Assembly (NCBI GenBank): GCA_021777035.1
Contig: JAIQZR010000062.1
Location: 1 to 59,795, forward strand
DNA length: 59,795 bases
Direction of reading: 5' to 3'
DNA from: Candidatus Scalindua sp.
GTDB lineage: Bacteria > Planctomycetota > Brocadiia > Brocadiales > Scalinduaceae
The translations under genes and the position numbers were made by a program. A model generated the notes under the pieces. The model was not told where the DNA came from, did no database searches, and saw only the letters and a program-made list of their open reading frames with translations. Positions 1-59,795 of the stretch are shown here, piece by piece (the first letter of the stretch is position 1; every line of letters begins with the position of its first letter).

Positions 1-455
1 GTATCTTCGTCCACTACTGTTGAACCATTCAATCTTAAAGTGACGGAGAGATTAATCATTTTTTTCGTATGATTTGCAAGTGCAAGTAAGTTTTCTTTCC
101 AATCTGGTAAATGTGGGAAAAGCCCGAACATAGTAACTATGTCATATTTATCATCCACTTCTAAATCTTCTGGAAAACGTCCAACTTTCAGGGTAATGTC
201 AGGATAGTATTGGTTGCCAAGTGCAATTGCTTTAGGATCCACATCTATGCCCGAATAGTGAATTGTGGGATTAACTTGTTTCAATGCCTGTGAAAGAGCC
301 CCTCCCCCGCAACCAACATCAAGAATTGTTGCATGATCAAACATCATATTCTTCAAAAAATATCTATCAGATTCAAATAATTTATCTAATGAGTCTTTCC
401 GGGTAACATATCTTTCACTATTTGTCGATACCTTGTAATGATTATCTTTCATCAT
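1..455 (-). CDS. SAM-dependent methyltransferase, 3' end beyond window
   Basis: This reading frame is open from an ATG at 455 to the window edge, about 151 codons, so the C-terminus is missing. Residues near 44-52 read ILDVGCGGGAL, the glycine-rich SAM-binding motif I of class I methyltransferases. It is followed by an acidic ribose-binding position in SGIDVDPKAI and a later DIVTMFGLFPHL segment matching motif IV. It lies 150 bp downstream of the nonulosonate amidotransferase on the same strand, so it may methylate a sugar or act nearby in the polysaccharide locus. The substrate cannot be told from the sequence. A second ATG three bases downstream is an equally possible start. Confidence 0.85.
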   Translation of the reverse strand, partial: MMKDNHYKVSTNSERYVTRKDSLDKLFESDRYFLKNMMFDHATILDVGCGGGALSQALKQVNPTIHYSGIDVDPKAIALGNQYYPDITLKVGRFPEDLEVDDKYDIVTMFGLFPHLPDWKENLLALANHTKKMINLSVTLRLNGSTVVDED

Positions 456-608
456 TCTATCCTTTCTAAGTGTCTCGATTTAATTAAAATGAATTGCTAA
501 AAGGTCTTCAACTAATAACTTTCTCCTGTATAATAAAGGCAATTCACTTTAATTGAATAACATATTTTCAATTCATAAACCAAATCCACTAACTATATTT
601 TATAAAGG

Positions 609-1817
609 TCAAGATACCTGACACCTCAACTTCCACTCTCCATTTTCTCTCTTCCACAGATGAGGTGACCTGAATTTGTCACAAAGTGTAAGAAAATGTT
701 CAGGCTCAATACCTATATGTTCCATTATCTCTTTAAAATACTTCTCTGGAAATTCACCATCAAAACGCTTAACTAAAGCAACGCCTTCTTCTCTGGTTAT
801 ATGCCTGTTCCTTATTTCCTGGGACGCATCGTATGTCGCACGACCAAGTCCGAACTTAATATACGTTGTGTAGTAATGGAATCCATCTATGCGGTCATCC
901 AGGCTGTTGTACTTGCTGTAAGTTCCTTCTGTTCTAACAGGATTAGCCTGAAAACCTGCATGCTCAACGCTATAGTAATATGCTTCCTGAGGTGTCCACT
1001 TCAAATAATACCCTAAATATTGTACCTCAATGTTTGCCTTTTCTATTTCGTCAGACCCTGCAGGTAAATACGTCAAAATATCATTCAACGTAAATTTATA
1101 CTTATCAATAAGCTCCTGAACGGGAACACCCCCAAGATATATTTCTGACATGTGCTTCATAGTATAATACGATTTATCCCTGAGAGATGTTGAATTATCA
1201 GCAATCGGATTGCCATATTCCGCTTCATTCTCACCATAAAATATCAAAGGAATCTCTTGCTTACACGCTATCTTCGGAGCAAGGTTTTTCTGCCCGAGGA
1301 TAAAAGGCTGGAATGGATGAAGCAGATTCTCAATAGCCAGTTTAGTAAGAACGGCATGCACCTTACCATTATAATTAAATGAAATATTATCAAAACCGCC
1401 AACATTAATCCAGTTACGAAAGTTTTTCAAGCCTACATCAGTATATACTATAGGTGGCCATGTAATGGTTAATGGGTGCATCCCGTATTTATATTTCAAG
1501 ATATGCGATGCGTAAACACTATCTTTACCACCACTTCCCGGTACAATACAGTCATAATGACCATCATTTCTCCGATGCTTATTCAAAAGCTTCATAAGTT
1601 CCTGTTCGCGTAACGCCCAGTCAATTTTCTCTTTTTGTTCCGCAAACCGACATGCGTTGCAGACACCATCTTCATCAATATGCAAGGTCGCATGCTTTTC
1701 GTCCCTTGTATGCTTGAACTCCGGTGTTGACGAAGGCCTTTGGTTAGACATTACACATCGTTTGCAGTATATAACCTTTTCAGGCAATCCATATTTCATT
1801 TCCAGCTTTTCTGACAT
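609..1817 (-). CDS. pseA: N-acetyl sugar amidotransferase (PseA/WbpG family)
   Basis: This 402-residue protein has two CxxC pairs near the N-terminus (C18/C21 and C53/C56) that probably bind zinc. A PP-loop ATP-pyrophosphatase motif, SGGKDS, lies at residues 95-100. This is the layout of the PseA/WbpG/PtmG family, which uses ATP and ammonia to turn an N-acetyl group on a nonulosonic acid or uronic sugar into an acetamidino group. The ammonia is expected from the HisH/HisF-like pair encoded immediately upstream; the HisH-like stop abuts this start. The neighbourhood suggests the substrate is a legionaminic-type sugar. That is inference, because the family also serves pseudaminic acid and O-antigen uronates. 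Confidence 0.88.
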   Translation of the reverse strand: MSEKLEMKYGLPEKVIYCKRCVMSNQRPSSTPEFKHTRDEKHATLHIDEDGVCNACRFAEQKEKIDWALREQELMKLLNKHRRNDGHYDCIVPGSGGKDSVYASHILKYKYGMHPLTITWPPIVYTDVGLKNFRNWINVGGFDNISFNYNGKVHAVLTKLAIENLLHPFQPFILGQKNLAPKIACKQEIPLIFYGENEAEYGNPIADNSTSLRDKSYYTMKHMSEIYLGGVPVQELIDKYKFTLNDILTYLPAGSDEIEKANIEVQYLGYYLKWTPQEAYYYSVEHAGFQANPVRTEGTYSKYNSLDDRIDGFHYYTTYIKFGLGRATYDASQEIRNRHITREEGVALVKRFDGEFPEKYFKEIMEHIGIEPEHFLTLCDKFRSPHLWKRENGEWKLRCQVS

Positions 1818-2507
1818 TCAGTTCCCCTTCGATTGTTCGTTAATAAAAGATGCCAACTTACCATATATTTTCAAACCCTGTAATCCGCTACGTTCAGGAT
1901 GAAACTGGCAAGCAAAAATGTTCTTGCTCTGCATACTAGAACAAAACTCAATATTTCCGTATTGTGTAGTTGATAGAATTAAACTTGAATTTTCCGGTTT
2001 CACGTAAAACGAATGAACAAAGTACATAAATTCTCCATCAGGCAAACCTTCAAGCACAGAAGAGTCCCATAAATTCCCACGGATATCAATATTTCTACGA
2101 ATACGCTCCCACCCAACATGTGGCACTTTAAGACATTTTCCAGAAATACCAACAGGATTATTGAAGCGGATAACTGATCCTTTAATAATTCCTAATCCCC
2201 GGTGGCTTCCAAACTCCTCACTTTCATCCATTAATAGATGCATTCCGAGGCAAATCCCTACAAATGGTTTAGAAGAGATCGCTACATCTTTAAGGACATG
2301 AATTAAATCCAGTTTTCTAAGCGACTCTACCGCATCTCCAAAAGCACCTACACCAGGCAAAATCACTGCATCAGCTGAGAGGATTTTCTGCTTATCAGAG
2401 GTGATATTTGCTTGTATACCAACGTTATTACAGGCATGTTTAACGCTAAAAAGATTGCCCACTCCATAGTCCACGATTGCAACGTTTGGTTTATTCGACT
2501 CAATCAT
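1818..2507 (-). CDS. hisH: HisH-like glutamine amidotransferase for sugar amidation
   Basis: This is a 229-residue class I glutamine amidotransferase. The nucleophile C86 lies in GICLGMH, and the His/Glu of the triad lie at 203-205 in FHPERS. It looks like the HisH subunit of imidazole glycerol phosphate synthase. Its position between a HisF-like gene (8-bp overlap) and a PseA-type amidotransferase, with no histidine genes around, points to the paralogous role of releasing ammonia from glutamine for acetamidino-sugar formation. A histidine biosynthetic role cannot be excluded without the rest of the genome. Confidence 0.88.
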   Translation of the reverse strand: MIESNKPNVAIVDYGVGNLFSVKHACNNVGIQANITSDKQKILSADAVILPGVGAFGDAVESLRKLDLIHVLKDVAISSKPFVGICLGMHLLMDESEEFGSHRGLGIIKGSVIRFNNPVGISGKCLKVPHVGWERIRRNIDIRGNLWDSSVLEGLPDGEFMYFVHSFYVKPENSSLILSTTQYGNIEFCSSMQSKNIFACQFHPERSGLQGLKIYGKLASFINEQSKGN

Positions 2508-3372
2508 TTACTGCTTTTGCAACCTGACACCGACATTCCAACCCATTTTGAGTTAAATATTCTTTTATATCCATGATTGCTGTATCCTGTATTCTTGAAG
2601 AAAAACTTCTGTTTTTTAAGTACTCAGTATTGCCTTCACCCGGAAAGCTTTCCTCTGTTTTATATTGTTTTACAAAATTATAATGTAAAATTGATGCCAT
2701 GCTTACTGCGTCTGCCTTACCTTCTATTATTACATCATTTATGTGAGATGTCTTCCCTGCCCCTCCACAAGCAATAACCGGAATTGGTACAGATTCGGAT
2801 ACTTTCCTTGTCAGTTCCAAATCAAACCCCTTCCCTGTCCCTTCCTGATCAATAGAGGTAAGCATTATTTCACCGGCACCGAGTTCAACCACTTTCAATG
2901 CCCATTCAAACACATTAACACCTGTTTTCTCGCGACCATTGTCAGTATACGCTTCATAAAAACCATCAGATTTATTAATGGCCTCAATAGAGACAACAAT
3001 AGTAGATGAACCAAATCTCCTTGATGCTTCTTTAATCAGTTCAGGTCGCTGAATAGCCGCTGTATTAATGGAGACCTTGTCTGCGCCAGCTTCCAAAACA
3101 GTCCTGATATCATCCAATGTTCTCAAACCTCCACCAACAGTTAAAGGTATGAAAACCTTTTTAGAAGTCCTTTCTATTGTGTGTAATAAACTATTTCTTC
3201 CATAAAGACTCGCAACTACATCCATATAAATAAGTTCATCTGCACCATTTTCATAGTAATACTCTGCAAAGTGCTCAGGTTTACCCAAGACCCGTAATCC
3301 TTCAAGGTGAATACCTTTGACAAGGTTTGGGCCCTTTATGTCTAGACGGGGAATAATTCTTATAAGACTCAA
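2500..3372 (-). CDS. hisF: HisF-like TIM-barrel partner of sugar amidotransferase
   Basis: This 290-residue (beta/alpha)8 protein is HisF-like, with TVGGG and the phosphate-binding GGAGK segment. D11 of the usual HisF pair is kept, but the position equal to catalytic D130 is Glu (VVSIEA at 124-131). The usual ACLD start reads PRLD. About 30 extra residues precede the C-terminal helix, making it longer than the roughly 255-residue housekeeping enzyme. These changes suggest it no longer makes imidazole glycerol phosphate and mainly channels ammonia from HisH to the amidotransferase. The role is inferred from context. It sits 3 bp after the CMP-sugar synthetase. Confidence 0.87.
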
Positions 3373-3375
3373 GAT

Positions 3376-4089
3376 TTATAATATTGATCTATTGTTTAAT
3401 AATGCATCCGCAAGTATTAAATCTTTTTCAGTATCGATATCTACAATCACTTCATCATTAATTAATGGTTTGAATTTAGTACCAAAAATCGAATATCTTT
3501 TCTTTTTGTCATAAGGCATCTCTCCCCTGTATCTTCTCAAAAACTCATCTTTCTTAAATATAAGTGTATGTCCATCATGGATCATTTTTTGAGATAAGGA
3601 CTGCCTTCTGTAATGACTCTCTTCCACAAGGGGAAGAACTTTTTCATTATAATCAAACATCCACTCAGGATGGAACTTTTCCACGTTCTGCATACTAATC
3701 ACAGCATCGTAATCCTTATTTTCCTGCAAAAAATTTAACGCCTCGTAGAACAAGTCTGGATAACGTGTAGGGATATTCCCATAAACAAGGCTGCAATATT
3801 TACTGCCCTGGCCATTGCTTTCAATGGCATCCGCTAAAGCATCATCAATCTTACTTTCATCTGCACAAAACTTTGAAACGCGCTTAATATAAGTGATATG
3901 TTCTTTTTTACAATATTCTATCAAACTTTCAATATCTGTCGAAACCACAGTTTCGACATTGTTCCCCAGTGACAATGAATATTCAATAGCATATTCGACA
4001 ACCATTTTATCATTTATCTTTACAACACACTTATTGCTTAATCCTTTACTACCCGCTCTTGCGCATACAACTGATAATACTTTAACCAT
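3376..4089 (-). CDS. neuA: CMP-nonulosonate cytidylyltransferase (NeuA/LegF type)
   Basis: This 237-residue protein starts with the signature loop of acylneuraminate cytidylyltransferases, reading ARAGSKGLSNK at about residues 10-20. It keeps the later STD and DVDTEKD-type acidic positions (DIDTEKDL near the C-terminus) that bind metal and CTP. It should activate the nonulosonic acid as its CMP derivative for glycosyltransfer. The length is that of a single-domain enzyme. It lies directly upstream of the HisF-like gene and downstream of a radical SAM gene in the same run. Whether the substrate is legionaminate, neuraminate or a variant is open; the gene set favours legionaminate. Confidence 0.9.
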   Translation of the reverse strand: MVKVLSVVCARAGSKGLSNKCVVKINDKMVVEYAIEYSLSLGNNVETVVSTDIESLIEYCKKEHITYIKRVSKFCADESKIDDALADAIESNGQGSKYCSLVYGNIPTRYPDLFYEALNFLQENKDYDAVISMQNVEKFHPEWMFDYNEKVLPLVEESHYRRQSLSQKMIHDGHTLIFKKDEFLRRYRGEMPYDKKKRYSIFGTKFKPLINDEVIVDIDTEKDLILADALLNNRSIL

Positions 4090-4101
4090 GTTCTCTATAA
4101 A

Positions 4102-5535
4102 TTAAAAAATATCGATACCACCATGTTCTGCACGGTGCTTAATTAAAGATTCATCTTTTAAATAATCGTCAACAAGATTTCCAAAAATATTTCTGAGTTT
4201 ACTATTACAGGATTCAGTAGAAATTGATTTAACTCTTGAATTTACATCTTTTATCATTTCATCTCTTTTAACTATTAATCGCTCGTCAGAAAAATTGTCT
4301 GTCAAATTTATGGTAAAATCTCTTGCATCTTCAAGCTTTACTATAAAATCGTGTAATTTATCTTTTCGTATTCGTCCGGAAGAGACAGCAAACTCAAAAA
4401 GTTGTGTGCCCGGATAAGGCGTAGCAAACATGATAGACTTCAACGGTATTTTATTTCTGACACAAAACTCAACAGTTTCAACACAGGATCCATCATCCTC
4501 ACCCGGCATTCCGATTATGAAAGAGACAGGAAGCATCATGCCATATTTCCTATTTATCCTTATCACATTTTCCATCTGTTCTACTGTTGCTATCTTGTTC
4601 ATGTTTTTCAGCATACGAGGAGAGCCGGATTCAAATCCATAGGAAATAGAAACGCATCCCGCATTTCTCATGACACTAACAATATCATCTTTCACCAGGT
4701 TCACTCTACCTGTACACGACCATAATAAATCCGGAATATGTTTACTCACTTGTTCACAAAATTCGTAAACTCTACTTTTTTGTGCCATAAATTCGTCGTC
4801 CTGAAAAGACACAAAGTCAATTCCATAATTCTTCTTTAAATATTTCAGCGTATCAATGATCAAACTAACTGAATGTGCTCTAAAATGGCTACCCCATGGC
4901 TGATAACAGAATGTACAACTAAAAGGACAACCTCTGCTTGAGATGAAATCAATATCTCTTCCAAACCCGATAATAGGGTTAGCCAGATATATTTCCATAG
5001 GAAGGAGATCGTAAGCGGGTATATCACTTTCTAAATCTAGATCGCTTAGCATATCAGGCTTTCCTGAAAAGAATACCTCACCATCTGTCTTGTAGTAAAA
5101 CCCCTTGATATGCTTTAAATTCTTCAGTTTGTTACTTTTCAGTTCTTCAAGGAGATCAACTATTACTTTCTCACCCTCTCCCGCACACACAACATCAACT
5201 TTTGAGTTTTGTAGTAAAAGCTCCGGAACCGACATTGCCGCACTGCCTCCAGCAATTATTACAGCATTGCGATTTATTTCCTTTATTATATCCGCATATA
5301 CTATTATTCTCTTATATACGGGTATTTGTCCGCCAATGAGGACAACATCAAACTGCATAGATCGGAATATTGATCTGACCTGGTCTTCGTTATAGCGATA
5401 TGCATTGATATCAAGAAATTCAGGTGTTATACCCATCCTTTTTCTGATAATATTTGCAATAATCGCCAATCCGTGTGGTATATGCCTGGGTTTGTCCGTC
5501 AGTCTAATTGGAGGGTTTATAATTAATATTTTCAC
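4102..5535 (-). CDS. Cobalamin-binding radical SAM protein
   Basis: This 477-residue protein has an N-terminal Rossmann-like cobalamin-binding region (about 1-150) and the radical SAM cluster motif CxxxCxxC at C203, C207 and C210 (GCPFSCTFC). An elongator-type SAM-binding region with GFESGSP follows. This is the BchE-like architecture of class B radical SAM methylases and related enzymes. It lies inside the nonulosonate operon, between the PtmE-like and NeuA-like genes, so it may methylate or rearrange the sugar or a linked residue. No function is known from the sequence alone, and family members also act on lipids and peptides. Confidence 0.85.
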   Translation of the reverse strand: MKILIINPPIRLTDKPRHIPHGLAIIANIIRKRMGITPEFLDINAYRYNEDQVRSIFRSMQFDVVLIGGQIPVYKRIIVYADIIKEINRNAVIIAGGSAAMSVPELLLQNSKVDVVCAGEGEKVIVDLLEELKSNKLKNLKHIKGFYYKTDGEVFFSGKPDMLSDLDLESDIPAYDLLPMEIYLANPIIGFGRDIDFISSRGCPFSCTFCYQPWGSHFRAHSVSLIIDTLKYLKKNYGIDFVSFQDDEFMAQKSRVYEFCEQVSKHIPDLLWSCTGRVNLVKDDIVSVMRNAGCVSISYGFESGSPRMLKNMNKIATVEQMENVIRINRKYGMMLPVSFIIGMPGEDDGSCVETVEFCVRNKIPLKSIMFATPYPGTQLFEFAVSSGRIRKDKLHDFIVKLEDARDFTINLTDNFSDERLIVKRDEMIKDVNSRVKSISTESCNSKLRNIFGNLVDDYLKDESLIKHRAEHGGIDIF

Positions 5536-5618
5536 AAAATACGCTTTCTTCTAACAAATAGGTGTCAAATATTTTTTTTCTTCCTGTAGCAAGAAAAAAC
5601 CACAAATAAATGTTCGTT

Positions 5619-6689
5619 CTATGAATTCTCAATCTCCCTCAAACAGTTCTTGTACTCTTCCCATTGCCCAACGTCCATCCATCCGTCATGAATAGGATAT
5701 ACAGAGACCTTTCCCTTCTTTGAGACTACCTCAATTAGCGTATTCATATTAATGAATTTATTATCTGGAATCATATCAATAATTTCCGGCTCCAGAATGT
5801 AAACACCTGTATTGATGATTACATCATAATTAGGTTTTTCAACAAAACTCTTCAAAATACCATCGTCTAATTCCAAAATTCCGTAAGGTACTTTCACTTC
5901 TTTGTGACATCCTATTAGTGTCATAAGATTATTGTTTTCCTTGTGCCATTTTATGATGTCTATATAGTCCGCACTTAAAATTATATCGCAATTTAAGACA
6001 AAAAATGGTTCGTTAATCTTGTCCCTTAATAGTGACAAACTACCAGCAGTTCCCATAAAATCGTCCTCTTCAACCCAATCTGTTTTGTATGGAAAGTTAT
6101 TCTCCCTGAGAAACATTTTTATATATTCTTTTTTGTAATTTAACGTAAAGATAAAATTTTGGAAACCCTGTTTGTAGAATTTTTCCATTATTATTTCTAT
6201 TATTGGTTTCTCACCGATAGGAATTAAAGGCTTTGGTAATATTTTTGTAAAAGGATCAAGCCGTGTTCCTTTTCCCCCTGCCATTATTACAACCGGGTTT
6301 GTAAAAAACAACTTGCTTTCTAAAGCCTTTTCTTCACCAAAAATATCAGTCCATAATATTACATCTATAACACGCATATTCTTATCTAATATTGGTATTT
6401 GTTCTATGACCTTTTCTAACATTAACGTTTTTGCTTTCTTCTTTTTGTTGGCTTCATCGTAAGAAATAAAAGCAAAATTCCCAAACATCACATTTTCAAT
6501 ATTATCGTTAAAATTAAGTCCATTTATAAGACCTCTCCTTATATCGCCATCAGTAACAGTTCCCAGAAGCCTATCGTTATCATCTGCAACAAAAAGAATT
6601 TTTTCAGAAGTTTGATTTAATCTCTGCATAGACTCTTTCAGAGTTGTATCGGAATAAATCAAAAGATCCCTCAATTTTGCCTTGTCCAT
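5619..6689 (-). CDS. ptmE: CBS-domain sugar-1-phosphate nucleotidyltransferase (PtmE-like)
   Basis: This is a 356-residue fusion. Residues 1-115 form a CBS domain pair (VTDGDIRRG near 45-53), and residues 130-356 form a nucleotidyltransferase domain with the signature MAGGKGTR at 136-143. This is the layout of PtmE, which makes GDP-glucosamine in the Campylobacter legionaminic acid route. The CBS pair probably senses an adenine nucleotide or a pathway ligand. It starts 5 bp after the end of the 2-epimerase gene. A different sugar phosphate is possible, but position in this gene set supports a first-step activation role. Confidence 0.87.
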   Translation of the reverse strand: MDKAKLRDLLIYSDTTLKESMQRLNQTSEKILFVADDNDRLLGTVTDGDIRRGLINGLNFNDNIENVMFGNFAFISYDEANKKKKAKTLMLEKVIEQIPILDKNMRVIDVILWTDIFGEEKALESKLFFTNPVVIMAGGKGTRLDPFTKILPKPLIPIGEKPIIEIIMEKFYKQGFQNFIFTLNYKKEYIKMFLRENNFPYKTDWVEEDDFMGTAGSLSLLRDKINEPFFVLNCDIILSADYIDIIKWHKENNNLMTLIGCHKEVKVPYGILELDDGILKSFVEKPNYDVIINTGVYILEPEIIDMIPDNKFINMNTLIEVVSKKGKVSVYPIHDGWMDVGQWEEYKNCLREIENS

Positions 6690-6693
6690 AAAG

Positions 6694-7863
6694 TTAGCTG
6701 TCCTCTACATTTAATTCACAAAATTGTTTTTTAGATGAATTAGATAACGACACCGTTCTAAGGATCTCAACTATCTTCTCACTCGTATGTCCCTCTCCAT
6801 ATGGGTTTGTTAACCCCTGCAGAGACTCCCTGAATTTTTTAGACACTGCTTTATCCATAGCTGTTTCTAATATGTTTTTATCGCATGTTGGAACATCAAT
6901 AACATTAGCAGCTCTTATCCTTCCTTTCTGCCGGTCTCCTATATTCACAACCGGTAATTCAAATGAAGGTGCTTCTATTAATCCGGATGAAGAGTTCCCT
7001 ACCATAATTGTTGCATTTTTTAACAACGATAAATATCTCAATTGTCCAAGAGAGCTAAATAAACAGGCTATTTCTGGATTATTATGAACAAATTCTTCTA
7101 TCTCTTTAATTATTGCTCTACTTCCTGTATCAGCATTTGGCAAGGTAATAATCCAGTATATCTCTGAAAATCCTTTCACTACATTAAGAAGAGTTTCAAT
7201 ATAATTCTTAACATTATTTTCATGTATCACTGGATGATATGTTAAGATTCCCCATTGCCTTTCAACAGGAAGTTTCAATTCGTTAGCCAACTCTTGTTTC
7301 TTTCGCAACTTAAGCCTATGAATACTGTCCAATCCCGGCGCGCCAAAGCAAAAAACCTTTTCCGGCTGCTCACCCATTTGTATTATCCTATCCGCATATT
7401 TGAGAGTAGAGGGAAAATGGACATTGCTCATTTTTGTTATTGCATGACGAAAAAGTTCATCCATCATCCCCTCTGTCGATTCTCCACCATGAATATGGGC
7501 TACTGGTATTCCGAAAGGAACTGCTGCAGATACTGCCGCAGAAATTTCAAATCTATCTCCCAAAACAAGTACAATATCCGGTTTTAGCCTATCATATGTC
7601 TTTGCAAAACAAATCATTCCCAAACCCATTGAGGTTGCAATGGCAACCTCAGTGTCGGAAGAAAGTAGCATTTCGATTCGTTCAAGAATTGGGAAACCAT
7701 CTTTCTCAATTTCTCTGACAGTAAGACCAAATTCAGGTGACAGGTGCGTCCCTGTGACAATTAACTGTAATTCAAGTTCTGGCGCTTCGTGTATCCCCTT
7801 TATTACCCAAAAAAGCAATCCATACTCAGCCCTTGTACCGGTTATTACAGAAATCTTACGCAT
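6694..7863 (-). CDS. neuC: Hydrolysing NDP-GlcNAc-type 2-epimerase (NeuC/LegG)
   Basis: The protein starts MRKISVITGTRAEYGLL, the typical N-terminus of NeuC/LegG hydrolysing 2-epimerases. An upstream ATG at 7908 would add 15 unmatched residues inside the preceding gene, so the start at 7863 is preferred. It then overlaps the neuB stop by 8 bp. Other family marks are LGDRFE, HIHGGE and GNSSSGLIEAP. The enzyme should release the nucleotide and invert C2, giving the free hexosamine that NeuB condenses. With LegB, LegC and NeuD present, the likely product is 2,4-diacetamido-2,4,6-trideoxymannose rather than ManNAc. Confidence 0.9.
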   Translation of the reverse strand: MRKISVITGTRAEYGLLFWVIKGIHEAPELELQLIVTGTHLSPEFGLTVREIEKDGFPILERIEMLLSSDTEVAIATSMGLGMICFAKTYDRLKPDIVLVLGDRFEISAAVSAAVPFGIPVAHIHGGESTEGMMDELFRHAITKMSNVHFPSTLKYADRIIQMGEQPEKVFCFGAPGLDSIHRLKLRKKQELANELKLPVERQWGILTYHPVIHENNVKNYIETLLNVVKGFSEIYWIITLPNADTGSRAIIKEIEEFVHNNPEIACLFSSLGQLRYLSLLKNATIMVGNSSSGLIEAPSFELPVVNIGDRQKGRIRAANVIDVPTCDKNILETAMDKAVSKKFRESLQGLTNPYGEGHTSEKIVEILRTVSLSNSSKKQFCELNVEDS

Positions 7864-8884
7864 GTTTAAGATCTTCCCATTTAATAACGGAATCAATACT
7901 AATATCACTTCCCGACTTCATACCAACAACTTTGTCTTTAAACGCTGCCGATATTCCGGTTCCAGGTCTTTTTATGTAAATATCATCAAAAGATATCGTA
8001 TCACCGGCTTTTATATCCTTTGCTGTTACAAGGCTCCTCCTCGCAATCTTTTTGAGATCATTTTCACTTATTGTTGGCTTTTTAATTCCATCTCCCATTG
8101 CTCTTTCAACATTCCTAATTGCGATTACCATCGCCTCTAACTCTTCTGGTTCAAGTGAAGCTTTATGGTCAGGACCTTCCATATTTCTATCCAGCGTAAA
8201 GTGTTTCTCAATAACTCTTGCCCCCATTGCAACGGCGGCCACTGTTATCTCAGTGCCCATCGTATGGTCGGAATAACCAACGGGCAACCCAAACGCCATT
8301 TCCATTGTTTTGAGCGCTCTAAGGTTTACATCTTCCATTCTGGCAGGATAACTTGATACACAATGTAAAATAGACAACTGTGGTTTTTTATCCATTGTAT
8401 TCCAAATTTCGTTGATCCAACTTATGGCTTTTTCAACTTCTCCTATGTAAGACATTCCTGTTGAAAGGATTACCGGTTTTTTCTTAAATGCAATATGTTG
8501 AATGAGGGGTTTATTTGTAATCTCTCCTGAAGAAATTTTAAATATGTCCACCCCTAAATCATCTAACATGTCTGCACTTTCTTCATCAAATGGAGTTGAC
8601 AGAAACAAAATATTTTTTTGCCTGCAATAGGCAAAAAGATATTTGTGAGTATTTGGTGACAACTCAAGCTTTCTCAACATTTCAATCTGAGACTCACTTG
8701 TACCCGTATTCTTGATTTGGTACCTTGCTTTATCAGCATTAGTGGTAACAAGTTTATCAGTCTTAAAAGTCTGGAACTTTACTGCGTCAGCACCGGCTTT
8801 AACCGAGACATCAATCAGCTTCTTACAAATCTCCAAAGAACCGTTGTGATTAACACCCGCTTCTGCGATTATAAAAACTTTCAT
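7856..8884 (-). CDS. neuB: Nonulosonic acid synthase (NeuB/LegI)
   Basis: This 342-residue enzyme has the NeuB TIM barrel (about 1-265), with AEAGVNHNG at residues 7-15 and KFQTFK following. A C-terminal SAF (antifreeze-like) domain begins near residue 285. It condenses phosphoenolpyruvate with the 6-deoxy-diacetamido-mannose made by the neighbouring 2-epimerase to give a nine-carbon acid. It overlaps the upstream acetyltransferase by 4 bp and the downstream NeuC by 8 bp, so it is translationally coupled in one operon. The choice between LegI and NeuB activity rests on the pathway context. Confidence 0.93.
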   Translation of the reverse strand: MKVFIIAEAGVNHNGSLEICKKLIDVSVKAGADAVKFQTFKTDKLVTTNADKARYQIKNTGTSESQIEMLRKLELSPNTHKYLFAYCRQKNILFLSTPFDEESADMLDDLGVDIFKISSGEITNKPLIQHIAFKKKPVILSTGMSYIGEVEKAISWINEIWNTMDKKPQLSILHCVSSYPARMEDVNLRALKTMEMAFGLPVGYSDHTMGTEITVAAVAMGARVIEKHFTLDRNMEGPDHKASLEPEELEAMVIAIRNVERAMGDGIKKPTISENDLKKIARRSLVTAKDIKAGDTISFDDIYIKRPGTGISAAFKDKVVGMKSGSDISIDSVIKWEDLKHA

Positions 8885-9516
8885 TCGGCAGGCACTCCTT
8901 TTACTTTAAGACCATCTCCCACATCATTTACGACAACTGCTCCTGCCGCAACAACAGAATTGTCGCCTATTTTGATACCTTGTATAATCGTAGCCCCTGC
9001 ACCTATAAATGTGCTATCACCAATGATAACTCCACCCGAAATTACTGCCCCCGGACAAATATGCACATGTTTACCGATCACACAGTCATGCTCAACAATA
9101 CTACCAGTATTAATTATAGTGTTTTCTCTCACGAAACTTCCCGATTGAATAATCACACCTGCCATTACTTGAACGCCTTCCGAAAGATTTACTTCATTTT
9201 CCTTGACAATAGCCTGTGGATGAATCTGGCATGGCACTGAAAAACCAATCTCTTTTACCGTTTTGTACAGACGAGCTCTTTTACTATTGTCTCCGACACT
9301 ACCAACACCGATACATGCCAGTGTAATCCCCTCTTTAATCTGCCTGGAAAGCAAATCGTCTCCCCCCAGAACAGGAACATCAAGAACCATAGCCTCTCTT
9401 TTCAGACCTGGATCCAGAATACCTGAAATCTCGTATCTGTCAGCAGCCCTGATAAGTGATATAAGGACTCTGGCATGTCCACCACTCCCTAAAATAATAA
9501 TTCTTTTCAAATACAC
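8881..9516 (-). CDS. neuD: Sugar O/N-acetyltransferase (NeuD/PglD/LegH)
   Basis: This 211-residue protein has an N-terminal Rossmann-like domain starting with ILGSGGHARV at residues 7-16. A left-handed beta-helix of hexapeptide repeats runs over about residues 95-205. This is the PglD/NeuD family, which acetylates the 4-amino group of UDP- or GDP-linked 4-amino-4,6-dideoxy sugars. The gene is one base from the aminotransferase that makes such a substrate (shared A of stop and start) and overlaps neuB by 4 bp. It therefore probably does the LegH step. A sialic acid O-acetyltransferase function is the alternative. Confidence 0.88.
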   Translation of the reverse strand: MYLKRIIILGSGGHARVLISLIRAADRYEISGILDPGLKREAMVLDVPVLGGDDLLSRQIKEGITLACIGVGSVGDNSKRARLYKTVKEIGFSVPCQIHPQAIVKENEVNLSEGVQVMAGVIIQSGSFVRENTIINTGSIVEHDCVIGKHVHICPGAVISGGVIIGDSTFIGAGATIIQGIKIGDNSVVAAGAVVVNDVGDGLKVKGVPAE

Positions 9517-10697
9517 TATCCTCTGGAGGAGAAATAAGACCTTATTTTTTCAACAGTAAATTCCATTTCTTCCTTTTTAATTCCTACGCTACACGGAAGA
9601 TTTAAAGCGGTATCATAAATATTTAAAGCGCTTTCCACTCTATATGCCTGACAATCCTTGTACATCGATAAGGTATGAATTGGTTTCCACATAGGTCTTA
9701 CCTGAATGCTACTAGAAAGAAGGTAATCTATCAAGGCCTTCTTGTGAAATGATGGAACCTTTATAGTATAGAACCAGAAATTACTCTTTACCCACGATTT
9801 TTCCCACAAAAATTCTATACTATTTATATTAGAGAAAAGATTTTGATACCAGAATGCATTCTTTCTCTTTATCTCCACAATCTTATCTAAACCTTCCATC
9901 TGAGCGACTCCCAAAGCAGCCTGAATATTTGTAAGACGATAGTTATAACCAATTTCGTTATGATCATATTCAATAGAATCGGTTTTTGCCTGCGTGCTTA
10001 AATGCTTAACTTTCTCTGCCAAATATCCATCATTTGTCACAACCATGCCACCACCACCCGAAGTTATTATTTTATTTCCATTAAACGATAGACATGCCAG
10101 TTTCCCAAAGGAGCCTGTTTTTTTACCTTTATATTCAGAACCAAGCCCCTCTGTCGCATCTTCTACAACAACAATTTTATACCGTTGACATAATTCGATA
10201 AGATTATCCATTTCTACCGGATGACCAAAAATATGAACAGGCACAATAGCCTTTATTCGTCTACCAGAGGCGTTATTATATGTGTACCCATCACTCTTCT
10301 GTGTACACTCCGTGTCCAGAAAAAGTTTTAACTTCTCTACATCGAGACACAACGTTTCTTGATCACAGTCAATAAATAGAGGCTCCGCTCCACAATATTT
10401 AACAACATTCGCTGTAGCAACAAACGTCAAAGTTGGAACGATTACCTCATCACCACTTTTTACATCACAAACGAGAAGAGATAAGTGCAGCGCAGAAGTT
10501 CCGTTAACAACAGCAACTCCATACTTACAACCAACGTATTCTGCCACCATTTTTTCAAATCTATTTACATAACTCCCAACAGAAGATACCCAACCTGTAT
10601 CTAGACATTCCTTAATATACTTCCACTCGTTACCTGTGATTGAAGGCTCCGACAGGGGTATCACATTTAATTTTTTATCAGATATTGTAGATGTCAC
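9516..10697 (-). CDS. legC: PLP-dependent sugar aminotransferase (LegC, DegT/DnrJ family)
   Basis: This 393-residue protein belongs to the DegT/DnrJ/EryC1/StrS family. The PLP lysine is K209 in FNGNKI, preceded by VVEDATEGLG with the cofactor-binding Asp and followed by a GGGG loop. It adds an amino group at C4 of the 4-keto-6-deoxy sugar nucleotide made by the LegB-like dehydratase. It overlaps LegB by 20 bp and NeuD by one base, showing tight coupling. The DTGWVSSVGSYV segment near residues 33-44 is typical of LegC-type members. Confidence 0.9.
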   Translation of the reverse strand: MTSTISDKKLNVIPLSEPSITGNEWKYIKECLDTGWVSSVGSYVNRFEKMVAEYVGCKYGVAVVNGTSALHLSLLVCDVKSGDEVIVPTLTFVATANVVKYCGAEPLFIDCDQETLCLDVEKLKLFLDTECTQKSDGYTYNNASGRRIKAIVPVHIFGHPVEMDNLIELCQRYKIVVVEDATEGLGSEYKGKKTGSFGKLACLSFNGNKIITSGGGGMVVTNDGYLAEKVKHLSTQAKTDSIEYDHNEIGYNYRLTNIQAALGVAQMEGLDKIVEIKRKNAFWYQNLFSNINSIEFLWEKSWVKSNFWFYTIKVPSFHKKALIDYLLSSSIQVRPMWKPIHTLSMYKDCQAYRVESALNIYDTALNLPCSVGIKKEEMEFTVEKIRSYFSSRG

Positions 10698-11676
10698 CCT
10701 TGTATCTCACTAAGTTTTCTTTGTCACTGAACCATTCTATGGTATTTAACAGGCCTTCTCGCAAAGTTGTTTCAGGTTCCCATCCTGTTATTTCCTTAAT
10801 CAGGCGATTGTTACAAACTAAACGTTCCACCTCGCTTTTGTCAGGCCGTTTTCTAATGTCTTCAGAAACGATTTCCACATCTTTTCCCGTTAGTTCTATT
10901 AATAATTTTGCAAGAGAACCTATTGATATTTCAGTACTGGAGCCAATATTCACTTCTTTACCAATCGCTTCATCTGACTGGGCCAGATGAATAAACCCCT
11001 TACATAGATCTCTAACATAATTAAAATCCCTTGTTGGATGTATAGTGCCTAGCTTTAACTCCTTTTTGCCATTTAACAACTGAGTTATTATGGTTGGAAT
11101 AACAGCTCGCGCAGATTGACGTGGGCCATATGCATTAAAAGGCCTTGCTATCACTACAGGCATTTCGAAAGAACGATAAAATGACTCAGCTATTTTGTCT
11201 GACCCTATTTTTGATGCAGAATAAGGAGATTGTCCTTGAAGAGGGTGTTTTTCGTCAATAGGAACATACTGTGCTGTCCCATATACTTCAGAAGTTGATG
11301 TAACTATAACCCTTTCAACATCATAATCTCTACATGCCTGTAATACATTTAATGTCCCCTTAACATTTGTGTCAATATAAGAGTCCGGAGAATGATATGA
11401 GAAAGGAATCGCTATTAATGCCGCAAGATGAAATACAATATCTACCTCTTTAACAGCAGTCCTAACACCATTTGGATCTCGAATATCTCCTGGAAGGACG
11501 TCTATATTTTTGAGTTTTTCTTTTGAAAACGTATCGAGCCATCCCCATGAGTTAAAGGAATTATAATAAGTAAAAGCTTTGACATTACAACCTTCATTTA
11601 AAAGAGCCTCAACCAAGTGGCTTCCTATAAAACCGTCGGCACCCGTAACTAAAATCTTTTTATTTATAAACCTCAT
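10678..11676 (-). CDS. legB: NAD-dependent sugar nucleotide 4,6-dehydratase (LegB-like SDR)
   Basis: This extended short-chain dehydrogenase/reductase has 332 residues. The NAD-binding motif TGADGFIGSHL lies at 11-21 and the catalytic YSASK at 152-156, after VTSTSEVYG. It should oxidise C4 and remove water across C5-C6 of a GDP- or UDP-GlcNAc, the entry step to legionaminic acid. It directly precedes and overlaps the aminotransferase that uses the 4-keto product. About 55 bp separate it from the RmlD-like gene upstream. The nucleotide is inferred to be GDP because of the PtmE-like gene in the same operon. Confidence 0.88.
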   Translation of the reverse strand: MRFINKKILVTGADGFIGSHLVEALLNEGCNVKAFTYYNSFNSWGWLDTFSKEKLKNIDVLPGDIRDPNGVRTAVKEVDIVFHLAALIAIPFSYHSPDSYIDTNVKGTLNVLQACRDYDVERVIVTSTSEVYGTAQYVPIDEKHPLQGQSPYSASKIGSDKIAESFYRSFEMPVVIARPFNAYGPRQSARAVIPTIITQLLNGKKELKLGTIHPTRDFNYVRDLCKGFIHLAQSDEAIGKEVNIGSSTEISIGSLAKLLIELTGKDVEIVSEDIRKRPDKSEVERLVCNNRLIKEITGWEPETTLREGLLNTIEWFSDKENLVRYKGDIYNI

Positions 11677-11731
11677 ATTTAATTTAAATCATAAATAATA
11701 ATTTGAAATGTATTGACCTTTTAGTGCTGAA

Positions 11732-12688
11732 TTAATTTCCAATAGTACGCGGTTCTTTCGTTTCGTCACCGACATTCCTTAATTCTTCCAACAAACCTCT
11801 TTTATAATCCTTATAAAACACCGTTAATGATTGATCTATAGTAGGCAGTTTATAACCAAGCGCGTTTTGTAATTTTTCTACATTTAAAGTAAGTTTTTTT
11901 CCCCTTTTAGCTTTAAAATTAAATTCATCTATTGAAATGGGAGTTATTAAACTATTGTCAAGTTCAAATAATTCGGCAATTTTTCTGGTAAAATTGTATT
12001 TTGAGCATGAATCAGCACTGCCACAATTATAAACTCCACTTAAATCTTTCTGTATGGCAACATCAATTATCCTGGCAAACTCCAATGTATATATAGAAGA
12101 GAAATATGCATCTTTAAAGCAAGTTATACTTCTATCTTCCTTAAGTTCATTCAATACCCACTCACCAAGACTTTGTTTGTCCTGTATATTCCATCCAAAA
12201 ATGTTTGTCCTGAAAATAAGAGATTGTTCCTTTTTTTCAGTCTCTAATTCTCCTTCGTATTTGGATATACCGTAATAATTTAATGGGTTTATTTTGTCGT
12301 TTTCTGAGAAATCTCCTTTTTCACCATCATATACGGCGTCTGTTGAAATATAAATTAACTTAACGTCTTTATGGATGACACACTCAACAAGATACTTAGT
12401 TGACAAAAAATTTACTTCTTTAGCTATTTTTTGATCAATTTCACACTGATCGACATTGGTTAATGAAGCACAATGCAAAATAATTGAAGGGTTGAATTCC
12501 TGTACAACTCTTTCAATAGCGACTTTACTGGTAATGTCGCATTTCTCTGTACGAATTCCATTAATAATAACAGGATGCGAATTGTACAGCCCAAGAATTT
12601 CATACTTACCATTAAAATAGTAAGCAAGATTGTTTCCCAACAGTCCGCTGACACCTGTAATTAATAATCTAGTTTTCGCTCTATACAT
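11732..12688 (-). CDS. RmlD-like NAD(P)-dependent sugar reductase
   Basis: The protein resembles dTDP-4-dehydrorhamnose reductases. It starts MYRAKTRLLITGVSGLLGNN, has YISTDAVYDGEKG, and has a YYGISKYEGE catalytic segment. An ATG at 12727 would overlap the previous gene, so the start at 12688 is chosen; the product has 318 residues. It follows a PseB-like dehydratase by 12 bp, so the two probably act in sequence to make a reduced 6-deoxy amino sugar. That pairing is seen in FucNAc-type pathways. A decayed fragment of a close paralogue lies at 16270-16437. Confidence 0.82.
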   Translation of the reverse strand: MYRAKTRLLITGVSGLLGNNLAYYFNGKYEILGLYNSHPVIINGIRTEKCDITSKVAIERVVQEFNPSIILHCASLTNVDQCEIDQKIAKEVNFLSTKYLVECVIHKDVKLIYISTDAVYDGEKGDFSENDKINPLNYYGISKYEGELETEKKEQSLIFRTNIFGWNIQDKQSLGEWVLNELKEDRSITCFKDAYFSSIYTLEFARIIDVAIQKDLSGVYNCGSADSCSKYNFTRKIAELFELDNSLITPISIDEFNFKAKRGKKLTLNVEKLQNALGYKLPTIDQSLTVFYKDYKRGLLEELRNVGDETKEPRTIGN

Positions 12689-12699
12689 AAAAAAGGTAT

Positions 12700-13737
12700 T
12701 TACTGAGGAATATCTTCCATAGACCAACGACTGTCCTCAATACTGTAGTCATCTGAAATTTCTTCTATTACCGTCCGAAGTTCTTCAATACTGATCTTTC
12801 GTGTATTGCTATCTGAAGTATATTGAAAACCTTCCGGGCAAGAACGACCATCATTATCAATATCTGAAAGTTTCTTTCCATCAGACGACATCTGCCTTAT
12901 CACATAACATTCTCTATATTCTATAGTATTACGCCCTTCATCTTCTCCAATCAAGGATTCGTGCATTTTCTCTCCAGGACGAATACCTGTTACTTTATGT
13001 AAACAATCCGGCGCTATTGCTTTTGCCAGATCTATAATACTCATAGATGGAATTTTAGGCACAAAAATTTCCGCTCCCTTTGCCAATTCTAAAACCTTGA
13101 TTACAAAATGAACACTCTGGTCCAGGGTAATCCAGAAACGTGTCATTCTAGAATCAGTTATAGGAAGTATCCCGGTTTTGGCCCGTTCCTTGAAGAATGG
13201 AACTACCGAACCACGGCTACCTACCACATTACCATAACGCACAACAGAAAAAATTGGTTTATCATCTCCTTTATATACATTTGCGGCAACAAATAGTTTA
13301 TCGGAACACAATTTTGTGGCGCCGTATAAATTTATAGGGTTACACGCCTTGTCTGTAGATAAGGCAATGACTTTCTTAACTCTATTTAACAACGCAGCAT
13401 CAATTACGTTCATTGCTCCCATAATATTAGTCTTAATAAATTCTTCCGGATTATATTCGGCAGCCGGTACTTGTTTTAGTGCGGCTGCGTGAATAACATA
13501 GTCTACCCCGTGAAATGCTCTACTTAACCGCTCTTTATCACGCACATCGCCAAGAAAATATCTTATGCATGGATATTTCTTCATACTCCAACGCTGCGAC
13601 ATTTCAAACTGCTTCAATTCATCCCGGCTAAAAATGATAAGTTTTTCAGGCTTATATTCTTTCAGTATAACCTGTACCATTTTTTTACCAAAAGAACCTG
13701 TACCACCAGTGATTAAAATTGTTTTATTATTTAGCAT
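12700..13737 (-). CDS. pseB: UDP-GlcNAc 4,6-dehydratase, PseB/CapD-like SDR
   Basis: This 345-residue SDR begins with TILITGGTGSFGKK and contains RDELKQFEM, both hallmarks of the PseB/FlaA1/CapE group of inverting UDP-GlcNAc 4,6-dehydratases. GDVRD, an STDKA segment, the YGATKLCSDK active-site region and the late GEKMHE motif are also present. The C-terminal extension (YTSDSNTRKIS) fits PseB-type proteins. It is the first intact biosynthetic gene after the toxin-antitoxin island. Since LegB is also present, this enzyme probably feeds a second amino-sugar branch with the RmlD-like reductase. Confidence 0.85.
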   Translation of the reverse strand: MLNNKTILITGGTGSFGKKMVQVILKEYKPEKLIIFSRDELKQFEMSQRWSMKKYPCIRYFLGDVRDKERLSRAFHGVDYVIHAAALKQVPAAEYNPEEFIKTNIMGAMNVIDAALLNRVKKVIALSTDKACNPINLYGATKLCSDKLFVAANVYKGDDKPIFSVVRYGNVVGSRGSVVPFFKERAKTGILPITDSRMTRFWITLDQSVHFVIKVLELAKGAEIFVPKIPSMSIIDLAKAIAPDCLHKVTGIRPGEKMHESLIGEDEGRNTIEYRECYVIRQMSSDGKKLSDIDNDGRSCPEGFQYTSDSNTRKISIEELRTVIEEISDDYSIEDSRWSMEDIPQ

Positions 13738-13761
13738 CTATGTCCACCCTCTATATTGTAA

Positions 13762-14043
13762 TTATGAATTAGACTTTGTTTGAAATACAACTCGGAACAC
13801 TTTTTGTATAATGATATCGCCGACTCTCGCAAATCTACTGGTCAGTGTTTCAAGATGATCGTATTCTTCTTCTGTGTAGCTTTCTTTAACACCAATTCCT
13901 GAACATATGGTATAGGATCTTTGCCGCCAGTGAACCGCATTGTCCAATATATTAATTGTGTCAAACAGGTATATCCTGGCTTTTCTATCCAGAGAATACA
14001 CTACCTCTTTAATTGACTGTATTTCGTATTGGCTGAGTCTCAT
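13762..14043 (-). pseudogene. Fused remnant: MNT start joined to partner-protein tail
   Basis: The 93-residue frame looks like two genes joined by a deletion. Residues 1-26 (MRLSQYEIQSIKEVV then DRKARIYLF) match the start of an MNT nucleotidyltransferase up to the point where GS...DxD should follow. The frame instead passes into a segment with EEEYDHLETLTSRFARVGDIIIQKVFR (about 58-83). That segment resembles the C-terminal part of small helical proteins encoded beside such nucleotidyltransferases. All catalytic residues are lost. It lies 24 bp upstream of the PseB-like gene. It may still be translated; function is doubtful. Confidence 0.6.
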
Positions 14044-14155
14044 TTTTTAAGTTTCATACCTTTTCTTATATGGATATTAGTATCTCAACAGCTTACTTCA
14101 GCAAACTACTCAAATCATGTATCGTTATTATAGGTGGTAGACAGAAGAATTTTTC

Positions 14156-14291
14156 TTAGTCCAAATTGAAATGATTTACTATTGCCAGTAAATATTTGTT
14201 AATATCTTTCAAATGGTGATGCAAAATATTGCAAACGATATCAAAGTTGATAGTTTCATATTCATGAACCAGTATATCCCTAAAGTCAACC
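14156..14291 (-). pseudogene. HepT (DUF86) 3' fragment
   Basis: About 44 codons on the minus strand match the C-terminus of the intact HepT gene at 18317-18739 almost residue for residue. They include the RDILVHEY (RX4HXY) motif and the final VNHFNL residues, with a TAA at 14156-14158. Similarity to the intact locus continues downstream to about 14108. No start codon or N-terminal part is present. The fragment begins where the next HEPN gene ends, so the two were joined by a deletion or recombination. Confidence 0.85.
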
Positions 14292-14678
14292 GTCTAAAAA
14301 GCTTTTCACATTTTCATATATTTCTCTTGAATTTTCATAAAATCTCTTTGCATCATCTGTGTCGGGCCGACCATCAGGCAACAGTCCTAGTTCGCCAGGA
14401 TATCTCGAATCGATGTAGAGTTTATTCAACAGACTGAGTAAGTCGTCAGCAATGTTTTCACTATAAACAGATGAAATTGTATTCTTCAATGTAATTAAAT
14501 TATGTGTTTTTATTGAGGACAATTCAAATTCTTCTACTATTGCCTTAAAGGTCTTTTCGATGCACTGCTGGGAATGAAAGGCCACGACATGAGTCAGTTG
14601 ATCATTACTCATTATCTCCTCTATCGTGTCCAAATCGCTTTTAGCTGACTTCAGCCATTCAGACGTAATAAGCTTCAT
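14286..14678 (-). CDS. HEPN-domain protein, partner of MNT
   Basis: This 130-residue helical protein has the HEPN pattern: EWLKSAKSDLD at the start, VVAFHSQQCIEKTFKA in the middle, and IKTHNL, the HEPN Lys-Thr-His signature. The start overlaps the upstream MNT nucleotidyltransferase gene by 4 bp. Unlike the other partners in this island, it lacks the RX4HXY motif of HepT RNases. It may be a binding partner of the nucleotidyltransferase rather than a toxin. Its stop lies within the joined HepT fragment, so the last residue or two may have been changed by the rearrangement. Confidence 0.85.
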   Translation of the reverse strand: MKLITSEWLKSAKSDLDTIEEIMSNDQLTHVVAFHSQQCIEKTFKAIVEEFELSSIKTHNLITLKNTISSVYSENIADDLLSLLNKLYIDSRYPGELGLLPDGRPDTDDAKRFYENSREIYENVKSFLDG

Positions 14679-15007
14679 GAAAGTACCCTTCCTTCACTAA
14701 GGATTTTACGGGAGAAAAGACTGTCCATCTCAACAAATTTCTTAAATTCAGGTTTTGTATATACCAGCAAATCTATTGGAATTTTTTTTTCTATAGATCT
14801 TATTGCCCTGCTTACTTCCAGATAGTTTTCAGATTTTTGTTTAAAACTTTTTGGATATTCATTTTTATCAATTACAACCAAAAGGTCAATATCACTATTT
14901 TTGCCCGGGTTACCATAGGCATACGAACCAAACAAAATTATCTTCAGGATTTTATCAACTTTTGCTAACTTGTTAACAATCTCTTTTTCTATTTTTTCTT
15001 TCACCAT
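14675..15007 (-). CDS. MNT minimal nucleotidyltransferase
   Basis: This 110-residue pol-beta-fold nucleotidyltransferase has the motif GS-X10-DID (GSYAYGNPGKNSDIDLLVV), giving the metal-binding aspartates. In the MntA/HepT type of toxin-antitoxin system such proteins transfer AMP to a tyrosine of the HEPN partner. The partner gene overlaps by 4 bp downstream. It is the last complete module of the island before the operon. The region upstream carries a decayed copy of the regulator tail. Confidence 0.88.
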   Translation of the reverse strand: MVKEKIEKEIVNKLAKVDKILKIILFGSYAYGNPGKNSDIDLLVVIDKNEYPKSFKQKSENYLEVSRAIRSIEKKIPIDLLVYTKPEFKKFVEMDSLFSRKILSEGRVLS

Positions 15008-15447
15008 CTTAGATGACCTAACCTTAAGTATTATAAACTATAAATGATCCTCTATTTGTCTAATAAACAGGTCTACTTCAATTTGATTTGATCCATCTGC
15101 AATATTATTTATTTACCGTGATTTTGTTTCCACCTTCTAGTGCCTACTGCACCACGACTACTATCCCTTGCACCAATAATTTTCATGTTTTAAACTTCTC
15201 CCGCATCAGTTACCTTTTATTCTAAATGTCCTATATGCAGACCAACTCCCTCTCAGTTACACGTAAAAAAAACGCATAACATCCAATCTTACAAATATTT
15301 ACATCACTTCTACGACTATTCTTTATTCTCTAAGAACAACAACCTTCACATTTTTTTTCTTTACAAAAACCGTCTATTTCTTCTTTATCAAAAGGCGCAA
15401 GCATTAATAGCTTGGCAATTCCTCAGCCACCCCTCCAATACCAGGAC
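15008..15447 (-). pseudogene. Intergenic scar with decayed MarR-type regulator tail
   Basis: No intact gene is seen. Positions about 15236-15440 are a diverged copy of the 3' end and downstream flank of the regulator gene at 19325-19912. Read on the minus strand, one frame gives LLMLAPFDKEEIDGFCK, and after a one-base shift another gives KNVKVVVLRE then a stop. The intact protein has LIFASLDKEKIDSFCK and NVKFVTLRD at the same places. The flank CCCTCTCAGTTACA is also shared with 19250. The remaining bases (15008-15235) hold short frames with no support. Confidence 0.75.
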
Positions 15448-15918
15448 TCAGGACACAATCTTTTCCTTGAACGCCTCAAAATCCTTTTGAAAGGGAGCTA
15501 TGAGTGACGCTGTCTTCTCTGATAATTTTATGACTCTTTCCGCATCGAACTTGTAAGAGTAAGCATGTCTGAAAACATGTCTGAAGCCTCTAAGTTCATC
15601 CAGCAACATAAAGGATTCATCCGCCAATAGTCTTGGCCTGACTCCTTCGATCTGCAGCCTCATCCTGTTAAGCAATTCTGAATGATAGCCGGATATGTCA
15701 GCAATCTGGTTTTCAAAGAATCTGGCTATGAGTTTAAACAGGTCTTCGTATGCCGAATATAAATTGTGAAGTTTGTAAGCCAGACTGTTAATCAGGTCTT
15801 CATCATCAAGTTGAGACGTCAGCCTATTGGATTTCTCCTGAATCGCGGATTGGAGTTTGAATATTTCTTTCTGCTGAGCCTCTAGCTCCGCAACTAAAAT
15901 TTTCACTCTTTTTTCCAT
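15448..15918 (-). CDS. HepT-like HEPN protein (antitoxin/toxin pair member)
   Basis: This all-helical protein of 156 residues has an N-terminal coiled-coil-like stretch (about 1-35) and a HEPN core carrying the RX4HXY motif as RHVFRHAY near residue 114. That motif forms the RNase active site in HepT, and its tyrosine is the AMPylation target. The start overlaps the upstream nucleotidyltransferase gene by 16 bp. It belongs to a HepT-like group longer than the DUF86 proteins at 16487 and 18317, so this module was acquired independently of those. Confidence 0.8.
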   Translation of the reverse strand: MEKRVKILVAELEAQQKEIFKLQSAIQEKSNRLTSQLDDEDLINSLAYKLHNLYSAYEDLFKLIARFFENQIADISGYHSELLNRMRLQIEGVRPRLLADESFMLLDELRGFRHVFRHAYSYKFDAERVIKLSEKTASLIAPFQKDFEAFKEKIVS

Positions 15919-16274
15919 TGAAACCCTTCACTCAATATCTTATCTTTAAAACTGATATCCTCAAGGTGTATGATGTTTACATCTCTCCCAATTTTACTGC
16001 TAATGAAACTCGTAACATAAAAGAGCTCGTCTCTGTCGAGTCCCAGAAATGCAATATCGACATCAGAATGCTCACTGAATCTATTCATTTCCAGCACAGA
16101 GCCGAATATGTATGCAGCCTCAAACTGAACTTCTTCAGAAAGTTTTCCGAGAGTATTGCATGCTTCTTTCAGCGTTTTTTTCCGCAGCTTTTCTCTTTCC
16201 GCATCTTTCCTCTGATAAGCGTCTCTTATTTTCTGCATTTCGAATTGTTTCTCTGTATGATCTGACTTCTTCAT
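15903..16274 (-). CDS. MNT minimal nucleotidyltransferase
   Basis: This 123-residue protein has a charged N-terminal helix (about 1-45) before the nucleotidyltransferase core AAYIFGSVLEMNRFSEHSDVD. The spacing is GS-X11-DVD, one residue longer than the usual X10. DVNIIHLEDIS near the end supplies the third acidic strand. It pairs with the HepT-like gene downstream by a 16-bp overlap. The likely role is AMPylation-based neutralisation of that partner, inferred from the family. Confidence 0.82.
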   Translation of the reverse strand: MKKSDHTEKQFEMQKIRDAYQRKDAEREKLRKKTLKEACNTLGKLSEEVQFEAAYIFGSVLEMNRFSEHSDVDIAFLGLDRDELFYVTSFISSKIGRDVNIIHLEDISFKDKILSEGFQWKKE

Positions 16275-16437
16275 TTCCCGAACAAGTCGGAATTATAATA
16301 TTGAAGAATTTAGGAACGGAATTCATTAATGATTCTTTTTATAGAATCTTTACCAGCAATGATCACATCTATCAGTACAGACCCCGCTTATAATAACTGA
16401 ATGCGAATTGTATAACCCTAAGATTTCGTAGTAAATT
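16270..16437 (-). pseudogene. Frameshifted fragment of RmlD-like reductase
   Basis: Translated on the minus strand from 16437, this gives YEILGLYNSHSVIISG. After a one-base shift at about 16360 it gives IAGKDSIKRIINEF, then further broken similarity. The intact RmlD-like protein encoded at 11732-12688 has YEILGLYNSHPVIING and ITSKVAIERVVQEF at corresponding positions. It is therefore a decayed paralogue fragment of about 55 codons lacking both ends, between two MNT/HEPN modules. It shows that polysaccharide genes once lay within the island. Confidence 0.8.
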
Positions 16438-16486
16438 AAAGTCGGAACGGTATTGCATATTCTACTTGTCTGACTTTATGTTTTTA

Positions 16487-16870
16487 TTAAATTTTCATAT
16501 CTGCTATGATTTTGTTAATAGCTCTCATCATTTCAGGTATATGCTCAGGATATACGGCATACACTACCTCTGCATCTATATCAAAATAGTGATGCGTTAT
16601 TATATCCCTCATTCCTTTTGCTTTCTTCCAGTCGATGTCAGGATAATTTGAAAGGAGTTTTGAATTGGTCAGTTTGTCTATCTGTTTTAACGCCTCACCA
16701 ATATTTATCAGTTGCATACATATACTATCAAGCTTTTCAAGACCGATGTCATCCTTAATAAAATCATCACTTGACTGGATCGTTTGAAATCTCTTGGTAA
16801 TCTGTCCCAGTGACCAGCTTATCTTCTTCAGGATATCGATAACAAGTTCTCTGTCATACATAAATGACAT
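16487..16870 (-). CDS. hepT: HepT-like RNase (DUF86)
   Basis: This 127-residue DUF86/HepT protein has the catalytic RX4HXY motif as RDIITHHY near residue 97, and the family's INIGEALKQI helix. HepT proteins cleave RNA and are silenced by their nucleotidyltransferase partner. The start overlaps the MNT gene upstream by 17 bp. The alternative ATG at codon 4 (MYDRE) would nearly remove the overlap and is plausible. It is only distantly related to the HepT at 18317. Confidence 0.88.
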   Translation of the reverse strand: MSFMYDRELVIDILKKISWSLGQITKRFQTIQSSDDFIKDDIGLEKLDSICMQLINIGEALKQIDKLTNSKLLSNYPDIDWKKAKGMRDIITHHYFDIDAEVVYAVYPEHIPEMMRAINKIIADMKI

Positions 16871-17150
16871 CCCGCTCTATTCTGTGCTTTAAAGCCTTGT
16901 TCATCTTTTCCCTTAGTCTTACAACATCTACTTTGCTACCAAAAGCCTCTTCAATGGTCTGTTTAATGCCTATCAGATAAAACAAGTCTGGCTTTTCAAG
17001 CTCTACTACTATATCTATATCACTCTCACCTGTAATATTACCTCTAGCACAGGAACCAAAAATTCCGATCCTTTTTACTCTAAATTCTCTCTTAAAAAAC
17101 TCTTTTTGGGTTTGCAGAAAATCGATTATCTGGTTAGTTGCTAATGGCAT
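16854..17150 (-). CDS. mntA: MNT minimal nucleotidyltransferase (MntA-like)
   Basis: This compact 98-residue nucleotidyltransferase has the motif GSCARGNITGESDIDIVVE (GS-X10-DID) and a later KVDVVRLRE strand. The small size and downstream overlapping DUF86 gene match the MntA/HepT toxin-antitoxin type, in which the MNT protein adds AMP to HepT. It begins 40 bp after the neighbouring module's second gene, so the two modules may share transcription. Confidence 0.88.
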   Translation of the reverse strand: MPLATNQIIDFLQTQKEFFKREFRVKRIGIFGSCARGNITGESDIDIVVELEKPDLFYLIGIKQTIEEAFGSKVDVVRLREKMNKALKHRIERDVIYV

Positions 17151-17189
17151 ATAACACCCCTTTATCCTTGTCTCTTATATATGATTATG

Positions 17190-17621
17190 TTATCCCTCTT
17201 TGCAGTACTCATCTTCTATTATAGCGACCACTCTCTCCATCAAGTCACTGTAACTTATTAGTTTTGCATATATCTTATCAAAATATTCCACTCTGTAAAT
17301 GTGGCTAAGCATATTTCTATCATCTATCATTTCCATTAAAGCCTCATAACTTTTCTGCTCTATATGCCTGGACAAAAAAAGGTTCTTTATTGCGTCCTTA
17401 GGAGAGTTTGTATCTAAACCCGCAAATAGATACAAGAATCTTTTCACTATTTTCCATGTCAGCTCAGAACAATATTCAAATTTCTGAACCTGTCCATTTT
17501 TTATACTATCCCGCACCACTTCATCAAAGTTAGATGTTTCAATGTGCAATGACCGGACAAAGCCTTCTACCGCTTGTTTATATGTATTAAATTTAGATCG
17601 AAATATTTCCCTAGGTTCCAT
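17190..17621 (-). CDS. Nucleotidyltransferase substrate-binding protein (HI0074 family)
   Basis: This 143-residue protein belongs to the HI0074-like HEPN family. It has the SLHIETSNFDEVVRDS helix, FEYCSELTWKIVKRFL, SPKDAIKNLF, and the late DRNMLSHIY segment carrying RX4HXY. It is the partner of the HI0073-type nucleotidyltransferase encoded upstream. The overlap of the two genes is unusually long, 55 bp. The tyrosine-bearing motif suggests it could also be an AMPylation target or RNase; that is inference. Confidence 0.87.
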   Translation of the reverse strand: MEPREIFRSKFNTYKQAVEGFVRSLHIETSNFDEVVRDSIKNGQVQKFEYCSELTWKIVKRFLYLFAGLDTNSPKDAIKNLFLSRHIEQKSYEALMEMIDDRNMLSHIYRVEYFDKIYAKLISYSDLMERVVAIIEDEYCKEG

Positions 17622-17926
17622 ACATGGATTCTCCCTTTTAGCACCATATTTTTGAATTCTTCACCTACAAGATTAAAATCTACAATCTCAACCTTATAAG
17701 GTATAATCGAATTGTCGAGTTCATTAATTATCTTATAATAAAGTTTTCCAAGTGGTTGTTCACCTATAATTCCTATATCGATATCAGAGCCAAAGTTACA
17801 AGATCCATCTGCACGTGAGCCGAAAAGGAAAACATGATACCTATCCTTTTCAATATACTTTAGAACTATCTCCCGCGCAATTTTCACATATTCTTCTTCA
17901 TGCAATTTATTTTCTACCCTGTCCAT
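17567..17926 (-). CDS. MNT nucleotidyltransferase (HI0073 type)
   Basis: This 119-residue protein has the core motif GSRADGSCNFGSDIDIGIIG (GS-X10-DID) and a YKVEIVDF strand holding the third acidic residue. The C-terminal tail (about residues 100-119) is encoded within the 55-bp overlap with the partner gene, and may be an extension caused by loss of an earlier stop. It pairs with the HI0074-type protein. A fragment of the MarR-type regulator lies upstream, as for the module at 14286-15007. Confidence 0.86.
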   Translation of the reverse strand: MDRVENKLHEEEYVKIAREIVLKYIEKDRYHVFLFGSRADGSCNFGSDIDIGIIGEQPLGKLYYKIINELDNSIIPYKVEIVDFNLVGEEFKNMVLKGRIHVWNLGKYFDLNLIHINKR

Positions 17927-18033
17927 CTTGTATATCCTGTTTTTCTATCGGTCTTATTGCCCCGACGATATGAGGTGCGTCATCCGTGCCCGACGAATGC
18001 CATGTCAAGTTACATTAATTTACAGACTATTTA

Positions 18034-18272
18034 TCAGTCTCTAAGAGTAACAAATTTCACATTTTTCTGCACTTTACAGAAACTGTCGATTTTTTCTTTA
18101 TCTAAAGATGCAAAAATCAATACGCTAGTATTAGATTTCACCAACTTATCTCAATCAATCGACAGCATCAATAAGTTTGAAATACGATCCTCGGAACGGT
18201 GTATATAATAGTTCGGCAATCTCTCCATCCCCATAATGTTGTAGCCAAACCACTCTTTTCTTTCTTTTTCGT
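18034..18272 (-). pseudogene. 3' remnant of the MarR-type EPS regulator
   Basis: The last 36 codons before the TGA at 18034-18036 encode exactly the same residues as the C-terminus of the intact regulator at 19325, from VKSNTSVL to KFVTLRD. About 75 bp of unrelated or shifted sequence follows upstream. Similarity then resumes at about 18213-18272 (VDEKERKEWFGYNIMGME against VDEKKEGEEWFGYTVIGME). The DNA-binding half is gone. The shared flank begins near 18008. This is a recent duplicate fragment. Confidence 0.88.
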
Positions 18273-18316
18273 CAACTTATGTATCGCAATTACACCTGAC
18301 AGACAGAAGAATTATT

Positions 18317-18739
18317 TCAACCCAAATTGAAATGATTCACCATTGCCAGTAAATATTCGTTAATATCTCTCAAATGGTGTTGCAAGATATTGCAAACTAT
18401 ATCAAAGTTGATAGTTTCATACTCATGAACCAGTATGTTCCTAAAGCCAACCATAGAAATCATTTTCTCAGCCATCTCTGCTTTTATTACTCCCTTATTC
18501 TGAAGAATATAGAAGATTTCATTTAGGCTGCCAGCAACGCCCCACCCTTCATCTGAGATTACATGGCTTCCGATATCAATGCATCCCTGAATGGCAAGCT
18601 GAAGATTATGTAATACGATATCTTGTATATCAAAGTCATTCTTTAATGATTCTAAAGAAATATTTTCCTTGTTCTTCAACCTTGATAGATTATGTCGTAT
18701 AAGAGAGATCTTTCTTAAGACGACTGATTTATTAACCAA
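18317..18739 (-). CDS. hepT: HepT-like RNase (DUF86)
   Basis: This 140-residue HepT/DUF86 protein has the RX4HXY motif as RNILVHEY near residue 107 and the conserved HVISDEGW segment near residue 61. It overlaps the MNT gene upstream by 8 bp. It is a close paralogue of the decayed fragment at 14156-14291 and a more distant one of 52713-53168, which has RNRIVHDY and the same HIISDEGW. These form one HepT subfamily spread through the window. Confidence 0.88.
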   Translation of the reverse strand: MVNKSVVLRKISLIRHNLSRLKNKENISLESLKNDFDIQDIVLHNLQLAIQGCIDIGSHVISDEGWGVAGSLNEIFYILQNKGVIKAEMAEKMISMVGFRNILVHEYETINFDIVCNILQHHLRDINEYLLAMVNHFNLG

Positions 18740-19172
18740 TGATATCTTCCTTCATCGCGACAACCATTCCACTTTTCATCCGATCTTCAAGAAATTGAAA
18801 ATCCAGACATTTGATTAGTCTGTAAGCTCTGAAGGATCGATGTGTCTCTTTATCTGCTTCAAAAACGACCTGCCCCCTACTTAGAATCTGCAAGGAAAGA
18901 AGCTCACCCACCTCTTGCAAAAAAACAAGGTCAACATCTCTTCTTATCAGTCCAGAAATTTCCGTCTGATAGCGAACTCGACTCTTTTGACTTTCTATCA
19001 TATCTTTGTATGGAGTAGTTAGTAATGCAACATCCACATCACTAGTCATAACAGCCTTTCCCGTAACAATGGAACCATAGAGATAAACTGCAATTACTTC
19101 CTTTCTATTCTGAAAATATTCGATTAGCTTCTCTTTTAATGCCTTATTACACATAACACCTAAAAGTTCCAA
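18732..19172 (-). CDS. mntA: MNT nucleotidyltransferase (MntA-like)
   Basis: This 146-residue nucleotidyltransferase has the motif GSIVTGKAVMTSDVDVALL (GS-X10-DVD), a RRDVDLVFL third strand, and a helical C-terminal part. It is the first module after the regulator at the head of the island and shares 8 bp with its HepT partner. Sequence around the motif (IAVYLYGS then VTGK) is close to the MNT protein at 53161-53601, so the two modules are paralogous. An in-frame ATG seven codons in (MCNKALK) is a possible alternative start. Confidence 0.87.
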   Translation of the reverse strand: MELLGVMCNKALKEKLIEYFQNRKEVIAVYLYGSIVTGKAVMTSDVDVALLTTPYKDMIESQKSRVRYQTEISGLIRRDVDLVFLQEVGELLSLQILSRGQVVFEADKETHRSFRAYRLIKCLDFQFLEDRMKSGMVVAMKEDIIG

Positions 19173-19324
19173 GTTGAAAATATCACAATTTATAATTAAA
19201 TGTCTTTTCCAATTGTTTTAACCGCTAAATTGGCGATCTACACACCAATCCCCTCTCAGTTACATACAGAAAATCATATAACGTCCAATATCACAACAAG
19301 TTACATTAATTTACAGACTATTTA

Positions 19325-19912
19325 TCAGTCTCTAAGAGTAACAAATTTCACATTTTTTTGCACTTTACAGAAACTGTCAATTTTTTCTTTATCTAAAGAT
19401 GCAAAAATTAATACGCTGGTATTAGATTTCACAAATTGCTCCATACCAATTACCGTATAACCAAACCACTCTTCTCCCTCTTTTTTTTCGTCAACAACCG
19501 CATCTAGTTCCAAGCGTAATTCTTTCAGTACAATAAATAGAACTTCTGATATATGATTTATTCCATATATTGAAACATCTTTCACACCATCATTTTTTAA
19601 GTGTACAACCTTGTCTCTGATTACCCTCTTTGCCTCCAGGTAGAAATGAATAGTACTTTCCACTCTTTTGTAGAGTAAACTTGACTTCTCCCTGGCACCT
19701 TCCGGAGTAATTAAATATCTTATTTTCTTTGCATCAATATTCTTTATTTTGATCCAGCCTTTTTTGACCATCTTTTTCAAAAGATGATTCACCAACCCCA
19801 GCGCGATACCAACTTCTTTAGAGAGTTCCCTCTGTGTCAGGTAGCCGTTGTTTTCCAACCTTTCCAGAATTTTCAGCTCCCTTACATCCAAATTGCCAGT
19901 TTCTTCGCTCAT
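19325..19912 (-). CDS. MarR-type winged-helix regulator of EPS-associated family with C-terminal sensor-like domain
   Basis: Residues 1-85 are a winged helix-turn-helix. The segment LTQRELSKEVGIALGLVNHLL and the following wing resemble EPS-associated MarR-family regulators found beside polysaccharide loci. Residues 100-195 look like a Rossmann-type domain (VKDVSIYGINHISEVLFIVL, then a G-V-G strand pattern) that could bind a nucleotide sugar; this is inference. The ATG at 19912 has GGAG 7 bases upstream, so it is preferred to the TTG at 19924. A sigma70-like promoter with a palindrome lies upstream. It heads the minus-strand run leading to the nonulosonate operon. Confidence 0.82.
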   Translation of the reverse strand: MSEETGNLDVRELKILERLENNGYLTQRELSKEVGIALGLVNHLLKKMVKKGWIKIKNIDAKKIRYLITPEGAREKSSLLYKRVESTIHFYLEAKRVIRDKVVHLKNDGVKDVSIYGINHISEVLFIVLKELRLELDAVVDEKKEGEEWFGYTVIGMEQFVKSNTSVLIFASLDKEKIDSFCKVQKNVKFVTLRD

Positions 19913-19980
19913 TAATAACTCCAAAACGATCAGCCCATATTCCGATCATACAACGATAAGGATTTGTAGAAACACATTAT

Positions 19981-20027
19981 GTTCATTCAGTGAACGCTAA
20001 TTCTAAAAAAAACCCCCATTTTGTCAA
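19981..20027 (-). promoter_or_regulatory. Promoter and candidate operator of the regulator gene
   Basis: Read on the minus strand, TTGACA (20022-20027) is followed after 16 bases by TAGAAT (20000-20005), close to the sigma70 consensus. The palindrome GTTCATTCAGTGAAC occupies 19981-19995, with 5-bp arms, across the expected transcription start near 19993. A repressor bound there would block initiation. Autoregulation by the gene product is the simplest reading, but is not shown by sequence. Confidence 0.65.
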
Positions 20028-20079
20028 GATTTTTTTTATTTAATATACCATATGTTGTACTTGTTGACAAAAAAAGCTA

Positions 20080-21714
20080 CTAATGCAAAACTTCATACAA
20101 AAGCACACTATGTTTTGCTAAAGGAGTTTCTTCCGGATATTTATATGCTAACACCATTTTCTTGTCTTTAATTGGCCGTAGAATTGCTTTTTCTATAACT
20201 ATATACTCCTCATATGTTAACAACATATAATCAACTTTTTTTGTTTGTGCCGAGACGAGTACATTATTAATAGTTTCCATCTGAACATGTTTCCCTCCGG
20301 CATAATAAGCATTTCTTGCAAAGGTGCTCAAAATTGATGGAAACGGTTTATGAGAATGCTCTTTCACCCATTGACCCGCTTCCTTAATTCCAATCTTATC
20401 AAAACCCTGTGGCTTTAATGTCTTTGGCAATAAAACGCTGATAACCACAAGCAGTACAATTAGTTGAACACTCCACGTACTCTCCAACAACTCTTTAAAA
20501 CCCACTATAAAACTACAATTATGAAATTTTTCATGTGTCCACATGCCAGCCTTATAGATGCCAATTCCGACACAGAAAACGGCCGGAATGACCAGAGGCA
20601 TCAAATGCCTTCTACTCGGATACACAAAAACGTCGCCACTGCTTGTTAAATGAGTAATGCTTAATCTGTAAAGTATAAACAAGTAGAAAACAGTAATAGT
20701 TACTGTATACAATCCAAAAAGTTGTTCTTTTCTAACTCTTGACCAGTTTACAACTCCAATTATAAAAAAAATAAACAAAACCGTGTGAAATGTATCTATA
20801 TACTTTTTTGTAATATGTAAAATACTATTTAAATGCAGTGGATAACCTGTCATTCCGGAAGCAGCCCGTTCGGTAAGCTCTCTGCTTAGCTTCCACTGTT
20901 TAGCATCATCTTTCTCAGGCGATATATGACTATTTTGCCCACGAGTACCCGCTTCGACACCTACCATATGAGACAAATCTTTTTTCTTTGTAAGACGCCA
21001 ATCACCCGTCTCTTTTTTGATGTAAACGAGATACGGCATTGAAAATACAAGAAACGAAATAATCAATATCAGGATCGAAATCAGCTTTTCCCCCCATAAT
21101 ACCCTGATCCTGGTACAGCCCTTCAAGGCACAAAATGAGACAACGATGATAATAATACCTATTCCTTCAGGACGTGTAAGGTAAGCAAATGCTGAGCATA
21201 TCCCTGTCAAAGAAAATAAAAGAAACCTCCTCTTCGTTATCGCAAAATAACCTAAACCAAACGCAGAAATGAAGAAAAAGAAATATGTAGATTCTGAAAT
21301 GATCTCTGCAGAAAATCTTACAGCATAGGGATGGAAAGCTAAAATAACAGAAGAGACAAATGCAACCTTCCGATCAAAAACACTTTTACCAATCAGATAA
21401 AATACAATTACAGTCAATGTTCCAAAGAGAACAGATATAATCGTACCAGACAACTCCATGTCTGGAACACCCTTATACAGCGTCGCCATAATCAAAGAGT
21501 ATAGGGGGTGATAATCGTGCCCTAATGCACTCGAAAAATCACCACTGGCAAAGTACTTTGCATTTTGTATAAAAACGACACTATCATTCTTTATTACATA
21601 GGTAAAAAAACTCAAGTATATTCTCACTGACAGAGAAAATACTAATAGTGACCAGACATACTTGTCATTGAAAACGCTTTTTGCCTTATCGTGCTCTAAC
21701 GCTATAGTTTTCAT
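20080..21714 (-). CDS. Membrane glycosyltransferase, GT39/PMT-like (ArnT-type)
   Basis: This 544-residue protein has about ten hydrophobic segments. The first periplasmic loop carries DSVVFIQNAKYFASGDF and HDYHPLYSLI, which resemble the acidic and HP-containing loop of dolichyl/undecaprenyl-phosphate sugar transferases (GT-C fold). FHPYAVRFSAEIISESTYFF in the following segment also fits. It probably transfers a sugar from a lipid carrier to a surface molecule. It lies upstream of the regulator on the same strand, outside the island, and may be part of the surface polysaccharide system. Confidence 0.75.
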   Translation of the reverse strand: MKTIALEHDKAKSVFNDKYVWSLLVFSLSVRIYLSFFTYVIKNDSVVFIQNAKYFASGDFSSALGHDYHPLYSLIMATLYKGVPDMELSGTIISVLFGTLTVIVFYLIGKSVFDRKVAFVSSVILAFHPYAVRFSAEIISESTYFFFFISAFGLGYFAITKRRFLLFSLTGICSAFAYLTRPEGIGIIIIVVSFCALKGCTRIRVLWGEKLISILILIISFLVFSMPYLVYIKKETGDWRLTKKKDLSHMVGVEAGTRGQNSHISPEKDDAKQWKLSRELTERAASGMTGYPLHLNSILHITKKYIDTFHTVLFIFFIIGVVNWSRVRKEQLFGLYTVTITVFYLFILYRLSITHLTSSGDVFVYPSRRHLMPLVIPAVFCVGIGIYKAGMWTHEKFHNCSFIVGFKELLESTWSVQLIVLLVVISVLLPKTLKPQGFDKIGIKEAGQWVKEHSHKPFPSILSTFARNAYYAGGKHVQMETINNVLVSAQTKKVDYMLLTYEEYIVIEKAILRPIKDKKMVLAYKYPEETPLAKHSVLLYEVLH

Positions 21715-21779
21715 AAGTAAATTAAAATTTAAGAATTAAGGAAGTTCCTCAATTCGCAACTCCTAAATCCCTGAGCCGG

Positions 21780-22409
21780 TCAAGTGTACTTTCCTCCATA
21801 CTTCTCACCAAAGACTATTTTATCCAAACTTAACCTCGGCCTGGGAGATGGATCTTCGTCTGGGATTCCAACCGGCAAAAGTGCCATGACCTCAATATGG
21901 TCCGGAATATCAAGGATTTCTTTTACCTCATTATCTTCATACCATCTTACCCAACAGGTACCAAGACCGATCTCCACTGCCTGCAAAACAATATGTTCAA
22001 CAGCTATCGCCACATTTGCTGCTGCTGCAACCATCAGGGCATCCTTTGTAACAGTACTCATTCCCTTCTCAAGGTATGGAATAAATACTTCCCTCGTTCT
22101 CTCAGGAAGAGCACCTGACTCTATAAGTTCATTCACTCTTACCGGAAATTCCTTAAATGCCTTTAAATCTGCACAACAAACTATTATTATAGAAGCTCGT
22201 TTAATTTGTTTTTGATTATGCGCCGCCTTTTGTAGCATTTTCTTCGTATCATCATCCTTGACTACTACAAATCTCCAAGGCTGTGTGTTTGTTCCTGACG
22301 GTGCCAATCTGGCACTTTCAAGTAAGAGCTTGATTTTTTCTTCCGGAATAGGGTCAGACTTAAATTTCCTTATACTCCTTCGCGCTCTTATTGCTTCACT
22401 TACATCCAT
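21780..22409 (-). CDS. Nitroreductase-family flavoprotein
   Basis: This 209-residue protein has the family's N-terminal RARRSIRKFKSDPIPEEK, the FMN-contacting SARLAPSGTNTQPWRF (about 33-48), and the late GLGTCWVRWYEDNEV segment. Members bind FMN and reduce nitro compounds, quinones or flavins, or act in cofactor biosynthesis. The length is typical. The upstream gap to 22745 holds a repeat. There is no operon partner with a clear functional link. Confidence 0.88.
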   Translation of the reverse strand: MDVSEAIRARRSIRKFKSDPIPEEKIKLLLESARLAPSGTNTQPWRFVVVKDDDTKKMLQKAAHNQKQIKRASIIIVCCADLKAFKEFPVRVNELIESGALPERTREVFIPYLEKGMSTVTKDALMVAAAANVAIAVEHIVLQAVEIGLGTCWVRWYEDNEVKEILDIPDHIEVMALLPVGIPDEDPSPRPRLSLDKIVFGEKYGGKYT

Positions 22410-22745
22410 TAATTCTCCCCCCCCCTAACCCGGTCGAGTCAGAACCAAACAGTAGTTAATAAATTACAAAACTCAAATTACAAACAAATATCAAATTACA
22501 ATGTTCGAATGACCGAAATCAGTTTTTTTGGAATTTTAGATTTCTTTATTGGAATTTGTTTGTTATTTGTGATTTATTATCTGGCTATTAACAGGCAATC
22601 TGAGAGACGCTCTATCAATAAATATTTTGCCAAAATTGTCAAAAAACTTTCTCTAGGTGCCTAAATGAAAATACATAAGATTGACTATTTTAAAGTATAC
22701 AATATAATAATCAACTAATACTTAGTACAAATATTTTATATAAAT
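22410..22745. repeat. A+T-rich inverted repeat in 336-bp gap
   Basis: The arm at 22458-22500 pairs imperfectly with 22550-22578, giving a long imperfect hairpin around ACAAACAAAT and its complement. The centre (22501-22549) is unique. No gene is seen. The structure resembles small non-autonomous repeats of other noncoding gaps. The stretch 22620-22745 is very A+T-rich and probably carries the promoter of aroDE. Confidence 0.6.
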
Positions 22746-24212
22746 ATGATCTGCATCCCCATTACTGCCAGAAGCACTGAAGAGACCATTTCGGAAATGG
22801 CATCGGCTTCCAAACATGCCGATATCATAGAATTACGCATTGATTACATTCCGGAATTACAAAATGCGTTAACATGCATTGAAAAATCACTAAAGAGTAC
22901 AACCAAACCCTTAATAATTACAAACAGACCGGAAAGAGAAGGTGGGAAATTTAATGGAAGTGAACAGGATAGATTAAGCCTACTACAAAGAGCCATTGAA
23001 CTGGAAGCCGATTACGTAGACATTGAATATGATTCAATCAAGCAAATTAACAGACGAAACAGCAGTAAAATAATTATTTCGTATCATGATTTCAAAGAGA
23101 CTCCTCACAACTTAGGCAGAATATATAGCGATATTTGCCAACATAAACCTGACATAGTAAAAATTGTAACATATGCAAATGACATTACTGATAATATCAG
23201 AATATTTGAGCTTTTAAAGTCGGCTAAAGTACCCACCATATCTTTCTGTATGGGAGAGCTAGGTCATATAAGCAGAATACTTACAAAAAAGTTTGGAGGG
23301 ATACTAACATTTGCTACTCTTGAAAAGGGAAAGGAATCGGCACCAGGGCAATTAACGGTTAAAGAACTCTCCGAAATATATCATTTTAAAGAGATAAACA
23401 GAGAGACAAACCTTTATGGTATTATTGGAAATCCGGTTTCTCATAGTATGAGTCCAGCCATCCACAATGCAGCCTTCATTGAAAAAGGACTTAATAGTGT
23501 CTATGTCCCACTGAAGATTGCAAATATTGGCAGCTTCATGAAAGAGTGCAGGAAAATTGATTTTCATGGATTCAGCATTACAATTCCGCACAAAGAGAGT
23601 GTTTTACCATTTTTGGATGGTATTGATCAAACCGCCGAAAAAATTGGTGCGATTAATACCTTGGTAAAACAAAATAGAAAATTTACAGGCTACAACACCG
23701 ACTGTATGGCCGCTGTAATTGGGCTGGAATGCAGCCTGAAAAAAAACAATGATACCCTAAATAATAAAAAAGTATCTATTATAGGAGCAGGCGGTGCGGC
23801 ACGCGCAATTGCCTTTGGGCTAAAGGAAAAAGGTTGCGATATAACCATTTTTAATCGCACACTTAAACGTGCAGAAAAATTGTCTTATGACGTCAAATGT
23901 AAATTTGCAAGCCTTGAAGAGATCCACAAATACGATTCTGAAATTCTCATAAATACAACCTCTATCGGTATGTTTCCGGATGTCGATCACACTCCGGTTC
24001 CAAAAAACATACTAAAGGAAAGTATGGTAGTTTTTGATGTCATTTACAACCCAATAGAAACCAGGCTTCTCCGGAACGCTAAGGAAAAAGGATGCCACAC
24101 GGTTAATGGGCTCTCAATGTTCATTAATCAGGCGGCAGAACAGTTCAGGCTCTGGACGAATATTGAACCTCCGATAGAATTAATGACTAAGGTAGTAAAG
24201 GGGATTTTATGA
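22746..24212 (+). CDS. aroDE: Bifunctional 3-dehydroquinate dehydratase/shikimate dehydrogenase
   Basis: This 488-residue fusion has a type I 3-dehydroquinate dehydratase in residues 1-215 (ELRIDYIPE at the start, IISYHDF, VKIVTYA with the Schiff-base lysine). From about residue 220 it is shikimate dehydrogenase (YGIIGNPVSHSMSPAIHN, NTDCMA, GAGGAARAIAF for NADPH). The fused protein does steps three and four of the shikimate pathway. Such fusions are common in plants, Chlamydiae and Planctomycetes. It overlaps aroK by 4 bp. Confidence 0.95.
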   Translation: MICIPITARSTEETISEMASASKHADIIELRIDYIPELQNALTCIEKSLKSTTKPLIITNRPEREGGKFNGSEQDRLSLLQRAIELEADYVDIEYDSIKQINRRNSSKIIISYHDFKETPHNLGRIYSDICQHKPDIVKIVTYANDITDNIRIFELLKSAKVPTISFCMGELGHISRILTKKFGGILTFATLEKGKESAPGQLTVKELSEIYHFKEINRETNLYGIIGNPVSHSMSPAIHNAAFIEKGLNSVYVPLKIANIGSFMKECRKIDFHGFSITIPHKESVLPFLDGIDQTAEKIGAINTLVKQNRKFTGYNTDCMAAVIGLECSLKKNNDTLNNKKVSIIGAGGAARAIAFGLKEKGCDITIFNRTLKRAEKLSYDVKCKFASLEEIHKYDSEILINTTSIGMFPDVDHTPVPKNILKESMVVFDVIYNPIETRLLRNAKEKGCHTVNGLSMFINQAAEQFRLWTNIEPPIELMTKVVKGIL

Positions 24213-24736
24213 ACATAGTCTTAATCGGTTTCAGAGGTACTGGAAAGAGCACGGTTGGTAAGCTTTTAGCTCAACGTTTGGAAAGGGATTTTATTGATTC
24301 AGACAAATGTATTGAAAGTTCTACAGGGAAAACTATTAAGAGTATATTTGAAGAAGTTGGGGAGAAAGGCTTTCGTAAGATTGAGGCAGACATCATTACA
24401 GAATTAAGTAAGATGGATAATACTGTAATATCAGCGGGAGGAGGAGTTGTCCTTAAAGAAGAAAATGTAAGAATTTTAAAAAACAATGGGTTCCTTGTCC
24501 TCCTGGAAGCGACTCCGAAAATCATTCATAACCGCATAACACAAGATGAGAAAACCACACAACAACGGCCTTCTTTAACAGATAAAACACCCCTTGATGA
24601 AATTAAACATTTGATTACGAAACGAGAACATGCTTACAAGAACGCAGCGGACTATACAATAAACACATCCTATGTTTCCTGTGAAGATATAGTTAAAGAA
24701 ATTATTACGACAGCAAATAAATCAGTGAATAACTAG
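24209..24736 (+). CDS. aroK: Shikimate kinase
   Basis: This 175-residue kinase has the Walker A motif GFRGTGKSTVG at residues 7-17, the shikimate-binding DSDKCIE near 32-38 and the SAGGG loop near 75-79. It phosphorylates shikimate at O3, directly after the AroDE reactions. The 4-bp overlap with aroDE implies translational coupling. Downstream is a 138-bp gap with a hairpin repeat shared with the convergent clpP gene. Confidence 0.95.
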   Translation: MNIVLIGFRGTGKSTVGKLLAQRLERDFIDSDKCIESSTGKTIKSIFEEVGEKGFRKIEADIITELSKMDNTVISAGGGVVLKEENVRILKNNGFLVLLEATPKIIHNRITQDEKTTQQRPSLTDKTPLDEIKHLITKREHAYKNAADYTINTSYVSCEDIVKEIITTANKSVNN

Positions 24737-24837
24737 TTTACGTGTAAATTATTAAAATAAGATTTTAGGGTAAAAAGCGAACACAATCCGTGGGAAAGGA
24801 GATTGTATTATTACAGTAAGGACAGGTATCACTGCTC

Positions 24838-24876
24838 TAATACGCATCATCACGGATGATGCACTCCATATATTCT
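24838..24876. repeat. Hairpin repeat between aroK and clpP
   Basis: GCATCATC at 24844-24851 pairs perfectly with GATGATGC at 24855-24862 around a 3-base loop. The surrounding 39 bases, from CTAATACGC to CACTCCATAT, recur at 47132-47190 on the opposite strand. There a GC-rich 23-bp insertion splits the hairpin. Here the site is empty. It may also end transcription from both convergent genes, though no T-run is present. Confidence 0.8.
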
Positions 24877-25549
24877 AACCTTTTTTCTTGTTCTCTAATT
24901 TTGCAATAACTTCGTCGACAATACCATAATCTTTGGCCTCTTGTGAAGACATATAGAAATCTCTATCAAAATCTTTCTCAATTTTTTCAATTGTCTGGCC
25001 GCTGTGTTTTACCAGTATCTCATTAAGGCTTCTCTTCATTAACATTATCTCTTCTGCCTGAATACTTATGTCAGTCGCCGTCCCAGTTGTTCCTCCCCAT
25101 GGCTGATGCAACATTATCCTTGTATGTGGCAAACTATACCTCTTGCCCTTTGTCCCTGCAGCCATAAGTATCGCACCCATGCTATAAGCAGAACCAATAC
25201 AAAAAGTAGCCACATCACAATGTACAAACTGCATTGTATCATAGATTGCAAGACCTGCCGTAATTGATCCGCCCGGAGAGTTTATATAAATATTGATGTC
25301 CTGGTTTTTATTGTCATTTTGCAAAAACAACAATTGAGCTATTACAATATTTGAAACGTTATCATCTATAGGGCTCCCAATGAATATTATCCTATCTTTA
25401 AGCAAACGGGAAAAGATATCATAATGCCTTTCTCCATACCCTGTTTTCTCCACTACGTATGGTACATAAACGTTTCCATATTGTCCATTTGTCAACATAT
25501 TGTCATGCCTGTTGTATAGATTACTATTAAAACTATTATCCTTGGTCAC
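24875..25549 (-). CDS. clpP: ATP-dependent Clp protease proteolytic subunit
   Basis: This 224-residue serine protease has the catalytic serine S123 in GSAYSMGA and histidine H148 in MLHQPWGG, with the family's DRDFYM segment supplying Asp. It forms the barrel that degrades proteins unfolded by ClpX or ClpA. The N-terminus is about 20 residues longer than usual; M18 (MLTNGQYGN) could be the real start. It follows the trigger factor gene by 24 bp, the common tig-clpP order. Confidence 0.95.
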
Positions 25550-25573
25550 CTAATCCCCCTTGCCGATTATTTT

Positions 25574-26884
25574 TCATTTTTCTTCTATCTTAGCGTCCTC
25601 TTCAATGTCTTCTATCTTTGCTTCTTTCATCAAAAGATTAAGCGTCTTACTCTCCTTCAACTGATGCCGTAAGTTCGACATACTATTCATCTTTTCAATC
25701 TGTTGTTTCATACCGGAAGGTTCAAGACCGTACATGCCTGCCATCTCACTAATTCTTCGATTGACATCATCTTCAGTGACAAATATTCTCTCTTTTTCTG
25801 CTATGCGTTCAAGCACAAGTGATATTTTGAAATCCCGAATAACGGATTCCTCTGAAGCACTCTTTAATTCTTCCATATTCTTCTCTATCTCTTCCTGCGG
25901 AGTGCCTTTGCTTAGAAGTTCAAGTTGATATTTATGAAGTTTTTCTTTGGTATGATGTTTCATCATATCTTCCGGCATATCAAAATCGGCCATCTCTACG
26001 AGTTTACTGGAAATTTGACCCTGCAATTCACCCTCTGACATTCTTTTCTTCTCCATTGCAAGCCTCTCTGACATAAACTCCTTCAATTCATCAAGTGAAT
26101 CGTAACCAACCTGTTTCGCCAACTCATCATTAATTTCGGGGCTTTCGGGCCTTTTAATCTCTTTTATTGATATTTCCATTTTAGCAGACTTGTTTCTGTG
26201 TTGTTCTGCGGAAAAGCTGTCCCCTAATTCTACATCTATAGCAATCTTGTCTCCGGATTTTGCGCCTACAAGGTTATTTTTTAGTTCCGGCACACTAATA
26301 TCAGCCACTTGAGAACCGGAAACCATAACTTCCAGTTCTTTGTCCGTCCAAACAACCTCACCATTAATGCCAACTTCACAATCACATATAACGAAGTCTT
26401 CATCTTTGACTTTACCGGACTTAACAACCGTTAATTGGGCCTTCTGCCTGCTGATAGTCTCTAATGCCTTATCCACCTCTTGATCAGTAACAGACACGGA
26501 CTTTCTCTTTAAAGGCATGCCCTTGTATTCTCCAAGCTCAAATGTTGGTAGAACCTCCAGAGTAATCTCAAATTTTAACGGTTTCCCCAATTCAAGATCA
26601 ATGTCGCCAACGTCAGGATCACCTACAGGTGTCAATTTGTTCGTTTCAATTGCCTGTTGGTATGAATCGCTGACAACTGCCCGCTTTACCTCCTCCATTA
26701 TTTTATCGCTAAACTTTCTCTCAAGAAGTTTCCTGGGAGCTTTTCCCTTCCTGAAACCAGGCAAATTGGCCATTTGAGCGACCTCTTTTAACTGTTTTTG
26801 CCACTCGCCTTCAATTGTTTCCTTTGGTATTTCGAACTTAAGCAGCTTTTTGCATGGTCCAACTTCTTCTATTTCTATATCCAT
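25574..26884 (-). CDS. tig: Trigger factor chaperone
   Basis: This 436-residue protein has the ribosome-binding signature LPGFRKGKAP near residues 38-47. A peptidyl-prolyl isomerase-like middle domain covers about 150-240, and a helical C-terminal domain follows. It binds near the ribosomal exit tunnel and shields nascent chains. It is followed by clpP in the same direction, as in many bacteria. The final residues are rich in Glu/Ile/Asp repeats (IEDIEEDAKIEEK). Confidence 0.93.
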   Translation of the reverse strand: MDIEIEEVGPCKKLLKFEIPKETIEGEWQKQLKEVAQMANLPGFRKGKAPRKLLERKFSDKIMEEVKRAVVSDSYQQAIETNKLTPVGDPDVGDIDLELGKPLKFEITLEVLPTFELGEYKGMPLKRKSVSVTDQEVDKALETISRQKAQLTVVKSGKVKDEDFVICDCEVGINGEVVWTDKELEVMVSGSQVADISVPELKNNLVGAKSGDKIAIDVELGDSFSAEQHRNKSAKMEISIKEIKRPESPEINDELAKQVGYDSLDELKEFMSERLAMEKKRMSEGELQGQISSKLVEMADFDMPEDMMKHHTKEKLHKYQLELLSKGTPQEEIEKNMEELKSASEESVIRDFKISLVLERIAEKERIFVTEDDVNRRISEMAGMYGLEPSGMKQQIEKMNSMSNLRHQLKESKTLNLLMKEAKIEDIEEDAKIEEK

Positions 26885-26967
26885 TGTTTTAGTCTAAAAA
26901 AAATTTTTGTTTTTTCCCCGTTTCCCGTCCATTATAGCACCGAGACAGACAGTTTTTTCTGGTAAAC

Positions 26968-27042
26968 TGGAGCGGGTGATGGGATTCGAACCCACGACAT
27001 TCACGTTGGCAACGTGATGCTCTACCGCTGAGCTACACCCGC
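26968..27042 (-). tRNA. tRNA-Gly (GCC)
   Basis: On the minus strand the sequence starts GCGGGTGTAGCTCAGC and ends with the complementary CACCCGC. The T-arm reads GTGGGTTCGAATCCCAT. The anticodon loop TTGCCAA gives GCC, decoding GGC/GGU. CCA is encoded at 26968-26970 after a T discriminator. Acceptor, D, anticodon and T stems all pair. Confidence 0.96.
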
Positions 27043-27093
27043 ATTTCAACCAATTATAATTAACCTATGTAGATTTACAATATATTTTTAATT

Positions 27094-27178
27094 TGGTGCG
27101 AGAGGGGGGAGTCGAACCCCCACACCTTGCGGTACTAGATCCTAAGTCTAGCGCGTCTGCCAGTTCCGCCACCCTCGC
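27094..27178 (-). tRNA. tRNA-Leu (UAG)
   Basis: The minus strand carries a class II tRNA with acceptor GCGAGGG/CTCTCGC-type ends and a long variable arm (TACCGCAAGGTG). The T-arm reads GGGGGTTCGACTCCCCC. The anticodon loop CTTAGGA gives TAG, decoding CUA-type leucine codons. CCA is encoded at 27094-27096. It lies 51 bp upstream of tRNA-Gly, and the two may be co-transcribed with tig. Confidence 0.95.
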
Positions 27179-27671
27179 TCACAAGGCATACTAGTAAAAA
27201 ACATCTTATACACCAGCTAAATATATACCAAATCACTGAATCTACAAATAATAGATCCTAACTTGCCAGCTTTAAGCAATTTCCCAGTTTAGTTTCTAGT
27301 ACTATATTTTGCAATCTTTTTTATTATAAATGTATGTTAGTACATTTTAAGTTAATCTCTGATGACTACAACTTACAGAAAAATATCTGAAATCCAGCTG
27401 ACATTACTTTTCACATGAAAATACGTAATGCGTTCAGAAACAAGCAAAATTAAGTAAAGAGGGTATTTTGACCTAAATAACAATACCAATTAAAGACCAT
27501 CCTAAAACCACTTGCGCTGTAAGTGGTTATATGATAGTATTTTCTCGCTTTCAGGAATTATATAGGATTATTAACAGACTATTAACAAAACTTGCTATTA
27601 TGCGACGAATACGAGGCTAGTATCTTCTTAATTTTACATACATTACATTTAAATGTAGAAAGGGCAAATCA
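27179..27671. other. 493-bp gap without gene; one hairpin
   Basis: No coding frame is supported. AACCACTT (27506-27513) pairs perfectly with AAGTGGTT (27521-27528) around a 7-base loop, without a T-run. The palindrome ACATTTAAATGT lies about 20 bp before the nucleotidyltransferase start. The gap separates divergent transcription units, so promoters for both are expected here, but no clear consensus pair was found. Confidence 0.5.
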
Positions 27672-28406
27672 ATGAAAGGAGTTGTGCTTGCGGGTGGCCT
27701 TGGCACCAGACTGCTACCTTTAACAAAAATCACCAATAAGCATTTGTTACCTATTTTCGATAAGCCAATGATATACTATCCCTTACAAACGTTGATTAGT
27801 GCGGGGATCGATGATATTATGATTGTTACCGGTGGTAACAATGCGGGTGATTTTCTCCGGCTTTTAGGCAATGGAAAACAATTTGGATTAAAGGACATAA
27901 ACTACACATATCAAGAGGGAGAAGGAGGGATAGCTGAGGCCCTGGGCCTTGCCAGAAATTTCGCAGATGGTGAAAAAACAATTATCATCCTGGGAGATAA
28001 TATTATTGAAAAGAATATAACCAAAGAAAAGAACGCATTTGAGAAACAAGAAAAAGGCGCCAAGATATTAATCAAAAAAGTCCCAAATCCATCTAGCTTC
28101 GGTGTTCCAGAACTTGATGGGAAAAAAGTGATTGGCATAGAAGAAAAGCCGGAACACCCGAAAACTGACTGTGCTATCATAGGTATTTATATGTACGATA
28201 GCCATGTATTTGACATTATCAGTAAACTCGAAAGATCAGAGAGGGGAGAATTAGAAATCACCGATGTCAACAACGCCTATATAAAGAGCGGAACAATGAC
28301 ATCTTCGGTTTTAGATGGCTGGTGGATTGATGCAGGAAGCTCACCGGAAAATCTGGCAGAGGCAACACAGCTGGTTATCAAAACCGGAGCTAACAATTTG
28401 AAGTAA
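27672..28406 (+). CDS. rmlA: Short RmlA-like sugar-1-phosphate nucleotidyltransferase
   Basis: This 244-residue protein has the signature LAGGLGTRLLPLT at 6-18, the sugar-binding LGDNIIE near 114-120, EKPEHP, and the GWWIDAGS C-terminal segment. It probably makes dTDP-glucose from glucose-1-phosphate. The length matches the short archaeal-like form that lacks the last 45 residues of enterobacterial RmlA. It stands alone, with no RmlB, C or D beside it, so specificity is uncertain. Confidence 0.85.
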   Translation: MKGVVLAGGLGTRLLPLTKITNKHLLPIFDKPMIYYPLQTLISAGIDDIMIVTGGNNAGDFLRLLGNGKQFGLKDINYTYQEGEGGIAEALGLARNFADGEKTIIILGDNIIEKNITKEKNAFEKQEKGAKILIKKVPNPSSFGVPELDGKKVIGIEEKPEHPKTDCAIIGIYMYDSHVFDIISKLERSERGELEITDVNNAYIKSGTMTSSVLDGWWIDAGSSPENLAEATQLVIKTGANNLK

Positions 28407-28414
28407 ATTAAATA

Positions 28415-28505
28415 GAACGCAGAGAACGCAAAGGGGAAAAAAGACTTTTATTTTTTAATTCCTTTTTTGTGTTTTCCTGGTGATCTCTGCGGCTCTGCGT
28501 GAGGA
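28415..28505. repeat. CGCAGAG-type inverted repeat element
   Basis: ACGCAGAGAACGCAAAG at the left end pairs with CTCTGCGGCTCTGCGT at the right end, enclosing a T-rich core. The same type of element is seen at 38289-38376 and, more worn, at 47350-47388. A related TCTGCGTTTATCTGCGT tract follows at 28657-28673. It is a dispersed palindromic repeat with no gene. Confidence 0.75.
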
Positions 28506-28690
28506 CTCTTTTTTTATTTGCATGAAAATCGTGTTTTTAACGTCAAAATATTGAATTACGATTGATGTACGTTTACCCGCTGAAAGCGGCTTTTATTCTA
28601 AGATTGTCTTAGAATAAATTTAGTTTTTTACTGACTGAATTCTAACTCCTTTTAATCTGCGTTTATCTGCGTCCAAAAAAAACGAATTCT

Positions 28691-29284
28691 ATGCGTATTA
28701 TTTCAGGCAAAGCAAAAGGTGTACGACTTTCAGCATTAAACAGCAAGAAAACCAGGCCGATCTTAGACAGAGCCAAGGAGTCTATGTTCAGTATTTTAGG
28801 AAGCTCTGTACAAGATAGCGTTGTTCTAGATCTGTTTGCAGGTACCGGTTCATTAGGAATAGAAGCCCTCAGCCGAGGCGCAAAAAGATGCTTGTTTGTT
28901 GAGAACAGCACAAATGCAATTCAGGTAATTAAAAAAAACCTCCGGAATGCAAATCTTTTAAAAAGAACGGTTGTTTTAAAAATAAACGTATTTAGATTAT
29001 TAGATTTTATAAAGAACAAGGATATAAAGTTTGACCTTATTCTAGTTGCTCCTCCGTATAAGCTATTGGATTTAGATTGCGGGGACAGGAAAAGGATCTT
29101 TTCTCTTATGGAAGCGTTTGTTTCCAAACAAGTCATCAACGAGAAAGGAGTCATTGTCCTTCAACATCATAAAAAACAGAAGGTTAATCAAAAATGTTTC
29201 AAGCAATTGAATGTGATTGACGAAAGGCAGTACAGCAACACACAGCTTACTTTCCTGAAAGGAAATGTGACGGAAACAGACTAG
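28691..29284 (+). CDS. rsmD: RsmD-like 16S rRNA guanine-N2 methyltransferase
   Basis: This 197-residue protein starts MRIISGKAKGVRL and has RPILDRAKESMFSIL and the SAM motif VLDLFAGTGSLGIEALSRGA, the marks of RsmD (m2G966). Motif IV, which should read DPPY or DPPF, reads VAPPYK at about residues 117-122. The aspartate is replaced by alanine (GCT for GAT). That residue is thought to bind the target amino group, so activity may be changed. The rest of the protein looks intact. Confidence 0.87.
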   Translation: MRIISGKAKGVRLSALNSKKTRPILDRAKESMFSILGSSVQDSVVLDLFAGTGSLGIEALSRGAKRCLFVENSTNAIQVIKKNLRNANLLKRTVVLKINVFRLLDFIKNKDIKFDLILVAPPYKLLDLDCGDRKRIFSLMEAFVSKQVINEKGVIVLQHHKKQKVNQKCFKQLNVIDERQYSNTQLTFLKGNVTETD

Positions 29285-29393
29285 ATAACTACATCGTGAC
29301 AATCCATGCCTGGCACCTTACATCAAACCAAAATATATTTAGATAACTATCACATTTTGGCCCCAACTCAACCAGGTTGGGCAATACTTAACA

Positions 29394-30284
29394 ATGAACA
29401 TAAATAATAACAATCATAAAAAGAATATAATAAGCCTTAAAGCCCCTGCCAAGATAAACCTTTTCTTGGAGATTCTGGGCAAAAGAGATGATGGTTACCA
29501 CGAAATTGAAACTGTAATGCAGGAAATTGATCTTGCCGACAACCTTCAGTTTGAAGAAATCCAGGAAGGAGTAAAGCTTCAGTGTAATGACAATAACATC
29601 CCTTTAAACCAGGACAACCTCGTGTGTAAAGCTGCAAATCTCATCCTGAAAGAGTGCGGCATTAAAAAAGGAGTATCAATAAGCTTAGAAAAAAAAATAC
29701 CCGTGGGAGCAGGTTTAGGCGGCGGGAGTAGTGATGCGGCAGCAACTTTGAAGGCGTTAAATCTACTCTGGAAAGTCGGACTTGACGATGAGGAACTGAT
29801 AGAATTTGCTGCAAAGCTGGGATCAGATATTCCTTTTTTTATAAACGGGAAAACCGCATTATGCAGTGGGAGAGGAGAGAAGATTTCTCCAGTTGAAGTA
29901 AGGGGGGAAATGCATTATCTTATCTTGTTTCCGCATGTCCATATCAGCACGGAAACGATATACAGGAACCTCAAAATTGACTTGACAAAAAAAAGAAAAG
30001 ATGTTAGCTTTTTTTTGGATGCACTGAAATATTCGGAGGTTTCCGGTGTTGCCAAGTTACTGTTTAATCGCCTGGAAGAAGTAATTTTCACTACGTATCC
30101 TGATTTGCTACAGATTAAAAGCTCTTTAGGTACTTTGGGTTTTTGTGGTGTATCAATTTCTGGTAGCGGATCAGCCTTCTTCGGTATATGCCGCGATAGA
30201 CATCAGGCAGAAGTTATCAAAAGCAAAGTTGAGTCAAGCGGAATGGGAAATGTATTTGTGGTTACAAATGTTATAACACCATAG
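29394..30284 (+). CDS. ispE: 4-diphosphocytidyl-2-C-methylerythritol kinase
   Basis: This 296-residue GHMP kinase has KAPAKINLFLEILGKRDDGYHE near the start and the ATP-binding PVGAGLGGGSSDAAA near residues 103-117. The C-terminal SISGSGSAFFG is also present. It phosphorylates CDP-methylerythritol in the non-mevalonate isoprenoid pathway. The first 14 residues are Asn/Lys-rich and outside the family core, and no clear Shine-Dalgarno precedes the ATG. A CCCAAC/GTTGGG hairpin lies at 29362-29381, just upstream. Confidence 0.94.
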   Translation: MNINNNNHKKNIISLKAPAKINLFLEILGKRDDGYHEIETVMQEIDLADNLQFEEIQEGVKLQCNDNNIPLNQDNLVCKAANLILKECGIKKGVSISLEKKIPVGAGLGGGSSDAAATLKALNLLWKVGLDDEELIEFAAKLGSDIPFFINGKTALCSGRGEKISPVEVRGEMHYLILFPHVHISTETIYRNLKIDLTKKRKDVSFFLDALKYSEVSGVAKLLFNRLEEVIFTTYPDLLQIKSSLGTLGFCGVSISGSGSAFFGICRDRHQAEVIKSKVESSGMGNVFVVTNVITP

Positions 30285-30314
30285 ACAACGAGATCGGAAG
30301 GAGGAGTTATTACT

Positions 30315-30773
30315 GTGAATATTACTGAAGTCAGAGTGAAGCTAACCGAGGCAAAAAAAAACCGTTTACAGGCTTTTTGCAGCATAACAATCGATAATGA
30401 CTTTGTAGTAAGAGATTTGAAAATTATAGAAGGGTACAAAGGAGCTTTCGTTGCAATGCCCAGCAGAAAGCTTGCAGATAAATGCCCTAAATGTAATTCC
30501 AAAAATCACCTTCGTTCACGCTTTTGTAATGACTGTGGGGCTAAGCTCGATGACAAACGCGCATTGGATGAGTCTGGAGACGAATCTAAAGGGAAATTTA
30601 AATTGTATGCAGACACCGCTCATCCGATTAATTCAAAATGCCGCGATGAAATTGAGCAGAAGGTGCTCGCTGCATACAAAGAAGAAACTGAAAAAGCAAA
30701 ACAACCGGATTATAGACCTCCCACAATGGATGTGCCGGATATAGACTATGATGAGGACAATACAAACAGTTAA
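30315..30773 (+). CDS. spoVG: SpoVG-family protein with zinc-ribbon insert
   Basis: The start is GTG, 8-12 bases after GGAGGAG. Residues 1-52 are SpoVG ([31 protein letters not shown]). A zinc ribbon follows with C57, C60, C71 and C74. Residues near 100-120 ([21 protein letters not shown]) resume SpoVG. SpoVG proteins bind nucleic acid and regulate gene expression. The zinc-ribbon insert is an expansion over the roughly 95-residue Firmicutes form. The gene follows ispE by 30 bp, an order also seen in Gram-positive genomes. Confidence 0.9.
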
Positions 30774-30928
30774 TGGATAATAACATCCGCCGTAGAGGAG
30801 CGTATAAAACATTCCTTTGTACCAATCTAACTGATCGATCAGGAATTTAAATTTTCTAGGTCACACGCGGTACTTATTCTCAAGGCAATACCTTTTACCA
30901 ATCTGGCGAGACCGGAACAGATAAAAAA

Positions 30929-32608
30929 ATGCATAAAACGGGTTCACAAATATTAATTGATGCCTTAAAAAAACAGAAAGTAGAATATGTTTTTGGCCTA
31001 CCTGGCGGTGTCGTTATACCACTTTTCGATACGTTGTTTGACGAGTCTGACATAAAATTCATACTAACGCGCCACGAACAGGCGGCAGGGCATGCGGCCG
31101 ATGGATATGCCCGTGCCACGGGGAAAGTAGGCGTATGCATCGTCACATCCGGTCCCGGCGCTACCAATTTGACAACTGCTATTGCGACAGCCTACATGGA
31201 CTCCATTCCCATGGTCGCCATAACCGGTCAAGTCAAAACGCATCTTATTGGTAGTGATGCTTTCCAGGAAGCCGACGTAACCGGTATAACTCGTCCTATT
31301 TCAAAACATAATTACCTGGTTAAAGATATTAAAGAGCTGGGAAGGATAGTCAAAGAGGCGTTTTATATCGCTTCTACAGGCAGGCCGGGTCCTGTTGTTA
31401 TCGACCTTCCCGTGGATGTAACAACAGATACATGGGATGGAGATACTCCTGATAAAATAAATCTACCCGGATACAAACCTTCATATGAAGGCAACGTACG
31501 TCAGATAAAAATGGCAGCAGAAGCGATAAACAGATCAAAAAGGCCTGTAATTTATGCGGGCGGTGGAGTTATATCTTCAAACAGCTCTAAACAACTTATT
31601 GAGCTTGCAGAAAAAGCCAATTTACCGGTAAACACAACCCTGTTAGCGCTGGGAGTTTTTCCGGAGAACAATGAAAAGGCGCTGGGAATGCTGGGAATGC
31701 ACGGAACAGTTCCAGCCAACTATGCCGTTCACGAATCTGATTTATTAATTGCAATTGGAGCGAGGTTTGATGTCAGGATTACGGGCTAGATAGATGAATT
31801 TGCTCCACAGGCAAAAATTATTCATATAGACGTAGATCCAACTTCTATAAGTAAGAATATCAAGGTGGATATCCCAGTAGTTGGTGATGCAAAAAATATT
31901 CTTACGGAATTGATAAAACATGTAAGTTATGTTGAAAGAAAAGAGTGGTTTGAGAAAATTGCGGGATGGAAAAAGAGATATCACGTTACTTATGATAACA
32001 CAAGTAGCATTGTAAAGCCGCAATACGTAGTTGAACAAATCTGTGAGGCGACCAAAGGAGAGGCAATTATCACTACTGAAGTTGGCCAGAACCAGATGTG
32101 GGCCGCTCAGTATTATACCTATACAAATCCCAGAAGCTTCTTATCTTCCGGCGGTTTGGGTACCATGGGATTCGGTTTCCCGGCTGCAATAGGTGCTCAA
32201 CTTGGATATCCGGACAAAATTGTTATCGCCATTGCAGGCGATGGTAGTTTTCAAATGAATATTCAGGAACTTAGTACTGCCGTTAAATATAATTTGCCCG
32301 TTAAAGTTGCTATCCTGAACAATGGTTACCTTGGGATGGTAAGGCAGTGGCAAGAGCTGTTTTATGAAAAAAGATACGCACACACGCTACTTGATGGCAA
32401 TCCTGACTTTGTGCTGGTAGCAAAAGCCTATGGAGCAGAAGGGTTTCTGGTTACACAGAAGGATGAAGTCAGACCTGTTATTGAAAAAGCGCTTTCAATA
32501 AATGGCCCTGTAGTAATAGATTTTAAAGTAGATCCGGAAGAAAATGTATTTCCAATGATTCCCGCTGGGCAAGCGGTTAGTCAGGTTAAAGGCGTCGAAT
32601 TAATCTGA
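30929..32608 (+). pseudogene. ilvB: Acetolactate synthase large subunit with in-frame TAG
   Basis: Two frames (30929-31789 and 31790-32608) are one 559-codon gene split by a single TAG at 31787-31789. It lies where the family has Lys or Arg or similar after FDDRVTG, and reading continues in the same frame with IDEFAPQAKIIHIDVDP. The same motif also differs as FDVRITG. All else is normal: thiamine-diphosphate contacts ([31 protein letters not shown]) are present. It may be a real pseudogene, an assembly error, or a read-through stop. The second half has no start signal. No ilvN follows. Confidence 0.85.
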
Positions 32609-32726
32609 AAAATGGCAAAAGCGCAACTAAGTTTTTAAGAAAACCTACATTTCAAATACATCAAACCATAATTAGCAAAATGTCTCTTTACCAATTTTTC
32701 CACTAATTAGGATCGTAGAATTAAGA

Positions 32727-33455
32727 ATGAATCGTTTTTATGTTCCATTCCATACCGATGTGAAAGACTTATGGATCAGTAGCTCTGAAAGCCATCATAT
32801 TACGCGTGTAAAAAGATTGCAAATCGGTGATGACATTATCGTGTTTAATGGAATGGGAGATGAATATGATGCAGAAATTGAAGACATTAAAGACAACAGG
32901 GTCAAAGTCAAGATCAATCAACAGAAAACTACCAGCAAAGAAAACAGTGTCGGTATAGACATCGCATTTGCTGTTCCCAAAGGGAAACGCTCTCACCTCC
33001 TGGTTCAAAAATGTACTGAACTGGGAGTGCGTAAACTAATACCAACAAATTATGATAGAAGTGTAGTAAAGCTTAAGGACGACTGTTCTGCAAAAATTGA
33101 GAAATGGCAGAAGATTGCGATTGAGGCGTCAAAACAGTGTGGGCGCAATACGATTACAGAGATTGGAAAAGTTGTTAATTTTAACAATGTTCTTAAAACT
33201 GTAGACAGTTATGATCTCCCCCTCTTTGCCTGTAACCAATCTGATTCAAATAATCTAAAAATATCATTGCAAGAACATTCAAAAGCAAATAGTATAATCT
33301 GTTTTATCGGGCCGGAGGGTGGATTTACTTCGAACGAAATAGAAATGGCAAAGAAAGTTGATTGCCGATTCGCCAGCCTGGGACGTCGAATCCTTCGAGT
33401 AGAAACGGCTGCAATTGCGGTGTCTGCAATTCTATCATATCATTATTCCGTATAA
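32727..33455 (+). CDS. rsmE: 16S rRNA uridine-N3 methyltransferase RsmE
   Basis: This 242-residue SPOUT methyltransferase has the N-terminal PUA-like part with SSSESHHITRVKRLQIGD. The knot region has CFIGPEGGFTSNEIEMAK, and LGRRILRVETAAIA at the C-terminus binds SAM. It methylates U1498 of 16S rRNA. The length is typical. It is followed by a palindromic repeat before manC. Confidence 0.94.
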   Translation: MNRFYVPFHTDVKDLWISSSESHHITRVKRLQIGDDIIVFNGMGDEYDAEIEDIKDNRVKVKINQQKTTSKENSVGIDIAFAVPKGKRSHLLVQKCTELGVRKLIPTNYDRSVVKLKDDCSAKIEKWQKIAIEASKQCGRNTITEIGKVVNFNNVLKTVDSYDLPLFACNQSDSNNLKISLQEHSKANSIICFIGPEGGFTSNEIEMAKKVDCRFASLGRRILRVETAAIAVSAILSYHYSV

Positions 33456-33482
33456 ATTCAGGATATATAGACTTAATTAAAG

Positions 33483-33582
33483 CGAGTTACGAGTTGCGGG
33501 TTACGAGTTGCGAGTTTCAGGTTATCCGTTTTCGTATAACTCGTAACGTGTAACGTGTAACCCGCAACCCGTAACTCGTAAC
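33483..33582. repeat. GTTACGAGTT-type palindromic repeat
   Basis: This 100-bp tract is built from versions of CGAGTTACGAGTTGCGGGTT on the left and their reverse complements (ACTCGTAACGTGTAACCCGC) on the right, forming a long imperfect hairpin. GTGTAACGTGTAAC shows small tandem copies in the right arm. It ends 17 bases before the manC start, so it could fold in that mRNA leader. Confidence 0.8.
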
Positions 33583-33599
33583 AATTATGGAGGTTATCT

Positions 33600-34676
33600 A
33601 TGTTATATGCAGTAATCATGGCAGGAGGTTCAGGTACGAGGTTTTGGCCCTGGAGCAGGAAGAAAACACCGAAACAACTCTTGAAGATCACAGGACAAGA
33701 AACTATGATCACGCAAACAGTTGATCGTATTATTGAAGAGATCCCTTCAGAAAATATTTATATCGTAACGACAGCTTCTCTGGCTGAGAGTGTTAAAGAA
33801 GAGCTGTCACAGGTTCCGGCAAAGAATATTATATCAGAACCTTTCGGCAGAAACACGGCTGCATGTATAGGCCTTGCAGCAACCATAATATCAAAGAAAT
33901 GTCCCAATGCCATTATGGCCGTAATGACGGCAGACCATTTAATTGAGTCCCCTGATCTTTTTATTAAATCAATAAAATGTGCAGAAAAACTCGCTATAGA
34001 AGAGGCGGCTCTTATTACATTTGGGATTAAACCGACAGAGCCATCAGTAAATTACGGCTATATACAAAGAGACGAAGAGGTAATTAATCTTCAAGGTTTT
34101 CCGGTTTATGATGTAAAATGTTTTACTGAAAAACCGGATCGTATTACAGCAGAGAATTTTTTGAAAAGTGACAACTATTACTGGAACAGCGGCATCTTCG
34201 TCTGGTCAGCAAGTACAATATTAGAAAATATAAATACTCATATGCCTGACTTATCTCATGGCCTTGAAAGAATCAAGAAATCACTAGAGACGCCTGATGA
34301 GTCAAGTGTGATCTGCCATGAATATGAAAAGTTTGAAAATATTTCAATAGACTACGGCATAATGGAGAGGGCCTCAAATGTGAAAATAATTGAAGCTGGC
34401 TTTACCTGGGACGATGTTGGCTCCTGGCTTGCCATAGAAAGATTAAACAAATCAGATCAAAATAATAACACAATATTGGGCAAACATTGTGGATTGGACA
34501 CGCAAGGAAATATAATTATTGGAGACGATGAACACTTAATAGCAACAATAAATGTGTCTAACATGATCATAGTAAATACGAAAGATGTTACTATGGTTTG
34601 TAACAAAGACAGTGCTGAAGATATTAAAAAGTTAACGGAACTCTTAAAAGAAAAAGGTTACAGCAGTTATTTATAA
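33600..34676 (+). CDS. manC: Mannose-1-phosphate guanylyltransferase
   Basis: This 358-residue protein has the signature MAGGSGTRFWPWSRKKTPKQ at residues 7-26, the EPFGRNTAACIGLAA segment, and YGYIQR and FTEKPD. This is the single-domain form, without the phosphomannose isomerase domain found in bifunctional enzymes. It makes GDP-mannose for surface sugars. GGAGG lies 8 bases upstream of the ATG. Confidence 0.93.
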   Translation: MLYAVIMAGGSGTRFWPWSRKKTPKQLLKITGQETMITQTVDRIIEEIPSENIYIVTTASLAESVKEELSQVPAKNIISEPFGRNTAACIGLAATIISKKCPNAIMAVMTADHLIESPDLFIKSIKCAEKLAIEEAALITFGIKPTEPSVNYGYIQRDEEVINLQGFPVYDVKCFTEKPDRITAENFLKSDNYYWNSGIFVWSASTILENINTHMPDLSHGLERIKKSLETPDESSVICHEYEKFENISIDYGIMERASNVKIIEAGFTWDDVGSWLAIERLNKSDQNNNTILGKHCGLDTQGNIIIGDDEHLIATINVSNMIIVNTKDVTMVCNKDSAEDIKKLTELLKEKGYSSYL

Positions 34677-34806
34677 TTATTCACAGCTTCAAAAATTGGC
34701 ATAAAAACAATTTATATAATATGATAAATAGGTTATTATAGAGCCGTTTTACGGCAAACAATTTTTACCTTTTATTTAAATGGGAAGGTTGTAACGGAAA
34801 CGTGTT

Positions 34807-36546
34807 ATGGATATTAATAGAAATACAATAATCAAAGATCTGGTTAAAAAACACCCTCAAACAATGGCGGTCTTCAGGAAATACAATCTTGTCGTGGCAG
34901 GAGGTGTAAGGGGACCGAATGAGCCTCTGGCATTCTTTGCGAAAGCACACGAAGTAGATTACGACGAAATTGTTGGGGAATTGAAGATAGCTATAGAAAA
35001 AGGTGTGGATGAAAATGCAGAAGAAGTAGAATTGGTAGAAGACAAGGTTTACTCAAAATTTTTTAAAACAGCTATTTTTATGGCACTGACAATAGGGGTT
35101 GCAGTAGGCGCCATTATATTGACCGATATTAGCTTAAAGCGTAATTTTCACTCTGTGGTTCATTCTTTGGTACAGACACATGGTCACGCCCAACTATTTG
35201 GATGGGTAGGCCTCTGCATAATCGGTTTTGCGTATTATATCGTACCCAGAGTAAAGAACGTTGAGCTCAAATACCGTGAACTGACTACCGTATGCTTCTA
35301 TCTCATGGTCACAGGGACTGTATTAAGGATACTAGTCCAACCGTTCGCCAATAAAGCGACAAGCTTCCTTCTGCCAATCTCCGGCCTGCTGGAGTTCATG
35401 GCAGTTGCGGTATTTGCATTTATTATCTTGAGTACCGTCCTTGCAAGTAAAGAGAAGAGAGAAGCATACGATAAATTCATAATGGCAGGCGTGTTATGGT
35501 TTCTACTGTGCAGTTTAGCAAACCTGCTTATGGACGGGTATATGCTTGTTGCAGGTACAAATGATATCCCAAAAACATTTTACAGCCCTTTTGTACACGT
35601 ATTTCTCCTTGGATTTGTTTTCATGTTCATATTTGCAGTGAACATAAGGACGGTGTACGCCTTCCTGGATGTTGGTACGGCCAGGATTGGCGCTATAAAC
35701 ACAACATTCTGGCTCCTTAATCTAACTATACCACTCTATTTCATAGCTAACTCTTTAAGTTACAAGTTTCCATTTTTAATAAAAATTTCATATTTTACAA
35801 CATATTTAGTCGCGTTTAGCATTTTACTGTTTGTTTATGGTATCAGGATCTTTGAAAAATCCACAAGGGAACTTGACGATGTTGTAATGGATAGAAGCTA
35901 TTCGAAAACTATCAGGGCTGCTTATGTCTGGTTGATTATTGGTGCGCTTATCCTCGGGACGAAATCACTCTTTACGGCATTCTCTGAGGCCCAGTACCTC
36001 TTTCATGGCGCCGCCAACCACGCATTGGCAGTTGGGTTTGTGACCTTGATGATAATAGGATACGCGTCAAAGATGGTTCCCACTTTCAAGGGTGTGGATA
36101 TGTATAGCATAAAGCTTGCAAACCTATCGTTTTATCTCATAAATATTGGGTGCTTCCTCCGGGTTTCTACTCAGGTTATGATAGGAGCCTCACACTCCAA
36201 CGGTTTTTACTACTCTCTCATAGGGTTTTCAGGCTGGATTGAGCTGACAGCGATCGGCATGTTCGGGTACAATGTGTGGAAGACAATGAACGCGGAAGAT
36301 GAGGATATTGAAGAACCGAATGAAACGTTAACGGAAATAACGGGTGACACAAACATCGCTTATGCAATCGAACAGTTTCCTGAGATTCTTGATGTATTCC
36401 TGGAATTTGGTTTCAAACAACTTGCTAGTCCTGCTGCAAGGAAGACTGTAGCAAAAATGTTTACGATAAAACAGGCAACAAAAATACATCCGGTTGAAAT
36501 AGATACTCTTCTTAACGCTTTAAATGAAAGAATTAAAAAATCATGA
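34807..36546 (+). CDS. NnrS-like membrane protein with DUF1858 domains at both ends
   Basis: Of 579 residues, 1-65 form a soluble DUF1858-like helical domain (VKKHPQTMAVFRKYNL). About 80-500 hold around twelve membrane segments, and 515-579 form a second DUF1858-like domain (IEQFPEILDVFLEFGFK). Paired histidines in THGHAQLFGW and a later NHALAVGF match the metal-ligand pattern of NnrS and heme-copper proteins. NnrS proteins are linked to nitric oxide stress. A TPR protein overlaps the stop by 4 bp, so they are coupled. The exact ligand is not known. Confidence 0.75.
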   Translation: MDINRNTIIKDLVKKHPQTMAVFRKYNLVVAGGVRGPNEPLAFFAKAHEVDYDEIVGELKIAIEKGVDENAEEVELVEDKVYSKFFKTAIFMALTIGVAVGAIILTDISLKRNFHSVVHSLVQTHGHAQLFGWVGLCIIGFAYYIVPRVKNVELKYRELTTVCFYLMVTGTVLRILVQPFANKATSFLLPISGLLEFMAVAVFAFIILSTVLASKEKREAYDKFIMAGVLWFLLCSLANLLMDGYMLVAGTNDIPKTFYSPFVHVFLLGFVFMFIFAVNIRTVYAFLDVGTARIGAINTTFWLLNLTIPLYFIANSLSYKFPFLIKISYFTTYLVAFSILLFVYGIRIFEKSTRELDDVVMDRSYSKTIRAAYVWLIIGALILGTKSLFTAFSEAQYLFHGAANHALAVGFVTLMIIGYASKMVPTFKGVDMYSIKLANLSFYLINIGCFLRVSTQVMIGASHSNGFYYSLIGFSGWIELTAIGMFGYNVWKTMNAEDEDIEEPNETLTEITGDTNIAYAIEQFPEILDVFLEFGFKQLASPAARKTVAKMFTIKQATKIHPVEIDTLLNALNERIKKS

Positions 36547-37796
36547 AGTTATTAATAAAAATCATATTTCTGGCAATACTAAGTTTTATATTTTCTGATT
36601 ACTGTATTGCTCAAACCGCTGAAGACCATTTTAAAAGAGGTGACGAATTTCTTAACAGACAACTTGTCCCCGATGCAATAGTTGAATTAAAGAAGGCCCT
36701 ACCACTTTTGAAAGAGGATCAAGACCAACTAAAGGCGAAAATCTATGTATCGCTGGCAAATGCGTACAACTGGAAGGGAACACACAAAGCGGCAATTATC
36801 GCATGCAATAAAGCGTTAGAAATCAACCCTGATATTGCCAATGCGCATTACAATCTGGGGTTTGCTTATAGAGAAGAGGGAGACAGTGAACTGTCGGAGA
36901 GAGAATTTGGACTTTTTGACAAATTGTTGAAGCGAGAAGGTGAATATGTAGAAATCACAGAAAAACAAACCTCAAGAAATGTTGAAAAGTTTATTACCCT
37001 TGGTGACAACTATTTTGCAACTGGCAAGTTTGACGAAGCCATTGCTGAATACAATAAAGCCCTGGACATTAAACCCCATAATGATATTTTTAATAAACTT
37101 GAACAGGTCTACCAACAACAAAGATTAGTCGGCAAATCCGGAGGCATATCTCCAACAACAGATAATCTTACCGGTAGAAAAGCATTAGGTAATATACATA
37201 TACAAACTGAGTCAGATAAAATTGCGCAGAAAACTTTAATAGATAAAATCCTGGGCAGAGGAGTATCGCATTATGATGAAGGTATGATTGATAAAGCAAT
37301 TGATGCATTCAAAGAAGTACTTGAAATTGATCCTGAGAACCCAAAAGCAAATTATAGCCTTGGCAACGCCTATGCGGATACCGGAAAGGTTGATAATGCC
37401 ATAGCGATGTATAAAAAAGCGATTAAAAATGATCCTGGACTTGCAGATGCATATTTATATCTGAGTATGCTGTATTTAGATATGGATTTAATCGAAGAGT
37501 CAATTTCTCTGTGTAACCAAGCCGTAACCGCCAATCCAAATGATGCACTTTTACGTTTCCATCTTGCGGAGTCATACGCCCAGAATCTACAATACAAAGA
37601 AGCGATAACTGCATATAGCAAGGCCATCTCCTTAAACCCAATGGATCCTGAAACACAATATAGATTAGCTGAATCTTACTATGAAACCGAGCAATTTGAC
37701 AAGGCACTAAAGCACGCAATGCAAGCTGAGAAACTGGGATATATTACAGATCCGGAATTCATGTCTGATTTGAAAAAAAACGCCGGTACGAAATAA
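36543..37796 (+). CDS. Exported tetratricopeptide-repeat protein
   Basis: This 417-residue protein has a signal peptide (about 1-24, ending CIAQ). Two blocks of TPR units follow, at about 27-130 and 150-410. Unit consensus residues recur as AIAEYNKALDIKP, AIDAFKEVLEIDPENPKANYSLGNAY and AITAYSKAISLNP. It probably scaffolds periplasmic or outer-surface complexes. Overlap with the NnrS-like gene suggests assembly or regulation of that membrane protein. Confidence 0.85.
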   Translation: MKLLIKIIFLAILSFIFSDYCIAQTAEDHFKRGDEFLNRQLVPDAIVELKKALPLLKEDQDQLKAKIYVSLANAYNWKGTHKAAIIACNKALEINPDIANAHYNLGFAYREEGDSELSEREFGLFDKLLKREGEYVEITEKQTSRNVEKFITLGDNYFATGKFDEAIAEYNKALDIKPHNDIFNKLEQVYQQQRLVGKSGGISPTTDNLTGRKALGNIHIQTESDKIAQKTLIDKILGRGVSHYDEGMIDKAIDAFKEVLEIDPENPKANYSLGNAYADTGKVDNAIAMYKKAIKNDPGLADAYLYLSMLYLDMDLIEESISLCNQAVTANPNDALLRFHLAESYAQNLQYKEAITAYSKAISLNPMDPETQYRLAESYYETEQFDKALKHAMQAEKLGYITDPEFMSDLKKNAGTK

Positions 37797-37848
37797 CCAT
37801 ATTAATTCCCTTATAATTAATCTATCTTCTAAATCATACTTTTTTATT

Positions 37849-37991
37849 GAATTCATTATTCGAAGTTCAATGTTCTTCATTCGACATTTTCTTTTGAACC
37901 ATACCTAGAAAAAACCCCTTTAATGGAGCTCTTACTTACTTATTATTCTATATTTCTCAATCATGAATATCGAACACCGAATAATAAATTC
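37849..37991. repeat. Inverted repeat with 27-bp arms
   Basis: GAATTCATTATTCGAAGTTC (start of arm 37849-37875) pairs with 37965-37991, with about five mismatches in 27, leaving an 89-bp centre. It looks like a small non-autonomous element. No gene lies within it. It sits in the 730-bp gap after the TPR gene. Confidence 0.7.
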
Positions 37992-38119
37992 TAAATTCGA
38001 TTCCATTATTCAATTATTATTGGATTCCCTGCCTTCATGATGTCTGTTAAAAAATGTCGGGTAACCTGCCCGACTTTGAATTTCCATACACTAAATTAGA
38101 ACTTCGACACAAATATACA

Positions 38120-38254
38120 GGTAGGAGCCAACTCCAGCCCGCCCGTACCGAACAGTACGTTCGCCAGCCCGACAATCATTCTGGCGGGGGCGGGTTGGCG
38201 ACCGAATTATTGTGTTAAAACGCTTTCGCTCGCCGTCAGGAGACGGCTCCTACC
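38120..38254. repeat. GTAGGAGCC-type repeat element with nested GC-rich insert
   Basis: GGTAGGAGCC at 38120-38129 and GGCTCCTACC at 38245-38254 are perfect inverted ends. Two hairpins lie inside: GCCAAC/GTTGGC on the left and GCCGTC/GACGGC on the right. The left hairpin is split in its loop by a GC-rich tract at about 38136-38193, from GCCCGCCCG to GGCGGGGGCG. That tract resembles 40358-40413, inside a coding gene. Confidence 0.8.
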
Positions 38255-38288
38255 AAACTTTGAATTTCCTATACATCAATTTACTTTA

Positions 38289-38376
38289 ACGCTGAGTAGA
38301 GAACAGACGCAAAGGGGGGAAAAGATTTCTCTCTTTTAATTTCAATTTTATTTTCTTAGCAATCTCTGCGTTAAAA
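38289..38376. repeat. CGCAGAG-type inverted repeat, second copy
   Basis: The left arm ACGCTGAGTAGAGAACAGACGCAAAGG and the right arm CAATCTCTGCGTTAA enclose a T-rich core, like the element at 28415-28505. The arms are more diverged here. It completes the contents of the gap 37797-38528, in which no gene is seen. Confidence 0.65.
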
Positions 38377-38453
38377 CAGAAGGCTAAAGCTTAAAGGAGT
38401 GGTTGGAGGAGGTTGTAATATGAAGAAATATGTACAAGAATACATACTGCAAC

Positions 38454-38496
38454 AAAAAAAGGGAACTTGTCGTTTATACAAACGCAAGTTCCCTTT
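38454..38496 (-). terminator. Rho-independent terminator of the prepilin-like gene
   Basis: AAAGGGAACTTG (38458-38469) pairs perfectly with CAAGTTCCCTTT (38485-38496), with a further CGTTT/AAACG inner pairing. On the minus strand the stem is followed by a run of seven T's. It lies 33 bp downstream of the prepilin-like stop codon. Confidence 0.92.
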
Positions 38497-38528
38497 ATGA
38501 CAAAATATTTTATTTTCAGATTCAAAAG

Positions 38529-39206
38529 CTATGAACCACCATCGTGCGTAATATAGCTATCAGTGTCTGCAGTCGTATCATCAGCATAAATATCATCTCT
38601 TACCGGTGGGTCTGAACCGTCATACCAACCCGCTTTTTCAGTAATGACAAACTCTACGTGTCCATCCACATAAACTATGTTTTGCCCCCTACCGGCAACG
38701 TCTGCGGTACTGTAAGCATTAACAGTACCTCCATGGTTTGGTGAATTAGCACTTGTAGGCAGATTACTATCATTATTGGTAGGTCGATCTGCCAATAATG
38801 CGACATCCGCCTCACTAGCCTGTGTATGATTCCCATCATATCCATAACTAGACTGATTTTTTTTAAATGCAGTGCCCTCAGCAATTTTAGCATTTGTTGT
38901 GATTGTAACAGATGTATCGCTAGGACAGTTAAAAGTACGCGGATCCGACACATAATCAGGAAAAAGCAATACAAGCGATGCCATTGAACCGGTTGTTGAC
39001 GTAGGAAACTGCTCATTATTCTCGTTCGCATACATGATTAACCCCATACCAATCTGTTTCACATTACTGGCACATTGGGTTTTGCGCGCAGACTCCCTGG
39101 CCCTACTCAACACAGGAAGCAGTATTCCCGCAAGGATCCCGATAATAGCGATTACAACCAATAATTCAATAAGTGTAAAACCTTTGTTAAGCTTAGTTCT
39201 TTTCAT
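38529..39206 (-). CDS. Prepilin-like protein with type IV N-terminal methylation motif
   Basis: This 225-residue protein has the cleavage and methylation signature [20 protein letters not shown] at residues 8-27. The family's [12 protein letters not shown] and [10 protein letters not shown] follow. [11 protein letters not shown] near residue 187 is the DGHV motif typical of Planctomycetes and Verrucomicrobia pseudopilins. The tail is rich in Asp and Thr. It is probably a pilus or secretion pseudopilin. A terminator follows directly, so it is monocistronic. Confidence 0.9.
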
Positions 39207-39579
39207 GCGAACAACCCCTTTCCTAAAATGTTACGGGAAAATCTGAAAGCTATCCATAAGTTAAAAATTTACCAGCGTATTTGATTAATTTAAGTACTAA
39301 GGTCAGCGTGTAATTTGTAGGTGAATCAAGTGAATAGCGCAGATTATATCCCTGTAAGCACTCTTGTCAAGTATTTATTATCAATACTGAGAGAGACGCG
39401 AATATCACGCCTTTACTCTTTTCACCTTTTTTCTCTAATGAGTAGACAAATCCTTATTTATTTAGTCCCCCTAAAATTGTACAATGAGCGGGGTGGTGTT
39501 CGGTTAGAAATTTGCGTGCAGCTTTTGTCATGCCAGAACGCTGCTGACAATAATCCACTATTTTGCAGATCGGTTAAAC

Positions 39580-42240
39580 ATGTTTAATAAGAAACCTCAA
39601 ACCTGCCGAAACGGCCGGGCCGGGCCAGTAACCGCGCCAACAGGACAGAGGTTAATTCCATATTGCGATCAAATAGTAATAGCTTCTTTGTTGGTTATTA
39701 TTGTAGCTGTCCCGCTCTATTTCGATGTCAATCTTCATAGCGTTTTCGACTTGAGCAAGACTACAATCCTCTATGTATTGACCTTCGCCATGTTGGCTAT
39801 CTGGTCTATAAAGACGATAACCATCACTTACCGGCAGGGGCGGCACGAGCAAAGCCCTGCCTTGTCTGGGCCTGCTGTCAATTACCAGGACGCACATCAA
39901 TCTACCTCTCATATTCAAAAAAACAGAAAGGAGTGCTTCTCCTCACAACTCTTAAGGCGGCCATTAATTCTGCCAATCATAGCATTCCTGTTTGTCAGTG
40001 GACTTGCTACGATCTTTTCCATAAACCCTTATTTGAGTTTAGTAGGCACTTACAAAAGATACGATGGTTTTATATCAACAATTGTATACGTCTCTCTTTT
40101 TTTAGTAATTATACATTTCATAGGGGAAAAAAAGTTGAGCGCACTCTGTAACGTAATTATCTCAACCGCCTGCCTCGCCTCTATATACGGAATATTTCAA
40201 CATTTTGGTATAGACGTGTATCAGTGGAGTACGTCATTTGGCTTTGGTATAAGGGCCTCTTCTACATTTGGACACCCTGCCTTTTTTTCTGCCTTTCTTA
40301 TTATGGTCATACCACTTATTCTGCTTAAAATTTTTTCACACCCACCGGAACAAGATTGCCACCCGCCCATGCCGGATCGCAAGCCCGACAAGGCTGTTCT
40401 GGCGGGGACTGGGACACGTTCAAATTCCAGATGTCCATCATTTCTCTATATGGGGGCCTTAATATTGGTTATCATCGCATTTTATTACACGAAGACACGA
40501 GCATCCTTTCTGGGTCTCCTTATCTCAAATATTTTTTTCTTTTCTTTGATAGGGAAAAAGAATCTCCTGGCAGATAAGAGAAAAACTATTGTTACCATAA
40601 CGATCATAATAGGCATCTCTATTTTCTTTAATGTAAGTGATAGAACGTCTGTTATTGGAAGATTCATAGACGATATAAAGCCGACCATTTCAAGTGGCAA
40701 GGAATCCACCCACTTTCAAGAAGATCCTCATAAAGAGGTTGGCATCTCCAGCAAATTGAAGGGTTCAATGTTTTTGAGGGCCTTCCAATATGCGACTGGC
40801 CTGAAGATTATTTATGATTATCCGGTTCTGGGAATCGGGCCTGAAACGCTGGGTATGATATATCCTCAATACCTTTCAAAAGTCTACCGGGAAGCCGGTG
40901 AGTATAGGACGTTTGAAAACCAGAACAGGATCCATAACGAGTTTTTAGACGTGGCAGTCTCCAGAGGATTGCTGGGAGTTGGAGTATACATTTGGTTTAT
41001 CTTTGCTTATGCAAGAATGGTATGGAATGGATGCCAGAGGGCCAACAGCCATGATAAGGTGCTCATAATAGGTCTTTGCGCCAGCTGCCTGGCCTATTTT
41101 ATACAAAATCAGTTTAGCTTCGGGCATGTCCCTATACTTACACTTTTCTGGTTTCTTATTGCCATGTCGGTTATTGCATCTCCCGTTACATACTCCTTAC
41201 CTGATGGGATTAAAAAGTCGGCAGCACACAATCCGGATCTAACCGGGCACACCACTATCGGGAGGCTTGGAAAGTACATATTCTGTGGCATGATTATATG
41301 CTTAATGGCCCTGCTTATCACTCTTTGTCTATTTCGCTACAAAGCAGACATCTACTTTGAACACGGAAGAAGAGCACTAAATAAAATGGAGATTATGGAA
41401 GCTATCCGGAGTTATGAAACAGCAGTAAAGTATAACCCTTTAACGTTAAATTATCGAAATGTGCTAAATGGTATTTATCTAAAAACGGCAGAAACAGGTG
41501 CAAACAGAGAGAACAAGAAAATCGCAGAAGAGTTGACGGATATTTTTTCACGTAAACAGACAGCAATGTGGTTTGCAAAAGCAATTAAGGGTGCGGAACA
41601 AGTGCAAAAACTTTATCCTAATGATTACCATTCAGCTTTTACCCTTGGCCAGGCATATCATCTACTGAGTAAAATATCACCTGCCAAACTACCTGGCGAG
41701 TCTGAAGAGATGAGCAAAAACGCATTCAAAAATTATAAAATTGCGACAACGTTACACCCTTTCAAATTCGAATTCCGCAATAAACTGGCACGGCTTCATG
41801 CTGAAAAAGGCCAATATGAAGACGCAATCTACGAATTAAATGAAGCAAGAACCATTTCACCTACCAACCAGGCATCCTATTTAAACCTTGCCAAGGTATT
41901 TATAAACAACGGGAAACAATATGAGGAAGCAGAAACAGTCCTCCTGGAATTCATCAAAAAAAATCCTGACCGTGAAATAATAGATGTTTACAGGTTTTTA
42001 AGTTTCATCTATTCAAAGACTGCAAAATGGGATGAACTCCTGGCGCAATCAATAAAGATATCTAAACTCAATCCGGAAGATTTAGAAGCACATAAATATG
42101 CAACCATGGCCAGTGTTAAGCTCGAAAGGTATGATGATGCGCGAAAATTATGTAACCGTATTTTAGATTTGACAGAACAAGCAAACAACACGTACAACAA
42201 ATATGCTAAAGAGATGCTGGAGTTTTTATCAGAAAAGTAA
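39580..42240 (+). CDS. O-antigen ligase/polymerase-like protein with TPR domain
   Basis: This 886-residue protein has about eleven membrane segments in residues 30-580, a large periplasmic loop with GIGPETLGMIYP, and NRIHNEFLDVAVSRGLLG. This is the Wzy_C pattern of O-antigen ligases and polymerases. TPR units follow from about residue 600 (AIRSYETAVKYNPL; AIYELNEARTISPTNQ). Three GC-rich stretches break the protein with Pro/Gly/Arg-rich segments, at about residues 8-21, 84-94 and 260-278. These resemble the window's dispersed GC-rich repeats. The frame stays open throughout. Confidence 0.82.
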   Translation: MFNKKPQTCRNGRAGPVTAPTGQRLIPYCDQIVIASLLVIIVAVPLYFDVNLHSVFDLSKTTILYVLTFAMLAIWSIKTITITYRQGRHEQSPALSGPAVNYQDAHQSTSHIQKNRKECFSSQLLRRPLILPIIAFLFVSGLATIFSINPYLSLVGTYKRYDGFISTIVYVSLFLVIIHFIGEKKLSALCNVIISTACLASIYGIFQHFGIDVYQWSTSFGFGIRASSTFGHPAFFSAFLIMVIPLILLKIFSHPPEQDCHPPMPDRKPDKAVLAGTGTRSNSRCPSFLYMGALILVIIAFYYTKTRASFLGLLISNIFFFSLIGKKNLLADKRKTIVTITIIIGISIFFNVSDRTSVIGRFIDDIKPTISSGKESTHFQEDPHKEVGISSKLKGSMFLRAFQYATGLKIIYDYPVLGIGPETLGMIYPQYLSKVYREAGEYRTFENQNRIHNEFLDVAVSRGLLGVGVYIWFIFAYARMVWNGCQRANSHDKVLIIGLCASCLAYFIQNQFSFGHVPILTLFWFLIAMSVIASPVTYSLPDGIKKSAAHNPDLTGHTTIGRLGKYIFCGMIICLMALLITLCLFRYKADIYFEHGRRALNKMEIMEAIRSYETAVKYNPLTLNYRNVLNGIYLKTAETGANRENKKIAEELTDIFSRKQTAMWFAKAIKGAEQVQKLYPNDYHSAFTLGQAYHLLSKISPAKLPGESEEMSKNAFKNYKIATTLHPFKFEFRNKLARLHAEKGQYEDAIYELNEARTISPTNQASYLNLAKVFINNGKQYEEAETVLLEFIKKNPDREIIDVYRFLSFIYSKTAKWDELLAQSIKISKLNPEDLEAHKYATMASVKLERYDDARKLCNRILDLTEQANNTYNKYAKEMLEFLSEK
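39603..39642. repeat. GC-rich repeat copy inside coding sequence (N-terminal)
   Basis: The stretch CTGCCGAAACGGCCGGGCCG and onward resembles the element at 49288-49318 read on the same strand (GTCCGAACGG then GGG-rich). It lies at codons 8-21 of the ligase gene, where it adds a Gly/Arg/Pro-rich segment before the first membrane segment. The base composition is very unlike the A+T-rich neighbourhood. Confidence 0.5.
39833..39861. repeat. GC-rich hairpin inside coding sequence (first loop)
   Basis: GGCAGGG at 39833-39839 pairs with CCCTGCC at 39855-39861. The tract is G+C-rich and encodes part of a polar loop between the first membrane segments of the ligase. Relation to the other GC-rich copies is suggested by composition and hairpin form, not by clear alignment. 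Confidence 0.45.
40358..40413. repeat. GC-rich repeat copy inside coding sequence (middle)
   Basis: From ACCCGCCCATGCCGG to TTCTGGCGGGGACTGGG, this tract aligns with the GC-rich insert at about 38136-38193 (GCCCGCCCGTACCG, then AGCCCGACAA, then TTCTGGCGGGGGCGGG). A short internal stretch is missing. It lies in frame in the O-antigen ligase gene at about codons 260-278, adding a Pro-rich charged segment in a loop. Confidence 0.75.
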
Positions 42241-42645
42241 GATCAAAGCTGGCTGAGCATGGATTAAGAAGGAATAATTTTCATTTTGTTGCTGCCCAGA
42301 CAGACCGTTCACCCAATGAATCAAATCGCATTTCACCTACTCCCCATTTTTAAACATTTAAATTTTTTTTCTTGACTTTCATATTATGTAACATTAGTAT
42401 TCCCTCTCACTCAGTTCAATACAGCTTAGGAAGATACTGTATCTTAAAGTTATGTTTATTTTTACAAGGAGGTGAATTACATAAACTTTCCCATTACTTC
42501 ATACAGCAAAAATCCCGCAGTCACCGAAACACTAATAAAATTTAGATAAAATTAAACAATAATCCTTTTTTTTAATATTTATATTTCAAGAGGATCTGTC
42601 GCTAGTTTTATTCAATCTTTAGGAATTAACGAAAGGAACTGTTTT
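42241..42645. other. 405-bp gap without supported gene
   Basis: No coding gene is supported. ACAAGGAGGTGAATTAC at about 42463-42479 looks like a strong ribosome-binding site. The only frame after it is a 26-codon GTG-started one with no family resemblance. The rest is A+T-rich and probably holds the promoter for the lipoprotein gene. Confidence 0.45.
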
Positions 42646-43041
42646 ATGTACAAAACAATTTACTCACTTCTTGTTTTTTCTTTTATCATCAGCAATCTGT
42701 TTGGTTGTGCCCACCCTACAGTAGTTGAAACTGTTCAAGACAGTGACTACACCATGACTTGCAGTGAATTAACGAAGGCAATTGATGACGCTAGGCATTT
42801 CAGAAAAGAAGCCCAGGGGAAAAAAGGTTTTACCGGAGGTAATGTTACAAGGGGCATACTTTTATGGCCAACTATTCTAGGAACATATTCAAATGCGAAC
42901 GAAGCAATCCATGCCGCTGATGCCCGCATTGTTCACTTGAGTCACATTAAAGCAGAAAAATGTGATCACAATCTTGGAGGTTCTCCAGAAAAGATAGAAT
43001 TGTCAAACAAAAGTAAACAAGAAAACAAAGAAGAACTCTAA
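42646..43041 (+). CDS. Small lipoprotein of unknown function
   Basis: This 131-residue protein has a hydrophobic signal and the lipobox LFGC, with C21 as the lipidated residue. The mature part has TMTCSELTKAIDDARHFRKEA, a glycine-containing hydrophobic stretch (NVTRGILLWPTIL), and a Lys/Glu-rich tail. A family resemblance to small lipoproteins with a glycine-rich membrane-interacting middle is possible. It is followed 12 bp later by a DUF2059 protein gene, so the two may work together at the envelope. Confidence 0.8.
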   Translation: MYKTIYSLLVFSFIISNLFGCAHPTVVETVQDSDYTMTCSELTKAIDDARHFRKEAQGKKGFTGGNVTRGILLWPTILGTYSNANEAIHAADARIVHLSHIKAEKCDHNLGGSPEKIELSNKSKQENKEEL

Positions 43042-43053
43042 GAAAGATCATCA

Positions 43054-43947
43054 ATGCGTCATAATAATTCAAAATCTTATGGATTTTTATTCATTTTATC
43101 TTATCTCGTGTTTTTGAATACCTGTGCTGCCAAAGCGGAAAATGATATTGATCTATATTTAAGACAAAAAACTATCGGTACCTGGAAAACCCACGAAGGC
43201 TTTTTCATCGCCGAAACTACATATTCTGCTGATGGAACATTTGAGGGAGAGGGTATAATAAATCTTCCTGACAACAAATTACCAATGTTTGTAAAAGGGA
43301 AATGGGAAGTTACTGATGGTTACCTCATTGAAATAATTGAGGAAACCGACATACCAGAAGAGTTATTGCCCTATAATAATGAGTTTATAGACAAGATTGA
43401 ATCTGTTTCTAAAGATAGATTAATAAGAATAGATGAGAAAGGAGAACGCAGTGTTTATACAAGGAAGCTTTCTCCGGAGCTGGAAAAGAAGCATTTGCAG
43501 TTAGTCAATGAATATTTCAAAGCAGTGGGAATAAAAAAATTTACTAACAAATTATTAAAAGATGAGAAGGAGAAGATTTTTGAAAATTTTAAGAAGGACA
43601 ACACTATTCCGCAAAATGACAAGTTGGAACTGGAAAAGTTATTACGAGAAACAAGAGAAATTGTAGAAAAATATATGAGATGGGAAAATGTTAAACAATC
43701 ATATATCAGTATTTATTCGGATATATATTCTGATGAAGAATTAAAAGCATTAATTAAATTCTATCATACGCCATTGGGGAAAAAAGTGCGTGATAACATG
43801 ATTGAGTTAACACAAAAAACAAAGATATTAGTTGAGCAACAACAACTTTTTGCTACAGCCGAGCTGGCAAAATTTATTGCAGATTACATAAACGAAAAGA
43901 TACAAGAAGAGAATCAGAAAGAAAATAGCAAGAGAAATGGTACTTAG
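43054..43947 (+). CDS. Exported DUF2059-domain protein
   Basis: This 297-residue protein has a signal peptide (about 1-27, ending CAAKA). The N-terminal half (about 35-125) resembles lipocalin-like stress domains, with GTWKTHEGFFIAETTYSADG and VKGKWEVTDGYLIE. The C-terminal half (about 140-275) contains the DUF2059 pattern YSDEELKALIKFYHTPLGKKV. The function of DUF2059 is unknown; members are periplasmic. It is probably co-transcribed with the lipoprotein gene. Confidence 0.8.
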   Translation: MRHNNSKSYGFLFILSYLVFLNTCAAKAENDIDLYLRQKTIGTWKTHEGFFIAETTYSADGTFEGEGIINLPDNKLPMFVKGKWEVTDGYLIEIIEETDIPEELLPYNNEFIDKIESVSKDRLIRIDEKGERSVYTRKLSPELEKKHLQLVNEYFKAVGIKKFTNKLLKDEKEKIFENFKKDNTIPQNDKLELEKLLRETREIVEKYMRWENVKQSYISIYSDIYSDEELKALIKFYHTPLGKKVRDNMIELTQKTKILVEQQQLFATAELAKFIADYINEKIQEENQKENSKRNGT

Positions 43948-43987
43948 ATATTATAAAAAGGGGAATAAGATTATTGAAGGAGCAGAT

Positions 43988-44806
43988 CTAAACCGCAACT
44001 ATAGAAATTTTATACTTGTCTGCCAGCTTAACGGTATCTTCTTTGTCGAGAATCAAGGTTTTCTCCGCTTCTATCGCTAATGTGGAAACCCCGGCTTCTT
44101 TCAGGTAGTCGATAGTCTCGGTACCGATAGTCGGCACATCAAAACGTGGATCCTGACCTTTCTTACTTAACTTAATCACTACCACTTTACCACGGCCAAG
44201 TTCTCCTCCACGTTTGATGGTCTCGTTTGTACCCTCAATCGCCTCTACCGCCAGGACTATTTTATCTTTTACTACTATGCACTGGCCTATCTCCATCCCC
44301 GCGACTTCCTTCGCGATCTTCCAACCGAATTCAATATCGGTTGTTTCATTTTCGGATGGTTTCCTCTTAGTCAAACAGCCCTTTTCTGCCAATAGGTTTT
44401 TCACGTAATCTAAAGAACTGACAAGTTCTATACCGTCTATGGCAAGTTCATTTGCAACAGCCTCAAGGATAGAGTGATCATGCTTACTCCTGAGCTTCTT
44501 ATACCACATGTTGATCGCCCTCATGTCAGGTCTTAATTTTAAGTGCTTAAACTTTGAATGGATGTGTGATTTCGTCAACCCCCCTGCCATAACTGCCTTC
44601 TCTATATGTTCGTCCTTCAGTGTCCGTATCATTTTGCCCATCTTGGCAACACCGACCCAGTATAGTTTCTCGACATATTGCTCTATCTCAGGGGACGCCT
44701 CCCCCTCAATAGCAACCGCTATGATACTTATTCCCTTCGCCTTTGCACTCTGTGCAAAGAGTATCGGAAACCTTCCATTACCCGCAATCAGCCCTAATCT
44801 TTCCAT
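43988..44806 (-). CDS. lpxI: UDP-2,3-diacylglucosamine pyrophosphatase LpxI
   Basis: This 272-residue protein has the LpxI features: LIAGNGRFPILFAQSAKAKG at the start, AVMAGGLTKSHI, VVKDKIVLAVEAIEGTNETI, and RFDVPTIGTETI near the end. It cleaves UDP-2,3-diacylglucosamine to lipid X for lipid A. It overlaps lpxD by 13 bp. The presence of LpxI rather than LpxH is typical of alphaproteobacteria and several Planctomycetes. Confidence 0.92.
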   Translation of the reverse strand: MERLGLIAGNGRFPILFAQSAKAKGISIIAVAIEGEASPEIEQYVEKLYWVGVAKMGKMIRTLKDEHIEKAVMAGGLTKSHIHSKFKHLKLRPDMRAINMWYKKLRSKHDHSILEAVANELAIDGIELVSSLDYVKNLLAEKGCLTKRKPSENETTDIEFGWKIAKEVAGMEIGQCIVVKDKIVLAVEAIEGTNETIKRGGELGRGKVVVIKLSKKGQDPRFDVPTIGTETIDYLKEAGVSTLAIEAEKTLILDKEDTVKLADKYKISIVAV

Positions 44807-45837
44807 TTTTCCAACCGTTCTTCCAGTCGTTTAATCTTCTTCTGTAAATCCTTTACAGTCTCTCGCATCTCCGGCAGTCTTTGTATAATCATATAACACC
44901 TTCTCATCCTCTCAATCTCTATTGCAGGTGTGCCCAGAAATGTGCCGCCGGCAGGCAGGTCTTTTGTAACTCCAGTCCATCCACCCACCTTCACATTGTC
45001 TCCCACCTTAATGTGGCCCGCAACACCCGCCCCCCCTGCCAGGATAACGTTATTACCGATCTCAACGCTTCCGGCAATGCCTACTTGTGAGGTCACCAGT
45101 GTGTCTTCACCAATTTCAACATTATGCGCAATCATTACCTCACTGTCTATTTTTGTACCTCTTCTGATTCTTGTCTCCCCAAGGACGCCACGATTGATTG
45201 TTGTATTGGCGCCGATATCAACATCATCTTCAATTACAGTAATCCCAATCTGAGGTATTTTATAGTATGTTTTCCCATCCGGAGCATATCCATAACCACT
45301 GCAGCCAATTACGGAGTTACTATGGATCACTACACGTTCCCCAATTATTGTTCCTTTGTGGAGCACTGTATTTGGGTGGATTATGGTGTCCTTTCCTATT
45401 TGACAGTCATCCCCAACAAAAACGCCAGGATACAAAACTACATTATCAGCGATCTTTACATTTTCTCCGATAAATACAAACGGATAAACTGTTACATGAG
45501 AACCTATTTCAGCGGAGTCGCTGACTCTGGCTGAGTCATCCAACGTTCCGGAATAAACTTTTTCAGGATCCTTCATAAGGTCAACGACCTTTGCAAACGC
45601 AAGATAAGGGTTTTTTGTAACCAACAGATTCTTGCCTTTGGCCGTAATTCCCGGCGAGACAATAATTGCCGATGCCGCTGTCTCTTCGGCCTTTTTGATA
45701 TATTTTATATTAGATACAAAGGTGATATAACCCTCCCTGGCCTTATCAATTGTCATAACACCTTTTATCTTTATATTTTCATCACCGACCACCTCTCCTC
45801 CCAGGTAATCGGCAAGTTCTTTCAGTGTCTTTTCCAT
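44794..45837 (-). CDS. lpxD: UDP-3-O-acylglucosamine N-acyltransferase LpxD
   Basis: This 347-residue enzyme has an N-terminal uridine-binding domain (about 1-100), a left-handed beta-helix of hexapeptide repeats (about 105-300), and a C-terminal helix. The catalytic histidine lies in IAHNVEIGEDT. It adds the second fatty acyl chain, at the 2-amino group, in lipid A synthesis. It overlaps lpxI and follows the CPBP protease gene by 21 bp. Confidence 0.94.
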   Translation of the reverse strand: MEKTLKELADYLGGEVVGDENIKIKGVMTIDKAREGYITFVSNIKYIKKAEETAASAIIVSPGITAKGKNLLVTKNPYLAFAKVVDLMKDPEKVYSGTLDDSARVSDSAEIGSHVTVYPFVFIGENVKIADNVVLYPGVFVGDDCQIGKDTIIHPNTVLHKGTIIGERVVIHSNSVIGCSGYGYAPDGKTYYKIPQIGITVIEDDVDIGANTTINRGVLGETRIRRGTKIDSEVMIAHNVEIGEDTLVTSQVGIAGSVEIGNNVILAGGAGVAGHIKVGDNVKVGGWTGVTKDLPAGGTFLGTPAIEIERMRRCYMIIQRLPEMRETVKDLQKKIKRLEERLEKWKD

Positions 45838-45858
45838 TTATATTATTTACTCCGGAAT

Positions 45859-46830
45859 TTAAACATCATCTCCTTGTCTAACAGCTACTGTTCTACAATA
45901 AATTCTCTTTATTACAAATAAAATAAATATTAATAAGAACCAGACTAGTACTCCTGTTACCAATTTGCTATCACCAAATAGCCATCCCAGCTTCTCCCTG
46001 ACACGAACAAGGAACATGCCGTCAGCCTTCATCATAAATACCATTCCTGCATGCAGACCAATGGAGAGATACAGCGATTTCGTTTTAATAAACGCATATG
46101 ACAACACCACACCAACCAGAAAGAGCCCAATGATTGCCGGCAAGTGTTTGGAAAATTCAAAAAATATTGGCTTAAAAAACTGAACTATGGTTACAAAACC
46201 AACAAACGGCTGAAAACCTGTAGACACAAAGACATCTGCTTTAAAAAAATGAAGCATCGAGTAAATCAGACTACACACACACACTGCCACAGGCAATGAT
46301 GTACTTTCCAGAAAGGACTGCAATACAAACCCCCTGAAAAGTATCTCCTCCATAATACCTATGAGGCAACCTATCAAGGCATATTTAATAATGTACAATA
46401 TTATAACCCCTGCCGAATCATAATCCATGTGAATAATCCACGCGCCGGTAAGCAGCCCAAGTCCATAGTAGATAAGGAGCGGTACTCCCGCCAGTAAAAA
46501 CCCAAATAGGAACTGCCTCAGGAATCCTGACCTAATCTTTAAACCTGAAGAAACCAGAGCACCAAATCTCAGTGATTTCCTGAAGACAAGAAACATTATC
46601 AGGGCAACCACCATCAATATCCGCCTCATCACCTTGCCAAAATCATACACACCATCTTCAAAATCAACTGTATTCGCCATAAACCCTGTTTTTGCCAACA
46701 TAAAATCCAGAGGCACTTTCATAATGGGCGCCAGGACGCAGCTGAAAAAGAGTATGATTAAAAACAGGTATATTATTTTGTTATATGATTTCATTTTACA
46801 AATAGGACACAGATTATCGCAGATTGACAC
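45859..46830 (-). CDS. CPBP-family intramembrane protease-like protein
   Basis: This 323-residue polytopic protein has the CPBP motifs EEILFRGFVLQ (EExxxR, about residue 161), HFFKAD, and a later YLSIGLHAGMVF with the third histidine. These residues form the glutamate/histidine site of Abi/CAAX-type membrane proteases. The target is unknown. It is the first gene of the lpxD-lpxI run, and may work in envelope quality control. MKSYNK at codon 13 is another plausible start. Confidence 0.82.
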   Translation of the reverse strand: MSICDNLCPICKMKSYNKIIYLFLIILFFSCVLAPIMKVPLDFMLAKTGFMANTVDFEDGVYDFGKVMRRILMVVALIMFLVFRKSLRFGALVSSGLKIRSGFLRQFLFGFLLAGVPLLIYYGLGLLTGAWIIHMDYDSAGVIILYIIKYALIGCLIGIMEEILFRGFVLQSFLESTSLPVAVCVCSLIYSMLHFFKADVFVSTGFQPFVGFVTIVQFFKPIFFEFSKHLPAIIGLFLVGVVLSYAFIKTKSLYLSIGLHAGMVFMMKADGMFLVRVREKLGWLFGDSKLVTGVLVWFLLIFILFVIKRIYCRTVAVRQGDDV

Positions 46831-47070
46831 GGAAAGATATAAAAACTAATGAATTTATCAGTTAAAGGATCCATAAATCCCTTAATTAACTCATGACAGG
46901 TGGCAAATATAATTTGCTGACAAGTGGGTGTATGTGAACTGCTATATGGAGTTATAAATCTAACACAATACCCGTAAACAGTCAAGCCAAAAGCCTTTAT
47001 CTATCGACATAAACCGCAGGGCAGATAAAGGCTTAAGTCTTTCTGCAGACAGGTGTTGAACGCCTGTCAT

Positions 47071-47104
47071 GCCTGCCTGCCTGCCCGTACCGAACAGTAC
47101 GTTC
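47071..47104. repeat. GC-rich palindromic repeat copy
   Basis: CCTGCCTGCCTGCCCGTACC, then CGAACAGTACGTTC. CGTAC and GTACG can pair. The segment GCCCGTACCGAACAGTACG is identical to part of the insert in the repeat at 38120-38254. It is an independent copy in a noncoding gap. Confidence 0.7.
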
Positions 47105-47131
47105 ACAATGTCATTGAATTAAGCTATAAAA

Positions 47132-47190
47132 TATGGAGTGCATCATCCCCGTCCGAACGGCCTGGGCGGGCGTGATAATGCGTATTAAAG
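47132..47190. repeat. Hairpin repeat with GC-rich insertion (filled site)
   Basis: The flanks match the empty hairpin repeat at 24838-24876 on the opposite strand: TATGGAGTGCATCATCC before, and GTGATAATGCGTATTAAAGC after. Between them is the 23-bp GC-rich insert at 47149-47171 (CCGTCCGAACGG followed by CCTGGGCGGGC). Removing the 23 bases restores the empty-site sequence apart from two to three substitutions. Confidence 0.85.
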
Positions 47191-47464
47191 CAGTAACACG
47201 GTTACTGCACTCCAAAAAAGAAGATGTATCTACTATAGTTAACAAGCTTATTAAGACTGACAAACAAATAGCCGATATGATGCAATAAAATTGAAAGCTA
47301 ATAATAGCCTTCTCTGACATGATTTCTGATGTATGGAAGTAGACTTGAATGTTTTTCTCTGTGATCTTTGCGGCTTTGTGTGATGCATTTCTTTGGTCTT
47401 AAACACTTCACTATTCGTTTTACCTCTTGCCAACTGCAAACTGTCTACTTCTTTTGCTGTACCT

Positions 47465-48433
47465 CTAAATCCTGACCATCTTATACGCCGTCCTGAAGAT
47501 CACCAGGAGCATCCCTGAGCCAAAGCAGCCGATTGCGATCAGTGTGAGTGGTATGCTCGGGTTATTCTTCGTTGTAACAACGACAGCAGGTGTGGATTTT
47601 ATGTCTTCGAAAACCACATCTACTCCATTAATATTTTGAACATTCTGTCTACCGATGCGAACGTAGGTTTGATTGTATTTATTATCGTTACCCTTTGAGA
47701 CTAACTGAATAACAGGAAGAGGAAACTGTGGCGGCATGTAAAGGTTGGCCAGTATTACTCTTAATCCATTAAGCTCTATAACATCCTTTAAATTTAATAC
47801 CCTTGTTTGCCCGTCAATATTCATTACTACCGAGTTTGGCATGTTCCCATAATTTCGCAATAGAAATGCTTTAGTCCCACTGTCTAAAAGCACAGGGTTG
47901 TTGTAGCCAAGTGTATCATCAAACTCTTTCCCATCCTTCCTTATGTTCATTTGGGCCTTTATTTTTCTGGGCATACCATTGGGATATGAAGTGGAGTCAA
48001 GACCTGTCACTCTTAACTCATATTCACCTGATTTAACCCATGCATCGGCAATCGTGATTGGCCCGCCTGACTCTGACCATATACCGCCAACAAGATGCGC
48101 TACCAACGTAACCAGGAAACCAACATGCACTATTGATGCACCGTACAACGCAACCTTTTTGGAACGTGCCTTTACTTTCCTGAGGATAGAGTCCAGTGTA
48201 CATATGAAAATACATATCCCATACATGGCGAAGGCGACAAACATTAAGTAGAACCAGGTGTGTATCCATTTTGGTTCATTAAAGAAGAAGGTAATATCTT
48301 CACCAGAAAGACCCGCGTAAGATTCCGGAAAATAGTTCATGATAAGACTGCCTATTATGAGGAGTCCCGTAACTGTAAAACCGACTATTATTCCCGTTTT
48401 TTGAGATTTTAAAAACCCGTATATATGTTTCAT
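47465..48433 (-). CDS. ResB/Ccs1-like cytochrome c biogenesis protein
   Basis: This 322-residue protein has three N-terminal membrane segments (about 13-130) and one at the C-terminus. A large extracytoplasmic domain lies between (about 140-290), with VMNIDGQ and VVFEDIKSTPAVVV. The layout matches ResB/Ccs1 of system II, which delivers heme and apocytochrome. It follows the CcsA-like gene by 6 bp, as in other system II loci. It is shorter than many ResB proteins, as in anammox-like genomes (inference). Confidence 0.82.
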   Translation of the reverse strand: MKHIYGFLKSQKTGIIVGFTVTGLLIIGSLIMNYFPESYAGLSGEDITFFFNEPKWIHTWFYLMFVAFAMYGICIFICTLDSILRKVKARSKKVALYGASIVHVGFLVTLVAHLVGGIWSESGGPITIADAWVKSGEYELRVTGLDSTSYPNGMPRKIKAQMNIRKDGKEFDDTLGYNNPVLLDSGTKAFLLRNYGNMPNSVVMNIDGQTRVLNLKDVIELNGLRVILANLYMPPQFPLPVIQLVSKGNDNKYNQTYVRIGRQNVQNINGVDVVFEDIKSTPAVVVTTKNNPSIPLTLIAIGCFGSGMLLVIFRTAYKMVRI

Positions 48434-48439
48434 TTTATA

Positions 48440-49207
48440 TTAAAAACTGTGCGAGCTCCGAATAAGAAAACTCGTACCGACGTACGTTGTCAGCAGTATA
48501 ACAAATCCAACTATGGCCAGTGGGGTCTTATACTTTCTAGCTGCTGGCCAGTAGTCCAGATGAATACATGTAGCATAAAAGAACCAGATAATTACAGACC
48601 ACAGTAGTTTTGCGTCCCAAAGAAAATAAGAGCCCCAGGCCACATATCCCCACAAGCCGCCAAAGATCATAGAGATTGAGAAGGCTATAAATCCATATTG
48701 AAAACCGGCATCTATTATGTTCTCAAATCGCCTTTTCTCCCCTCCTCCGGAGAAATATCTCGCCATTGCCGCAGCAAATGAACTTGTCCACAGCGCGTAA
48801 CAGTAGAAGGAGATAGGGACGTGGAGGATATACCATATCGTCAACATTAGTGGAGGAGCGTATGACTGCTTCATTGAAAAGAAGACTGAGGCGACAACGA
48901 AGAAACAATATCCCACACAAAACGTTGAAATCCGGTATACATAACTCTCTACCCCGGAATAAAAGAGAAGCACACTAAAACAGGCAAGGGCAAATCCGGT
49001 GAAGGACTCAAATTTGTTTGTCAGAGGAAAATATTCTATAGAGATCCCCCTGAAGGCAATTGATAATGTGTGTAGAACCACCCCACCCAGGAGCACATAA
49101 AATCTAATCCCCCTGCCCATAAAACCAACTACCCAGTAAGAGGTATAGATAAGTAGTGAACTCCAGTATAAGATAATGGATATTTTTATAGCTAACTGTG
49201 GATCCAT
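48440..49207 (-). CDS. ccsA: CcsA/ResC-like heme-handling cytochrome c assembly protein
   Basis: This 255-residue protein has about eight membrane segments and a tryptophan-rich loop, WGSYFLWDAKLLWS, near residue 192. That corresponds to the WWD motif of the heme-handling CcmC/CcmF/CcsA superfamily. Conserved histidines flank it (LHVPIS, CIHLDYW). With the ResB-like partner it forms the system II heme ligation unit that attaches heme to c-type cytochromes. The motif varies from the usual WxxDxKET form in lacking the ET. Confidence 0.85.
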   Translation of the reverse strand: MDPQLAIKISIILYWSSLLIYTSYWVVGFMGRGIRFYVLLGGVVLHTLSIAFRGISIEYFPLTNKFESFTGFALACFSVLLFYSGVESYVYRISTFCVGYCFFVVASVFFSMKQSYAPPLMLTIWYILHVPISFYCYALWTSSFAAAMARYFSGGGEKRRFENIIDAGFQYGFIAFSISMIFGGLWGYVAWGSYFLWDAKLLWSVIIWFFYATCIHLDYWPAARKYKTPLAIVGFVILLTTYVGTSFLIRSSHSF

Positions 49208-49287
49208 TTATATAAGTTACTCCGTTTATAATCTACAAGATTGAACCGGCAATAGATGACAATTGGGGATCCCGGTATTGGACTTTT

Positions 49288-49318
49288 CCCCGTCCGAACG
49301 GCTGGGTCTGGCGGGTCG
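49288..49318. repeat. GC-rich palindromic repeat copy
   Basis: CCCCGTCCGAACGGCTGGGT, then CTGGCGGGTCG. The first 14 bases match the insert at 47149-47171. CCGT and ACGG around TCGG or CCGA can form a small stem-loop. It lies in the noncoding gap downstream of the parvulin gene. Confidence 0.75.
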
Positions 49319-49340
49319 AAAGAGCTGTCTATTATTGGTC

Positions 49341-49373
49341 GAACACGGCCTTGTTACTTACAAGGCCGTGTCG
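49341..49373. terminator. Perfect hairpin downstream of parvulin gene
   Basis: ACACGGCCTTG (49343-49353) pairs with CAAGGCCGTGT (49361-49371) around a 7-base loop. It is 38 bp after the stop of the parvulin gene on the minus strand, so it may be its terminator. No T-run follows on the minus strand, so it could instead be an RNA-stabilising hairpin. Confidence 0.55.
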
Positions 49374-49410
49374 AAAAAGAATACATGACATGGTGGTAGA
49401 GGGATTTCTA

Positions 49411-50850
49411 TCAATCATTTGTAAGAGTAAATTCCTGCTCTGTCGATCCACCTTCTACTGAACTCATTTGCCCGTGTGGATTTGAACCACCCTGAGGAGA
49501 AACGCTACCGTGACCGGACGGCATACCACCGCCGCCATGAGGATCGCCGCCAGGACCACCCGGCATCTGCATTCCCGCATGAGGGGAAGGATTACCCTGG
49601 CCAGATGGCATACTACCGCCGTGGGGAGAAGCGCCACCATGAGGAGATGCCTCTGTTTTCATATTACCATGATCACCATACACCGCTCCATGTCCACCCG
49701 GCATACTGCCCATGCCGCCATGACCACCACCGGAAGAATGTGCTGAGTAGTATGGGGTTGGTACATACAGAACCTTAACGTCAGATTTTTTGAGTAAATC
49801 TTGTATCAAGCTTAACGTTTTCTCATTATGAAGCGCAATCTTGACCTTGTCCTTAATCTCTTCAAATTTAACATCTTCACCCTCATCTTTACCTGTGATC
49901 TTTATAATGTGATAACCAAACTGGGTTTTTACGGGATCACTTATACCATTTAACTCCGTTGCGTAGGCCACGTCGGTGAATTCTTTTACCATTTCACCTT
50001 TCTTGATAGGGCCTAAATCTCCACCAGTCTTTGCTGAAGGACAATCTGAGTAAGCCTTTGCAAGCTGCTTAAAGTCAGCGCCACCATCAAGTTCTTTTTT
50101 TATTTTATCAATTTTCTCTTTTGCCTCTTTTAATTTTGTTTCGTCCACCACGCCCTTTGTATCTATAAGGATATGACTTGCGGTAACTGTTTTTCCGTTA
50201 AAATTGTCTTTGTTTTTTGTAAAATACGTTTCTACCTCTTCCTCTGATATTGTCTTTTCCATGTATTCGTCAATTGAAAAAGAGATATCCAAAGCGACCC
50301 TCAGTTCTGCAAGACTTCCCCCCTGCTCTTCCAATAGCGTTTCAAGGCTTTTATCCTTAGACTGAGGATTCTTCTTTATGTTCTCTTTGAAAACCTCTAT
50401 CTCGCTCTCAATACGACTTGGATCAGTTTGAATATTTTCCTTTTTGATAAACTGCTTGAGTACCGCCTGTGTAACCAAATCATTAATGATTTTTTCTTCA
50501 ATGAGATGTAAATTGGATTTACTCATCCTTCTTTTGGCTTTATCAAGTATCTTGTCAAGTTCCAGACGGAGAATTTTTTCACCATTTACTGTTGCTATTA
50601 CCTCATTAGGATCATTACTGGGGCCGCTATCTGACTTAGTAATATCATCTGCATACGAATTCCTCCCCATCTTTAGCTTGGCAAGGTCTTCCTGTTCCAT
50701 TTTCAACGCCTGCTGCTCATAGTTCATATCGCCGCCAGCGAGTGCGCCACCGACACCTCCATGTGGGCTTGGCGTATTATCACCACAACCATTTATTAAT
50801 AAACCTAAAAAACTAAAAGAAATTAGTGTTATAAAAAGCCTTGTTTTCAT
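49411..50850 (-). CDS. Parvulin-type peptidyl-prolyl isomerase lipoprotein with His/Gly/Met-rich tail
   Basis: The start MKTRLF at 50850 is preferred; it gives a signal peptide ending in the lipobox LINGC (C22), while the ATG at 50922 adds 24 unlikely residues. A SurA/PpiC-like chain follows. The parvulin domain lies at about residues 210-305 (VTASHILIDTKG; SDCPSAKTGGDLGPIKKGEM; FGYHIIKI). The last roughly 110 residues are a low-complexity HGGM/PHGG/PGG region with many histidines, and a shorter one follows the lipobox. The tail may bind copper or nickel; this is inference. The chaperone role in envelope folding follows the family. Confidence 0.88.
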   Translation of the reverse strand: MKTRLFITLISFSFLGLLINGCGDNTPSPHGGVGGALAGGDMNYEQQALKMEQEDLAKLKMGRNSYADDITKSDSGPSNDPNEVIATVNGEKILRLELDKILDKAKRRMSKSNLHLIEEKIINDLVTQAVLKQFIKKENIQTDPSRIESEIEVFKENIKKNPQSKDKSLETLLEEQGGSLAELRVALDISFSIDEYMEKTISEEEVETYFTKNKDNFNGKTVTASHILIDTKGVVDETKLKEAKEKIDKIKKELDGGADFKQLAKAYSDCPSAKTGGDLGPIKKGEMVKEFTDVAYATELNGISDPVKTQFGYHIIKITGKDEGEDVKFEEIKDKVKIALHNEKTLSLIQDLLKKSDVKVLYVPTPYYSAHSSGGGHGGMGSMPGGHGAVYGDHGNMKTEASPHGGASPHGGSMPSGQGNPSPHAGMQMPGGPGGDPHGGGGMPSGHGSVSPQGGSNPHGQMSSVEGGSTEQEFTLTND

Positions 50851-51026
50851 CACATTCCCCATCGCTGATTTTAAAATTATTTGTAATCCATCAAGTCTAA
50901 TGCAAAGGTGTTTGATTGTCAAAAGAAAAAGGTTCTCTTGTTATGTATACCATAATTAGTATAATACACGGCTTTAGAACTATATAAATATACTCATTTT
51001 CTCTTCTTTGATATGGAGGACTTTAG

Positions 51027-52556
51027 ATGAAGTTATCAGTAATATTCGATGCGGCGGAAAAGGTATCGACAGACGTAATCATAATAAGCCTCTTTGAAAA
51101 CACAAAAAAAATACCCTCTGAGTTAAACGCCATTAATAAAGCATCCGGAGGGGGCATATCAAGTTTAATACAAAACGGGGATTTTACCGGAAAGCTAAAT
51201 GAAACGGTAATAGTGCCTACAGATAAAAAAATTGTTCCAAAAAGAGTCTTGTTAGTCGGATTGGGAAAATCTACTGATTTTTCATTGGATAGAGTTCGAC
51301 AGGCAGCAGGTACCGCTACCGGAGTGATCCGGGAAAAGAGATTTAAAAATCCTTCAATATTATTATACGGAATGGAAATTAAAGGGATTTCCATGGAAGA
51401 TGTTACCCGTTCAGTTGTAGAGGGTATCCTGCTATCACTCTATAATTTTACTATGTATAAGACACTAAAGAAGGAAGAAAAAACGGCTATCACAAATTAT
51501 TCCATCGTTGTTCAGAGAAAAGAGATCCTGGGTCGAGTCAAATCTGTAACGAATAGGGCCCAAACTGTAGCAGAGGCCGTTTGTTTCACGCGTGATATTG
51601 TGAACATGGCTGGAAGCGACGCGACACCAACGTTCCTTGCAAATAAAGCAAAAGAGATTGCAAAGAAACCGGGAGTTAAATGCAAAATATTATCCAGCCA
51701 TGAAATGAAGAAATTGGGCATGAACGGCATATTGAATGTATCGAGAGGAAGTTCTCAACCGCCTAAATTTATCATTCTTGAATACAATAGTAAGAAGAAA
51801 TCTAATGATACAATCGTGCTTATTGGTAAAGGAGTGACCTTTGACTCCGGCGGAATATCACTAAAACCCGGAGCTAATATGGATCTGATGAAAGCGGATA
51901 TGTCCGGCGCTGGCGCTGTCCTGGGTGCCTTTAAGGCTTTTTCAAGCCTTAAACCGTCCGCACACCTTGTTGGCCTGGTACCATGCACAGAAAATATGCC
52001 AGGTGGCAGTGCCCTGAAACCAGGCGATATTATCAAGTGCATGTCAGGAAAGACAGTGGAGGTATTAAACACCGATGCGGAAGGCCGCCTGCTACTGGCC
52101 GATGCTCTCAGTTACGCAAAAAAATATAAACCTGATGCCGTAATAGACATTGCCACATTAACAGGTGCGTGTGTTGCCGCACTTGGAACTTTTGCGTCAG
52201 GTATGCTTGGCAATAATGACGAGCTTAAAAACCGGGTAAAACAAGCCGGTGAAGAGTGCCATGAAAGGGTATGGGAGTTGCCACTTTGGGATGAGTATCA
52301 AGCCCTGATAAAGAGCACTATCGCTGATATCAAGAACACCGGTGGCAAATATGCAGGTACGATTACGGCGGCTTGCTTTCTGAAGGAATTTGTCGGAGAG
52401 TTCCCATGGGTTCATCTCGACATTGCGGGAACTTTCCTTGCAGAAAAAAACACTCCATACATAAGAAAAGGCGCTTCCGGAGTTGGCGTACGATTACTAA
52501 CACATTTGATTCAAGACTGGAAGAAGATGCCTGATGCGAGTAAAAGGAGTAGCTGA
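51027..52556 (+). CDS. pepA: Cytosol (leucyl) aminopeptidase, M17 family
   Basis: This 509-residue enzyme has the M17 signature NTDAEGRLLLADAL. The metal-binding GKGVTFDSGGISLKPG and KADMSGAGA segments are also present. It removes N-terminal residues from peptides using two metal ions; some members also bind DNA. The N-terminal domain (about 1-180) is the regulatory macro-like domain. GGAGG-like AGGA lies about 8-12 bases upstream of the ATG. It is divergently arranged with the parvulin gene. Confidence 0.94.
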   Translation: MKLSVIFDAAEKVSTDVIIISLFENTKKIPSELNAINKASGGGISSLIQNGDFTGKLNETVIVPTDKKIVPKRVLLVGLGKSTDFSLDRVRQAAGTATGVIREKRFKNPSILLYGMEIKGISMEDVTRSVVEGILLSLYNFTMYKTLKKEEKTAITNYSIVVQRKEILGRVKSVTNRAQTVAEAVCFTRDIVNMAGSDATPTFLANKAKEIAKKPGVKCKILSSHEMKKLGMNGILNVSRGSSQPPKFIILEYNSKKKSNDTIVLIGKGVTFDSGGISLKPGANMDLMKADMSGAGAVLGAFKAFSSLKPSAHLVGLVPCTENMPGGSALKPGDIIKCMSGKTVEVLNTDAEGRLLLADALSYAKKYKPDAVIDIATLTGACVAALGTFASGMLGNNDELKNRVKQAGEECHERVWELPLWDEYQALIKSTIADIKNTGGKYAGTITAACFLKEFVGEFPWVHLDIAGTFLAEKNTPYIRKGASGVGVRLLTHLIQDWKKMPDASKRSS

Positions 52557-52712
52557 ATTCTTATAGCAGAATACATATTAGCAAATGGTTTCAACAAAAA
52601 AATTTATGATATTTCTAAAGGGATAGAGTTTATACCTTCTGTGTTGTCTTTTTTTGAGGTAATTTATTTTTTCAAAACCAAGAATTTCACACATTTCATC
52701 TTATCTTCATAT

Positions 52713-53168
52713 TTACCCCTTTTTCTCTCCCTGGACTGTATCCATATTATTCTTTTCAATCCATTTAAAAATCTCAGAGATGAATGAGTCAAAGTCCTTA
52801 AGATGGTTTTTCAATATACCATAAACAATTTCTGGATTTATTTCTGCATAATCATGAACAATCCGATTACGAAAACTTGACATTAGCAACAAATCCTCCA
52901 GTAATGAATCGGAAATCACTTTTTTTTCATTGAGGCGTACAAAGACTTCCCTGTTAGTCCTCGCCTCAGGCCATCCCTCATCAGAAATAATATGATTACC
53001 CGCATCAAAGCACACTTCGATAGCCATTTGTAATGTTCGTTCTATAAAGCGCTTAAGCTTAAGTTCCTTTGAAAAGTCGTCCCACGTTGTTTGCTGCTCC
53101 GCCTTCAATTCGCCCAAATACTGGTTTAGCAAGCTAAAGAGACGAGTAATTATCTCTTGATTAACCAT
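52713..53168 (-). CDS. hepT: HepT-like RNase (DUF86)
   Basis: This 151-residue HepT/DUF86 protein has the RX4HXY motif as RNRIVHDY near residue 106 and HIISDEGW near 63. It is a paralogue of the HepT at 18317-18739. It overlaps the MNT gene upstream by 8 bp, the same overlap as that pair. The C-terminal tail (WIEKNNMDTVQGEKKG) is longer and charged. It lies between pepA and uvrA, away from the island. Confidence 0.88.
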   Translation of the reverse strand: MVNQEIITRLFSLLNQYLGELKAEQQTTWDDFSKELKLKRFIERTLQMAIEVCFDAGNHIISDEGWPEARTNREVFVRLNEKKVISDSLLEDLLLMSSFRNRIVHDYAEINPEIVYGILKNHLKDFDSFISEIFKWIEKNNMDTVQGEKKG

Positions 53169-53601
53169 GGAGAGTATACCTTTTCTCTAGAGCTTTTATA
53201 TAGTGCTTGTGTAGCCATAAATAGTCTTCAAACTCTTTTCTAGCTTTTAAAAATATCCTTTTCAGCTTCTCCTTACTGCGTACATATATGGGTTTACCCT
53301 TTGTCCTGATTTCAGTCTGAAACAGGGGATCCATTTTGTCAAAAAGAACTACGTCTACTTTAGTTCCTACAATACCTTCCAATTTACTGGCAACAACTAA
53401 TGGGAATTCGTAATTCCGAATAAAATCAAAATCGTCATCTACAATAAGTGCAATATCAAAATCAGTATCCGGACGTTCTTTGCCAGTAACTCTTGACCCG
53501 AACAGATAGACCGCTATCAGTTGAGTATATTGAGAGAAATCGTAATTATACAAATTATTTTTCTTTTCCATTCCATTTTTTTCTAATCGTGTCGGTATCA
53601 C
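53161..53601 (-). CDS. mntA: MNT nucleotidyltransferase (MntA-like)
   Basis: This 146-residue protein has the nucleotidyltransferase motif GSRVTGKERPDTDFDIALI (GS-X10-DFD). GTKVDVVLFDK supplies the third acidic strand. The first 25 residues are extra; MEKKNN at codon 11 is a plausible alternative start. It pairs with the HepT gene downstream (8-bp overlap) and is the counterpart of the module at 18317-19172. Confidence 0.87.
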   Translation of the reverse strand: MIPTRLEKNGMEKKNNLYNYDFSQYTQLIAVYLFGSRVTGKERPDTDFDIALIVDDDFDFIRNYEFPLVVASKLEGIVGTKVDVVLFDKMDPLFQTEIRTKGKPIYVRSKEKLKRIFLKARKEFEDYLWLHKHYIKALEKRYTLHG

Positions 53602-53771
53602 CGTAAGCAGGTAAATTTAACTGTAAGTATCTCTCTTTGTCAAGAATTATCTACTCTAGCAACGTGACATATTGCAGAGGCAAGGATAGGTGCAAAATGA
53701 ATTTGACAGAACTCTTATTGTACCGTATACTTTTTTCAAGAACATACGGAAAGATATATTTTGAGTAGAAA

Positions 53772-53852
53772 ATGCAAAAAAAATCAACATTAAGAATTGA
53801 TGAGAATCTAATTGAAAAGACTAAACGCTTCCCAGAGAAAAAACATCTTTGA
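53772..53852 (+). pseudogene. Truncated ribbon-helix-helix antitoxin-like fragment
   Basis: A 26-codon frame, MQKKSTLRIDENLIEKTKRF and a short basic tail, has the beta-strand and first helix of VapB/Arc-type antitoxins (TLRID then ENLIEKTKRF). It ends in TGA before the second helix. No toxin gene follows before uvrA. It is probably the remnant of a type II module. Confidence 0.55.
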
Positions 53853-53942
53853 AAACCCTTTTTGACACAAATGTAAAGGATTTCAAACGAGCAATCCTGC
53901 CTGTATATACTCCCAACAAATTATCGAAAATACTTTAATCCA

Positions 53943-56762
53943 TTGAAAGACTACGTTTCGAACAACTACATATCAATAAAAGGTGCAAGGCAGCACAATC
54001 TGAAAAGCTTAAATATAAACATACCCAGAGATCAGCTTGTGGTTATAACCGGTGTGAGTGGTTCCGGAAAGTCCTCTCTGGCCTTTGATACAATTTACGC
54101 AGAAGGGCAACGTCGTTACATAGAAAGCCTCTCCTCATATGCAAGGCAATTCCTGGATCAGATGCAGAAACCTGATGTTGATATCATAGAAGGTATACCA
54201 CCAACTATCGCAATCGAACAGCGGACAAGCCATACAGGCCCACGTTCTACAGTCGCCACAACAACAGATATATACGACTACCTGCGCCTTCTCTTTGCAA
54301 AAGTTGGTACTCCATATTGTCATAATTGCGGAACATTAATCACAAGACAAACCATAGAACAGATTATGCACAGAGTATCCCAGATACCCAAAGGCACAAG
54401 GATCCTGGTTCTTTCACCAATTATAAAGGGCAAAAAAGGTGAACATAAAGAGGTTCTTCAGAAAATCAGACGTAAGGGTTTCGTACGTGCCAGAGTAGAT
54501 GGAAAGATCATTGATGCAACCGCCGAAGCCAAATTAAGCAGGTATAAATTGCATGATATAGATATCGTCGTAGACAGACTTATTGTCAAGGACGATATTC
54601 AAAAAAGACTTCGCGATTCAATACATACGAGTCTGGAGCTGGGAGAAGGCGTGGTGATCATTTCCAGGGAAAACAAGGGGAAGTGGTCAGATATGGTCTT
54701 CAGTGAACGGTACTCCTGTCCGGATTGTGGAACAGGCTATGAGGAGCTTGCTCCCAGAATGTTTTCTTTCAATAGCCCGTACGGCTCGTGTAAAGAGTGT
54801 GAAGGGCTGGGCATAACACTGGCGTTTGATCCGGAGTTAATAATTCCGGATGAAGAATTAAGTCTAAGCGAAGGAGCTATCCATGCCTGGTCAAACTGGA
54901 GTCCAATTACACAGGAACATTACAATAGTTTGATAAATGAGTTTTCAGAGGAGTTTGGCATTGACGCCGAGACCAAATTCAAGAATATCGGCAAAAAAAT
55001 TAGAAATATTTTATTACATGGAAGAACTCCCAATGCGAAGGATCTTAAGAATGGCGGATGCGTCGAAGGTATCATTCCGGCGTTATGGCAAGTATATAAC
55101 AAAACAAACAGTCCGGATGTTATAAAACGACTCGAAAGATATATGGATTACGTTACATGCACAGAGTGTAATGGCGCAAGGTTAAGGCCTGAAGCACTGT
55201 CCGTAAAAGTTAATGATAAAACAATAAACGAAATCACCTCAATGACAGTAGAAAAAATCTTTGATTTCTTTAAGTCTCTTAAATTTAAAGGGGAGAAGGA
55301 GATCATAGCAAAAGGGATTTTAAAAGAGATTATAACAAGATCAGGTTTTATGCTTGATATAGGACTATATTATTTAACGCTGGACAGAAGAAGCGATACC
55401 CTTTCTGGTGGAGAAGTGCAGAGGATCCAATTGGCCACTCAGGTTGGGACAGGCCTGATTGGCGCATGCTATGTATTGGATGAACCAACTATTGGGTTAC
55501 ACCAGAGAGATAATAAAAAACTAATCGACACATTAAAGAAGCTCAAGGATTCGGGGAATACCGTAATAGTAGTTGAACATGATGAAGAAACCATACGTAA
55601 TGCCGATTATGTAATTGATCTGGGACCAGGTGCCGGTAAACATGGAGGAGAGATAGTCGCAAGTGGCCCTCTTCCTGAGATAATCTCCAGTAAAGAATCT
55701 TTAACCTCTCAATACCTTAACCATGAATTCAAGATTGAAATCTCTGGGGCCAGAAAAAAAGCAGACATGAAAAACTCTATCCTGATAAAAGGTGCCAGCG
55801 AAAATAACCTTAAATCAATTGACGTCAGGATCCCACTAAAAGTCCTCTGCTGTATAACTGGTGTTTCCGGTTCCGGCAAGAGCACTCTGATAGATCAAAT
55901 ATTATACAGGGCTTTAATGAAGGCAATTTATGGCAGTCGTCTCAAGCCTGGTAAACATAGCAGGATTACCGGAATAGAAAAAATTGATAAGGTGATAGAA
56001 ATAGACCAGTCACCGATTGGACGTACACCACGGTCAAACCCTGCAACATACACAGACCTCTTCAGCCATATAAGAAATGTTTTTGCCCAGACAAAGGAAT
56101 CAAAGATAAAAGGATACAAGTCCGGCCGCTACAGTTTTAACGTCAAAGAAGGCAGATGTGAATTATGTGAAGGCCAGGGGACAAAAAAGATTGCCATGAA
56201 CTTCCTGCCGGATATGTTTGTTCTCTGTGAGCAATGCGGGGGCAAAAGATATAATCCGGAGACCCTGGAAATAAGATATAAGGGTAAAACCATTTCAGAT
56301 ACGCTGGAGATGACAGTAGAAGAAGCATATGATTTTTTCAAGAATATCCCCCGTATTGAACGCATATTGAGAACACTTCGAAACGTGGGACTGGGGTACA
56401 TAACGCTCGGGCAATCAAGCACGACCATTTCCGGTGGAGAAGCGCAAAGAGTAAAATTATCAACTGAACTTGCAAAACTGAGCACCGGTAAAACTCTCTA
56501 TATACTTGATGAACCGACAACGGGACTTCACTTCGCTGACATACAAAAACTCCTAAAGATACTTCACAGGCTTACTGACCTGGGAAATACCGTAATCGTT
56601 ATTGAACACAACCTTGATGTTATCAAAACGGCAGACTACATCATCGACATGGGACCTGAAGGAGGTGAAAGAGGAGGAGAGGTAATTGCCGCTGGCCCCC
56701 CGGAGAAAATTGCCAGTACCAGGGGATCTTATACAGGGAAGTATTTAAAATCAATGATTTGA
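53943..56762 (+). CDS. uvrA: Excinuclease ABC subunit A
   Basis: This 939-residue protein, close to the usual 940, starts with TTG at 53943. It has two ABC ATPase modules with Walker A motifs GVSGSGKSSLAFDTI and GVSGSGKSTLIDQIL, and signature regions TLSGGEVQRIQLA and TISGGEAQRVKLS. Zinc-finger pairs are CHNC, CPDC/CKEC and CELC/CEQC. It recognises DNA damage with UvrB. The preceding 340-bp gap holds only an antitoxin fragment. Confidence 0.96.
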   Translation: MKDYVSNNYISIKGARQHNLKSLNINIPRDQLVVITGVSGSGKSSLAFDTIYAEGQRRYIESLSSYARQFLDQMQKPDVDIIEGIPPTIAIEQRTSHTGPRSTVATTTDIYDYLRLLFAKVGTPYCHNCGTLITRQTIEQIMHRVSQIPKGTRILVLSPIIKGKKGEHKEVLQKIRRKGFVRARVDGKIIDATAEAKLSRYKLHDIDIVVDRLIVKDDIQKRLRDSIHTSLELGEGVVIISRENKGKWSDMVFSERYSCPDCGTGYEELAPRMFSFNSPYGSCKECEGLGITLAFDPELIIPDEELSLSEGAIHAWSNWSPITQEHYNSLINEFSEEFGIDAETKFKNIGKKIRNILLHGRTPNAKDLKNGGCVEGIIPALWQVYNKTNSPDVIKRLERYMDYVTCTECNGARLRPEALSVKVNDKTINEITSMTVEKIFDFFKSLKFKGEKEIIAKGILKEIITRSGFMLDIGLYYLTLDRRSDTLSGGEVQRIQLATQVGTGLIGACYVLDEPTIGLHQRDNKKLIDTLKKLKDSGNTVIVVEHDEETIRNADYVIDLGPGAGKHGGEIVASGPLPEIISSKESLTSQYLNHEFKIEISGARKKADMKNSILIKGASENNLKSIDVRIPLKVLCCITGVSGSGKSTLIDQILYRALMKAIYGSRLKPGKHSRITGIEKIDKVIEIDQSPIGRTPRSNPATYTDLFSHIRNVFAQTKESKIKGYKSGRYSFNVKEGRCELCEGQGTKKIAMNFLPDMFVLCEQCGGKRYNPETLEIRYKGKTISDTLEMTVEEAYDFFKNIPRIERILRTLRNVGLGYITLGQSSTTISGGEAQRVKLSTELAKLSTGKTLYILDEPTTGLHFADIQKLLKILHRLTDLGNTVIVIEHNLDVIKTADYIIDMGPEGGERGGEVIAAGPPEKIASTRGSYTGKYLKSMI

Positions 56763-56917
56763 AAAATAGTATCGTCAATTGAAATCTGGTTGTTTGAAGA
56801 GTTCTCTTTTTTATTTATCACTACAGCAACTTTTTACCATTCTCATATCGATTAATAAAATATTTTTATTTGACAGAATAAACACCATATGTATTAATAC
56901 GCAAAGGGGAAAACGAT

Positions 56918-57211
56918 ATGCCAATTACCAGAGAACTTGACAATCTTAAGAAACTCGAATCAGTCGGCTTTAGTCACAATCAGGCAGAGACACTGGCTGA
57001 CGTTATTGAAAAGTCTCATGTCGATAGCCAGGAAAGCCTGAAAGAGTTTATACACAACGAAAATACAAAGCTGGAAAACAAATTAAGCAAGGAAATAAGC
57101 AGCCTTCGTGTCGAAATCAGCAAGGAGCTTAAGGATCTGCTTATCAAAATATTCGGCATCATAGTAGGTACAACCGGTGTTGCCGTTACCATCCTGAAAC
57201 TGTTTCCATAA
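56918..57211 (+). CDS. Small coiled-coil membrane protein (DUF1640-like)
   Basis: This 97-residue protein has LKKLESVGFSHNQAETLADVI at the start, a coiled coil (about 30-75) and a C-terminal membrane anchor (IFGIIVGTTGVAVTIL, about 78-93). This is the CCDC90/DUF1640 layout. The role in bacteria is unknown; it is often near mobile or accessory genes. AAGGGGAAAACG lies just upstream of the ATG. Confidence 0.8.
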   Translation: MPITRELDNLKKLESVGFSHNQAETLADVIEKSHVDSQESLKEFIHNENTKLENKLSKEISSLRVEISKELKDLLIKIFGIIVGTTGVAVTILKLFP

Positions 57212-57432
57212 ATAAAATTTTGCGCCCTGCTTATATTTATGTAATACCATCCGACGGAAAAATATCTTCACTAAGCCTCATTAACCTTACAAATTATATT
57301 TGGCTGACTAACGCTCTCACCCTCTTACCTTACAAAAACAATTTCTAGTAAATCATTTTGTTGTTTTCCTGCATTCCCTACTGAGTCGAACCTGAAAGCG
57401 GGTCAAGCCCTTTTTATGGAGAAAAATTGTGA

Positions 57433-57558
57433 CTAATTTTTTGTACTAATATCAACATTAAAACAACAATAAATTACAATAGTTGCCACGTCACCTTTTT
57501 TTAATCTTTTCTCAAAAATATCTTTTGTCAGAACAATTTCATTAATAAAAAGTTTCAT
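57433..57558 (-). pseudogene. Truncated DUF4926-like copy
   Basis: A 41-codon frame starts MKLFINEIVLTKDIFEKRLK and keeps KGDVATIV, matching the start of the intact gene at 57574-57816 (FEEIVLTKDIPDTKLRKGDVATIV). It then ends in unrelated residues and a TAG. The C-terminal half is missing. It lies 15 bp downstream of the intact copy, so it is a degenerate tandem duplicate. Confidence 0.8.
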
Positions 57559-57573
57559 AATTTGACTTAGTAT

Positions 57574-57816
57574 TTAAGCAACTTCCAAGGAACGAACGTT
57601 GAATATTTCATTTTCGGTTAGCGGTTCAATTGTTGATTCAGGTAGAGTTATAACGGCTATTGTGTTTCCAAGCACATCGAATACCTCTAATGAATAACCA
57701 TCTTCACCATTCGCAACGGGATGATGATCAACAATAGTTGCAACGTCTCCTTTTCTTAACTTTGTATCAGGAATGTCTTTTGTTAGAACGATTTCCTCAA
57801 ATAACTTATATACCAT
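57574..57816 (-). CDS. DUF4926-family protein
   Basis: This 80-residue protein has the DUF4926 pattern FEEIVLTKDIPDTKLRKGDVATIVDHHP, then EDGYSLEVFDVLGNTIAV. These small beta-rich proteins are usually encoded beside a DUF6883-like gene, as here (1-bp gap), and are thought to form toxin-antitoxin-like pairs. That role is inferred from context only. Confidence 0.85.
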   Translation of the reverse strand: MVYKLFEEIVLTKDIPDTKLRKGDVATIVDHHPVANGEDGYSLEVFDVLGNTIAVITLPESTIEPLTENEIFNVRSLEVA

Positions 57817-57817
57817 C

Positions 57818-58150
57818 TTATGACTCCTTTTTATCCGGATACATTGTAATAAATTTGCTTATGTCTGTTGCGGTTTCTATCATCCAAATTGTACAAACAG
57901 AAAGACTTATTCCATCAGGACCAACAAGTTTTCCTTTTATTTCATAAAGTTGACCATATTCTGTTTTTTCTATAGGAACTACATCAAGAGATAAAATCTG
58001 CTTTCTTAAATCGTATTCCAGGACTTTCCAATTTTCAACAGTATATCCTAATTTAGCAAGCCACCGAGATTTATCATTACGCTTTTTAAATACTAATAGA
58101 TAATCAGTTAACTTTTCTGGTGAAATTAATGTGTTTTCGGATAATCTCAT
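57818..58150 (-). CDS. DUF6883-like protein
   Basis: This 110-residue protein has SPEKLTDYLLVFKKRNDKSRWLAKLGY near the start and GKLVGPDGISLSVCTIWMIE in the C-terminal half, resembling the DUF6883 group paired with DUF4926. The first conserved helix and the G-PDG-x-hydrophobic pattern are intact. The biochemical function is unknown. It is probably co-transcribed with the downstream DUF4926 gene. Confidence 0.75.
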   Translation of the reverse strand: MRLSENTLISPEKLTDYLLVFKKRNDKSRWLAKLGYTVENWKVLEYDLRKQILSLDVVPIEKTEYGQLYEIKGKLVGPDGISLSVCTIWMIETATDISKFITMYPDKKES

Positions 58151-58490
58151 ATCTGGAAAACATCAACAAAAACAAGTTTTATTATCAACTTGAAATTCAT
58201 ACAATTTTGTAGAGAAATAAAACAAACATTAAGAGTCCAATCAGTCTACTGCTTTCAAGTTTGATTACGTTAGGTACGACCAAAAACAACCAGGATTTCT
58301 AATCCAACCCATAAACTTAAATATTGCTTACTACACATTGACTTTGGCAGTTCTTCCTTATCATTGTCTAAATACGTCAGATTCCACTGCCTATTTAGAA
58401 ATATAATCATTTGCGTTACTACATTCAACTAAATTATTAATATGAAAATGATTGTCGTTAGAAATGGAAAATAGTTGACGTCAGTCAAAT
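58151..58490. other. 340-bp gap without gene
   Basis: A+T-rich sequence with no supported coding frame or clear hairpin. It separates the divergent DUF6883-like and 77-residue genes and should contain their promoters. The last 25 bases contain TTGACGTCAGTCAA, a partial dyad directly before the ATG at 58491. Confidence 0.4.
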
Positions 58491-58724
58491 ATGAAAACAA
58501 AGAAAGAAGCAATCAGAAATGAACTCCAGAAAGAAGAGCTCGATTTGGAAAGAATTTACACAATCTATAATGAGCTGAAAAGTTTAATCTTAAAAAAGAT
58601 CGATCACAGACTGAAGGGCATACCGGAAGCAAGAAAGATATTAACAACCGAACAATTCAGGAAGTTTTGTGAATTAAGGAAGGAGATATATCCAATGTAT
58701 GGCAAGAGAAAAGAGTTCTATTGA
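58491..58724 (+). CDS. Small helical protein, possibly truncated Spy/CpxP-like
   Basis: This 77-residue, highly charged helical protein has no signal peptide. The segment ILTTEQFRKFCELRKEI (about 49-65) resembles the LTxxQ helix of Spy/CpxP/ZraP-type periplasmic proteins. The missing signal and first helices suggest that the gene is a 5'-truncated piece or an unrelated short protein. No neighbour supports a role. Confidence 0.5.
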   Translation: MKTKKEAIRNELQKEELDLERIYTIYNELKSLILKKIDHRLKGIPEARKILTTEQFRKFCELRKEIYPMYGKRKEFY

Positions 58725-58870
58725 ATCCGCAGAATCTCTAAAATAACATCAGGAATTAGACAGTACTTTAGTTCATTTTTGGAATGATGAAATAAGGAGA
58801 TACCATGCTTTCTCCTTTTATCATGAAAATGCAAAGAAATAAGTATGGTGTCCCCCCGATTTCGGGTATT

Positions 58871-59188
58871 TTAATCTGTTGGATCGAATTGAAAACTAAA
58901 GTCCATACGGCCATGTAGAACTCGTACGATATATATTGTATCGTTTGCTACACGGTAAATCATGACATGTTCGCCTACGTTCCAGGTTTGATAATCTTTT
59001 GGTATATCGTTACGAACATGGCCAGAAAAAGGATTAGCCAATATCTGAAGCATCGCTTTGTCTAAAAGACCCTCATAGTTTTTCCACTGGTTTTCACCAT
59101 GAACGCTATAAGTGTAATTCTGGATATTAATAAGATCATCAAACGCTTCTTCCGATAGCTCTAAAGCGTATTTATGGTCTGACTTCAT
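58871..59188 (-). CDS. parE: ParE/RelE-family toxin
   Basis: This 105-residue protein has the ParE/RelE fold pattern: ALELSEEAFDDLINIQNYTY at the start, LANPFSGHVRNDIP in the middle, and VGEHVMIYRVANDTIYIVRVLHGRMD at the end. ParE toxins poison DNA gyrase. It overlaps the antitoxin gene upstream by 17 bp. GTGTCCCCCCGATTT direct repeats flank the module. Confidence 0.9.
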   Translation of the reverse strand: MKSDHKYALELSEEAFDDLINIQNYTYSVHGENQWKNYEGLLDKAMLQILANPFSGHVRNDIPKDYQTWNVGEHVMIYRVANDTIYIVRVLHGRMDFSFQFDPTD

Positions 59189-59462
59189 ATTTTACAGGCT
59201 TTCCAGCAAGCGCGGCTTGTTTTCCTTTTTCAGATATTTCCGACATAAGGTTTTGTGAGTAAGGAATTGTCCGACCGGCCTGTATAGCATCTTCACCCTT
59301 TGCAATTGCAGTATAGACTGAAGCAACGCGGCGTTTTTCTTGTTCTTCCATTTGTTTGCGGATTGCATCACGCGCAGCCTCGGAAATAGAGCTGAAAAGC
59401 CCAGCTTGTACCTGGCTTTCGAGAAAAGCCGTATAAGGATCATCAATATCGATTCGTGCCAT
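59172..59462 (-). CDS. parD: ParD-like antitoxin
   Basis: This 96-residue protein has a ribbon-helix-helix-like N-terminus (IDIDDPYTAFLESQVQAGLFSSISEAARDAIRKQMEEQEKRR) and a C-terminal tail that should wrap the toxin. The GLFSSISEAARDAIR segment is the ParD signature. It should repress its own promoter and neutralise ParE. It is the upstream gene of the pair, the usual order. Confidence 0.88.
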   Translation of the reverse strand: MARIDIDDPYTAFLESQVQAGLFSSISEAARDAIRKQMEEQEKRRVASVYTAIAKGEDAIQAGRTIPYSQNLMSEISEKGKQAALAGKPVKYEVRP

Positions 59463-59645
59463 AGTCTAAACTCATTTATTTGTAGCATACCAAATACTGC
59501 ACTATAAGTACAGCTAAAATGCACTATCTGTCCTATTGTACTTCAGACCCCTTTTCTCTCAGAGACAGAGGAAGTTTCTTGTTGTTGAGGTAAATCATTT
59601 TATAAAATAACAGTTATAGTGTCCCCCCCCGATTTTAGTCCGTTA

Positions 59646-59795
59646 TTAGGAGCCAGTAGTAAAGGAAATAGATCGGGAGCTTATCAACTCACTATTCATT
59701 CCTCCAACTATTCTTATAACTCCGGGATAAGGGTCATTGTCAATAATATTAGAACCGGCCAAATATAGTTCATAGTTTGTGTTAGGTCGCAGAAA
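59646..59795 (-). CDS. C-terminal end of Ig-like domain protein, 5' end beyond window
   Basis: The minus strand is open from the window edge to a TAA at 59646-59648, giving 49 residues. FLRPNTNYELYLAGSN, then DNDPYPGVIRI, and a final FTTG segment resemble the last strands of bacterial Ig-like (Big_5-type) domains of secreted or surface proteins. The start and any signal are outside the window. Confidence 0.6.
   Translation of the reverse strand, partial: FLRPNTNYELYLAGSNIIDNDPYPGVIRIVGGMNSELISSRSISFTTGS

Follow-up and report, generated by a model that had tools for sequence, protein, structure and literature searches.

The closest described counterpart of the array reported here is HepT/MntA (SO_3166/SO_3165) of Shewanella oneidensis, a type VII toxin-antitoxin system. 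The definition of class I type VII systems includes an RX4HXY motif in the toxin, and the same source leaves open whether class II HEPN/MNT pairs are toxin-antitoxin systems (PMC7641770). The T6SS orphan-immunity arrays of Vibrio cholerae, for which their authors proposed homology-facilitated illegitimate recombination, resemble our reading of the locus in the successive addition of modules and in a 3' gene end displaced behind the newcomer; unlike them, the array here consists of whole toxin-antitoxin pairs, not orphan immunity genes, and its anchor is a sugar-locus regulator with its leader (PMC5361080). The putative toxin-antitoxin pair ntaAB likewise lies at a sugar or capsule locus, the pneumococcal cps locus, which it was proposed to help keep, but it is one Fic/DOC-type pair of non-typable strains and is not a multi-module array at a regulator junction (PMC3541774). 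Among the listed titles and abstract openings of openly licensed PMC papers, we found no link between HEPN/MNT arrays and polysaccharide loci.

We analyzed a 59,795-nt stretch of a Candidatus Scalindua sp. contig (JAIQZR010000062.1), referred to as the window. The host belongs to a group of anammox bacteria. Five MNT/HEPN pairs (M1 to M5) stand head to tail between a regulator gene, REG, and a nonulosonate operon:

19325-19924, minus strand: REG, a MarR/winged-helix EPS-associated regulator (TIGR04176 61.6 bits, cut-off 88; HTH_24 5.8e-14)
19220-19322, minus strand: leader element 3' of REG, a hairpin GTTAYRYR..YRYGTAAC followed by TGAGAGGG (alignment of orthologous loci)
18732-19172, minus strand: M5 MNT, predicted MntA-like adenylyltransferase antitoxin (NF047752 73.6 bits, cut-off 60; PDB 5yep_A 8.9e-5)
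18317-18739, minus strand: M5 HEPN, predicted HepT-like RNase toxin with RX4HXY (PF01934; NF047751 140.3 bits, cut-off 60; PDB 6m6u/5yep, E 2-3e-22)
17567-17926, minus strand: M4 MNT (PF18765 1e-9)
17190-17621, minus strand: M4 HEPN, HI0074/NTase_sub_bind type with RX4HXY (PF08780 1.2e-18; TIGR01987 61 bits, cut-off 55.8)
16854-17150, minus strand: M3 MNT (PF18765 1.3e-14; PADLOC PDC-S09 93.5 bits)
16487-16870, minus strand: M3 HEPN, DUF86/HepT-like with RX4HXY (PF01934 4.6e-20; NF047751 34.2 bits, below 60)
15903-16274, minus strand: M2 MNT (PF18765 1e-8; GS-X11-DXD spacing)
15448-15918, minus strand: M2 HEPN, HepT-like_2 with RX4HXY (PF20797 2.5e-29)
14675-15007, minus strand: M1 MNT (PF18765 1.7e-14)
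14286-14678, minus strand: M1 HEPN, PF05168 type without RX4H (PF05168 3.1e-19)
12700-13737, minus strand: PseB, first gene of the nonulosonate/surface-sugar operon (TIGR03589 501 bits, cut-off 407.75)
6694-12727, minus strand: RmlD-like, LegB, LegC-type aminotransferase, NeuD, NeuB and NeuC genes

All five pairs lie where an earlier note on this DNA had placed them, with the MNT gene upstream of the HEPN gene and overlapping it by 4, 16, 17, 55 and 8 nt in M1, M2, M3, M4 and M5, respectively. Their reading frames are intact, and the gaps between modules are 39-440 bp. Every MNT scores above the Pfam cut-off for Polbeta (PF18765), and the HEPNs fall into four families (PF05168, PF20797, PF01934 in both M3 and M5, and PF08780). 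A motif check on the five HEPNs found RX4HXY in M2 to M5 and not in M1. The best MNT-MNT similarity among the five is 43% over just 30 residues, and no HEPN matches another at E 1e-3. Amplification of one pair is ruled out by similarities this short or distant, and the earlier note's description of an accumulation of different modules, from at least four families and with the motif in four of five HEPN partners, is borne out.

A type VII toxin-antitoxin mode of action is probable for these pairs. By analogy with HepT/MntA, each HEPN would be an RNase toxin that its MNT silences by AMPylation of the RX4HXY tyrosine. The shared features are a HEPN and an MNT in overlapping genes, RX4HXY in M2 to M5, GSX10DXD in the MNTs of M1, M3, M4, and M5, and the match of the M5 proteins to chains of the solved complex 5yep. 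The class I pairing of a PF01934 or PF08780 HEPN with a PF01909 MNT is found in M3, M4, and M5, and not in M2 (PF20797 toxin, MNT below the PF01909 cut-off) or M1 (PF05168). M2 further differs from HepT/MntA in the 11-residue spacer of its MNT motif, and M1, with a PF05168 toxin that has no RX4H and a PF01909 MNT carrying GSX10DXD, agrees with class II. Both NCBIfam cut-offs are passed by the M5 pair; the M1 to M4 MNTs reach 36.7-48.2 where 60 is required, and for the M1 and M2 HEPNs there is no relevant NCBIfam model. HepT/MntA-like action would, on this analogy, be most secure for M5, followed by M4 and M3, likely for M2, and uncertain for M1. Also unlike HepT/MntA, five dissimilar pairs of predicted activity are stacked in one interval.

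REG is the final gene in an order common to relatives, after which the locus becomes variable. Its orthologues show 72-86% identity across most of the protein, and at a contig end 136-137 residues match at 89-90%. At this place, related genomes bear different modules or lack them altogether. MNT/HEPN genes are found downstream of the REG orthologue in six of the nine loci where the visible downstream sequence reaches 4 kb or more (the contig-end loci L052, L053, and L054 being excluded) and are absent from three (L046, L048, and L004). They occur at none of 15 regulator loci from other families of the order (5 of 20 excluded, <4 kb downstream), where the screening profiles, grown from the window's own family, may miss distant members; the difference gives a one-sided Fisher P of 6e-4 with related genomes treated as independent. 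An in-house profile labelled 'HI0074' also caught MNTs, and the labels in this screen mean only 'MNT or HEPN'. The outgroup genomes have 6-40 PF18765 matches each (14 of 15 genomes scanned). The window's own genome has 19 such matches, at least four of them in the 8 kb that follow REG, where a uniform spread would give 0.037. Across ten genomes, treated as independent and including two with <1 kb visible (G011 and G003), the count is at least 14 against 0.23 expected. The site is a hotspot for MNT/HEPN genes. At paralogous regulator loci of the same family (L055-L067), 4 of 13 have MNT/HEPN genes in the stretch fetched.

The comparison of relatives for presence, absence, and turnover, named beforehand in the earlier note, revealed turnover at a fixed place. 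The co-orientation with the regulator claimed there extends to ten regulator loci, where it is seen in all 52 MNT/HEPN genes. Its proposed polysaccharide link stands as a positional one within the family, with exceptions: three REG loci are free of modules, and relatives of M2 and M3 occur away from sugar genes, one M2 copy having GTPase, cupin, glyoxalase, and multihaem-cytochrome genes as neighbours and one M3-type MNT lying close to PIN, Transposase_31, and DUF433 genes (G015).

Between the window and L045, a locus of another species, M5 and M2 match at 96 and 94% of DNA positions and the adjacent REG at 80%. REG differs at 19/51 four-fold sites, and the genes of M5 and M2 differ at 5/52, 4/37, 5/32, and 4/46. 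M5 and M2 have thus diverged far less between the two species than REG, which indicates that they moved more recently.

Gene fragments and a sixth module remnant lie in the spacers and next to PseB:

18223-18276: further REG-like piece (75% to 19439-19495)
18006-18144, minus strand: REG scar 1, truncated REG 3' end (96% to 19297-19435)
16363-16430, minus strand: rmlD-like gene fragment (72% to 12537-12604)
16277-16314, minus strand: copy of an intergenic repeat that is scattered over related genomes; the copy ends at the M2 block boundary
15222-15409, minus strand: REG scar 2, REG 3' end with a second leader copy (hairpin core 15249-15280; 76% to 19225-19413)
15033-15080, minus strand: 48-nt scar matching a HEPN gene 3' end at 96% (REG locus L050, genome G014)
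14110-14291, minus strand: M5-type HEPN 3' end scar (86% to 18272-18452)
13762-14043, minus strand: what is left of a sixth nucleotidyltransferase/partner module, fused and with an internal deletion

The remnant matched no Pfam family; its residues 1-29 match G044:C261:14830-14916 at 83% and residues 24-86 match G044:C261:14429-14617 at 78%. Truncated copies of resident genes bracket modules. Comparable fragments flank modules in four other genomes, once derived from a UpxY gene (L139). REG-derived scars are found in the window, L045, and L047, the scar in L049 is an MNT 5' end, and in L050 an M2-like pair has pieces of M5 to either side. Outside the module locus, the window has one direct-repeat pair of at least 45 nt within 7 kb, and no self-repeats were found in 7 kb at the three module-free loci.

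We lean toward reading the locus as a hotspot of toxin-antitoxin accretion where the conserved chromosome, which runs through REG and its hairpin leader, meets an exchangeable surface-sugar locus; the mechanism, the toxin action, and the persistence of the modules are what we infer. As read from its end products, incoming DNA would pair by homology on one side, with the 3' end of REG and the leader, the 3' end of UpxY, or the end of a HEPN or MNT gene already in place, and would be joined illegitimately on the other. Such an event would leave the resident gene whole and a fragment of it beyond the new module. Repeated rounds would build the array, with the newest block adjoining REG. Modules may persist because their loss is punished (addiction), because they act against phages, or both, and their uniform direction may mean that they are co-transcribed with the long sugar operon or that transcription opposing it is avoided. 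REG scar 2 is closer to the REG of L053 and L045 (80-82%) than to the window's own REG (76%), and some blocks may therefore have arrived ready-assembled. No one rule fits every junction, given the rmlD-like piece, which is not a gene 3' end, the 5'-end scar in L049, and a HicA-containing cassette in L057 that sits within an M1-type HEPN gene and breaks it with no flanking duplication. Module-bearing loci also have repeats that are not scars (458 nt in L045, several in L047, L051, L055, L056, and L058), suggesting that such loci are repeat-rich in general, and this slightly lowers our confidence in accretion. The fixed chromosomal address, the readable scars, and the existence of genomes with and without modules make the arrival and order of modules testable, and in the scars the insertion of modules at gene ends, with no obvious recombinase involved, is recorded in the DNA itself.

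Other vehicles were considered. A site-specific cassette system is not favoured: we found no integrase or transposase among the classified ORFs from REG to PseB, where small ORFs are only partly classified, and no inverted repeats of at least 30 nt in 12500-22000. The dispersed repeat at 16277-16314, a candidate cassette boundary, was discarded as the mechanism, as it occurs at many genomic places in relatives and we saw no general tie to modules. Phage or plasmid cargo was also set aside, since a scan of viral contigs with the M5 HEPN gave no relative and the M5 MNT found two weak matches among plasmids; transfer by such elements is still compatible with these results.

Three further readings concern what the modules do, and the locus allows one to ask whether they protect or police the variable surface-sugar locus. 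The modules may have accumulated neutrally, which we regard as possible and which is compatible with accretion: recombination would be frequent at EPS loci, whatever short DNA arrives would settle there, and addictive modules would survive with neither benefit nor regulation. This would account for the rmlD-like piece and the dispersed repeat in the spacers, the remnant sixth module, the cassette within the L057 HEPN gene, and the many repeats at module-bearing loci. The strict co-orientation and the intact frames of five pairs argue instead for some selection, but addiction alone could be its source.

A defence island, in which anti-phage systems gather where phage receptors (surface sugars) also vary, is a slightly more tentative proposal, again compatible with accretion. 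The M3 MNT matches PDC-S09, and other toxin-antitoxin-type genes (HicA, DUF433/DUF5615, and a DUF6036 nucleotidyltransferase) occur at sister loci. However, PDC-S09 is itself a candidate, and PADLOC run on the ten module proteins found candidates at best and no cluster of recognized systems, matches to named systems being weak, with Specificity_I at 24.9 bits as the best. The island suggested by the earlier note is thus conceivable from the PDC-S09 match, but no named system is complete in the interval.

Growth control coupled to surface sugars appears unlikely. Transcription would run from the REG promoter through the leader into the modules with the help of an UpxY-type antiterminator, tying the toxin/antitoxin balance to expression of the sugar locus. 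REG is related to the MarR_EPS family, but its TIGR04176 score is below the cut-off, so that 'EPS regulator', the earlier note's term, is a related assignment short of a full model match. The leader follows REG in 11 of 11 orthologous loci extending that far, the same loci from which its profile was derived, and forms a helix of nine pairs with 94.4% of cells paired. A search for it among the known RNAs of Rfam returned one irrelevant match (E 0.98). This conserved element makes co-transcription plausible, and the uniform module orientation together with a consensus scan that found no terminator-like site from REG to PseB would permit it. An 11/12 promoter-like site lies upstream of REG (20027-20000). 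The leader also occurs near sugar-type genes and, in L155, directly follows a UpxY-family NusG paralogue, and in G014 an M5-type pair adjoins a UpxY-family gene. On the other hand, further promoter-like sites occur on the minus strand, at about chance density overall, and the gaps between modules have room for private promoters. At three REG loci the leader and sugar-type genes are present without modules, and the variation of module content among genomes indicates that no single specific sugar coupling is general.

As in ops/RfaH and UpxY/LoaP antitermination, the leader occurs in some relatives near NusG-paralogue and sugar-type genes; unlike the 12-nt ops, it is a longer hairpin, a putative element placed after REG (PMC7819879). 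We give very little weight to the idea that it is an antitermination landing pad, where an UpxY-type factor reads through insertions so that modules pile up with the operon unsilenced, and that the array, its antitoxin supply dependent on this transcript, is a lock punishing cells that lose or switch the surface-sugar locus. The UpxY-type gene of the window's own genome is on another contig.

Between the MarR/winged-helix EPS-associated regulator gene (REG) and PseB, the first gene of the nonulosonate operon, lie five modules (M1 to M5), each pairing an antitoxin-type nucleotidyltransferase (MNT) with an RNase toxin-type HEPN partner. These genes, and the truncated gene copies ("scars") in the module spacers, are arranged as follows.

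19924 to 13737, minus strand: REG, M5, M4, M3, M2, M1, a 93-codon ORF and PseB, in this order, each pair overlapping
18006-18144: scar of the REG 3' end (96%), with a further piece at 18223-18276 (75%)
15222-15409: scar of the REG 3' end plus leader (76%)
14110-14291: scar of an M5-type HEPN 3' end (86%)
13762-14043, minus strand: the 93-codon ORF before PseB, by sequence a sixth-module remnant
Downstream of the modules: the nonulosonate operon (PseB, RmlD-like, LegB, LegC-type, NeuD, NeuB, NeuC)

The five HEPNs fall into four families by Pfam and NCBIfam assignment, four of them carry RX4HXY, and comparison of the pairs with each other shows that they are not mutual copies. No Pfam family was found for ORF 13762-14043. 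Its residues 1-29 (83%) and 24-86 (78%) match two separate open frames about 0.2 kb apart in genome G044, and longer relatives of both parts occur elsewhere; on these matches the ORF is a fused module remnant with an internal deletion. The evidence is sequence comparison among draft genomes, of which several are metagenome-assembled according to their titles (the window's own assembly is 4.16 Mb, 95% complete and 5.5% contaminated), and promoter and terminator statements rest on a simple consensus scan.

A REG scan of named genomes returned 12 loci, titled Candidatus Scalindua (4), Candidatus Brocadiaceae (2), other Planctomycetes/Planctomycetota (2) and other or uninformative (4, two with 48% and 31% identity). 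Judged by these neighbours, the window probably belongs to a Scalindua-type anammox bacterium. Locus L004 (JAJFGV010000060.1), titled Alphaproteobacteria, probably comes from Scalindua and was misnamed or misbinned, because its REG is 86% identical to that of the window and its upstream DNA 75-87%. Over about 10 kb upstream of REG, locus L005 is collinear with the window (80-87%). Downstream, gene content varies between loci and sugar-type genes recur. Nine REG-orthologue loci extend 4 kb or more downstream; MNT/HEPN genes follow the regulator in six (window, L045, L047, L049, L050 and L051), and L046, L048 and L004 are module-free. In other families of the order, none of 15 regulator loci with at least 4 kb downstream has such genes, and 14 of those 15 genomes hold 6-40 hits each to PF18765, the family matched by all five MNTs. 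Among the matches listed across ten genomes, at least 14 lie no more than 8 kb downstream of REG, where 0.23 would be expected; P values for these counts are optimistic, since the genomes are related. Genome G051 has one PF18765 match among those listed about 10.6 kb from its regulator, on the opposite strand and just beyond the fetched stretch.

Taking MNT/HEPN genes as labelled by the profile screen of loci, all 36 at the six REG-orthologue loci and all 16 at four paralogous-regulator loci are co-oriented with the regulator. Sister loci also carry other TA-type genes (a DUF6036 nucleotidyltransferase, DUF433/DUF5615 and HicA), and sugar-type ORFs are interspersed between the modules of L047. 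Beyond the modules of L049, an ORF on the other strand (oriented 5591-6472) looks transposase-like by eye. Near a paralogous EPS regulator, a single ORF (L055:9510-10211, minus strand) matches MntA in its first half and HI0074 in its second, a fused MNT-HEPN gene. Around another paralogous regulator (L056, G013:C27, 1600-9300) are dense short direct and inverted repeats, together with HicAB-like (by eye), MNT/HEPN and DUF433/DUF5615 genes.

M5 and M2 appear to have moved recently. DNA identity between the window and L045 is 80% for REG, 96% for M5 and 94% for M2, and four-fold degenerate sites differ at 19/51 in REG and at 5/52, 4/37, 5/32 and 4/46 in the four module genes. Searched at the DNA level (reading frames checked in part), 17 family genomes yielded five M5 matches of at least 800 bases. 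Three of these, in the window, G008 and G013, directly follow REG; the G001 match adjoins a paralogous regulator and the G014 match an UpxY-family gene. As a counter-case, the genes around an M2 copy in G015 are not sugar genes; the same genome has an M3-type MNT near PIN, Transposase_31 and DUF433 genes.

Scars recur at other loci. L045 and L047 have REG-plus-leader scars at the far side of the modules, and in L050 an M2-like pair is flanked on either side by pieces of the M5 MNT and HEPN. In L139 (G014) the order is an UpxY-family gene, an M5-type pair and a 94-nt stretch that repeats the UpxY 3' end at 88%; this copy no longer shares its stop codon position with the whole gene. In L049 the 5' end of an MNT gene recurs as a 156-nt copy (91%) ahead of a DUF433/DUF5615 pair, and the whole MNT comes after the pair. 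Several module-bearing loci also contain other repeats; the rest of the window has one direct-repeat pair of at least 45 nt within 7 kb, and module-free L046, L048 and L004 have no self-repeats within 7 kb. We propose that an incoming module would join by homologous recombination on one side and illegitimately at its far end, so that resident genes would stay whole and fragments be displaced. Much the same route is proposed for Vibrio T6SS immunity arrays in PMC5361080. An M1-type HEPN gene in L057 is interrupted by a HicA-containing cassette; three target bases are lost there, and no flanking duplication is visible.

The hairpin leader (19220..19322, minus strand; about 100 nt) follows REG in all 11 orthologous loci reaching that far, the same eleven from which its profile was built, and recurs inside the REG scars of the window, L045 and L047. 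No Rfam match to it was found in the window. In 14 sequences 94.4% of cells are paired, with both-side changes in 3/9 pairs; among 500 shuffles, 1 reached the covariation score, 82 the count of both-side-changed pairs and 375 the pair types. The exact pattern, which does not pick up known variant copies in G008, G009, G010 and G013, occurs 19 times in 15/59 genomes and never in the reversed control. At six loci of family f5, which we take to be the Brocadia/Kuenenia side of the order, a leader copy stands on the upstream side of the regulator. In L155 this copy is preceded by a gene of the UpxY family according to NCBIfam (125.7 bits, cut-off 100), and in L152 by one that resembles that family by eye. 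We infer that the leader may act in antitermination. The hairpin is also found near sugar-type ORFs in L153, L156, L160, L167 and L168, resembling nucleotide-sugar dehydrogenase, NeuB, WecA-like and polysaccharide-export genes by eye or, for the NeuB of L156, by a blastp match with a protein of the window, and is thus a candidate EPS leader element; near the L170 copy no sugar-type gene was recognised.

By analogy, the modules probably act like HepT/MntA as described in PMC7641770, M5 being best supported, then M4 and M3, with M2 likely and M1 uncertain. They may persist through addiction, phage defence or neutral survival. A putative TA pair in a capsule locus is already on record for pneumococcus (PMC3541774).

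A further MNT/HEPN pair in the window (52713-53601, minus strand), whose MNT the motif pattern used did not match, is 31-35% identical to M5 and sits between Peptidase_M17- and UvrA-family genes, not in a sugar locus. A dispersed intergenic repeat at 16277-16314, ending in TATAATTCCGACTYGTTCGGG, is numerous in G003 and G001, with some further copies in G014, G009 and other genomes.
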